Virus record (IMG/VR): IMGVR_UViG_3300032087_005691
Span: 1 to 37,766 of that record
Source: a virus
Direction: 5' to 3' (one strand)
DNA: 37,766 bases
Part shown: piece by piece, positions 1 through 37,766 of the stretch
Numbering within the stretch: the first letter of the stretch is position 1
Layout of the letters: each line of letters opens with the position of its first letter
Notes under the pieces: model-generated
The model's input: the letters and a program-made list of their open reading frames with translations, nothing else
Databases searched by the model: none
What the model was told of the DNA's origin: nothing
Program-made: the position numbers and the translations under genes

Positions 1-155
1 CCTGCCGCGCCTGTTCGTCCACCACCTGCTTGGTCACCACCTCCGCCACCACCGGCTCCACCCCATATGTCAAATGTCATTGACTGAGTGCCTGCTGGTA
101 CTACTAATACCTGTGTTGTACCTGTGTACGTGAAAGTTTTAGTGACAGTTGGCAT
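1..155 (-). CDS. Glycine-rich virion/tail-fibre protein (N-terminal part, runs off window)
   Basis: This is the first 51 codons of a minus-strand gene whose remainder lies beyond the left edge. The ATG at 155-153 reads MPTVTKTFTYTGTTQVLVV, then a segment MTFDIWGGAGGGGG followed by more Gly-rich sequence. A short beta-rich lead-in followed by a Gly-rich tract is typical of phage fibre or adhesin proteins in which poly-glycine loops contact the host surface. A GGGAGG Shine-Dalgarno-like stretch at the end of the upstream gene (stop at 162-164) lies 11 nt before the ATG, which supports this start. It is the last visible gene of the late minus-strand virion operon, directly after two fibre-like paralogues. 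The family cannot be fixed because most of the protein is missing. A role in host recognition is inferred. Confidence 0.7.
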   Translation of the reverse strand, partial: MPTVTKTFTYTGTTQVLVVPAGTQSMTFDIWGGAGGGGGGDQAGGGRTGAA

Positions 156-161
156 AAGGAA

Positions 162-1622
162 TTACGCCTCCCTTACGAACCAAAGATCTCCGTTTGAACC
201 TTGACCGCTAGTAGGTGCTGATGTCTCAACGTATCTATTTCCTGCTATACTGTTGCTACTGTCATCTGATATGACACTGCCACCCCAACGTTTAATAGAT
301 TCTGCCACTTGACCAATGCTTGGTGCTTTGGCATTTGAAGTATCTGATGTTGCGATGTTTGACCCTACTGCTCCCAATGTCAAACTGGTTACTTTTAAAT
401 CTCCTGTTGATGCATCTGTTGTTAGACCTTTTGTGCCTTTGTTGGCATCACCATCGTCTGTTAGGTCAGCCACTCTTACCACTTGTGAGTAAGATTGATT
501 TTCTCCTGCGGCCCAATAGTTTTCTGAAACATCATAAAATATTCTAGCGTCATCTGTGTCTGATGTTTCAACAATTAAACCTGCATCAACTTCTGAATTT
601 CCGGTGTTTACTTTTACAAAAGCATCATCAACTGTTATTACACCCGAAGAAGTATTTTCAAATTCTCCTGTTATACTAAGGTTACCTGTAATTGTTGTGT
701 TACCTGTTAAAGTGATATTGCCTGTGGCGCCTGCAAATGCCAAAGGTGTTTTTGTAACACCACCGTCATTGATTGTGAAACTTAGATCTTTATCTTGTCT
801 TGTCTGTGCAACTGTGACATCACCCGAACTAGCAGTGATTGTTAGTTCTTGTTCCTCACCAACAATTAAACCACCATCTGCGTCAATTGTTAATGCACCA
901 GTGGTAGTGTCAGCGGCGTCTGCTCTTAAAAAGTTACCACCAGCAATCACTGTTGCTGAAGTGTTTGTTGTGCCACTTACATCTATTGTGCTGGCCTGTG
1001 TTGAATTTCCTGAAAAACTAGCACCTAATGTTGAATTTAAAGTTATTCCTGCCGCTATTGTTGCAAAACCATTTGCCACCAACGGTGTACCTGATGGTGA
1101 ACCTGCATCTGGCGTAAATGCTTCTTTGGACAACACAGCAACTCTTATATTTCCTGCGTACATAGACGCTATCACTTTGCTTATGCTAGACGCTGTTACT
1201 GTCTCAACTACCCAGCCTGAAAGTGTCTGTCCGGATGTGAATACTGGACCTAATAGTTGCCAAGCACTGCCTGTGTAAAAATAAACTTGATCATCATCGG
1301 AGTCATGCCATAGATCACCTGCTGAAGCCGAAGTGGGTTCTGCTGACTGCGATCTTGCTCCACCTGTTGGTTTAAATGATGTACCGTCATAAACTTTGAT
1401 TGAATTTGCACTGGTATCAAACCAAAGTTCACCTGTTAAGGGAGCAGTTGGCGCTGATGTTGATGCTAAATTTTCTAATAGTTTTACTAAATTTTCGTTT
1501 AGGCCTTCACCAAAACCTGAGTAACTTTTTCCAAATAACTGCAAAGACGTGGAAGTATCAACTGTGCCGTCTGTGATTGTTGCAACTACTGTTCCGTCTG
1601 TTTTGTTGATTGTGTACGCCAT
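162..1622 (-). CDS. Fibre-like virion structural protein, paralogue of the neighbouring 496-aa protein
   Basis: A 486-aa protein beginning MAYTINKTDGTVVATI. Its first ~125 residues align by eye with those of the next gene upstream: MAYT.NKT, a KSYSGFGE/KGYAGYGE segment, the LLEN block, then TGELWFDTSANSIKVYDGT and GDLWHDSDDDQVYFYTG. The two N-terminal domains therefore arose by duplication and probably attach to the same virion site. The middle is Thr/Ser/Gly-rich beta sequence with LTGNTTITGNLSITGEF-type repeats, as in trimeric fibre shafts. The C-terminus (residues ~440-486) carries KRWGGSVISDDSSNSIAG and ends SNGDLWFVREA, unlike its paralogue. No signal peptide or membrane segment is seen. 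Its position near the end of the baseplate operon suggests a tail fibre or collar-fibre part. The exact T4 counterpart is unknown. Confidence 0.75.
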   Translation of the reverse strand: MAYTINKTDGTVVATITDGTVDTSTSLQLFGKSYSGFGEGLNENLVKLLENLASTSAPTAPLTGELWFDTSANSIKVYDGTSFKPTGGARSQSAEPTSASAGDLWHDSDDDQVYFYTGSAWQLLGPVFTSGQTLSGWVVETVTASSISKVIASMYAGNIRVAVLSKEAFTPDAGSPSGTPLVANGFATIAAGITLNSTLGASFSGNSTQASTIDVSGTTNTSATVIAGGNFLRADAADTTTGALTIDADGGLIVGEEQELTITASSGDVTVAQTRQDKDLSFTINDGGVTKTPLAFAGATGNITLTGNTTITGNLSITGEFENTSSGVITVDDAFVKVNTGNSEVDAGLIVETSDTDDARIFYDVSENYWAAGENQSYSQVVRVADLTDDGDANKGTKGLTTDASTGDLKVTSLTLGAVGSNIATSDTSNAKAPSIGQVAESIKRWGGSVISDDSSNSIAGNRYVETSAPTSGQGSNGDLWFVREA

Positions 1623-1629
1623 ATACCAG

Positions 1630-1637
1630 TATTTATA
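1630..1637 (-). promoter_or_regulatory. Possible T4-type late promoter (TATAAATA) before the 486-aa fibre gene
   Basis: The minus strand reads TATAAATA exactly. The box overlaps the TAA stop codon of the upstream 496-aa gene and ends only 7 nt before the ATG at 1622. If initiation follows T4 late spacing, with the box at about -13 to -6, the transcript would start about 2 nt before the ATG and be nearly leaderless. The match to consensus is perfect, but the spacing is odd, so this may be coincidence created by CTA-TAA-ATA. Confidence 0.35.
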
Positions 1638-3123
1638 GTTTTCCTACAGATACAAAGATCCTGCCAACCTCTGTTGAATCGTAGTTTTCTAATGCCTTTC
1701 CTATAATAGTTCCTGTTTTAACATCGATTGCTTTTTTAGCACAACCAGCATGTTCGCCACATGTTGTTAGTAAATCACCTTTTGCAATGGTGCCATGCAC
1801 TTTTACTGGCACTTTTCCTACTAGCGCCACTGGCTGTCCTTCTGATTTGTCGTTCATTACATACGCAGGTTTATCTGATATAACTCCTGCCACTCTTGTG
1901 TCTTGTGAGAATTGACTGATTGTTATTTCTTTGTCACCACCAAAAATCACTACTGTGCCTACTTCGTATGTGTTGTCGGATTCGTAAATCTCTGCCAAGT
2001 CAGCGTATTGGGCTGATGTGGCTTTTGCATACACCACATTGTATCCTAAACTGCTTGAACCAATGTCATATGTTGTGTTTGCAGATGGCAAAATATTTTG
2101 TGATGAAATATTTCCTGACATTGTCAACGATCCCATAGTATTGGCACCTGAACTAGAAAGATTTCCTGTGACATTGCCTGTCAACGGTCCTGCAAAAGCA
2201 GTTGAAGTTGTAGTGCCAGAAATTTGTAATTTTGTTGTTGGTGCTGTTGTGCCTATTCCGATTCTTGATGTTGAACCATCAATTGTCATAACAGTGGTGG
2301 TTGAACCACCATCATTGACTTTGAATGTAATATCTGTGTCAGCAACTTGATTCTGTAGAATTGCACCTGTTCCATCCACACTTATTTTTATGTCGTTGTC
2401 AGCACCTACTGTGAGTCCTGTGTCATTTACAATGCCCAACGTTCCTGATGTGGTATCATTGGCATTTGATCTCAAATAGTTTGCCGCGGCTACTCCGCCC
2501 AATTTGTCTGAATCACTAGCAGTGCCTGCAAATCTCAAGTCTGCTATTGCAGTTGACAGTGTGATTCCTTTTGTGATCGTAGCAAATCCTGATATTGCAA
2601 TTTTTGGAGTGAATGTGTCTTCTGAAATAATTGCAATTAAATTTCCATCGTTGTACCAATAAGTTACATTTTGATTTGTGTCTGTTGAATCTGCTATTGT
2701 GTTGTATACAAATCCGTTTGTAGTTCCTGTGGATGAAGGTGGTCCTACTAGAATATTGTCTGTGCCATTATAAAAGAATAACTGCTGTGTATCTGAATCA
2801 ACCCAAAGATCACCTTGTTGTTGATTAGTTGGTTCAGTTGATGAATATTCTGCACCACCAACAGTTCTAAAAGTAGCATCGTAAACTTTTAATTTATTTG
2901 CTGTTTCATCATACCAAAGTTGTCCTGTGATTGGCTTGCTAGGTGCTGAACTGTTAGAAAAATTTTCTAAAAGATGTAAAAAGTTTTCAGCAACAATTTC
3001 TCCATATCCTGCATAACCTTTTCCAATAAAACTTAGATCAGTTTGTGTGTTAAGAACTGAATCCTGCACTGTATACTGATTAGGTGATGCTGAACTATTT
3101 GTTTTGTTTACTGTATATGCCAT
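1633..3123 (-). CDS. Fibre-like virion structural protein with a C-terminal chaperone/peptidase-G2-like domain
   Basis: A 496-aa protein starting MAYTVNKTNSSASPNQ. The N-terminal ~125 residues match the 486-aa neighbour. The middle contains beta-repeat fibre sequence such as GIGTTAPTTKLQISG and GPLTGNVTGNLSSSG. The C-terminal ~130 residues begin at YADLAEIYESDNTYEVGTVV and continue with RVAGVISDKPAYVMN, VALVGKVPVKVHG, KGDLLTTCGEHAG and GKALENYD. This conserved module ends many marine T4-like fibre proteins and resembles intramolecular-chaperone/peptidase-G2-type ends of phage fibres. That family link is from memory and not tested. The start codon follows the 237-aa gene's stop by 3 nt and has no strong Shine-Dalgarno, so translational coupling is likely. 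Probable role: short fibre or host-adhesion component. Confidence 0.75.
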   Translation of the reverse strand: MAYTVNKTNSSASPNQYTVQDSVLNTQTDLSFIGKGYAGYGEIVAENFLHLLENFSNSSAPSKPITGQLWYDETANKLKVYDATFRTVGGAEYSSTEPTNQQQGDLWVDSDTQQLFFYNGTDNILVGPPSSTGTTNGFVYNTIADSTDTNQNVTYWYNDGNLIAIISEDTFTPKIAISGFATITKGITLSTAIADLRFAGTASDSDKLGGVAAANYLRSNANDTTSGTLGIVNDTGLTVGADNDIKISVDGTGAILQNQVADTDITFKVNDGGSTTTVMTIDGSTSRIGIGTTAPTTKLQISGTTTSTAFAGPLTGNVTGNLSSSGANTMGSLTMSGNISSQNILPSANTTYDIGSSSLGYNVVYAKATSAQYADLAEIYESDNTYEVGTVVIFGGDKEITISQFSQDTRVAGVISDKPAYVMNDKSEGQPVALVGKVPVKVHGTIAKGDLLTTCGEHAGCAKKAIDVKTGTIIGKALENYDSTEVGRIFVSVGKL

Positions 3124-3126
3124 AAT

Positions 3127-3840
3127 CTAGGTTGTTGTGGTTGTTGTGCCCGTTGATGTTGTTTCATTGAATGATGTTAAACTTTGTATTCTCAAAGTGT
3201 AATCAATCTGAATCAATCTGTTTAAACTTTTTTGTACAGGATGAAATATTACGTGTGTCAAAAGTTTATTGGTAGATCCGTTTTCTGTGCCTTCCCAACT
3301 TTTTAATCCAAGTTCATCAAAAACATAGTCACCATCAAAATTTGTTGTGTTATCAAATGCTTGTTGTCCGGTAGGTTCACCATAGTCTAATGTGCAAGTA
3401 CAAACAATGTCTGTGTATTTGTTTCCGGCTGTGTGTCTTACTTCCATTTTGTTTCTGGAAGTGTCTTTGTTGGTTGAACTATTGTCATCAATCACTTTGT
3501 AATAAGTTTGATTATATAAAGTAGCATTGGTTCCTGTTGAATTTGGAGTTAGGTAAGTTATTACCCCAGTAGTGTCAACACTTGTACCTCCATTACCAAA
3601 AGCCATTTCATGTACAAATCCTGTTGATTTATTTGCCAATGAGTTTGCTAAAGCAGTGCTCATGTTTTCATAATGAATAGCATTTCTTTTATCTACAATT
3701 ACTTCACCTGTTTCAGGATCCCAAATCTTGATATGTCCCTGCATCATTACACCTGATTTATCATCAGGTTTTTTGTTGTTATTTTCTTCTTTATTTTCTG
3801 TTTGATTTTGTTGCATCACGTTGTATTTATTCTGGTGCAT
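3127..3840 (-). CDS. Conserved virion structural protein of marine T4-like phages (237 aa)
   Basis: A 237-aa protein with a Lys/Asn/Gln-rich start (first ~30 residues) followed by a compact domain. Visible segments include GHIKIWDPETGEVIVDKRNA, HYENMSTALANSLA, EMAFGNGGTSVDTTG, YNQTYYKVIDD and VFDELGLKSWEG. I recognise this pattern from virion proteins encoded beside giant fibre/baseplate proteins in marine T4-like phages, but no T4 gene name can be assigned with confidence. The ATG at 3840 overlaps the end of the giant gene by 14 nt. It is preceded by an AGGAG Shine-Dalgarno lying inside the giant gene's last codons, 9 nt upstream, so this start is preferred over the internal ATG at 3816. The C-terminus is a run of threonines. 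It is probably co-assembled with the giant protein. Confidence 0.7.
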   Translation of the reverse strand: MHQNKYNVMQQNQTENKEENNNKKPDDKSGVMMQGHIKIWDPETGEVIVDKRNAIHYENMSTALANSLANKSTGFVHEMAFGNGGTSVDTTGVITYLTPNSTGTNATLYNQTYYKVIDDNSSTNKDTSRNKMEVRHTAGNKYTDIVCTCTLDYGEPTGQQAFDNTTNFDGDYVFDELGLKSWEGTENGSTNKLLTHVIFHPVQKSLNRLIQIDYTLRIQSLTSFNETTSTGTTTTTT

Positions 3841-6800
3841 TTGTTGGTTCTCCTGCTATGAATTTAGCCTGTGATGTATTGGACTTCTGTAGTCCTTTAC
3901 CATCAGCGGCAGTTGATGCTCCGGCTGTGTACCATGTATTACCACGTTTTTGCACAATTTTTACCTGTGTTCCTGTTGCAGGAGCGTTTGTTAGTGTCAC
4001 GTTGGCGGTGCTTCCGTCTACTGAATAACCTCTTGTAAGTGTACTATCGTCCAACTCGTGTTTGAAAGACAATCGTTGGCCACCAATGAATATGTCTAAA
4101 TCTTCACCACGAGTTGGAGCGTAAGTAGTAGCAAATCTGACAGTTGAACCATCTCCTGTGTAGGTTTTGGTTGATATTGTGTCAGCATAAGGCACAGTTT
4201 GTTGTCCACCTGCGTCTACTACAGAAGCGCCTGAGGCGTGTGCCTTAATTCCAGTGCCAAGAGTACCTCTTCTAAGTTGAGATAGAGTATTACCTGTCTT
4301 GACGAAATATTCAATTCTTTCTTTGTCAACAAACACAACACCTGGTTGATTGTTGCCAGCGTTTGGCGTTGTTAACACAGTGCCATCTGATACAATCATG
4401 TCTTGATCTCCTGGCTCTAGTGCAACTGAAAGTGTTGTTGTATTTGTTGAACTAATTCTTTTGTAAAATGTTCTGTTAAGCATGTCTTTGAAAATTCTAA
4501 AACCTGTGGCATTGGTCGCTGATTCAACTGCAAAATACATCACATCAATTCTATCAGAACTTGTAAGTGTTATGCCATGTATAGTCAATTTGTTTCCTGT
4601 CAAAGTATAATCCGCGTTTTGAGTCAATGTGTTTGTGGAATTCAAAGTCACAAAAACATAATCAGAATTCAAAGGTTCTGCATTTAGATATAGTTCACCG
4701 TTTGGTCGACCTTCTAGAACCTCTCTTCTTTGTTTCATGCCAAGTGCATTGTTAAATGTTGTTGCAACAATATTATCTCCACTGCTTAAAGTAATACCGT
4801 CAGCGGCAATCTGTGTCAAATCTAAAATTATTTCATTGCCAATCATACGGTAATGATTGTCCACTAAGGTTGTAATAGCAATCACATCAGAGGCTTCAGG
4901 CACAGTAACAAAATCAACTTTCTGTGCCGCAATGTCAACTGTGTAATCTGTGTTCAGTATTTGTTTGACACCATTTTTATAAACTTCAACTTGTGAAGCA
5001 GACGTGATTGTTTTGGCTGGGTCAACTGTTGATCCATCTGAAAGTGTGCTTAAAACAGCATAGGTATAAGTTGATCCATCCGAACTGTAATATGTATTGT
5101 CTGGACCTCTCAATAAATTTCCGTTTACTTCTAACAATGTTAGTCCTGCGAAAGGACCAATTGCTCCTGGAGGATAATCTAAAGCGTATGTAACTGTTGA
5201 ACCATCATAATTTATATTTTCAGATCTTATTTCTGCAAATGCTCTTGTTGCAGGATCTTGATTGAATCCAGCAATTTGAATTGCTTGTCCAGATGCTGGT
5301 GCAGTGTCAAATGTCACTGTCACTGCTTTGTTTGATTCAGAAGTTGAATATGCCGTTGACACTTGGCCATCCACTGTCACATAAAGTTGTGGTAAAGCAC
5401 TGTCCAATTGATAGGTATCTCTGGCTCCTGTGGTAAATGATTTTGTGCTACCATCTCCTGTAAAACTGTTTAACAGCACATAGTTGTTGCCTGAAATAGC
5501 AAAACTTTTAATATTAACTACTGATCCTGATGTTGGCGCAGTACTAAATGTCACAGTTTTTGCCGCTGTGTCCACAGTGTAATTCACTGTGCTGTCAGAT
5601 GCCAAACTGTTTTGTCTTACACCGTCTATAGTAACCATAACACCGGCCTGTGTTCCTGGTTGTTGTCCAATATCAAAAGTTGTTGTGCTTGAATCTCCTC
5701 TGTATGTTTTATCAACAATAAAAGGCACTCCTGACTCTGGCGAGGTATAAACTTTTATGTCCAAGGTATCAAATATTTGTCCTGGAACATTTTCTTCAGG
5801 AGCAAAACTTGTTTCTGGAGTTACAAATGCGTCTCCATCCTGAATTATATCACCAGGAGATACACCCACTGCTGAACTGAAAAGTCCACCTGATATCAAA
5901 CTGTCTAATGTTCTGTCGTCTGTAGGTGTCAATACTTTGTCATCATCAAACAAAATTAATTCTACTTTTACACCATCACCTGGTGCTGTTGATAAAGTAA
6001 ATGCAGTTGTAGTACCATCACCTCTGAATACATCAGCAGTTTGTCTTACTCCATCATAGTACACAGTGTAAACTTCAGTGGCCAAAGGTGCAGTGTCAAA
6101 AGTGTATAACACAGTTGATCCATCACCGTAAAAAGTTTTGACTTTGCTGGATCCAAAATTATCCCATGGTGCGTCATACCATGGCGATCTGTCCCAACCT
6201 TGATCTTCATTAAACAACAATCCTGTGACCATCACACCTCCATAGTCGATTCCGGTCATTAATTGTGTCAAATCATTACCGGCCATACCTGCTTCTGGTG
6301 TATACATACCCAAAGTTCTACTAGCCGCTGTCAAGAAAGTTTCGTCGCCTTTTAATTTCTGTAAGTCACCTATGTTTTCATCAAATTTAGTTGTTGATGT
6401 AAAAGTTTTGGTGGCTCTGTACAATTCATTGTTGTATCTAATCAATGCTCCATATGAATAAGCAGTGTTTTTTGCCCATTCAAACACAGTGGCATTTTGA
6501 TCTATTCTATCAAATTTCAAAGTGACATCTATGTCTCTTACTAGATCGTTGCCAAGATTTGCATATGCTGTGGCTGTGTCTGTTGGAGTTGATCCATCGG
6601 AAGCACCACCTGTTAGTAATATTTTAGGTGTGGCAGTGTATCCTGATCCTGATGTTAATAAATTTATTTTAGTGACAGTTCCACCACTAACCACGGCAGT
6701 GGCAGTGGCATGAGTAACATCTGGTTCTTGATACAGTTTAAAGTCAAAAGTTCTTGTGCTTACTGCTTCGTTTGTTGTACTTGCAGGCATATAAAAAGTT

Positions 6801-9800
6801 TTTCCTGCATGTTCATCAAATGTGACAATAAATGCTCTTCCTGACCCGCCCTGTTGTTGATCATAGATATTAGCATTTTGTTCGCTAGTAAACAAAGGAT
6901 AGTAGTAACCATAATCACCAGATGTGCTACCGGAATTACTTCTGCCTAAAATCTGAAATGGGCCAGTGTTTTCTACAGCACCACCTATAAACAATACCGT
7001 TGGTGCAGAAGAATATCCTGAGCCACCTTTTGTTAAAGTTATTGTTTTGACAGATTTTTTATAAGAATCGTTCCAAATTTTGTAAGGATATTCTGTTAAT
7101 CTTGTGGCATCAGCAACACTATCTTTATCTAAATTTCTTATAGCACTGATTGATGAATCATAAAATGCTGGATTATCAAAATCTGTAAACAATCCGTCTT
7201 GTGTTTCAGTTTTATTGTACCCAACTTTGTACTCACGCAGTTTTGTATGGAACGGTTTGACTTCTTTGATGTATTCTTCAACATATGAGTCTGCTCCAAC
7301 TGTGTAGGTTTTTCTTTGTGTTAATTCTCTAAAATTGTTTTTGATATTTAAAAATGACGTTTTGAACAACCAGTCAACATAAGTTTGTTCTTCTAGTACT
7401 TTTCTTAAACCTATAAAGAATATGTTGTTGTACTCTACTTTTAAATCACCAATAAAGATATCGTCTCGTAGTGCAGTCAAAACATTTCTTGTTTCAATAG
7501 TTGGTTCTTGATCAAAAAAGTTATCATCAAATGTGTCATTACCTGCGTAGCCTGTGTTATCTATAGTGTAATCATATAGTGATTTTTTAAGTTGGATTGT
7601 ACCATTTTCGGTTCCAACATTTTCCCAACCGGTCGTGGTCTTCATAAACAATTTCCATCCGCCTGTGTCTGCTGAAGTAACTTTGACATGTTTGCCCACT
7701 GCCAAGTCTAGTGTATCTAATTGATATTCAAATGTTACCTGAGCATCAATCACAGTATTGCTACTGTGATCCATTGAACCACCTGTTTCATACCAATCTG
7801 CTAATTCATAGTAGGCCGATGTTTTATAAGTCTGCAGTCTTGTTCTACTCCAAACAGTGCCATCCCATTGATATATGGCCCAGAAACCGTTAGAATTTTC
7901 CTCGTCTGCTTTGACAAGATAATTCACAGTACCACTTAGATCCCTTGTGTCGATATAGGTCAATTCTGCATAGGTATCAACAGTGCCATCATACAGGCCC
8001 GAGGCCGCAGTTGGCAAAGGTTCTTGCTTATTGAGATTGGTGTAACTAATTGTATTTGCCAACTGTTTTTTAAGCATAACACTGTTGGCATAATCAACTA
8101 TTTCTTTCAAAGCGTTAAAACGATTTACGTACCAACTCTGTCTTGGTCTCAGATCAGTACCGTACCTTCGATTCACTGGCAAGTCAATGTCTGGCACTTG
8201 GTTACCTGAACTGTCAGCACCAATCAAACTGTCCCACCATTTGTTTTCTAGTCTGGTAGTTGGTCTATCATCTGGATCACCTTCACTAAACAGTTTCCAA
8301 ACTTTGTGATCTTCTGCGTCTTCAACATTGTCTGAATAGTCCACATTTAAAACAACATTTGAATTAAACAAACTGTCTTTGACATTGAATGTTAAAATTT
8401 TATTTTTGTCGGACACAGTGAAATATTTCAAGCCTGATCCATAAGGATTCGCAATGATGTTAGAAATATATGCAGTTGTGTTCTTCCTGGTCACAACACT
8501 TTTGCCAGCATCAGGTAAAAACACACTGTTTTTGACCCAATAATAGTAATAATTTACAAAACTGTTTGATGCACTGTCGTATTTTTGTTTGACTGTGTAC
8601 ACAGTGTTGTCTGCATATTTTGGTTGACCACTTATGCTCTGAGAAATACCTTGTGTTGTGTCAGCCAAATTTGACCAATCAGCGGGCAGTTGAGTAGATT
8701 CAACCCATTCATATACATCAATAGTTGATCCAGGAAACAATTCGCCCCAGTGTTTAGTTTTAAATTCTTGTGTTCCTTGTTCGTACCAGGTCCATCTTGC
8801 AGATGACAGATCCCACCACACTTGTCCGATGTGTTCTTGACCCCATGCTACATTTTCATCTACATGTACTGCTCCTTCACCAACGGAGTAAACTGCTGGA
8901 TCCCATTCAGATTTGAAATTTAATTCTCTGTCTGCTATTCCTAAAATTCTGCCTTTGATTGGATCATAATAATCCAAATAATCAATCACTTGATTGGTTG
9001 CACTATTGAATATAAACGCTGATTTAATTTTTCTGTTGTCTATCAAGGCATCTTCTGTGACTAGTGCATTCCAAGCATATGATCCTATAGTGTTAAGTTC
9101 AAAATTTGTTACAGTACCATCATTTGACACACCACTAGATGAATCATCTTCAGGTGCTCCCACGTATACACCTCTATCATTTATAAACATACCTCTGCCA
9201 AAATCATCATTGGCACTGACATTTGTGGTCACAAGTCTTTGGTCTATTACAAATTGCGTGTCGTACATGGTGGCAGTGTATGCACCGCCTGAACCAATGT
9301 TTTCATCTGTTATAGTGGTATCCTGGAGATCAAAAGTTGTTGCTCCTGAATCAAACTTCATTTCTCTTGAATTATCTTTTTTCTCAGCACCAATTGAAAG
9401 TCTAGTGCCAGATTCATTACATTCAATTGCTGTGCCAAAACGCATGTTGGTTTGCAGATCAGGTGCTTCCACAGTCTGTTGTAGCGTGTATGTGTTGGTT
9501 GAGCCGTCTGCATTGAATAGATAATAGTAGACTGCTCCTGCGTCTGCTTGATTTGTTTTGTCATAACCAGGTGCTGATACAAATAGTCTTGAGCCGTCTT
9601 TGCTCATTGCAATGTCATCACCAAATGAAGTGTTTAGTGTTGAACCGTCTGATGTGGCTCCTCGTAAAGTTTGTCTGTGTGTCCAAACATATTGAGTACT
9701 GTCATCATTGGTCAAACTTGATCTTGTGAAAATTTCTACTTTGCCTGCAGAGCCTGGAGCCACACTCGCCACAGCCAGTATATCACCATTGTCATTAACT

Positions 9801-12800
9801 TTTATTCTGTGTCCAAATCTTTGTCCTCCATCTGCATCAGGAGATTGTATTGAGACTTGCTGTGTCCATGTGTCATAGGTTGATCCGTCAGCACCAATGT
9901 TCCAGTCATACATATGCACTATACCTGTGTCATTATCATAACCAGGTGCAGATACAAAAAGCAATTTTGGAGTTGTGCTTCTGCCCGATGAGTCGCTAGG
10001 TTCGGCCACAGCAGTTGACCAACCAAAGTTGGCATTTTCAAGATTACTGGATCCGTCATTTGGACCTTTTATTGTTGAAAGTTCTGTGTAATTGAAAACA
10101 CTTGGATCCCACACGTAAGTTTTGATTAAACCTGCATCAATGAATCTTGTACTACCATCTGCTCCAATGGCATTGGTGTAAGGTGCGCCTGCCACTACAA
10201 AATTTCCATCTGAACTGATTGATAAACTTTCTCCAAGTCTCGAAGAAGTGTCATCATTGTCAGTCATGGTCAAACTGTTTTGTATTGTAAATGCTGTGCC
10301 TGCGTCGGAACTTCTTCTAAAGAAGAAATGGATTGTACCTTGACCTTGACTTGGTGCTGAAACAACCAATGTTCTGCCATCCTGTCTACCAACTATTCTG
10401 TAGCCAAAATCTTGGTTGTTGGTTGAATCTGGAGATTGTAAAATTGTTGTGGTGTAAGGGTCGTCTTTTTCATAAATTTTCCAATCACCTCCAACATTGT
10501 CAACAAACACTCTGTCACCATTGACATTATTAATTGAATCTTTGAATTGATAATCGTTGTAACTTAGAGCATCATTGACATTGTTCATTGACGCTAATCT
10601 TACACTGATAAATTTATAAACATCGCCGTAGGTGTTAAAAGTTGATTCATCTTCTAAAACGCTTATTGCAGTGCCCAACCTACTAGCATTTAAAAAATTT
10701 ATTAGAACTTGTTTGCTGGTAGGAACTTCTTGAATTTCATACACTCCATTGAATTCTCCGAACTGTGAATTCCTTATGCCAATATAATCACCTTTTGCAA
10801 AATTATGACTGAGATTGGTCTCTATCAATATTTGTGTGTCATTGTTGAACGATTGAATAGATCTAACAGTGTTGTTTGCTGAAGTTACTCTCTGTACGTC
10901 CCAATCAGCATTGGCTTTTTTAGCAATCCAAACAAGGTCATTGTTGCTAATGTTATTCATGTCTAGATTTTCTAGTTGTGTAATATCAAAAGCAGTGTGT
11001 TGAACGTCTTGCAATCTTGGCCATCCTGCATGTTTTATTACCACAGGGGTGTCTCGGTCAAAACCTTCCTGGGTGTAATCATATTGTGCAAAAGTTGTTG
11101 ATGCTGTGTACTCCAAAGGTTTTGAATACAGTTGTTCTGCTGTGGCTGTGGCTGATCTTGTGTAGGCCTGTGTTTGACCACTGTCCAAAAGTTCAATAGA
11201 CTGAACATTATTTGTAAATGTGCTGTCTGGCATTTTGATTTGCACTGATTTTAAGCCATCACAGTTTCCAAACTCTCCAGCCCTTACTGCCCATTCGGGG
11301 AAGGTATCTATTGTTAAACTTTCATCGTTGAACTGTGCTTTTAATAATCGATCTATGGCTGTCTTAGTTCCTTTATCTCTGATAAAACCTTGATAAAATT
11401 TGTACTGTGAAATATCATTTACAAAAAGATTTTCCAGATAAGATCTGCTTTGATAACCGATCAAGTGTTGAGCAAGACTTTGCTGTGATTCATCAAAGTT
11501 ATTTGTTTCTAGATTGTAAAAATCATTAAATTGACTTATCTTATAATCAAAATTTGGTATTAAGGATGGTCTTGGTTTGCTGTCTTTTTTCTGCCATTGT
11601 GCAAAATCAAACGTTGCACCACTGTTGTGATTCTTTTTAGCAACAAAAAATTTGGCATCATACTCTACTGAATCACCAATTTCATAATTGGTGTTTGCTG
11701 ACCATAGTGAAACCTTGGCCTCATCAAAAATAAATCCAGGTGAATAATAATCGCCATTCCAGTTGCCTGTTTTCCAACCTACTAATTTTAATCTTTGTTG
11801 ACGGAATCCTGTTGCTAATTCTAATATTACATCATTAAACACTGTGGTGTTGTCAAACAATAATACATGCTCCTTCTGCACAGAATTCATTGTGGCATTA
11901 AATATTCCAACTTCACTGTTTTTAATTTCTATGTTGAAAGTTGATCCGATTCTTTTAGTTGAAATGTCTTTTTTAGAAATTATTCTTCCGCCAGCATCTA
12001 GCACAGTGTAATCACCACGCATGTTGGCTAGTCTACTAATAATACTGTTATTTGTGGTAAGATTGAAACCATCTGCGCCAGCACTTAAAGTTATTGCTGA
12101 ACCAGCGGCCCATCCTTGTGTTGTCCAATATAAAAATTCTTTAGCAGATGTTTCCCAATTCAATGTTTCCTTGATTTCATTTGAAAAATTATCAAAACTA
12201 AATCCTTGTGATTCCAAATATTTTCCATATCCTACTAAAAAATCCACAACTTTTTGAACAGAATCAAAAACTGTTCCATATGTTACAGTTTTTACACTTT
12301 CGGTCCAGTTGTTGTATATTAAAGCAGAAGTGTTACCCACTGTTATTTTTGTGGAATTGCCATTTCGCATTGGCTCTAAAACTTTGAAATAAGGTCTTAG
12401 AGAATTGTACCCTATTACTTTGTATCCGCCTTGTAATGTTGATCCATCTGTAGTTGTATTTGTGTTTAGTTCAACTAACACACCTGAATAATCAAAACTG
12501 TTTACAGGATTTGATGTTCTAAATAAAATTTTGTAGTTTTCATCCGGAACAAATTGTGAGCCTGCTGATGATGCAGGACTTGTTGAATCTGTTAAAACTT
12601 TTAAATTTGCCTTATCACTGAAACCTCCAAGTTTGTATGCTAACTGGACATTTAAGTTTTTTAATTTATCGTAGTAAAAAGTTGCAGGATCTAAATTATT
12701 TTTAATAAGATAGTTTACTACCCACGGCTGATAGCCTGCTGTCAAATATCTTGTCACAACGCCTGTATCAGAATTTGTTACAGTTTCTAAATGATATTTT

Positions 12801-15800
12801 GCACTAGATAATTGTTGCCTTACTTCTGTGTCACTGTCAATTAAATTATTAGAAACATTGGTTGTCAGTCTTGAATTATCAAAAAATAGTCCAAAAAATT
12901 TGGCAGGTTTGGTTAAAGCCAACATTTTTATTGCTGAAAAAGGATAAGATGATGATCTTCTCCAGGCAGTTTCAGAAGGTGATTGATCACCAAAACTCCA
13001 GACTCTGTTCATTGTCCTTGTGGTGTTTCCAGTGACTAATCCAATTGCAATTGGACTTTTTAGGTTGCCTGAATCATCAACTGGTAGATAGTTTTTTAAA
13101 CCTGATCTAATATATCTGGTGTTTGTTGAACTTGTAGTTCTGTCATACCCAGCCGCTAGATCGTCCCATAACACTGAGTTTCCTGCTGTGTAAGGTGCAG
13201 GGCCATAGTTGTCTTCCCATGTGGTCGGTTTTTCTGAGTATCCTAACATTTCCCATGGATGTGTATGGGGTCTGTCAGTGTCATAAAATAATTTAAATAT
13301 ACCTCTCCAATATCCTGGTAAAAGATTTCCGTTGACTGCATCACGTGTAAGGTTGTAATTCCATGTAAATGCATCTGAAGCATTATAGGTTGTGTTGTTT
13401 TGCCAGTCCACTCCGTTCTTACCTGCCCATGCATAAAAATCCAAGGACAGCACAGAATCAACTTCTTGAATTGTGTAGTCTGTGGTTTTAAAACCAGAAG
13501 GAACAACGTCTGCAGTTTTTAACAGAGAAGAATCGTATGTAGTTTTACAGTTGTTATAAATTCTTTTTTCTAATTCCAACAGCAGGTCATCTCGATAGTC
13601 ACCATATGCAATAGTTCTTGATCCGTCATGACCAACTATCACTGTTTTGCTTGTTCTGTATGTGTTGTCTGTGACAGATTCAGGTTTGAACTTTGGATAT
13701 AGGCCTAATTTTGTAGGAGTTGGCGGAATAAAACTTCCGGTTGTGTCGCTATAATCTTTTATTTTTATAATATCACCTTCAGCAATTGCTGTTTTAATGT
13801 TTATGCTGTCATCAGTTGTACTAAAAGTATAGTCTGTGTCTACTAAAAGTTGAGTGTCATTTAAATAAACATACACTGCTCTATTGCTGACAGTGGTCAT
13901 TGAATGTTGAGAATCAATGGCATAATCCACTTCCGAAGAATCCTGTACAGTGTATGTTCTAGTTGATACATTGGCACCATAACCGATCATGTCTTCATAA
14001 TAGAAAGCAAAACTGGATGTTTTGTCTTTGGTTATTGTTTCTATCAATTCATCAACATAGTCTGCCACATTGCCTTCAAAACTTTTTCCTGTGCTGATAG
14101 ATAAAAAGTTTTCTTTGAATTTTTGATATTCTAAATTTGCATAGTCTATTGCTTTTATTGCATTGGCATTTTGATCTATCAAATTAAAAATACCTGAAGG
14201 TAGTGGTGCCGAGTGTTGTACAATTGTGCCACCTTTTGTTCTTACATCAGGTAAATCACGTAAATTTGTCGCACCAGGAATCTTACCTGTTATATCTGTA
14301 TTTTTTTCGTGTATGTCATGCACATGATTTAAAACTTCTCCAAAAGTAAATTCGTCTTCTTGTGCATTCAAAGGATTAATTGATAAATTTTCTGGAACTT
14401 CATATAGACCAATGCCATCAACTTTGGTTGCTGACGAATACGTTTGAATTTTTACGAGGTCGCCAACTTTAAGTTCATCAACAAAACTAACATATTTGTT
14501 AGTTGTTCCATTTTGTAAAGTGTAATCAGTGGTAAGGTCCTGTCTTACATGATTAACATCAACACTAACTTCTAGATCTGTAAGAGAAGCACTATTTTTA
14601 TATACGTCTATAGGAAATAGTTGTTTTTCATCTACGGTGACTATAAAAGTTCTAATAACTCTTTGTTTGCTTTCAGCAGTTCTTTGTACCCATGAACTTT
14701 TTGAATTGTGTGTTGTTCTGCTTGTGGTATAATGTAAGTGTCCTGAAGCATATTGTTTGCTTATAAAATCATCTCCACTTTTGTATGTAAATGTGCCCGA
14801 TGACAAATCACTTTCAAAAACAATATCACCAACATTGTTTAATGTTTTGTATTTCACTTTAATACCTAAAACAGTATCAGTCACTGCTGTGGTTGAAGTT
14901 TTAAAAGCAAAAACTTTTGCACCTGTAAACGAACTGTTTGGATACACTGTGGTGTTAGCAAAACTGTTATGAGAATTGTCAAACATATCAAACAATGGTT
15001 GTTGATTTACTGCTGTTTTTGTTTGTCCAGTTTGCCATGTTTTTGTATCTTCTTCGTAAAAATAAGTTTTACCTTGATTACTTGTGCCTAGTTCTACAAA
15101 AACATTCTCACCGTCTGCTGGGTCTGTGTCTGTTGTTGGTGTCAAAGCAATAACTTTGGCCGCTGTGCTGTCTCCCACATCAACAAAATTTACAGTAAAG
15201 ATTTTATTTTTTACTAAACTGTCTGTGTCTGCTGTAAACAATACTCGCATGCCATTTTGTACTGATATTCCATCAATAATATAGCCTGTTTGATTTACAA
15301 TATTACTAAAAGCATCAGTTGTCACTGTGTCAACTAGTGCCACTGACGTTTTGGCCTGAACTCCATGATTGTACAAAGCCAGTCCTGAATCAAATTCAAT
15401 GATAGGTCTTTTGGCTCTGTCTTCTTCTAAAAGATCAGCAGTATAACCATTAGCGGTTGCTGTGGCTTCAATTACAGATTTATGAAACCACCTATTATAT
15501 CTAGACCAAGCATTTTGATCTAATGAATCTCTTTTAATTGTGATGTAATCTTTTGTTTCAGGTCTGTAAAAAGCAATTGCGTAAGGACGTGCATCATAGG
15601 CAACATCATCATAAGTTTCTGATGTTTCGGTAGAATAACTTTCCGGAGTAATAAGGTCAGATGTGCTTGTGAATGTAATGGCTTCTCCAACACCTTCCAC
15701 ATAAAATTCTTTGGCTGAGTACGTGGCTGTATCTGTTACATTAGAACCAAACTTAATTTTCATTCCATTTGATAGATCCACTCCCGACGATGTAGTGTAA

Positions 15801-16723
15801 TTTTTTGCACCAAGAATATCTTCAGACACATTTATATTTGTTGAACTGTCAACTGTTTGCACATTGATAACTCCATGCATGGCAGAATGATTTCCGCATT
15901 GATAATAAAGCACATCTGGAGCGTTTGTTGGCACAATAAACTCAACTGTGCCACTGTCTGTGCCTGCATTTGTAACTCCTGATGTGTACAACACAGATGT
16001 TGACCCGTCTACTGCTACTCCTGTCTTGAATGGTTCTGTCATTATGTAAAAAGGATGCCCTGCGGCATTGACTATGAATTTGTAAGTGTTGCCTCTGTAA
16101 AGTGTTAGCGTTGGATTGTCAACTCCTGACCTAGTGCTGAAATTGTATGCACCTGCCGCGTTGTTTACCACATCTATTTCTGTGACAGCACCTGTACCAA
16201 CAGCACTTATTGTGATTGGATTAGGACCATCTGGTAACCAATAGTATTCTCTGTAATTGACCAATTTGTCAAAATCTATAGCAGGATTCCATGCATAAAC
16301 TTTTTCCTTGTTTAATCTATCATGATTATCTACTAGTCCACCAAAATATTTTATTTGATTTATGTAATCGTCGTATGTGCCTGTAAACTTAACTTGATCT
16401 TCAGGATTAACACTAGATGTGTCTCTGTCTGTGTAGGTTACAGCAGGTTCTAATTGATAGTTTTTTCTATCTGTGCTTGTGGCAGTTAGATATTTGTCTT
16501 TGTTTGTGTTTCTTGTGTAGGCATATTCATGCCCGATAAAACCATCTAGCCTTTCTAATGATCCAGGTTGGATCAATTGGTCAACTGTGCTTGATAAAAA
16601 TCTTTCGTTGCTGTCTGTTCTATAAAAACTAGGTAAATGTGCTATAGATCTTCGTATAACCACACCGTTTTTGTCTTTGTAGGTTACATTATTTGTTTGT
16701 GAATTTACTGGTTTATCTGCCAT
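3827..16723 (-). CDS. Giant 4298-aa modular virion protein (adhesin/fibre-like)
   Basis: An uninterrupted 12.9-kb gene, one third of the window. The N-terminus (residues 1-170) has a conserved-looking segment with SLERLDGFIGHEYAY, DDYINQIKYFGGLVDNHDRL and REYYWLPDGPNPITI. A cupredoxin-like domain follows at ~195-290 (His223, Cys276, His279, Met282). Small beta modules of the form DYTxxxxxxxIxxxxAxxxGDxIxIK occur at several places. Seven FG-GAP-like repeats lie at ~2095-2525. From ~3525 to ~4270 there are repeats built on GDGSTxxF...P...vxVDGvxQ. The end is QAKFIAGEPTNAPE. No membrane segment or signal peptide was noticed. An AGGA Shine-Dalgarno in the last codons of gp6 lies 10 nt upstream of the ATG. 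Repeated beta modules plus a propeller suggest an extended surface appendage that binds host structures. The position between gp6 and fibre genes agrees, but the function is inferred. Split annotation is unlikely because the frame is open throughout. Confidence 0.85.
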   Translation of the reverse strand: MADKPVNSQTNNVTYKDKNGVVIRRSIAHLPSFYRTDSNERFLSSTVDQLIQPGSLERLDGFIGHEYAYTRNTNKDKYLTATSTDRKNYQLEPAVTYTDRDTSSVNPEDQVKFTGTYDDYINQIKYFGGLVDNHDRLNKEKVYAWNPAIDFDKLVNYREYYWLPDGPNPITISAVGTGAVTEIDVVNNAAGAYNFSTRSGVDNPTLTLYRGNTYKFIVNAAGHPFYIMTEPFKTGVAVDGSTSVLYTSGVTNAGTDSGTVEFIVPTNAPDVLYYQCGNHSAMHGVINVQTVDSSTNINVSEDILGAKNYTTSSGVDLSNGMKIKFGSNVTDTATYSAKEFYVEGVGEAITFTSTSDLITPESYSTETSETYDDVAYDARPYAIAFYRPETKDYITIKRDSLDQNAWSRYNRWFHKSVIEATATANGYTADLLEEDRAKRPIIEFDSGLALYNHGVQAKTSVALVDTVTTDAFSNIVNQTGYIIDGISVQNGMRVLFTADTDSLVKNKIFTVNFVDVGDSTAAKVIALTPTTDTDPADGENVFVELGTSNQGKTYFYEEDTKTWQTGQTKTAVNQQPLFDMFDNSHNSFANTTVYPNSSFTGAKVFAFKTSTTAVTDTVLGIKVKYKTLNNVGDIVFESDLSSGTFTYKSGDDFISKQYASGHLHYTTSRTTHNSKSSWVQRTAESKQRVIRTFIVTVDEKQLFPIDVYKNSASLTDLEVSVDVNHVRQDLTTDYTLQNGTTNKYVSFVDELKVGDLVKIQTYSSATKVDGIGLYEVPENLSINPLNAQEDEFTFGEVLNHVHDIHEKNTDITGKIPGATNLRDLPDVRTKGGTIVQHSAPLPSGIFNLIDQNANAIKAIDYANLEYQKFKENFLSISTGKSFEGNVADYVDELIETITKDKTSSFAFYYEDMIGYGANVSTRTYTVQDSSEVDYAIDSQHSMTTVSNRAVYVYLNDTQLLVDTDYTFSTTDDSINIKTAIAEGDIIKIKDYSDTTGSFIPPTPTKLGLYPKFKPESVTDNTYRTSKTVIVGHDGSRTIAYGDYRDDLLLELEKRIYNNCKTTYDSSLLKTADVVPSGFKTTDYTIQEVDSVLSLDFYAWAGKNGVDWQNNTTYNASDAFTWNYNLTRDAVNGNLLPGYWRGIFKLFYDTDRPHTHPWEMLGYSEKPTTWEDNYGPAPYTAGNSVLWDDLAAGYDRTTSSTNTRYIRSGLKNYLPVDDSGNLKSPIAIGLVTGNTTRTMNRVWSFGDQSPSETAWRRSSSYPFSAIKMLALTKPAKFFGLFFDNSRLTTNVSNNLIDSDTEVRQQLSSAKYHLETVTNSDTGVVTRYLTAGYQPWVVNYLIKNNLDPATFYYDKLKNLNVQLAYKLGGFSDKANLKVLTDSTSPASSAGSQFVPDENYKILFRTSNPVNSFDYSGVLVELNTNTTTDGSTLQGGYKVIGYNSLRPYFKVLEPMRNGNSTKITVGNTSALIYNNWTESVKTVTYGTVFDSVQKVVDFLVGYGKYLESQGFSFDNFSNEIKETLNWETSAKEFLYWTTQGWAAGSAITLSAGADGFNLTTNNSIISRLANMRGDYTVLDAGGRIISKKDISTKRIGSTFNIEIKNSEVGIFNATMNSVQKEHVLLFDNTTVFNDVILELATGFRQQRLKLVGWKTGNWNGDYYSPGFIFDEAKVSLWSANTNYEIGDSVEYDAKFFVAKKNHNSGATFDFAQWQKKDSKPRPSLIPNFDYKISQFNDFYNLETNNFDESQQSLAQHLIGYQSRSYLENLFVNDISQYKFYQGFIRDKGTKTAIDRLLKAQFNDESLTIDTFPEWAVRAGEFGNCDGLKSVQIKMPDSTFTNNVQSIELLDSGQTQAYTRSATATAEQLYSKPLEYTASTTFAQYDYTQEGFDRDTPVVIKHAGWPRLQDVQHTAFDITQLENLDMNNISNNDLVWIAKKANADWDVQRVTSANNTVRSIQSFNNDTQILIETNLSHNFAKGDYIGIRNSQFGEFNGVYEIQEVPTSKQVLINFLNASRLGTAISVLEDESTFNTYGDVYKFISVRLASMNNVNDALSYNDYQFKDSINNVNGDRVFVDNVGGDWKIYEKDDPYTTTILQSPDSTNNQDFGYRIVGRQDGRTLVVSAPSQGQGTIHFFFRRSSDAGTAFTIQNSLTMTDNDDTSSRLGESLSISSDGNFVVAGAPYTNAIGADGSTRFIDAGLIKTYVWDPSVFNYTELSTIKGPNDGSSNLENANFGWSTAVAEPSDSSGRSTTPKLLFVSAPGYDNDTGIVHMYDWNIGADGSTYDTWTQQVSIQSPDADGGQRFGHRIKVNDNGDILAVASVAPGSAGKVEIFTRSSLTNDDSTQYVWTHRQTLRGATSDGSTLNTSFGDDIAMSKDGSRLFVSAPGYDKTNQADAGAVYYYLFNADGSTNTYTLQQTVEAPDLQTNMRFGTAIECNESGTRLSIGAEKKDNSREMKFDSGATTFDLQDTTITDENIGSGGAYTATMYDTQFVIDQRLVTTNVSANDDFGRGMFINDRGVYVGAPEDDSSSGVSNDGTVTNFELNTIGSYAWNALVTEDALIDNRKIKSAFIFNSATNQVIDYLDYYDPIKGRILGIADRELNFKSEWDPAVYSVGEGAVHVDENVAWGQEHIGQVWWDLSSARWTWYEQGTQEFKTKHWGELFPGSTIDVYEWVESTQLPADWSNLADTTQGISQSISGQPKYADNTVYTVKQKYDSASNSFVNYYYYWVKNSVFLPDAGKSVVTRKNTTAYISNIIANPYGSGLKYFTVSDKNKILTFNVKDSLFNSNVVLNVDYSDNVEDAEDHKVWKLFSEGDPDDRPTTRLENKWWDSLIGADSSGNQVPDIDLPVNRRYGTDLRPRQSWYVNRFNALKEIVDYANSVMLKKQLANTISYTNLNKQEPLPTAASGLYDGTVDTYAELTYIDTRDLSGTVNYLVKADEENSNGFWAIYQWDGTVWSRTRLQTYKTSAYYELADWYETGGSMDHSSNTVIDAQVTFEYQLDTLDLAVGKHVKVTSADTGGWKLFMKTTTGWENVGTENGTIQLKKSLYDYTIDNTGYAGNDTFDDNFFDQEPTIETRNVLTALRDDIFIGDLKVEYNNIFFIGLRKVLEEQTYVDWLFKTSFLNIKNNFRELTQRKTYTVGADSYVEEYIKEVKPFHTKLREYKVGYNKTETQDGLFTDFDNPAFYDSSISAIRNLDKDSVADATRLTEYPYKIWNDSYKKSVKTITLTKGGSGYSSAPTVLFIGGAVENTGPFQILGRSNSGSTSGDYGYYYPLFTSEQNANIYDQQQGGSGRAFIVTFDEHAGKTFYMPASTTNEAVSTRTFDFKLYQEPDVTHATATAVVSGGTVTKINLLTSGSGYTATPKILLTGGASDGSTPTDTATAYANLGNDLVRDIDVTLKFDRIDQNATVFEWAKNTAYSYGALIRYNNELYRATKTFTSTTKFDENIGDLQKLKGDETFLTAASRTLGMYTPEAGMAGNDLTQLMTGIDYGGVMVTGLLFNEDQGWDRSPWYDAPWDNFGSSKVKTFYGDGSTVLYTFDTAPLATEVYTVYYDGVRQTADVFRGDGTTTAFTLSTAPGDGVKVELILFDDDKVLTPTDDRTLDSLISGGLFSSAVGVSPGDIIQDGDAFVTPETSFAPEENVPGQIFDTLDIKVYTSPESGVPFIVDKTYRGDSSTTTFDIGQQPGTQAGVMVTIDGVRQNSLASDSTVNYTVDTAAKTVTFSTAPTSGSVVNIKSFAISGNNYVLLNSFTGDGSTKSFTTGARDTYQLDSALPQLYVTVDGQVSTAYSTSESNKAVTVTFDTAPASGQAIQIAGFNQDPATRAFAEIRSENINYDGSTVTYALDYPPGAIGPFAGLTLLEVNGNLLRGPDNTYYSSDGSTYTYAVLSTLSDGSTVDPAKTITSASQVEVYKNGVKQILNTDYTVDIAAQKVDFVTVPEASDVIAITTLVDNHYRMIGNEIILDLTQIAADGITLSSGDNIVATTFNNALGMKQRREVLEGRPNGELYLNAEPLNSDYVFVTLNSTNTLTQNADYTLTGNKLTIHGITLTSSDRIDVMYFAVESATNATGFRIFKDMLNRTFYKRISSTNTTTLSVALEPGDQDMIVSDGTVLTTPNAGNNQPGVVFVDKERIEYFVKTGNTLSQLRRGTLGTGIKAHASGASVVDAGGQQTVPYADTISTKTYTGDGSTVRFATTYAPTRGEDLDIFIGGQRLSFKHELDDSTLTRGYSVDGSTANVTLTNAPATGTQVKIVQKRGNTWYTAGASTAADGKGLQKSNTSQAKFIAGEPTNAPE
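3960..6145 (-). repeat. C-terminal GDGST...VDG beta-repeats of the giant virion protein
   Basis: The last ~750 residues hold repeated units whose core is GDGST or similar followed by xxF, a Pro-containing turn and a strand with DGVRQ, IDGVRQ, VDGQ or IGGQ. Clear copies begin at FYGDGSTVLYTF, RGDGTTTAFTL, YRGDSSTTTFDI, FTGDGSTKSFTT and YTGDGSTVRFAT. Several are followed by a DYTV...V.I module. Such tandem sandwich domains are common in phage fibre shafts. Copy boundaries are approximate because they were read by eye. Confidence 0.65.
9150..10445 (-). repeat. Seven FG-GAP-like repeats (beta-propeller) inside the giant virion protein
   Basis: At residues ~2095-2525 seven units start with an FG/LG pair and continue into a strand ending SAP, GAP or similar. 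They are FGYRIVGRQDGRTLVVSAP, LGESLSISSDGNFVVAGAP, FGWSTAVAEPS..LLFVSAP, FGHRIKVNDNGDILAVAS, FGDDIAMSKDGSRLFVSAP, FGTAIECNESGTRLSIGA and FGRGMFINDRGVYVGAP. FG-GAP repeats form seven-bladed propellers in integrin alpha chains, and seven units are visible here. Blades are spaced roughly 55-70 residues apart. A receptor- or glycan-binding head is the natural inference. Confidence 0.75.
15854..16141 (-). other. Cupredoxin-like (type-1 copper site) domain inside the giant virion protein
   Basis: Residues ~195-290 of the giant protein read like a plastocyanin-type beta-sandwich: LTLYRGNTYKFIVNAAGHPF, then a hydrophobic strand EFIVPTNAP and the loop LYYQCGNHSAMHG. In type-1 copper proteins the ligands are an N-terminal His and a C-terminal Cys-x(n)-His-x(n)-Met loop. 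Here His223, Cys276, His279 and Met282 sit in that order with the C-x2-H-x2-M spacing. Copper binding is inferred from motif spacing. The fold could also be used purely structurally. Confidence 0.6.
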
Positions 16724-16725
16724 CG

Positions 16726-19700
16726 CTAGTATCCTGACCCACTACTGCCTGAACTGGATGATGAACTTCCACTTCCTGCACTACTAGAGGTCACCGAAGA
16801 TACTGCTGATGTTGATCTTGTGCTTGATGTTGTGTCTGTGGTTGATGTAACAACTGTGCCAGAAGCCGCCAATTGATTGGCACTGATAGCATCAATTATA
16901 GAAACATCATCAACGGTGGCCCCACTGATAAAAATTTCGTCGTCTGCTCCAGACACTTGGAATAATGATCCAAAACTTTGTCCAGATTGATTTGGCACAA
17001 TCACAACAGAAAGCAGATCAGGTGCTAATTGTTGATGAACATATGCCGCTAGTTCTGTAAAATAAAATGTGTCGCCAAAATCAAAATTATCCAAGGCAAA
17101 AAATTCATTGATTGCTTGTATAACTCTTGTTTGAATAACAGCATTGGTTACATTTGTGGCTGTGTTTTTTACAACTTTAAATGTTGCTTGAAATTCGCTG
17201 TCTGCTTTTGAACCAAACAATATTTTATATTTTACAGGGTGATAAACTATTTGATCTGATAGACCTTTTAGCGGATTTAAAAATCCTGAATAACTTATTC
17301 TTAATTGATCTGATGTTGATGCAGAAGGTTTTGTTCCACCATCTTTTAACCAGGTTCTAAATCTTGCATCATAACTTCTTTCAAGCATGTAAATGTCTAC
17401 AATATTGCTAACACTTGGATCAATTCTGGTGTCTTGTCCTGCATGATGTTTGTATTGAAAATTGATATTGGATCTACCTCTCCTTGCTCTGTAATCTGTG
17501 GTGGTGCTTAATGTTATTGTGCTGGAGTCATACTTTTTGATAACATTTTCTGCACTGTCATAAAAGTAGAACAGTTGTCCGTTGGCATATGAACCAGGTA
17601 GTGTAATATCTGTTTCGTTTTGTGTTACAACAAAATTTGTACTGGCATAAGGTCTAAATCTTTCAATGTTGTTGTAACTTAAATATTTCTCAAAAAATAC
17701 AAATTTTGTTGCTGGAGATGTTTCCGGATCAACAATGATATCAAATATGTCTGGATTATCAACTACACCATCATCGTCTCCATCAAAAAATCCAACTTGC
17801 ACTTTCCTATTGTCTTGGTAACCATCTGCTTCTTCCACTGTGTCAACAATCTGCCAATTAATTGGATAACCAATGCCCAACCCTGTGCTAGGTACAGTGT
17901 TGTTTTTTAGCACCTTGATACTGTCTTTGACACTAGTGCCTGTGGTATAATCATAGATTTTTTCAGTTTTGTCATAGTGAAATTTGTTTTGCCCTTCGGA
18001 TTCAAAAAGATATGCTAAGGATCTGTAAGTGACTGTGTAAGTGTTTCCGTCATTTGTAAATTTAAAGAACCAACTTTGATCCAAATTGGTAGCAGTTGTG
18101 TCACCTGCATTAGTAAGAGAAAACACAGAAGAAGCACTTAAATTTGCTGAAGTGATCACTGACCATGCTCCTGTTTCTTCGTTGAACCTTAATCCAAATT
18201 CTTCATAGGCATTGATTCTGTCAATTAGATCATCCTTCAATGCTGTTGTAAAAGTTGTGGTAAACACCGGAAACACAGCGTTTAGAACTGCGTTTGCTGG
18301 AATAATGTCGTTAAGTGTTATTGGTCCTAGTCCTGATTCTAGATTGCCTTCTCCGCTGTTTGATCCATCGCCTACAACAGCAGAAATTTTCACCCAGGCT
18401 CTGTCTTGTGCATTGTCTGTGCCAGCGGTTACTAGTTTGCCATTTAAAAATTCTCTAGTGTCAGGAGATGTAAATTTAACTAGTGATCCAACTTTGGCAT
18501 ATTTTAAATTTGACGTTGAAAATTCGCCAACTGCCAAAGGACCACCTGCATTAAAGTAACCTGTGTTAGTGTTTGTGCCTGTGGTAGTTGATACCCAAGA
18601 CGCACTTAATGAACTTAAATCTTTTGTGCCATATTTTAAATAAAAAAACTGTCTTGCTGTGGCTTCTTTTAATTTGCTTTCAACTGAATTGTTGATTGTG
18701 CTTAATATTTCATTGTTGTTGTTGAAAGTAAATGTAAATGCTGGTTCTGTTTCTTCTCTGTATAATACTCCATCCTCTGCAAACACTGAAACATTTGAAT
18801 ATGCTCCTGTTGGATCAATGATTTCTTTGGCTCTGCTGATTCCAGAAGCAGTTCTATTGACTGATCTAACTTTGATAATTTCCTGTGATGCTGACAATGG
18901 CACCACATTGTAATCTTCTGCAGTGATCATTCTGTTTTGTGAATAATATGCTTGAGGCGCTTTTTGTTTGATTGAATCTGATGATTCTGTTGCCGCGGCA
19001 TTGTATATTGACTGTTGTAATGACGCAGACACTGTCAAGGTCTGTGGAGCACCATTTTTGTCTGTGTAACCCAACGCAAAAGTAATACCGGTCATGTCTG
19101 CTGGTTGCACAGAATAGGTTGCATTATCTGACTGTCTGTAATAGACCCTGAATGCACCTGAAGGAATATTAGAAAAATTGCCATCTCCAAAAACTAAATC
19201 AACAGCGTCGTTGTTTTTGGTCACCACATTATAGATATTTCTTCTGTCAGTGGCCAATGAATTGTAAATGGCATTGTTGCCCACAGTTGTTGGCACTTTG
19301 TCCCAAAGATTTTCAATCTGTCCAAAGTCATCTAATTCATACAACCATACATCTGAATTGTTAATGTTGTTTATATTAATTGGTTGCACAAAATTAGTGC
19401 TTGGATTGGCTATGTTAAATTCTGTATTTGCCATTGAACCTTGTTTGAACAAAGCAAAAAATCCAGTGTTGTTTGATGTATCGCCTGCGCCATCTGTTCT
19501 GTACACATAACTGAATCCTCCACCTGGTAGCGGAGTTCTTTCATAAATGCTTTCAGAATCTTGAATTGTGGCCGGCACAATTTCAAATGTTCTGTCTACA
19601 CCACTTACTGCTCTCCTAAATGTAAAAATAGGTAAGTCGGTGTTGTTGGAACTGCTGTTGTAAATGTCTGTTTTTATTCCGCCAATGGTATCTGATTCTG

Positions 19701-20220
19701 CTGGCTTGCCAAATGTTTGTCCTGAAGCATTAGCGGCATTTAAAATATTAATAAACTGTTCTCTATAATTGGCATTGGTACCATCATTCCATACCACTGT
19801 TGTGTTGGCAAGATTTGTTCCTGATGAATCTGTTACATTTTCTGTAGTTGCCACACTGTCAAATTTTAAAAGTCCTGTGGCAGGTGTGTTTCTTTTGGCA
19901 TTGTAGTTGATCAATCTTGCCAATCTTAAAACTGAATTTCTTCTTTCAGCAGTTTCTAAAAAGTTTTCTCTGGCATTTAAGTCAACTCTGAACGAAAGTG
20001 ACTGTGCCAAGTAAGCAATAAGATCCAAAAGTGCAACATATTCAGAACTTTCAATGTAGTCGTTGAAATCATCTGGATAGTTTTCTCTGAGATAGGCCAC
20101 CATTGTTCTTCTAATGGTTTCAAAGTCGTATGATTTGAAATCTGCCTGTTGAAAACTGGTGTAAATTTTCCGCCAATCTTCAGCAACTAAAAGTCTGTTC
20201 TGTCTATCTGTTGTGGCCAT
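16726..20220 (-). CDS. 6: Baseplate wedge protein gp6 (enlarged)
   Basis: A 1164-aa protein. T4 gp6, which forms the wedge ring of the baseplate, is 660 aa. The N-terminal helical part (residues ~30-110) has the gp6 pattern: YLRENYPDDFNDYIESSEY, LLDLIAYLAQSLSFRVDLNA, ENFLETAERRNSVLRLARLI. The baseplate-J-like region follows, with VFGDGNFSNIPSGAFRVYYR at ~350 and SQNRMITAEDYNVVP at ~430. The C-terminal part (~1000-1100) contains LNPLKGLSDQIVYHPVKYKI, QAINEFFALDNFDFGDTFYF and ELAAYVHQQLAP, matching the gp6 dimerisation end. The last ~40 residues are almost only Ser, Thr and Gly, which is unusual. The extra length sits mostly in the middle. It lies next to gp25, as in T4-like relatives. Identification is by sequence pattern and context, and is strong. 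Confidence 0.85.
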   Translation of the reverse strand: MATTDRQNRLLVAEDWRKIYTSFQQADFKSYDFETIRRTMVAYLRENYPDDFNDYIESSEYVALLDLIAYLAQSLSFRVDLNARENFLETAERRNSVLRLARLINYNAKRNTPATGLLKFDSVATTENVTDSSGTNLANTTVVWNDGTNANYREQFINILNAANASGQTFGKPAESDTIGGIKTDIYNSSSNNTDLPIFTFRRAVSGVDRTFEIVPATIQDSESIYERTPLPGGGFSYVYRTDGAGDTSNNTGFFALFKQGSMANTEFNIANPSTNFVQPININNINNSDVWLYELDDFGQIENLWDKVPTTVGNNAIYNSLATDRRNIYNVVTKNNDAVDLVFGDGNFSNIPSGAFRVYYRQSDNATYSVQPADMTGITFALGYTDKNGAPQTLTVSASLQQSIYNAAATESSDSIKQKAPQAYYSQNRMITAEDYNVVPLSASQEIIKVRSVNRTASGISRAKEIIDPTGAYSNVSVFAEDGVLYREETEPAFTFTFNNNNEILSTINNSVESKLKEATARQFFYLKYGTKDLSSLSASWVSTTTGTNTNTGYFNAGGPLAVGEFSTSNLKYAKVGSLVKFTSPDTREFLNGKLVTAGTDNAQDRAWVKISAVVGDGSNSGEGNLESGLGPITLNDIIPANAVLNAVFPVFTTTFTTALKDDLIDRINAYEEFGLRFNEETGAWSVITSANLSASSVFSLTNAGDTTATNLDQSWFFKFTNDGNTYTVTYRSLAYLFESEGQNKFHYDKTEKIYDYTTGTSVKDSIKVLKNNTVPSTGLGIGYPINWQIVDTVEEADGYQDNRKVQVGFFDGDDDGVVDNPDIFDIIVDPETSPATKFVFFEKYLSYNNIERFRPYASTNFVVTQNETDITLPGSYANGQLFYFYDSAENVIKKYDSSTITLSTTTDYRARRGRSNINFQYKHHAGQDTRIDPSVSNIVDIYMLERSYDARFRTWLKDGGTKPSASTSDQLRISYSGFLNPLKGLSDQIVYHPVKYKILFGSKADSEFQATFKVVKNTATNVTNAVIQTRVIQAINEFFALDNFDFGDTFYFTELAAYVHQQLAPDLLSVVIVPNQSGQSFGSLFQVSGADDEIFISGATVDDVSIIDAISANQLAASGTVVTSTTDTTSSTRSTSAVSSVTSSSAGSGSSSSSSGSSGSGY

Positions 20221-20234
20221 ACTGTTTGTATGAA

Positions 20235-20242
20235 TATTTATG
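20235..20242 (-). promoter_or_regulatory. Near-consensus late promoter (CATAAATA) before gp6
   Basis: The 42-nt gap between gp25 and gp6 is the largest in the late operon. On the minus strand it contains CATAAATA, one mismatch from TATAAATA, ending 14 nt before the gp6 ATG. Spacing would place a transcript start about 8 nt before the ATG. No strong Shine-Dalgarno is visible. It could be an internal late promoter boosting gp6 and downstream genes, but a single weak match is thin evidence. Confidence 0.3.
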
Positions 20243-20262
20243 GTTTAAATTAAGTGCGTATA

Positions 20263-20682
20263 TTAAGATAGACGCAGAGTGCTGTTTTCGTCAAAACTGA
20301 ATGTTAATTTTTCTACCACATTGTACGGCACATATCTTATAGTGGCCTGTACAGCAATGCCGTGTTCAAACTCACTTACAATTATGTCTTCTGTTTGCAG
20401 TCGTGGATCTGCGTTTAGATTTTTCGTGATATCTTCTGCAACTGCTTCTTTTACTGCTTCTGTTAATGGTTCAAAAAGCACATCATAAATTATGGTGCCG
20501 AATTCAGGATTTTCTACACGCTCACCTTTACGCACACTCAGTCTATTGATAAGATCCTGTTTAATTAAAGCAAAATCATACAGTTTAAAATTGTTTTTGT
20601 CTGCTCTAGAACTGAATCCTTTGAACACACTCTGACCTTCGATGTATCCTGATCCGTTTCCTGATGAACTATTGTACGCCAT
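20263..20682 (-). CDS. 25: Baseplate wedge protein gp25 (GPW/gp25 family)
   Basis: A 139-aa protein, close to the 132 aa of T4 gp25. The hallmark segment lies at residues ~51-73: RKGERVENPEFGT followed by IIYDVLFEPLTE. It continues with an acidic helix, EDITKNLNADPRLQTEDIIV, and a terminal strand VEKLTFSFDENS. The family joins gp6 and the sheath in the core bundle of contractile-tail baseplates (T4, P2 W, type VI secretion TssE). The first ~25 residues are a Ser/Gly-rich extension (MAYNSSSGNGSGYIEGQ). It is immediately downstream of gp5 and upstream of gp6 on the same strand, as expected for a baseplate cluster. Confidence is high. Confidence 0.9.
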   Translation of the reverse strand: MAYNSSSGNGSGYIEGQSVFKGFSSRADKNNFKLYDFALIKQDLINRLSVRKGERVENPEFGTIIYDVLFEPLTEAVKEAVAEDITKNLNADPRLQTEDIIVSEFEHGIAVQATIRYVPYNVVEKLTFSFDENSTLRLS

Positions 20683-20684
20683 AA

Positions 20685-22757
20685 TTAAAATCCAAAATAT
20701 TTTCCTACACTACGAGCAACTTTACTCAAAGTAGTGACCACATTTGCAACTGTACTTACCGTCTCTGCTGTTTGTACAACTGATGTCACTTTGCCTCCAA
20801 CAACATTTTTGTATGTGGTGGTCAGATTTGACATATTATTATATACATTTGCTCCAGAACTTATTGTTCTAACCTGTGATAAATTACCTGTTTTCTTGAC
20901 TGTGCCAGACTCCGCAAGATTTGTTGTGCCTTTGGTGTACAACACTCCGGATTCATTTACATTAACACTGGTGAAATTGGCAGTGCCTGCCACTGTGTTA
21001 GGTTTTGCTATAATTTTGTTGTATGTTTCACTTTCTCCTGCATCTAAAGTTTGATAGTCATCAATGTTGTCAGTCAGAAAGTTTGTTGTGCCTTGTCTTT
21101 TCCTGTAGTCTGCATTAAAATTATTGGTGACTGAATCCGCAGAATTGTTTGGCTGTTTTGCCAGTTCTGCATCAAGGTCTGCTTTGTATTGTGCCCAACG
21201 CACACTTAACAAATCACTGTTTCTGTTAAGGTCTTCTATGTGTCCAGCAGTGCCAATATTTGTATTGGTTCCTCCAACTGAACCAAAAGCAGGTGCATTG
21301 TCTTGGTGTCCCCAAAACGGCTCGTGAGTTGGAACTCTCATGCCTGACATACCAGGAAGTGCTCTATCAACTTCGTATATTTCTCCTAGTGGTTTCAAAG
21401 TAACGTCTGGATAGTCTGTCAACAATGTGCCTGTGCCAGTTGGTGCTGTGTATGATGTTCTTTGTAAAGGAGTAACAAGGTTTGATATTGTAGGATAACT
21501 GTTGAAGTGTACTTGACCTCCAATAAGATCTACTCTAGTCATACCTTGTTGTATATTTCTTTGTCCGGCATCAGATACTATATTTGTTGTGGCCTTTTGA
21601 TAAACATTAGTTCCAAAGTTTGTAATATTATTGGATGCATAATTCAGGATGTTAGCGCCGTCAATTGCAACTATACCATTCTCCTCATTTGCTTTTAGTT
21701 TAATGCTTTTGTTGGCATACATGTTAATGTTGCCTTCAGCATGAAAATTTATATCTGCACCTGATCTTAAATTGTAACCTGTTTGTGCATAAACATCAAC
21801 TAAACCGTTGTTTGAAAACTCCATCCATACTGTGCCATCTGCATTTGCTAGATACACAACACCTGCACTGTCACTCATTACAAGTTGATGTCCGGAACTG
21901 GTTCTCAATCTTACCAATTGATTTGCACCGTTGGCATCACCGTCATCCATCACAAAGGTATGTCCAGCGTTTCTAGTTAAAACTTTTTCTTGTTGATCGT
22001 CTAAGGTGCCAACTCTTGCTTTTTTACTTGATCTTGTATCTATTCTTCCTGGCGTGCTTATTCCAAAAACATTACTAGGAGTTTCTCTTCTTGCACTGGA
22101 ACTGGTAGTGCCTCTCACATTGTCTTTTACTAGTCCTTGTTTTTTTAAAGTGTTTGCAAACGGATGTATTGGTTTTTTTAGTTTGTCAAAACCTGCGGCA
22201 CTTGCTGAATCCCAGATTCCTCTATTGACTTCTCCTGCAGGTAAATCTTCAGTGCCAAAACTTTTAATTTTCTCTGATACTTTGTTGGTAGGGTCGTTCT
22301 CTCCGCCTCCAACTCCTAATGGATTGTAAGTATTTGTTGAACTTGCTATACCAGGAGTCATGTGATTGACAAATGGTTCCTGTATACAACCCATCCAGTA
22401 GGCCTGATTAATCTTTCCTTCTGCAAAAGTAACTAAAACTTTGGTGTCTATGTCAGGTGGAACCATCCACATTCCATACGAATGTTGCGATTGTTCATAA
22501 CTTGTTATGTCTGTGGTGTTGACTGCGTTGGGACTCTTGGCTCCATAAAAAGGTGCAAGATAGTCACAGGTGATCAATTGGTCACTGTTGACATTTTGAG
22601 CATTATGTATTGCTGGAATCACAACACCTATTCTGCCCATTCTGGTCACGTCTCTGTTTTCTTTTACAATGGCCACATATGGACCTGGATCAACAACAGT
22701 GTAAGACTTGTCGTTGCCAAGTTTTGTGGTTGAAGTATATCCTTGATTAAGTGCCAT
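20685..22757 (-). CDS. 5: Baseplate hub/spike protein gp5-like, without lysozyme domain
   Basis: A 690-aa protein. Residues ~25-135 look like the gp5/VgrG OB-fold: GPYVAIVKENRDVTRMGRIG followed by VVIPAIH, then MWMVPPDIDTKVLVTFAEGK and AYWMGCIQEPFVNHM. Residues ~265-410 form the beta-helical spike with short repeats, such as AGHTFVMDDGD, LRTSSGHQLVMSDSAG, YLANADGTVWMEFSNNG, INFHAEGNINMYANKSIKLK. T4 gp5 (575 aa) carries a lysozyme domain between these parts. Here the linker (~150-255) shows no lysozyme-like sequence. The protein should form the trimeric central needle beneath the hub. The ATG overlaps the preceding stop (TAATG), so translation is coupled. The C-terminal ~200 residues after the helix are unassigned. 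Confidence 0.8.
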   Translation of the reverse strand: MALNQGYTSTTKLGNDKSYTVVDPGPYVAIVKENRDVTRMGRIGVVIPAIHNAQNVNSDQLITCDYLAPFYGAKSPNAVNTTDITSYEQSQHSYGMWMVPPDIDTKVLVTFAEGKINQAYWMGCIQEPFVNHMTPGIASSTNTYNPLGVGGGENDPTNKVSEKIKSFGTEDLPAGEVNRGIWDSASAAGFDKLKKPIHPFANTLKKQGLVKDNVRGTTSSSARRETPSNVFGISTPGRIDTRSSKKARVGTLDDQQEKVLTRNAGHTFVMDDGDANGANQLVRLRTSSGHQLVMSDSAGVVYLANADGTVWMEFSNNGLVDVYAQTGYNLRSGADINFHAEGNINMYANKSIKLKANEENGIVAIDGANILNYASNNITNFGTNVYQKATTNIVSDAGQRNIQQGMTRVDLIGGQVHFNSYPTISNLVTPLQRTSYTAPTGTGTLLTDYPDVTLKPLGEIYEVDRALPGMSGMRVPTHEPFWGHQDNAPAFGSVGGTNTNIGTAGHIEDLNRNSDLLSVRWAQYKADLDAELAKQPNNSADSVTNNFNADYRKRQGTTNFLTDNIDDYQTLDAGESETYNKIIAKPNTVAGTANFTSVNVNESGVLYTKGTTNLAESGTVKKTGNLSQVRTISSGANVYNNMSNLTTTYKNVVGGKVTSVVQTAETVSTVANVVTTLSKVARSVGKYFGF

Positions 22758-24784
22758 TATGCTGATATTTCTCCTGGTCCTACAAAGACATCTTCTGAAA
22801 TTATCGAACCGTCTTCGCGTTGATTTGCAAGTTTACGTGCTCTTTGTGTAATTTTTTGTTGATTCATACATCTTGCCATTGTTAAATTTTGTGTAAACTG
22901 TCCATTTTCTAATCTGCTTTCCACTTTAATAACTCTATATAAGCCACTAAACTGAGGTGTTGCTTCGGTATTGAACTTGTACAAGCCTTCGTTTTCATCA
23001 AAATCACTAGGAAATTTGAAATCTAGTTGTACAACAACTTCTCCGTTGTCAAAATTAAATGCTTTATATTGAGGATCCCACACACTTGAACCTATGTTTA
23101 TTCTTTGTTGATTTGAATTGTCTCCCACTCGTAAAGGTATAGCATAGTCCTGTCCTAAAAAAGCAGGATCTCCCATGATCTTCATATCAACATTTACCAT
23201 GTCTCCTTTGGGATTGACCAGATAATCATACACTGTGTCTGCCAACGCTTGATTTTCAAAAATTTCTTTGTCCTGATTGTTTACACTAGGATTTTCTGTG
23301 TTCAAAGTTGTTATGTATGAGTGTAATGGCAGTAATGGATCTGCTTCATAATTATTTGTTTTAACTAATCTTGACAATACACTTTTTGCCTTGTTCAATA
23401 TTCTTATCAAAATATTTGGATCTTGTTTTCTTAGAATTGACTGATAGTAACCTGCATTGTATTCTACATTTAGATCTAATATATCTAAATTTTCTCCGGT
23501 GTAAATGTAATTAAATTTTTTACGTACAGCGTTTTTGTAATCAAAACTGAAACCATAACCTGCTCGCACAAAATTTAGTACATGTATTTTGAAAGGTTTA
23601 ACATGATAGTGTATTATTCTGTTATGGGTACCTAATTTTTTGTCAAAGGTTGGTCCTTCTTTTACTGTTGTGACAATTTTAAACCAATCAACATATTGAT
23701 CATCTTCTGAAATAGAACCAGATACTGTAAAAAGATCTGCTTTATCTGCTAAAATTTGCTCAATGTCGTTGTATTTTACAAATTGCCTCACTGTGTCTTC
23801 AATAATTTTTACAATGCTTTGATTTTTTCCGTAGGTAAAAACTTTAAATGAACCTTGTTTTCTATTCTTGTTAAAAAATCCAGTTGTTGGATATACATCT
23901 CCATTTTGACTTTGCAATTGTCCAATACCAGCACTGACTGTTATTTCATATTTGTCTGCTCTGTCTCTGAGTTTATCTGGACCAACTTCTTGATCTTCAA
24001 TGTCTTTGTTCAGTTGTCTAGCAAACTCATTCATTTGGTCCTGTATAGTTGTTTGACCTGCCACAGTACCACCGCCTCTAGTGAATAAAAAAGCATTGAT
24101 CATGGCAAATTCTGTCCAAGGATATGCTTCTACTGTGTAGGTAGTTCCGCCTGCATTCATCTGCAAAGAAGATCTTGAAAGACGTACAGGATAAACTCTC
24201 TTGGGCACAACGTTGGAAATAACGTTGCCTAGATCGTCATATCCTTTGAATTCTATTGTGATCAAAAAAGGTGCTGTGGTGTGATTTCTATATCCAGAAT
24301 TGAATGCGGCCGCTCTACACTTTTCCCAGAATGTTATTCCGTTGGGCTCTTCAAGCACCATTTCAATTTTTGTGTAGTTCATAAGTTTTCTAAACTCGTT
24401 GGGTCTAGGAAAACTATCTATAGTGACACTGTTAAAATATATATCTCTGCCTTTTTTGAGCACTCTTTGACTTTCACCAATTACGTCTTCATAAGTTGGT
24501 TTTGTTGTTTTGTCGCCTAAAACATCAGCGGCTCTGTTTTCTTCAATTATTCTAGTGACGTTTGGATTACCTATACCTCCGGTTCTGGCAATAATATTTT
24601 GTGGCACATCTGTTGGAATCTTATCTGGATTATCCAATTGACTTCTGTTCAACGCACTCAAAGTCAAAACGTAGTTGTAACTGGCAAACTTGTGCAACAC
24701 ATTGTCTTCGACAAGACTATTTTTGCCTGCACCAACTTGTGTTGTATCAAGAACTGATTCCTTAGTTGTAGGATTAGTAAACAT
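22757..24784 (-). CDS. Virion structural protein, probable baseplate hub component (gp27 position)
   Basis: A 675-aa protein without a motif I can name firmly. Visible segments are YNYVLTLSALNRSQLDNPD near residue 35, FNSVTIDSFPRPNEFRKL near 118, ITFWEKCRAAAFNSGYRNH near 150, and a late-domain strand pattern RVGDNSNQQRINIGSSVWDP. It lies between the gp53-like gene and gp5, where a hub partner of gp5 such as T4 gp27 would be expected, and its stop overlaps the gp5 start. In marine T4-like phages a large protein of this kind is usually annotated only as virion structural. A gp27-like role is inference from position. The C-terminus has QNLTMARCMNQQK, then a basic RARKLANQRED. No membrane segments. 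Confidence 0.6.
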   Translation of the reverse strand: MFTNPTTKESVLDTTQVGAGKNSLVEDNVLHKFASYNYVLTLSALNRSQLDNPDKIPTDVPQNIIARTGGIGNPNVTRIIEENRAADVLGDKTTKPTYEDVIGESQRVLKKGRDIYFNSVTIDSFPRPNEFRKLMNYTKIEMVLEEPNGITFWEKCRAAAFNSGYRNHTTAPFLITIEFKGYDDLGNVISNVVPKRVYPVRLSRSSLQMNAGGTTYTVEAYPWTEFAMINAFLFTRGGGTVAGQTTIQDQMNEFARQLNKDIEDQEVGPDKLRDRADKYEITVSAGIGQLQSQNGDVYPTTGFFNKNRKQGSFKVFTYGKNQSIVKIIEDTVRQFVKYNDIEQILADKADLFTVSGSISEDDQYVDWFKIVTTVKEGPTFDKKLGTHNRIIHYHVKPFKIHVLNFVRAGYGFSFDYKNAVRKKFNYIYTGENLDILDLNVEYNAGYYQSILRKQDPNILIRILNKAKSVLSRLVKTNNYEADPLLPLHSYITTLNTENPSVNNQDKEIFENQALADTVYDYLVNPKGDMVNVDMKIMGDPAFLGQDYAIPLRVGDNSNQQRINIGSSVWDPQYKAFNFDNGEVVVQLDFKFPSDFDENEGLYKFNTEATPQFSGLYRVIKVESRLENGQFTQNLTMARCMNQQKITQRARKLANQREDGSIISEDVFVGPGEISA

Positions 24785-24785
24785 T

Positions 24786-25085
24786 TTAGATTCCTAAGTC
24801 TTGTTTCAGATTGCTAAGTTTAGGCAATTGAATTGTAACTCCAGGAGCAAAATCATAAATTGGATCTTCTATTTGGTTTGGATTTCTTTGTGCGAATACC
24901 CACCAAAGCCTTGGTGAACCGTACAAGTCAAATGCCAATAAGTCTGGCCTGTATGCGTAAATTCTGTCAATGGTGTAAGATACATCATCATCGTCAGCAG
25001 TTATTGTTCTTGGCACATAAAAACCTAGACCGATGTTATTTTGTTCTGTTGCAAAATATGGAGATGTGTTTGAATATTGAGCCAT
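24786..25085 (-). CDS. 53: Baseplate wedge protein gp53-like (short, LysM-like)
   Basis: A 99-aa protein. The core DRIYAYRPDLLAFDLYGSPR followed by LWWVFAQRNPNQIEDPIYDF matches gp53-type baseplate proteins, in which a LysM-like fold packs against gp6/gp25. The tail GVTIQLPKLSNL fits the final strand. T4 gp53 is about twice as long (196 aa), so only the core fold seems retained. The start at 25085 overlaps the tube-cap stop codon (TAATG). The assignment rests on the YRPDLLAFDLYG...LWWVFA pattern and baseplate context. A generic LysM-domain tail protein is the alternative. Confidence 0.65.
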   Translation of the reverse strand: MAQYSNTSPYFATEQNNIGLGFYVPRTITADDDDVSYTIDRIYAYRPDLLAFDLYGSPRLWWVFAQRNPNQIEDPIYDFAPGVTIQLPKLSNLKQDLGI

Positions 25086-25987
25086 TAAATAAATCCTATT
25101 CCGTTAACATTGTTTAATTCACCTGTAACAAATTTTTGTAAAGAGAACTGTTTAATTGTATCTCTTGAGTAGATAGGTTGTATTTGTACTGTAATAGTAC
25201 TCAATGAAGGTGCCCAAGTTGCAGGAATATTACTGCTGTTGTTGTTGAGCACTGTGCCTGTGCCTCTGACAGCGTCTGGTACCCTACTGGCATTTTGAAA
25301 AGTTTGTGCGTTTTGTGATGTTGCAATATAATCAACGTCTGATCTCAATTCACAAGTCCAGTTTGTAACAATCACAGGAATATTTTTAAACACATGATCA
25401 CCATAACCGTTGAACTGTAATATTGGTGGTGGATTGCCTCTAAGAGCATCAGCGCCGCCAAAAAACATTTTGGTCACTGATCTTAAAAAATGTATTGTGC
25501 CTACCCAGTATGCGGCATCGGTTTGATTCTGTACAGGAAATTCTCCCACGATGGTCATATTGGCTGGTTCAGAATTTTGATATGCGTAATATGGATAGTT
25601 TGCATGTGTTGTTGCCAACTGTGAATAATTTGCGGTGTGTTGCATAATCACACTAGGTGTAATTGGAAACAAAATACCACCTGTGTCTGCTAATGGTCCT
25701 AAAATTTTGTACTCCTGCTGACCTGCAGTTTTGTTACTGCCTTCAAAAAACATTGCATTCAATGAACTTTCAGGCGGAATAGTTAATTTGACTCTCCAGT
25801 CTGTAGACCCTGATCTTTTTCTCCAACTTGCTGTGCCAGGATTACCACCAAAAAATCCTTTTTCCGCACCTTTGTTTAGTCCTGCACCAAACAGTCTGCC
25901 TAAGGTTCTATTGAACACATTTCTGGCCGATTGTCCCACTGCTTGACCAAGGGTTTTTTGATTTGGTTGTATAGGTTGCGTACTCAT
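25085..25987 (-). CDS. Baseplate tail-tube cap/initiator protein (gp48/gp54-like)
   Basis: A 300-aa protein starting MSTQPIQPNQKTLGQAVG. The diagnostic part is residues ~105-230: GGILFPITPSVIMQHTANYS, EPANMTIVGEFPVQNQTDAA, YWVGTIHFLRSVTKMFFGG, GNPPPILQFNGYGDHVFKNI and ELRSDVDYIA. This is the pattern of the tube cap/initiator proteins (T4 gp48 364 aa, gp54 320 aa) that end the baseplate hub and start tube assembly. Which of the two it corresponds to is not clear. An in-frame ATG at 26023 would add 12 residues but lies upstream of the late promoter at 26011-26018, so the ATG at 25987 is preferred. Its leader is about 13 nt without an obvious Shine-Dalgarno. It is the first gene of the minus-strand late operon. 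Confidence 0.75.
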   Translation of the reverse strand: MSTQPIQPNQKTLGQAVGQSARNVFNRTLGRLFGAGLNKGAEKGFFGGNPGTASWRKRSGSTDWRVKLTIPPESSLNAMFFEGSNKTAGQQEYKILGPLADTGGILFPITPSVIMQHTANYSQLATTHANYPYYAYQNSEPANMTIVGEFPVQNQTDAAYWVGTIHFLRSVTKMFFGGADALRGNPPPILQFNGYGDHVFKNIPVIVTNWTCELRSDVDYIATSQNAQTFQNASRVPDAVRGTGTVLNNNSSNIPATWAPSLSTITVQIQPIYSRDTIKQFSLQKFVTGELNNVNGIGFI

Positions 25988-26010
25988 AAAAAATATTGTA
26001 TAATAAACAA

Positions 26011-26018
26011 TATTTATA
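26011..26018 (-). promoter_or_regulatory. T4-type late promoter (TATAAATA) of the baseplate/fibre operon
   Basis: The minus strand reads TATAAATA exactly, followed by AT-rich sequence. T4 late promoters carry this -10-like box and no -35. gp55 with host RNA polymerase recognises it. Expected transcription start is near 26005, 18 nt before the ATG at 25987. It precedes 11 head-to-tail virion genes without another clear start region, so it is probably the main promoter for the whole minus-strand block. Confidence 0.75.
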
Positions 26019-26068
26019 GGCACAATAATAGGCGCATTTAATTCACCTTACGGCACAGTTTTACAGTA

Positions 26069-26101
26069 CATTTCAACAGACCTGTTTGTGGTCATTTCAA
26101 C
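26069..26101 (+). repeat. Direct repeat CATTTCAAC in the gp55 upstream region
   Basis: CATTTCAAC occurs at 26069-26077 and again at 26093-26101, 24 nt apart, in the ~100-nt gap between the divergent late promoter and gp55. It lies just before the gp55 start. Spacing near two helical turns could suit a dimeric regulator or polymerase contacts. No -10/-35 pair could be fixed with confidence in this gap. Confidence 0.3.
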
Positions 26102-26120
26102 CAAACAATGAAAGAACTAT

Positions 26121-27059
26121 ATGAAAAGAGTAAACTACTTAAACAACAGAGATCTGCTGAAACAAATACATCTAAGCAAAAATACCTATTGCTCTTATGT
26201 TAGTGCCGAAGACAGCAATTATGACATCATAGTCAAGGATGTTAAAAAAATCAACACCAAAACAATTTCACAGGCCAGAAAAAACAAAGCCAAAAAAATG
26301 ACACAAGAATCATGGGAAACTGCCAAAGCGGCCGCAGGTAGAAAAAACAAACTGAAAATGTCAGACTTTGAAGTAAGTCCAAGAAAAATAGAAAAAACTG
26401 ATCTGGTGTTTAGAGTAATGTCATTTGAACACATACCAGAAGATTTAAAAAGAAAAAACAATCCCAAAACAGAAGCAGATATACACACCAAAGTGAACTT
26501 TCCTCCATTCCAGCACTATCGTATTGACAGCAAAGGTAAACCTCAATGTGTAGGAAAAAGTCATTGGATAGGTGGTATGGCCAATGGCAGTTTTAGTTGC
26601 ACTCACGGAAAGATCACAGCGGAACTGGCCAAGATGTACATGAAGTTGTGTGAAAGATACGGCACAAGATCAAACTGGAGAGGCTACACATACAACGACG
26701 AAATGCAATCTCAGGCTTTGATGCAGTTGAGCCAGATAGGTTTGCAGTTTGATGAATCAAAATCAGAAAATCCTTTTGCGTATTACACAGCGGCTATCAC
26801 CAATTCATTCACAAGAATACTAAACATCGAAAAGAAAAATCAAAACATCAGAGACGATATTATGGAACAGAACAATCTCATGCCATCAATGACTAGACAG
26901 ATGAGTGAACTGATTGCCAAACAGAACAAAAGAATAAAAGAAGAAGGTTCCACAGTGAGAGTGGCCACAAAAACATCAATGGCACAGTTTAACAGACACT
27001 ACAAAAAAACTGGAGAACGAAAATATGATCTTCTTAAATACAAGGAAGTTAAAAAATAA
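26121..27059 (+). CDS. 55: Late-transcription sigma factor gp55, with a large N-terminal insertion
   Basis: A 312-aa protein. T4 gp55 is 185 aa. The sigma core is at residues ~165-250: KMYMKLCERYGTRSNWRGYT, YNDEMQSQALMQLSQIGLQF, ESKSENPFAYYTAAITNSFT, RILNIEKKNQNIRDD, matching the gp55 pattern of a sigma-2-like helix set that recognises TATAAATA. The first ~20 residues (VNYLNNRDLLKQI) match the start of T4 gp55. Residues ~30-160 are an extra segment, Lys-rich then FPPFQHYRI, CVGKSHWIGGMANGSFSCTH (Cys143, His148, Cys160, His162). The basic C-terminus ends KYDLLKYKEVKK. It heads the plus-strand block with gp47 (TAATG overlap). Its expected targets are the TATAAATA boxes in this window. The start at 26121 has only a weak Shine-Dalgarno. 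Confidence 0.85.
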   Translation: MKRVNYLNNRDLLKQIHLSKNTYCSYVSAEDSNYDIIVKDVKKINTKTISQARKNKAKKMTQESWETAKAAAGRKNKLKMSDFEVSPRKIEKTDLVFRVMSFEHIPEDLKRKNNPKTEADIHTKVNFPPFQHYRIDSKGKPQCVGKSHWIGGMANGSFSCTHGKITAELAKMYMKLCERYGTRSNWRGYTYNDEMQSQALMQLSQIGLQFDESKSENPFAYYTAAITNSFTRILNIEKKNQNIRDDIMEQNNLMPSMTRQMSELIAKQNKRIKEEGSTVRVATKTSMAQFNRHYKKTGERKYDLLKYKEVKK

Positions 27060-28081
27060 TGGCATTATTTAAAAAAGTCGCTTGTTTTACTGACATACAT
27101 TTTGGAATGAAAGGTAATTCAAGAATACACAATGACGACTGTGAGGCTTTTATCTACTGGTTCATTGATCAAGCCAAAGCACAAGGTTGTGAAACTTGTA
27201 TATTCTTAGGCGACTGGCATCATCACAGATCCTCAACAAACGTATCCACAATGAACTACACAGTTTCCAACATGGAAAGATTGGGACAAGCATTTGAAAA
27301 AGTTTATGTGATAATGGGCAATCATGATCTGTTTTACAGAGACAAACGAGAAATAAACTCAATGGAGTTTATCAGAAACATACCAAACATACACATTGTC
27401 AATGAATGGATTGAAACAGAAGACGTTGCTATTATTCCATGGATAGTGCAGGATGAATGGAAACGTATTCCGCAGATGCAACAGAAATATATTTTCGGAC
27501 ACTTTGAACTGCCGTATTTCAAAATGAACGCCATGGTTGAAATGCCAGACGTGGGCGGTATCAAAGCAGAACATTTTGTAAATCAGCAGTATGTTTTTAC
27601 AGGACACTTTCACAAAAGGCAAGTGAGAAACAATGTTGTATACATGGGCAATGCTTTTCCACACAATTACGCTGATGCTGGTGATGACGAACGAGGCATG
27701 ATGATTTTGGAACATGGTGGCACACCAAAATATTACAATTGGCCAGATATGCCAAGATACAGAAACTATAAAATAAGCCAACTGTTGGCAGATCCAGAAG
27801 GACTACTAAAAGAAAAAATGTATGTGAGAGTGACACTAGACATCAAGATCAGTTATGAAGAAGCCAATTTTATTCGAGAAACATTTATAGACAAATACAA
27901 ACTACGAGAACTACAATTGATACCTGAACAGGTTGATCAAGCACAAGAAACCACAGCCACAATAGAAAAGTTTGACAGTGTGGATCAAATTGTTGTCAAA
28001 CAATTGGAAAGTGTTGATTCACAAACATATGACAAAAAAATATTAATGGCAATCTACAACAACTTGGACGTAAACAACTAA
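27059..28081 (+). CDS. 47: Recombination nuclease subunit gp47 (Mre11/SbcD-like)
   Basis: A 340-aa calcineurin-type phosphoesterase, the same length as T4 gp47 (339 aa). Metal ligands are visible in order: Asp12-x-His14 (TDIHFG), Asp52 (FLGDWHHHR), Asn88-His89 (MGNHD), His148 (FGHFE) and His183-x-His185 (TGHFHKR). The residue after the GD motif is His-rich, as in family members. gp47 pairs with gp46 to resect DNA ends for recombination-dependent replication, to degrade host DNA and to repair breaks. The start overlaps the gp55 stop (TAATG). A one-base gap separates it from the MazG-like gene. All catalytic residues are present, so it should be active. Confidence 0.95.
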   Translation: MALFKKVACFTDIHFGMKGNSRIHNDDCEAFIYWFIDQAKAQGCETCIFLGDWHHHRSSTNVSTMNYTVSNMERLGQAFEKVYVIMGNHDLFYRDKREINSMEFIRNIPNIHIVNEWIETEDVAIIPWIVQDEWKRIPQMQQKYIFGHFELPYFKMNAMVEMPDVGGIKAEHFVNQQYVFTGHFHKRQVRNNVVYMGNAFPHNYADAGDDERGMMILEHGGTPKYYNWPDMPRYRNYKISQLLADPEGLLKEKMYVRVTLDIKISYEEANFIRETFIDKYKLRELQLIPEQVDQAQETTATIEKFDSVDQIVVKQLESVDSQTYDKKILMAIYNNLDVNN

Positions 28082-28082
28082 A

Positions 28083-28373
28083 ATGCAAGAATTAATTGAA
28101 AAAGTAAACAAATGGTTTGAAGATCGCAACTTGATACAAGGAAGCACAGACAAAGATCAAATTTTAAAACTGATGCAGGAACTGGGTGAATTAAGTGACC
28201 ATGCCTGTAAAGGTGAAGACATCAGAGACGATTTGGGAGATATGTTGGTTGTGATGTTGAACATTATGAAAAGAAATGATTATACCATTGAAGAATGTCT
28301 GCAGATAGCATACGATGATATTAAAGACAGAAAAGGCCGAATGGTAGATGGTATATTTGTAAAAGAGGAATAA
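28083..28373 (+). CDS. mazG: MazG-like nucleotide pyrophosphohydrolase
   Basis: A 96-aa single-domain protein. The MazG-type metal-binding helices are visible: QELGELSDHA (Glu33, Glu36, Asp39) and IRDDLGDMLVVMLNIMKRN (Asp50, Asp53), ending in KDRKGRMVDGIF. Single-domain MazG proteins hydrolyse NTPs or dNTPs to monophosphates, and phage copies have been proposed to shape nucleotide pools or (p)ppGpp. It lies between gp47 and gp46 with a 1-nt and a 2-nt gap, so it is co-expressed with the recombination nuclease. Length is typical of phage MazG. The substrate cannot be read from sequence. Confidence 0.85.
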   Translation: MQELIEKVNKWFEDRNLIQGSTDKDQILKLMQELGELSDHACKGEDIRDDLGDMLVVMLNIMKRNDYTIEECLQIAYDDIKDRKGRMVDGIFVKEE

Positions 28374-28375
28374 TA

Positions 28376-30145
28376 TTGTTAACAGTAAAAACACTCACAG
28401 TAAAAAACTTTCTAAGCGTGGGCAATCAAGCACAGGCAATTAATTTTGAAGGCAAGAATTTAGTATTGGTATTGGGTGAAAACATGGACCTTGGTGGCGA
28501 CGACGCAGGTGCTAGAAATGGTACAGGTAAAACCACAATAATAAATGCTATCAGTTATGCACTATTTGGTGATGCACTTACTCAGATCAGAAAAGACAAT
28601 CTTGTTAACAAAACCAACAACAAAGACATGTTGGTTTCAATCACTTTTGAAAAAAACAATACCACATACACCATTGAAAGAGGCAGAAAACCAGCCAAAC
28701 TTAAATTTTATATTAATGATGTTGAACAAGAAAGCAACGAAGCACAGGGAGAAAACAGAGAGACACAACACGAAATTAACAAATTGATCGGAATGAGTCA
28801 TGCCATGTTCAAGAATATCATTGCTTTGAACACATACACTCAACCGTTTCTGGCCACTAAACAGGCAGAACAAAGAGAAATAATTGAACAACTTTTGGGA
28901 ATAACAATACTTTCAGAAAAGGCAGATCTACTTAAAGATCAAATGCGTGGCACCAAAGAAGAATTAATGAGTGAAAAATACAAACTGGACAGTATTAAAC
29001 AAAGCAATGAAAAAATTAGTGAATCAATAAAAACTATCAGACTACGAAGCAGTGCATGGCAGTCACAGAAAGAGCAGGATATTGAAAAGTTCAAAGACGC
29101 AATCTCTGAACTGGACAAAGTGGATATCACAGCAGAACTTGAAGCACACAAACAATTACAAAAACACAACGAGCAGTCCAAAACACTGGCCAGTCTGCAA
29201 AAAGAAAAAGCATATCATGAAAACAGTTTGACCAAAGCAGATTCCAATGTGGAAAAAACCAAAAAAGATATGGAATATGCACAAGACGCAAAATGTCCCA
29301 CATGTGAACAAGAACTACACGATGACAAACACGAACATCTAGTGGATAAATTAAAAACAATCTTAACTGAAAATGAAGATTACAGTAACAAACTAAAAAG
29401 TGATCTTGCAAAAATACAACACCAGATTGATGACATAGGTGATTTGGGTGTTATACCAGACACTTATTACGATTCAATAGACGAAGCATACAATCACAAA
29501 GGCACACTAAAAGATCTCAAAAGACAACTGGAGCAAACTGAATCAAAAGAAGATCCTTACGCAGAACAAATACATGAACTAACAAAAAGTGCTATTCAAA
29601 AAATAGATTACACAAAGGCCAACGAACTTGAAGACTTGTACAGACATCAAGAATTTTTATACAAGTTGCTCACAGCCAAAGACAGTTTTTTAAGAACAAA
29701 AATCATAGAACAAAATTTAACATATTTGAATCAGCGATTGGCCAACTATTTGGCAAAAGTAAAACTGCCACACACTGTGGTGTTTAGACCGGATCTGTCT
29801 GTTTGCATTGAAGAATTGGGTAGAGAACTGGACTTTGATAATTTAAGTAGAGGTGAAAGAAACAGATTAATTTTGAGTTTGAGTTGGGCATTCAGAGATG
29901 TGTGGGAAGGATTATATCAACAGATCAACTTGCTGTTTATTGATGAATTAATAGACGCAGGTATGGACACATCAGGTGTTGAAAGTTCCATGGCTGTACT
30001 AAAAGACATGGCCAGAACACAAAACAAAAATATTTTCCTAATTTCACACAAAGACGAACTGGTAAGCAGAGTTAATTCTGTATTAAAAGTGATAAAAGAA
30101 AATGGATTTACCAACTATGCCAACGATGTGGAAATTGTTATTTAA
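28376..30145 (+). CDS. 46: Recombination ATPase subunit gp46 (Rad50/SbcC-like)
   Basis: A 589-aa SMC-type ATPase (T4 gp46 is 560 aa). Features: Walker A around residues 45-54 (GARNGTGKTT), a Q-loop region near 150-160 (LNTYTQPFLA), coiled-coil arms ~165-300 and ~315-440, and a zinc hook Cys307-Pro-Thr-Cys310. Near the C-terminus come the ABC signature LSRGERNR at 490-497, Walker B LLFIDE at 519-524 and the H-loop His at 558. The start codon is TTG at 28376, preceded by GAGGA about 7 nt upstream. There is no ATG before the P-loop strand, so TTG is required. An insertion (MDLGGDDA) precedes the P-loop glycines. It forms the nuclease complex with gp47. Its stop overlaps the convergent minus-strand gene by 8 nt. 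Confidence 0.95.
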   Translation: MLTVKTLTVKNFLSVGNQAQAINFEGKNLVLVLGENMDLGGDDAGARNGTGKTTIINAISYALFGDALTQIRKDNLVNKTNNKDMLVSITFEKNNTTYTIERGRKPAKLKFYINDVEQESNEAQGENRETQHEINKLIGMSHAMFKNIIALNTYTQPFLATKQAEQREIIEQLLGITILSEKADLLKDQMRGTKEELMSEKYKLDSIKQSNEKISESIKTIRLRSSAWQSQKEQDIEKFKDAISELDKVDITAELEAHKQLQKHNEQSKTLASLQKEKAYHENSLTKADSNVEKTKKDMEYAQDAKCPTCEQELHDDKHEHLVDKLKTILTENEDYSNKLKSDLAKIQHQIDDIGDLGVIPDTYYDSIDEAYNHKGTLKDLKRQLEQTESKEDPYAEQIHELTKSAIQKIDYTKANELEDLYRHQEFLYKLLTAKDSFLRTKIIEQNLTYLNQRLANYLAKVKLPHTVVFRPDLSVCIEELGRELDFDNLSRGERNRLILSLSWAFRDVWEGLYQQINLLFIDELIDAGMDTSGVESSMAVLKDMARTQNKNIFLISHKDELVSRVNSVLKVIKENGFTNYANDVEIVI

Positions 30146-30929
30146 TAACTAACTGCTCGGACACACTTACACACTCTCCGTCTTTTTTTGCAACATTAAA
30201 GAAATTAGTTTCTTGTAAATTGTTATCCTTACAAATCTTTTTATATTTTTCACCATACGTATTCCATCCGTAATCTCTTTCAATGTTGTCCATAACAAAA
30301 CTTCCACATGATATTAATGCATCATTGTATTTTTGCTGAGCGTTAAACATTGTTATAGAGTCCATTGTTCTTTGTTTGCTATACCTAAGTCCTATTCTGT
30401 TCCAAGATCCTATATATTTTGATAAACTCATTCCAAAACTTTTTATATTGGGATGACCAAAATCTAAATTTATGTCTTTGGATACAGTAATCCATGCACA
30501 ATCAATATGCACATCTATGTTTTTATTTTTACATTCTTCTAATATTTCGTCCCATTTTGGTCGGGGTCCATAATAATAATTTGGTATTGATACAATTAAA
30601 GGTACCTCTGGTTCAAGACTACCAATTTCCGTTGGACGTTTACCCATCACCGCATAATAAGCATAATCTCTTGGCAATACTTGGATATTCCATTTATTTT
30701 TTAGTGCTAAACTTTCAATAAATTGTGTGCATCCAATTATAATATCTTTATTAGGAAACTGATCAACATTATGCAATTGATTTATTTTTGTTGACATAAA
30801 CCAATTATCTGCTTTTTCTATAAAATCTTCTTTAGAAACAATTTTTTGCGGTTCAGAAAAAAACCTCTTTTTAATACTAATAATTTTTTCATCCTGAATA
30901 GATTTTAATATCTTGCTAAATTTTTGCAT
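30138..30929 (-). CDS. Short PLP-dependent aminotransferase-like protein (fold type I)
   Basis: A 263-aa protein. Type I aminotransferases are usually 350-450 aa. Motifs fit the large domain: SIPNYYYGP at 114-122 (the region of the NPTG loop), a strand-end Asp in VHIDCAW (Asp143, which would contact the PLP ring nitrogen), and SLSKYIG (Lys171, Schiff-base position) followed by NRIGLRY with Arg178/Arg182. The usual C-terminal small domain is very short and the N-terminal arm is reduced. It may still be catalytic as a dimer, or may have become a binding protein. Substrate unknown. It lies last in the AT-rich accessory block, overlapping the 2OG-oxygenase gene by 14 nt. No Shine-Dalgarno was found, so coupling is likely. 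Its 3' end overlaps gp46 convergently. Confidence 0.6.
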   Translation of the reverse strand: MQKFSKILKSIQDEKIISIKKRFFSEPQKIVSKEDFIEKADNWFMSTKINQLHNVDQFPNKDIIIGCTQFIESLALKNKWNIQVLPRDYAYYAVMGKRPTEIGSLEPEVPLIVSIPNYYYGPRPKWDEILEECKNKNIDVHIDCAWITVSKDINLDFGHPNIKSFGMSLSKYIGSWNRIGLRYSKQRTMDSITMFNAQQKYNDALISCGSFVMDNIERDYGWNTYGEKYKKICKDNNLQETNFFNVAKKDGECVSVSEQLVIK

Positions 30930-31497
30930 ATCTTATGTAAATACTTTTTCTAATTTTGTTACCAATATGTTCATGTTCGCAACCGTGCCAACTGTTGGTG
31001 TTGTTTAAAAGACAATAGCCTGAATTACTTTTGTATTTAAAAACATGAAATGGTTTTTTGGAATTTTGTGAAGAATATAAAGCGGTTCCCGGAATATTAT
31101 CATCACTATCTAGATATATTTGAATTGCTAATGATATTCTGCTATCATCTCTATGTGCTTCTAATTTATATCCGGACGAGTCAAACCAGATGTCTGATGT
31201 TTTTGCTTGTAATTTAATTTTGTATTTGTCTTCGAACACTTTTTTAATTTTATTTGACCTAAAAATTAGATTCAATTCTTTAGAAATTTGTTCTTTATAA
31301 TCAACTCTTAAACGTTGTTTATGTTTTTGTTGTTCAACTTTTTTAACACTACAATTAGTAGGATTTATTTTTTGTAAGCGTTTATAAAGATTTTTAGGTA
31401 AGATATTTTGAAAAATTTGGTAAAAAGCACCATGTCTTTCAATTACCATACTTTTTTCTATTGACTGAGCCAGAAAATTAATGTTATCATTTAACAT
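30916..31497 (-). CDS. 2-oxoglutarate/Fe(II)-dependent oxygenase
   Basis: A 193-aa protein with the double-stranded beta-helix signature: His115-Arg-Asp117 (EAHRDDSR), a strand AIQIYLDSDDNIPGTALY, then distal His171 in NTNSWHGCEHE and Arg183 in KIRKSIYIRY, which would bind 2OG. All three iron ligands and the Arg are present, so activity is expected. Phage relatives hydroxylate proteins, nucleic acids or small molecules. The substrate is not evident here. The N-terminal ~90 residues are Lys/Gln-rich. It starts 39 nt from the divergent histone-H1-like gene and overlaps the aminotransferase-like gene. The sequence is clearly more AT-rich than the structural genes, suggesting separate origin. Confidence 0.8.
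   Translation of the reverse strand: MLNDNINFLAQSIEKSMVIERHGAFYQIFQNILPKNLYKRLQKINPTNCSVKKVEQQKHKQRLRVDYKEQISKELNLIFRSNKIKKVFEDKYKIKLQAKTSDIWFDSSGYKLEAHRDDSRISLAIQIYLDSDDNIPGTALYSSQNSKKPFHVFKYKSNSGYCLLNNTNSWHGCEHEHIGNKIRKSIYIRYAKI
31461..31490 (+). promoter_or_regulatory. Sigma70-type promoter for the histone-H1-like gene
   Basis: TTGACT at 31461-31466 and TATCAT at 31485-31490 are separated by 18 nt, each one base from consensus. The predicted start is near 31497, giving a ~40-nt leader with AAAGGA before the ATG at 31537. The site lies inside the first codons of the divergent oxygenase gene. A host-type promoter implies early expression, unlike the TATAAATA late genes. Confidence 0.55.
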
Positions 31498-31536
31498 ATA
31501 TTAATTAATTATCGTACGACAACAAAGGAATAAAAT

Positions 31537-31725
31537 ATGTCACAAACACATGAATCGATAATGACAGCAATTCAAACTTACTCAGAAGAAAATTCTAAGT
31601 TTGTGGAAAAAGGTGTAAAGGCATCTGCGACTAGAGCCAGAAAAGCCCTTGCTGAATTATCTAAATTAATAAAAGCAAGAAGAAAAGAAATTCAAGAATC
31701 TAAAAACGCACAAAAAGTTGCGTAA
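31537..31725 (+). CDS. Small histone-H1/Hc1-like basic protein
   Basis: A 62-aa, Lys/Arg-rich, Ala-rich helical peptide. The central segment VEKGVKASATRARKALAELS then KLIKARRKEIQESK closely resembles short bacterial histone-H1-like proteins of the Hc1 type, in which a ...K..gtRARKa...l.kl.k..R helix binds DNA or compacts the nucleoid. The Shine-Dalgarno AAAGGA lies 7 nt before the ATG. The gene stands alone on the plus strand between minus-strand genes, with its own sigma70-like promoter upstream and a rho-independent terminator 28 nt after the stop. This suggests a strongly expressed early product, perhaps acting on host or phage DNA. A role is inferred only from the family resemblance. Confidence 0.6.
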   Translation: MSQTHESIMTAIQTYSEENSKFVEKGVKASATRARKALAELSKLIKARRKEIQESKNAQKVA

Positions 31726-31733
31726 TCGATAAT

Positions 31734-31749
31734 TTGAATTGCAATTCAA
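31734..31749. repeat. Perfect 16-bp palindrome TTGAATTGCAATTCAA
   Basis: A perfect inverted repeat with no spacer lies between the stop of the H1-like gene and its terminator. As RNA it could form a weak AT hairpin. As DNA it could be a dimeric operator or a protein-binding site. No second copy was noticed in the window. Confidence 0.5.
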
Positions 31750-31752
31750 TTT

Positions 31753-31781
31753 AACCCTCGGCGTACAGTCGAGGGTTTTTT
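31753..31781 (+). terminator. Rho-independent terminator after the H1-like gene
   Basis: AACCCTCG at 31753-31760 pairs with CGAGGGTT at 31770-31777 across a 9-nt loop, and a run of T (31776-31781, then ATTT) follows. On the minus strand the stem is preceded by A residues and not followed by a T run, so it should act mainly on plus-strand transcripts. Confidence 0.85.
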
Positions 31782-31791
31782 ATTTGTAGAG

Positions 31792-32634
31792 TTACTTAAA
31801 ATAATCTTCTATTGTGCCTTCTCTGTATAAGTCCTGTGTAAAGCAATGCACACCATTGTCCCAAAACTTTGAATGGCGGAACTTACAAATTACAGGATTA
31901 ATTTTGTTTTTATCAAAGAAGTTTAATAAAGTATTAGTAGGTTCTGTTATAATACAATTTTCTTCGTCTACTGAAAGTACATTTACTGAATAATTGCTTT
32001 CTGTGCTATCACCGCCCCATGCGTGATTAATTGACATTTCTTTTTCCTTATTTTCAAAATAGCAAATATCCCATCCTGGGTAAATTTCGTCTAAATTTAC
32101 TAAATCTTTTGTTGCTAATATTACTCCCGGTTTTAGTATGCTGTATACTCCATCCATGTGCCATCCGTGTCTTGTGACAGTAACTCTATAACCGTTATCT
32201 TTAAGCCATGTTAATATTGTGTCCTCTGCTTCTTGATTGACGTTTTTGCTTATATCCCAGTGAATATGATTTCCACATCTTATCATGTTGGCACTGGATA
32301 TATCACTGTCCAAAAACCATTTTATATTTTTTTTATCAATCTCATTTAATATTTTACTGTAACCGTTGATAAGTTTTCCTACAAATAAATTATTTCCGAT
32401 TACAACAAAATAGTCTCTTGGAGATATAGGAGGACGTTTTTTTGCATTTGTTGTTGCAGGTCGGTAGCATGTTACATCAAATGACTCCAATGTAGTTACT
32501 AGGTTATTAAGGTCCTCTGCTGTATCATGCATTATATCTTTAAGATCATCTGATACGTTCTCAGGAGGATGTACACTACCAACTATGCAGTGTTTCAAAG
32601 GATGAAAAGTTGTATAACCTTTTATAGGTATCAT
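31792..32634 (-). CDS. Glycine-amidinotransferase-like enzyme (AGAT/StrB superfamily)
   Basis: A 280-aa member of the guanidino-group-modifying superfamily. AGAT transfers an amidino group from arginine to glycine or another amine through a Cys thiouronium intermediate. Matches to AGAT run in order: PRDYFVVIGNNLFVG at 72-86, ANMIRCGNHIHWD at 114-127, GWHMDGVYSILKPGVILA at 157-174 (His159, Asp161), SVNVLSVDEENCIITEP at 216-232, and GVHCFTQDLYREGTIEDYF (nucleophile Cys264). At the position of the catalytic Asp of AGAT (FDAADFIRAG) this protein has Asn115 by my alignment. It is shorter than AGAT (~420 aa). Its ATG overlaps the GIY-YIG gene's TGA (ATGA), so translation is coupled. The region is AT-rich. 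The acceptor is unknown; a deiminase or hydrolase activity is an alternative. Confidence 0.8.
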   Translation of the reverse strand: MIPIKGYTTFHPLKHCIVGSVHPPENVSDDLKDIMHDTAEDLNNLVTTLESFDVTCYRPATTNAKKRPPISPRDYFVVIGNNLFVGKLINGYSKILNEIDKKNIKWFLDSDISSANMIRCGNHIHWDISKNVNQEAEDTILTWLKDNGYRVTVTRHGWHMDGVYSILKPGVILATKDLVNLDEIYPGWDICYFENKEKEMSINHAWGGDSTESNYSVNVLSVDEENCIITEPTNTLLNFFDKNKINPVICKFRHSKFWDNGVHCFTQDLYREGTIEDYFK

Positions 32635-33056
32635 TTGTTAAGTATGCCTTTACCGTGTACTCTTACCCTTATATGACCATTGTAATATTGTTCGCTTAAC
32701 AGCACACCTTTTGAAAATTGTTCGTGTGCTTCCCAATAATTACACTCTGCTTTACTTTTACAGTACCTCAAAATAATTCTTTTGAATTTGTCTTTGCCAA
32801 AACGTTCGATGTCGGCGTGTAAGGCATCACTGCTACCATAGTAGTCTTTCCAGTCGCTGTCCACAGCGCCGCGAATTCTTTTGCGTACTTTTTTTCCGTT
32901 TTTCTGCGTATGCATTTTGTAGCGTAAGGTCTTGAATTTGGCCAGTTTCTTTCCAATATATCTGCGATTGTTCTCTAGGCAAATGATCTCATACACAAAA
33001 CCCACACAGTCAGATGGTAATTCTAAGACAGGTTCGTTTTTGTAGTGCCAATGCAT
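32631..33056 (-). CDS. GIY-YIG-like endonuclease
   Basis: A 141-aa protein. The GIY motif appears as CVGFVYEIICLENN (Gly19-Phe-Val-Tyr22) and the YIG motif as RRYIGKK (Tyr33-Ile-Gly35). The basic insert GKKVRKRIRG follows, then SDWKDYYGSSDALHADIERF, and Glu109 in CNYWEAHEQF could be the metal-binding Glu. A C-terminal NGHIRVRVHGKG completes a pattern seen in stand-alone phage nucleases of this type. Such proteins act as homing endonucleases or DNA-degrading nucleases. Its stop codon is fused to the start of the amidinotransferase gene. Upstream, only 23 bp separate it from the divergent oxygenase at 33080. Base composition is near that of the core genome, unlike the genes downstream of it. 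Confidence 0.65.
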   Translation of the reverse strand: MHWHYKNEPVLELPSDCVGFVYEIICLENNRRYIGKKLAKFKTLRYKMHTQKNGKKVRKRIRGAVDSDWKDYYGSSDALHADIERFGKDKFKRIILRYCKSKAECNYWEAHEQFSKGVLLSEQYYNGHIRVRVHGKGILNK

Positions 33057-33079
33057 GTCATTATTTAAATACAGGTACT

Positions 33080-33664
33080 ATGGCAGTACACAAACTTGGC
33101 ACCATTGAAATTCCACAACGCCTTCGTGACGAAGTGTACAACACAGAACCCAACAGAGTCAAAAGCCAAAAAAACACCGGCACATTTTTTGTCAACAAAT
33201 ATGTGAAAGATCCAGTGGAACGTGAAAACCTCACCAAAAGGTACGATGACCACAACTGTTACAGCATTGCCTGGAGACACGACTGGTACAAAGACATTAT
33301 TCCACAGTCATTTTTGGATGAAAAAGGACTCAGCAGACCGTTTAATGCCATGGTGCGACTGCAACATCCAGGCAGTTTTTTTGCACCACACAAGGACATG
33401 TACAACGTGGTTGTGTATGGCCAAGACGGTGAACAGGCTCGAGACAGAGTCAAATACGAAAACATTGCCAGACTCTGGATACCCATGGAAGACGGTCGGT
33501 TTGGTGAAGCATTTTTCATTGAAGACACAGCACTGTACCAATGGAAAGCAGGCGAAGTGTACACATTTCCACCTGATGCACTGCACAGCAGTGCCAATGC
33601 AGGCATGAAAGACAGACACACTCTGCTGGTGTACTGTGAATGGTTACACAGCAGACCTTGGTAA
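33080..33664 (+). CDS. Second Fe(II)/2OG-type oxygenase (beta-hydroxylase-like)
   Basis: A 194-aa protein with His104-Lys-Asp106 (FFAPHKDMYNV), a strand ARLWIPMEDGRFGEAFFIED, then distal His169 in PPDALHSSANAG and Arg179 in KDRHTLLVY. This order fits the aspartyl/asparaginyl beta-hydroxylase-like branch of 2OG oxygenases, also found in T4-like marine phages. The substrate is unknown. An in-frame ATG at 33014 would lie inside the divergent nuclease gene. The ATG at 33080, behind CAGGT and a TTTAAATA stretch at 33065, is the better start. GC is about 47% in a sampled stretch, higher than the 30-32 kb accessory genes, so this oxygenase and the one at 30916 likely have separate origins. The structured RNA region begins about 50 nt after its stop. 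Confidence 0.7.
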   Translation: MAVHKLGTIEIPQRLRDEVYNTEPNRVKSQKNTGTFFVNKYVKDPVERENLTKRYDDHNCYSIAWRHDWYKDIIPQSFLDEKGLSRPFNAMVRLQHPGSFFAPHKDMYNVVVYGQDGEQARDRVKYENIARLWIPMEDGRFGEAFFIEDTALYQWKAGEVYTFPPDALHSSANAGMKDRHTLLVYCEWLHSRPW

Positions 33665-33679
33665 ACAGAATCAAAAAGA

Positions 33680-33710
33680 TTGCACCGTAGAAACTTCTGT
33701 GTTATATACT
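33680..33710 (+). promoter_or_regulatory. Possible sigma70-type promoter of the structured RNA
   Basis: A TATACT box at 33705-33710 (one mismatch to TATAAT) sits 19 nt downstream of a poor -35-like TTGCAC at 33680. A transcript would start near 33717, just before the base-paired region. The -35 is weak, so this is a tentative placement. Confidence 0.3.
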
Positions 33711-33716
33711 AGTGAT

Positions 33717-34085
33717 AGGCACACCACAATAGCACAAAAAACCAACAGGCACACATAGCATCGCAATCAGTGAGCAGGGAAATGCGGCTTAACAGCGACA
33801 GGTGAATCCCTTGATGTAAATGCAAAAATGAAGAGGCTCTGGGAAACAGATCCAACCTCAGGTAGGCATGAACGTATCGTACAAGGGTCATGTCTGCTCG
33901 CGTTGTAATGAATGAGCAAACGGGTACAGCACAACCGCCCGACTAAGGTAGCGATGTACGGTGACTGTGAACTCACCACAGGAGGTTCGGCTAGCAATAG
34001 CCGAATTGTGACTGCTCATCTACCACAGGAGACGCAAACGAAACGAGCACAGCGAAGTTTCAGATGTGCGTGAGCACATCTTTCC
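33717..34085 (+). ncRNA. Structured non-coding RNA of unknown class (about 370 nt)
   Basis: The 442-nt stretch 33665-34106 holds no convincing gene and is GC-rich (about 52% over 33841-34020, counted by hand). It can form many helices. AGATGTGC/GCACATCT (34062-34081) closes a GTGA tetraloop and TTCGGCTA/TAGCCGAA (33986-34005) a GCAA tetraloop, both perfect 8-bp stems with GNRA loops. GACA...CCCTTG (33797-33813) pairs with CAAGGG...TGTC (33882-33894), enclosing nested GAGG/CCTC and TCTG/CAGA stems (33833-33859). GGTGA/TCACC lies at 33960-33977. TGAGCAG (33771-33777) can pair with CTGCTCA (34012-34018), closing a ~250-nt domain. The RNA could be independent or a 5' leader of the gene at 34107, whose ATG is 25 nt after the last stem. 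Strand is inferred from flanking genes and the GNRA loops, which exist only on the plus strand. Confidence 0.65.
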
Positions 34086-34106
34086 ACACCCATAACTATT
34101 TGTACC

Positions 34107-34886
34107 ATGATACACATTTGGAATCACAGTTACGGCCGACAGGAACAACAGGATCTTGTGGTGTGTAGACCCTATGCAATTCCCGAAAGTTACGAAGAAG
34201 CCGAAATGATCGACAACGGATGGTTGGCGTTGGACACACCCATCTATCATGAAGGTCGACTGCAGGAGTGTTTTTACCAAAGCAGATCCACAAGAATAGC
34301 ACTGAGAAAATACCGTGCGCCAAAAAGCCGGGCACAGTGGCAAGGTCAAGACATACAGATGATGGAAATCCGGCCAGAACAACAAAACATTGAAATGACC
34401 GGACTGCGATCTGTGTATCAAAAATATTTAAAAAGAACCAAATTCCGAGATCTCTATGATCCTTTTGCCAATGTGCAGGATCGTGACGCATTCTTGATCT
34501 ACTATGTGGATGATGTCACCAACATCATTGGTTTTTCCAAAATCAAAAGATACTGGTTCCAGGAAGAACTGTTGAACTACAACAGCAGACGGGATCTGGC
34601 ACGACTACATCCTGATCAATGTTATGCTGTGGAAAGTGTTCTACATGCCAACACAGTGCCAATCTCCAAGGTCACAGTGGACATGGAGGCCACGTGGGCC
34701 AAGAAAAAAGGTGTCAATGAATTTTATCTGGGATCAGGCTACGAAACCGGCAGTATCTATAAAAGTCAGTTCAAAGGTTTTGAATGGTGGACAGGCACAG
34801 AATGGAGCACAAACAAAAAACAGTATGTGCAACTGTGTGAACGAGACAGCAGTCTAAAAAAGATTACTGATCTCGCCAATCTCTAA
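34107..34886 (+). CDS. GNAT-fold protein resembling aminoacyl-tRNA-protein transferases (ATE/Bpt-like)
   Basis: A 259-aa protein. The N-terminal half has PESYEEAEMIDNGWLAL, then YQSRSTRIALRKYRAP, like the ...YE.L.d.Gf...SRSqR..lkr... region of bacterial ATE/Bpt enzymes. The C-terminal half has FLIYYVDDVTNIIGFSKIKR, CYAVESVLHANTVPISKV, and KKKGVNEFYLGSGYETGSI followed by YKSQFKGFEWWTG. These correspond to the S-x-G-t...YLGY-i...M-YK-x-f-P part of that family. ATE/Bpt enzymes move an amino acid from charged tRNA to protein N-termini and mark them for degradation. The N-terminal cysteine cluster of ATE is not seen. A generic GNAT acetyltransferase is the alternative. It follows the structured RNA directly and its 3' end overlaps the convergent gene by 23 nt. 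Confidence 0.5.
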   Translation: MIHIWNHSYGRQEQQDLVVCRPYAIPESYEEAEMIDNGWLALDTPIYHEGRLQECFYQSRSTRIALRKYRAPKSRAQWQGQDIQMMEIRPEQQNIEMTGLRSVYQKYLKRTKFRDLYDPFANVQDRDAFLIYYVDDVTNIIGFSKIKRYWFQEELLNYNSRRDLARLHPDQCYAVESVLHANTVPISKVTVDMEATWAKKKGVNEFYLGSGYETGSIYKSQFKGFEWWTGTEWSTNKKQYVQLCERDSSLKKITDLANL

Positions 34887-35400
34887 CATCTTTAAGATGT
34901 TTCTGTGTCCAATTTTTGTAGTAACTAGTTTTTTTCAATTGATTGCTGAATCTGTTTAGTTTGCTCAGTCTCTGTGCCAGAAACAGAATGTATTTGCCAT
35001 TGTTGAGTGATACACCTTTTACAGTTTCTGCGATGTTGGGATGGTCTTCCAACACTACCACATCATCCACTTTGAAAAACTTGTTGAGGTCTCTGGCAAT
35101 GCGTTTGGTTTCTGTGGTGGAAAATTGATCTGCTTCCACAATCATGGCCAACACATCAAACTTGTCAAAGTCACATCTCACAATATCCACATAGAGATCC
35201 ATCCACACTGCGGGAGATGCATAATAGGCAAATTTTATTTTGTTTTTGAGTCTGGCTTGTCTGGCAAATGGACAAGGCGGCAGTCCAGCAAACACCGGAT
35301 GTGGCACTTCCACAAATGTTCTCAGCCATTTTTTGATGTATGATTTAGGATTAGTCTTCTTGAGTTTCTTGTTTTGTTTCTTCTGTGGTTTGTTCTTCAT
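34864..35400 (-). CDS. Unknown protein with a PCPFA motif (possibly DUF1415-like)
   Basis: A 178-aa protein with a very basic N-terminus (MKNKPQKKQNKKLKKTN). It continues WLRTFVEVPHPVFAGLPPCP then FARQARLKNKIKFAYYAS, a central part FDVLAMIVEADQFSTTETKR, and an end rich in LNRFSNQLKKTSYYKNW. The LPPCPFA motif after a Trp-containing helix resembles the LCPFA motif of DUF1415 proteins, whose function is unknown. That link is a weak resemblance. Its first 50 nt overlap the end of the coiled-coil gene on the same strand in another frame, and it has no clear Shine-Dalgarno. It is the last gene of the minus-strand set starting at gp26. No function can be given. Confidence 0.55.
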   Translation of the reverse strand: MKNKPQKKQNKKLKKTNPKSYIKKWLRTFVEVPHPVFAGLPPCPFARQARLKNKIKFAYYASPAVWMDLYVDIVRCDFDKFDVLAMIVEADQFSTTETKRIARDLNKFFKVDDVVVLEDHPNIAETVKGVSLNNGKYILFLAQRLSKLNRFSNQLKKTSYYKNWTQKHLKDVRDWRDQ

Positions 35401-35641
35401 TGTCAGGCTCGGTTGATTTTTTTAAATTTTTAACTTCTTGGGTTAGTTCTTTTATTTCTTCTTCCTGCTCACGAATTTTTTTACCACAGTGTGCCACATC
35501 GTCCACACTCTGTTCCAATTGTATCAATACCTGTTTGATACGACTTTCTTTGCTTTTGAGTTTTGTCAGTAGATCGTCTTTTTCATCTGACAATTCTTTT
35601 ATAGTGCTTTTTAACTCCCTTAGGAGATCCTTTTGTGACAT
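35351..35641 (-). CDS. Small coiled-coil protein of unknown function
   Basis: A 96-aa, highly charged helical protein. Residues ~1-75 show heptad-like spacing of Leu/Ile (LLRELKSTIKELSDEKDDLL, then IREQEEEIKELTQEVKNL), predicting one long coiled coil. The last ~20 residues are acidic and Gln/Thr-rich. A 63-nt AT-rich gap precedes it, with a near-late box TATAAATT at 35645-35652 only 3 nt from the ATG, too close to be convincing. Its C-terminal coding overlaps the next gene by 50 nt. It could be a structural scaffold or chaperone, but nothing in the sequence decides this. Confidence 0.55.
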   Translation of the reverse strand: MSQKDLLRELKSTIKELSDEKDDLLTKLKSKESRIKQVLIQLEQSVDDVAHCGKKIREQEEEIKELTQEVKNLKKSTEPDNEEQTTEETKQETQED

Positions 35642-35704
35642 GTAATTTATATATTGATACGAGTGTATTTCATTAAGTTAGTATATTTAAATATTATACA
35701 TTAT

Positions 35705-35923
35705 TTAAAAGAAATCTCTACCTGATTTTTTGGTAGTTTCCAGGTTGTCCTTGACTATTTGACCCACTATTTTGCGTTCTTCTATGTCCATATTCAAAGA
35801 TTCTTGGTAAGTTACGCCACCTCTCATGAACCAACAGATCTTCAACAGTTCGTGTTTGAGGTTTTTTATTTCTGATTCAAGGTCTTTGAGATATTTTACA
35901 ATTTCAGAATCCGAGAGTGCCAA
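35705..35923 (-). CDS. Small conserved phage protein next to gp26 (72 aa, TTG start)
   Basis: A 72-aa protein beginning at a TTG codon (TTG-GCA-CTC). The first in-frame ATG is at residue 33 and would remove a helix, so TTG is more likely. The sequence SEIVKYLKDLESEIKNLKHE, then CWFMRGGVTYQESLNMDIEE and RKIVGQIVKDNLETTKKSG, matches small proteins found beside the gp26 gene in T4-like marine phages, with a characteristic W-[FY]-MRG core. Its role in baseplate assembly is suggested only by that neighbourhood. It starts 5 nt after the gp26 stop and should be co-transcribed with it. Confidence 0.65.
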   Translation of the reverse strand: MALSDSEIVKYLKDLESEIKNLKHELLKICWFMRGGVTYQESLNMDIEERKIVGQIVKDNLETTKKSGRDFF

Positions 35924-35928
35924 AAGTC

Positions 35929-36786
35929 TTATACGAAAAAATTTGAATTATCAAACGTCAACGGTGTTTCAAAAGTAACCGGCGCCCCTTTTTTAATTTG
36001 GTCTTCTGTGGTTTTAAGTTTTATAGGTTTAACTTGTGCTTGATTTCTTATTTGTAACATTTTTTCTTGTAGGTCGTTAACAGTTTTAGAATCTGCATTA
36101 TTTAAAAAGTCTTTAATTTGATTTTGATCTTCAACTGTTTGTCCGTCTGGAGTTTTTATTTTGGAAAAACTTGTGGAAAGTATTTCAAAGTTCAATTCTG
36201 TAAGTGCTTTGTGTGCTTCTGCAAACTTTTGACTTTTTTGTTCGTCTGTCATTTGCGACTGTCCCACAGCGGCCACCATTTTTTGCTGTTCAAATGTTTT
36301 GACCTGTGCATTGGTGGTCTGTTTATAGGTCAATGGTTTTACAAAAACTTCAAAACCTGTGTCGGTGGAAAATGAATCTTTGATTTCTATATTTTTTACA
36401 GTTTCAAGTAGAGCAGGTAAGTTTACAGTGTGACTTATCTGCTCATTGACCACAGGCACTGTCGCGTTGATGTCCATGGTTTCTCCATAGGTAGCAATTC
36501 TAATTCCTAACAAAACAGTATCCAAGTCATAGTTGGTCAATTGCCATGGATCTAGTATGTTAGGACAACAACTCTTAATCACATCCACAGTGGCCTGACC
36601 GTTGATCATTGCATCTGGAGTTTTAAATGCAATTTCATCTTTGGCTGTCATAGGCATCACTGGTATTTCACCTGTTTCTGTCTGCTGATAAGATTCTGCA
36701 GTATAGTATTTTCCTTTGCTGGGCAAAGAAATGTATATTGCAGGTTGCCTGTAATACTTGTTTAGTGGGTTAGTGTTTTCTACCAT
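35929..36786 (-). CDS. 26: Baseplate hub protein gp26-like (T4_baseplate family)
   Basis: A 285-aa protein (T4 gp26 is 208 aa). The N-terminal half is diagnostic: ISLPSKGKYYTAESYQQ near 18, MPMTAKDEIAFKTPDAMING near 44, DVIKSCCPNILDPWQLTNYD near 68, and LLGIRIATYGETMDI near 90. The rest is helical and Gln/Lys-rich. gp26-type proteins belong to the hub assembly pathway and also occur as chaperones for hub parts. A minus-strand TATAAATA box at 36832-36839 lies 45 nt upstream of the ATG, so it should be a late gene. It is divergent from the tape-measure-like gene. Gene family is clear. The exact role of the longer C-terminus is not. Confidence 0.75.
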   Translation of the reverse strand: MVENTNPLNKYYRQPAIYISLPSKGKYYTAESYQQTETGEIPVMPMTAKDEIAFKTPDAMINGQATVDVIKSCCPNILDPWQLTNYDLDTVLLGIRIATYGETMDINATVPVVNEQISHTVNLPALLETVKNIEIKDSFSTDTGFEVFVKPLTYKQTTNAQVKTFEQQKMVAAVGQSQMTDEQKSQKFAEAHKALTELNFEILSTSFSKIKTPDGQTVEDQNQIKDFLNNADSKTVNDLQEKMLQIRNQAQVKPIKLKTTEDQIKKGAPVTFETPLTFDNSNFFV

Positions 36787-36797
36787 AATTTTCGTAC

Positions 36798-36805
36798 TAT
36801 AAATA
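36798..36805 (+). promoter_or_regulatory. T4-type late promoter (TATAAATA) for the tape-measure-like gene
   Basis: An exact TATAAATA on the plus strand, followed by TAG. The expected transcript start is near 36811, leaving a leader of ~50 nt before the ATG at 36862. It is one arm of the inverted repeat shared with the minus-strand box at 36832-36839. Confidence 0.7.
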
Positions 36806-36831
36806 TAGCATAGAACAATAGTACGTGTCTA

Positions 36832-36839
36832 TATTTATA
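36832..36839 (-). promoter_or_regulatory. T4-type late promoter (TATAAATA) for gp26
   Basis: An exact TATAAATA on the minus strand, followed by TAG as in its partner at 36798. The expected start is near 36826 with a ~40-nt leader to the gp26 ATG at 36786. The two promoters face each other, so their transcripts would be complementary over about 16 nt at their 5' ends. Confidence 0.7.
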
Positions 36840-36861
36840 TACGCAGAAAATGGCCTAAAAA

Positions 36862-37766
36862 ATGGATGAACAACAACTACTAGAAGAACTGAACAAGATA
36901 CTGGGCAAAAACAGCAAAGAGCTCGGTAGCCTAATTAGAGAACTGAAACAACGTGTAGGACGTGGTGAAAGCGGTGCTGATCTACAAAAAGCACTGGGCA
37001 AACTAAAAGGTAATGCTGACAAACTTTCTGCAAGTAACAAAAAGCAACTAGAAGAATTAGAAAAATTAGAAAAGCAAATTGAAAGCACAGAAAAAGCATT
37101 CAAAAGAGTACAAGGTACAATTGGAGATGTTGGTGGTCAATTGTTCAAATTGGGTGACGCTGGTGTTAGAGGTGCTGAACAAATCAGTTTCTACACAGAT
37201 TCACTAAGACAGTTTCCAATACTAGGTGCCGCGGTAGCGGATCTGGGTGCTAGTCTAGATTTTAATATAAACAATTTTAGATCACTTGCCTCAATTGGTG
37301 CTGATTTTAATCAAAGTTTGATTGGACTTAGAATAGCGGCTCGAGATGCTAGACTGCCTTTATTAGAATTTACAGATTTTATAGCAGGTAATAACGAAGT
37401 GTTGGCAGGATTATTTGGCAGTGCCACAACTGGAGCAATAGAAGTTGGCAGATTAGCCGCTAATGTAAGAGATGAATTAATACCGCAGTTTGCTGGATTA
37501 GGAATAACAACGGAAAATTATTTGGATTTCTTTTCAACGTTTTTAGAACAGCAAAGAACACAAGGTAGAAACGAATTTAGAAGTCAAGCCGCTACTACCG
37601 AAGCCTTAAGAAATTACACAGCAGAATTAGACCAAGTGGCCAAGTTAACTGGTATTCAAAGAGATCAATTAAACGAAGCAGTAAGAGCAAAAAAAGCAGA
37701 TGCAGTGTTTTCGACTTTTCTTCAAGGACTTGAAAAAACCAGAGCAGACCAATTACAAATTTTTAG
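36862..37766 (+). CDS. Tape-measure-like or other large helical virion protein (N-terminal 301 codons, runs off window)
   Basis: The open frame starts at ATG 36862 and is still open at the right edge. Residues 1-90 are a charged coiled coil (LLEELNKILGKNSKELGSLI, KKQLEELEKLEKQIESTEKA). After that comes an Ala/Gly/Leu-rich helical part (FPILGAAVADLGASLDFNIN, SLIGLRIAARDARLPLLEFT, ATTGAIEVGRLAANVRDELI), as in tail tape-measure proteins that fill the tube and set its length. Late expression from the box at 36798 and proximity to gp26 fit a tail protein. The upstream ATG at 36850 ends after two codons. No clear Shine-Dalgarno is present. Total length is unknown, so a tape measure (gp29-like role) is a proposal rather than a firm call. 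Confidence 0.55.
   Translation, partial: MDEQQLLEELNKILGKNSKELGSLIRELKQRVGRGESGADLQKALGKLKGNADKLSASNKKQLEELEKLEKQIESTEKAFKRVQGTIGDVGGQLFKLGDAGVRGAEQISFYTDSLRQFPILGAAVADLGASLDFNINNFRSLASIGADFNQSLIGLRIAARDARLPLLEFTDFIAGNNEVLAGLFGSATTGAIEVGRLAANVRDELIPQFAGLGITTENYLDFFSTFLEQQRTQGRNEFRSQAATTEALRNYTAELDQVAKLTGIQRDQLNEAVRAKKADAVFSTFLQGLEKTRADQLQIF

Follow-up and report, generated by a model that had tools for sequence, protein, structure and literature searches.

A predicted structured noncoding RNA of about 370 nt with twin segments changing in concert in T4-like phages

Introduction

GOLLD (RF02032) is a large structured RNA of phages to which no function has been assigned, and ROOL and OLE are likewise large, ornate RNAs with pseudoknots. 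The ColE1 RNAII is a structured RNA of several hundred nucleotides which has its own promoter. The lambdoid N/nut sites and the iterons are short sites that are near-identical within a phage or replicon, differ between them and co-evolve with one binding protein. In the phage ICP1, an abundant noncoding transcript of ~800 nt, large and unexplained, was reported (PMC7567579).

The DNA analysed here, referred to as the window, is the whole 37,766-nt stretch of the IMG/VR virus record IMGVR_UViG_3300032087_005691. The comparison of sequences indicates that the window encodes a structured noncoding RNA of ~370 nt which represents an undescribed family and a stand-alone unit in T4-like phages. The pseudoknotted core of the RNA, its twin segments (called X) and the spread of the family past marine phages are additions to the initial annotation, in which a large folded RNA of unknown class had been proposed for a marine T4-like phage. 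That the RNA is structured and forms a new family is regarded as nearly certain.

Results

The locus and its neighbours

The gene-free stretch was located at positions 33665-34106; its length of 442 nt agreed with the initial annotation and no gene was found there. It lies between a 2OG-oxygenase-like gene (33014-33664, plus strand) and the gene of a 259-aa protein (34107-34886, plus strand). The GC content over 33841-34020, previously counted by hand as about 52%, was computed to be 51.7%. The claimed contrast with the surroundings held for the sequence further out (32–37%), whereas the flanking genes have 44–45% GC, so that "far lower nearby" was an overstatement.

The noncoding RNA is encoded by positions 33712-34085 of the plus strand (~370 nt), as judged from the conserved block in homologues and from covariation, its ends being set by a predicted promoter and a terminator-like hairpin. 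The predicted sigma70-type promoter (33680-33708, plus strand) consists of a -35 box TTGCAC, a 17-nt spacer and a -10 box TATATA, and would drive the transcription of the RNA. In the relatives, the -35 box is TTGACC and the spacing is unchanged.

The neighbouring genes were determined over 99 loci. The gp46 gene (SbcC-like) was upstream in 64 and a SegE GIY-YIG gene in 54 of them; an Hc1-type histone-like gene of 62 aa was present in 59, and the T4 baseplate hub gene was downstream in 69. The RNA is thus often placed at the junction of gp46 and the baseplate hub. The T4-like assignment of the window was confirmed by these flanking gp46, hub and endonuclease genes; the marine setting proved too narrow, since the distribution extends past marine phages and includes cultured jumbo phages. 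In many loci, the next gene is on the opposite strand. As the adjoining genes differ and often run in the opposite direction, the RNA is a stand-alone unit.

Several other observations were made on the surrounding genes. The gene at 33014-33664, of the Asp_Arg_Hydrox type (216 aa), is absent from the five nearest relatives, in which the promoter of the RNA lies directly next to the SegE gene; the difference corresponds to a recent insertion or loss. The PHROG 447 label of 32631-33056, NAD synthetase, is misleading, as Pfam assigned this gene to the SegE GIY-YIG endonucleases (E 7e-32). In each clade, a structure-specific nuclease is the neighbour upstream of the RNA, although the families differ: GIY-YIG in the marine phages, endonuclease VII in the RaK2-like phages, RusA in PA5oct and an annotated Holliday resolvase in Phosso. 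Between gp46 and the RNA, genes resembling small-molecule enzymes (aminotransferase, 2OG oxygenase and amidinotransferase by eye; no confident Pfam match) occupy 30138-32634. The 259-aa protein, which follows the RNA in about half of the loci, had no Pfam match; a similarity of its C-terminal part to aminoacyl-tRNA transferases (GNAT-like) was noted by eye. A possible late-promoter-like box precedes its gene in the window (34092-34100). The minus strand carries, at 3827-16723, one open frame of 4298 aa, an exceptional length among phage proteins.

Homologues of the RNA

The first relatives (n = 5) were recruited via the downstream protein, and their intergenic regions were 76–95% identical. 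One block was invariant among them even where the neighbouring protein was only 70% identical. Scans with exact patterns resulted in 34 and then at least 120 stretches. On reading, nearly all stretches from the two scans were homologues; L070, L072 and L139 (viral) and L154, L155 and L157 (bacterial) were rejected as chance pattern matches. The scan for a second core variant gave 85 further stretches, and GUUG was found upstream in 39 of the 41 non-redundant ones. Altogether, homologues are present in more than 200 IMG/VR contigs, and each of the long marine contigs (138–330 kb) carried a single copy of the RNA. No phage isolates were found by blastn with the marine sequences as queries.

The core common to the homologues is GUUG...GGUACAG[C/G]ACAACCGCC, and GUUG...GGUACAGCACAACCGCC is nearly invariant. 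The family features present are the GUUG...CAAC pseudoknot across a stem bearing GGUACAGNACAACCGCC and the twin X after CUC[AG] and AUCU[AG].

A conserved protein reading frame, which had been considered initially as evidence against an RNA, was not detected: no frame was open in all homologues, and the best one was open in 57 of 88.

Secondary structure and covariation

The fold of the window RNA as a single sequence was weak, with an MFE z-score of -1.6 and equally good energies in 6 of 100 shuffles. Since this energy is ordinary, the case for a structured RNA rests on comparison. An alignment of 47 diverse homologues was used. RNAalifold determined 57 pairs, 33 of them with double-sided changes, and a covariation analysis free of presets resulted in the same helices and, in addition, a pseudoknot joining 33956-33960 to the P5 loop. 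In the 67-pair structure that includes both pseudoknots, 97.2% of the cells were paired. The covariation which the initial annotation had proposed to look for was found, as compensatory double changes, at 42 of the 67 pairs, pseudoknots included. The structure score was 0.463 compared to 0.05–0.10 for slid structures (maximum 0.095), and was reached in 0 of 500 shuffles, a count that is not a probability because the sequences are related. A chance origin of the fold is excluded by the strong covariation in the 47 homologues together with the lack of a universally open frame.

All the structural elements lie on the plus strand. The 5' domain (33758-33817) is formed by a helix 33758-33761/33814-33817 and an inner helix 33776-33779/33808-33811 which encloses a small hairpin; 8 of its 10 pairs showed double-sided compensatory changes. 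Helix P4, GAGGC UCU..GAAA..AGA CCUC (33833-33859; 33833-33836/33856-33859 and 33840-33841/33853-33854), was paired in 100% of the cells with 5 of 6 pairs compensatory, and is kept in the Agrobacterium phage Atu_ph07. The hairpin P5 (33861-33898; 33861-33871/33888-33898, tip 33874-33875/33884-33885) was 97.7% paired with compensatory changes at 11 of 13 pairs. The loop of P5 (33878-33882) pairs with 33956-33960 in pseudoknot 1, where the corresponding values were 99.6% and 4 of 5 pairs.

The core (33900-33941) includes GCGUUG at 33900-33905, GGGUACAGCACAACCGCCC at 33922-33940 and the stem 33921-33924/33938-33941, and is invariant in the marine set. Pseudoknot 2, within the core, joins GUUG 33902-33905 with CAAC 33932-33935. 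It showed no variation in the marine set and covaries in jumbo phages, in which the pairs GUUGC/GCAAC, GUUGU/ACAAC, GUUAC/GUAAC and GUCAU/AUGAC replace one another. A candidate closing stem, GCGU 33900-33903 with ACGC 34032-34035, competes with this pseudoknot and, being nearly invariant, is without covariation support.

Both of the 8-bp stems with GNRA loops noticed initially are present: UUCGGCUA-GCAA-UAGCCGAA at 33986-34005 and AGAUGUGC-GUGA-GCACAUCU at 34062-34081. The GNRA character is kept only in the first loop (GAAA, GCAA, GUAA or GAGA); the loops of the second hairpin vary, and that hairpin is terminator-like. The first stem belongs to hairpin P12 (33984-34008), which is situated between the X copies and was 98.8% paired with 5 of 11 pairs compensatory. 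The hairpin GAAAC..GUUUC (34040-34061) was 97.4% paired with 3 of 5 pairs compensatory. In the terminator-like hairpin AGAUGUGC-GUGA-GCACAUCUUU (34062-34085), the stem was compensatory at 2 pairs.

Twin X segments

X is a segment of 6–8 nt occurring twice in each RNA, after CUCA and AUCUA, and it is near-identical within each RNA and very different between RNAs. In the window, copy 1 (ACCACAG, 33975-33981, plus strand) is located in a hairpin loop after CUC and the identical copy 2 (34022-34028, plus strand) after AUCU, a rule that holds across classes. In the marine RNAs, the stem of the hairpin bearing copy 1 varies compensatorily (GAAC/GUUC, GAUAC/GUAUC, GAC..GUC; read from the sequences). 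The two copies covary with the same letter: A-A 36 and G-G 11 at 33975/34022, C-C 38 and G-G 9 at 33976/34023, C-C 43 and T-T 4 at 33977/34024, and G-G 30, T-T 10 and C-G 5 at 33981/34028; thus, the first three positions had no discordance. The versions of X include ACCACAG, AGCACAU, ACUACAA, ACGUGAU, AGAUGAU, AGAUAGA, UGGUAAU, GGAAAA and RGAUGAW, among others. Within the class that has diverged further, copy 1 is followed by G and copy 2 by A.

Over 21 X types, the letters of the two copies agreed at 138 of 147 positions, the best of 200,000 permutations being 101; the windows for this comparison were picked and aligned by eye, and some types are related and not fully independent. The later-scanned core variant is therefore the stronger test, and in all of its 35 non-redundant RNAs that have the motif the X copies were identical, with six versions of X.

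No position inside the RNA consistently provided a full complement of X, and five long own contigs showed no enrichment of X under a permutation control. X as a phage-wide motif was rejected, as a 1.7-fold forward excess in redundant flanks disappeared in the long contigs with this control. The hub gene of the window contains an X-like 18-mer, which was attributed to chance because the relatives do not conserve it.

Relatives in cultured and jumbo phages

The model of the marine core (R1) matched the cultured Agrobacterium phage Atu_ph07 with 30.3 bits (E 1.1e-5 in 490 kb). The core and the twin X (CUCA-UGAAUG and AUCUA-UGAAUA) are present, and the RNA of Atu_ph07 is clearly a family member. 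Cultured phages with matching gene order, PA5oct, Phosso, Munch and XbC2, have gene-free gaps at this place. PA5oct gave a weak match to the model (14.1 bits, E 0.0012 in 1.3 kb) and is a candidate member; no model match was obtained in the gap of the Sinorhizobium phage Phosso.

The gap sequence of the RaK2-like phages occurs as 4–5 dispersed, unannotated copies per genome (Munch, L169; 121Q, L172; CBB, L173; GAP32, L174). In CBB, with a unit genome length of 355.9 kb (PMC5259590), the copies are at 32.4, 94.3, 174.5, 258.2 and 336.4 kb; those of 121Q are at 90.3, 192.8, 247.5 and 326.7 kb. The probability that five random points on CBB are all at least 51.9 kb apart is about 0.005, which is post hoc arithmetic on copies that are syntenic between relatives. 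The alignment of 34 RaK2-like copies gave a structure of 59 pairs, 37 of them compensatory, with 98% of the cells paired. Their twin X is YGUCA, and one paralogue per genome deviates in both copies (GUGUCA or CCGUCAG). Most copies are preceded by a TGAAAC- or GGGACA-like -35 box and a TATAAT -10 box. Similar boxes, TGAAACG...TATA, make up a divergent RpoD-like promoter that was described in CBB and GAP32, in a paper where no RNA is mentioned at these sites (PMC5259590). One copy in the Serratia phage BF reaches slightly into the annotated start of an ADP-ribosylglycohydrolase gene.

Against model R1, the best E value of the RaK2-like copies was 0.005, and six of seven weak matches were in jumbo copies and spanned the expected core; none of these copies was recovered when whole genomes were searched under stricter filter settings. 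Synteny, the core pseudoknot and the twin X make it probable that the RaK2-like copies are relatives of the marine RNA.

Search for known RNA classes

In Rfam 15, where tmRNA, RNase P, group I and II introns, ROOL, OLE, HEARO and riboswitches are covered, no family matched at the gathering score. The sole match at E ≤ 10, ClpQY_promoter, was rejected as chance (13.6 bits versus a cut-off of 42, on the other strand and outside the core). ARAGORN detected no tRNA or tmRNA fold in the RNA. The earlier failure to match the sequence to tmRNA, RNase P, introns or tRNA was thereby corroborated, and so was that for GOLLD, as the 416-position covariance model RF02032 did not match the RNA in any of 15 contigs. 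GOLLD was detected elsewhere in two of the contigs, in L117 (G011) at 60.1–60.5 kb with 191.7 bits, over the cut-off, compared to the RNA at 69.3 kb, and in L080 (G001) at 329.7–330.0 kb with 126 bits (E 9e-36), below the cut-off, compared to the RNA at 311.5 kb. Since these two contigs carry both at separate loci, the RNA is not GOLLD. The Rfam negatives, the homologous intergenic regions in viral contigs, the strong covariation with pseudoknots and the consistent predicted promoter with the 3' hairpin support a folded RNA of no recognised class. No description of it was found in the open-access literature, preprints being outside the scope of the search.

Discussion

With this RNA, the short list of large structured RNA families in phages grows by one. 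Its conserved place in the T4-like core genome suggests that it is probably important to those phages, and because cultured jumbo phages of E. coli, Salmonella and Cronobacter carry likely relatives, unannotated so far, laboratory tests of its function are already feasible. To our knowledge, twin segments changing in concert are a feature of no other RNA family, and they hint at a docking or guiding job.

Our tentatively preferred reading is bivalent docking: the RNA would bind a single phage-encoded partner that co-evolves with it. The RNA would be transcribed early or in the middle of infection from the sigma70-type promoter and would act in trans. The core could serve as a rigid scaffold presenting X twice, in the hairpin loop and in the linker, and both sites may be bound by one and the same partner, either a small RNA or a dimeric RNA-binding protein encoded by the phage, so that the RNA would be a bivalent decoy or an assembly platform. 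As the specificity of the partner drifts, both X copies would have to change together, which would produce the same-letter covariation. Covariation that is identical and not complementary argues that both copies answer to one partner, and the lack of X enrichment in the own contigs agrees better with a dedicated partner than with numerous targets. Against docking, a single protein partner would have to tolerate the paralogue with its own X in each genome of the putative jumbo relatives. The twin segments predict that altering one X should fail and altering both should switch the partner.

Pairing of X with nucleic acids was weighed against docking. Possible but doubtful is a twin-guide RNA, which would carry two copies of one programmable recognition sequence on a conserved double-pseudoknot scaffold, pair bivalently during infection with a single target RNA or with a DNA strand of its own locus, and have persisted for long among T4-like phages, marine as well as giant. 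As an antisense guide, X would base-pair with a single-copy target RNA of the phage or the host; the position of copy 1 in a hairpin loop and the free, guide-like drift of X agree with this. However, neither X nor its complement was enriched in the own contigs, a test which one single-copy target could escape, and we consider such a guide unlikely. Less likely still is that X pairs with the template DNA strand or a complementary copy from its own locus, one copy pairing with the complement of the other, in the manner of an R-loop or primer RNA such as ColE1 RNAII. This would account for the identical covariation, the paralogue-specific X, the absent internal complement and the 4–5 same-strand copies around the RaK2-like genomes. 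However, in both CBB and 121Q the GC skew goes with the coding strand and has no inflection at the dispersed copies, the long marine contigs have one copy only, and same-strand placement is expected where most genes share the strand.

A self-assembling structural RNA resembling the GOLLD and ROOL nanocages, in which X would make quaternary contacts, is also improbable. Its size, pseudoknots and near-invariant core, and the presence of GOLLD in two of the same contigs, are in line with this; contacts between identical RNAs should, however, covary complementarily, and X varies by the same letter and lacks a complement. Internal pairing of X and a cDNA copy of X were considered excluded or unlikely. 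The copying of X by a reverse transcriptase, with the twin copies permitting template jumping as in DRT2 or telomerase templates, was largely refuted: such templates do need identical direct repeats flanking a hairpin, but the RVT_1 domain, marking the cognate reverse transcriptase that retron and DRT RNAs require, was absent from 30 contigs and from 8 complete jumbo phage genomes of up to 490 kb.

Compared with the known systems, the RNA resembles GOLLD in being a large structured phage RNA without assigned function; it differs in being half as long, in having the twin X and in the lack of tRNAs near 60 loci as determined by ARAGORN. Similarly to ROOL and OLE, it is large and ornate with pseudoknots, but unlike them it has no Rfam match. 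The ICP1 transcript is likened to it by description as a large phage noncoding RNA, and no relation is claimed. With ColE1 RNAII it shares the length of several hundred nucleotides, the structure and an own, here predicted, promoter, but no origin signature was seen in the GC skew of CBB and 121Q. Unlike the lambdoid N/nut sites and iterons, the twin sites lie inside one conserved folded RNA, and their partner protein is putative.
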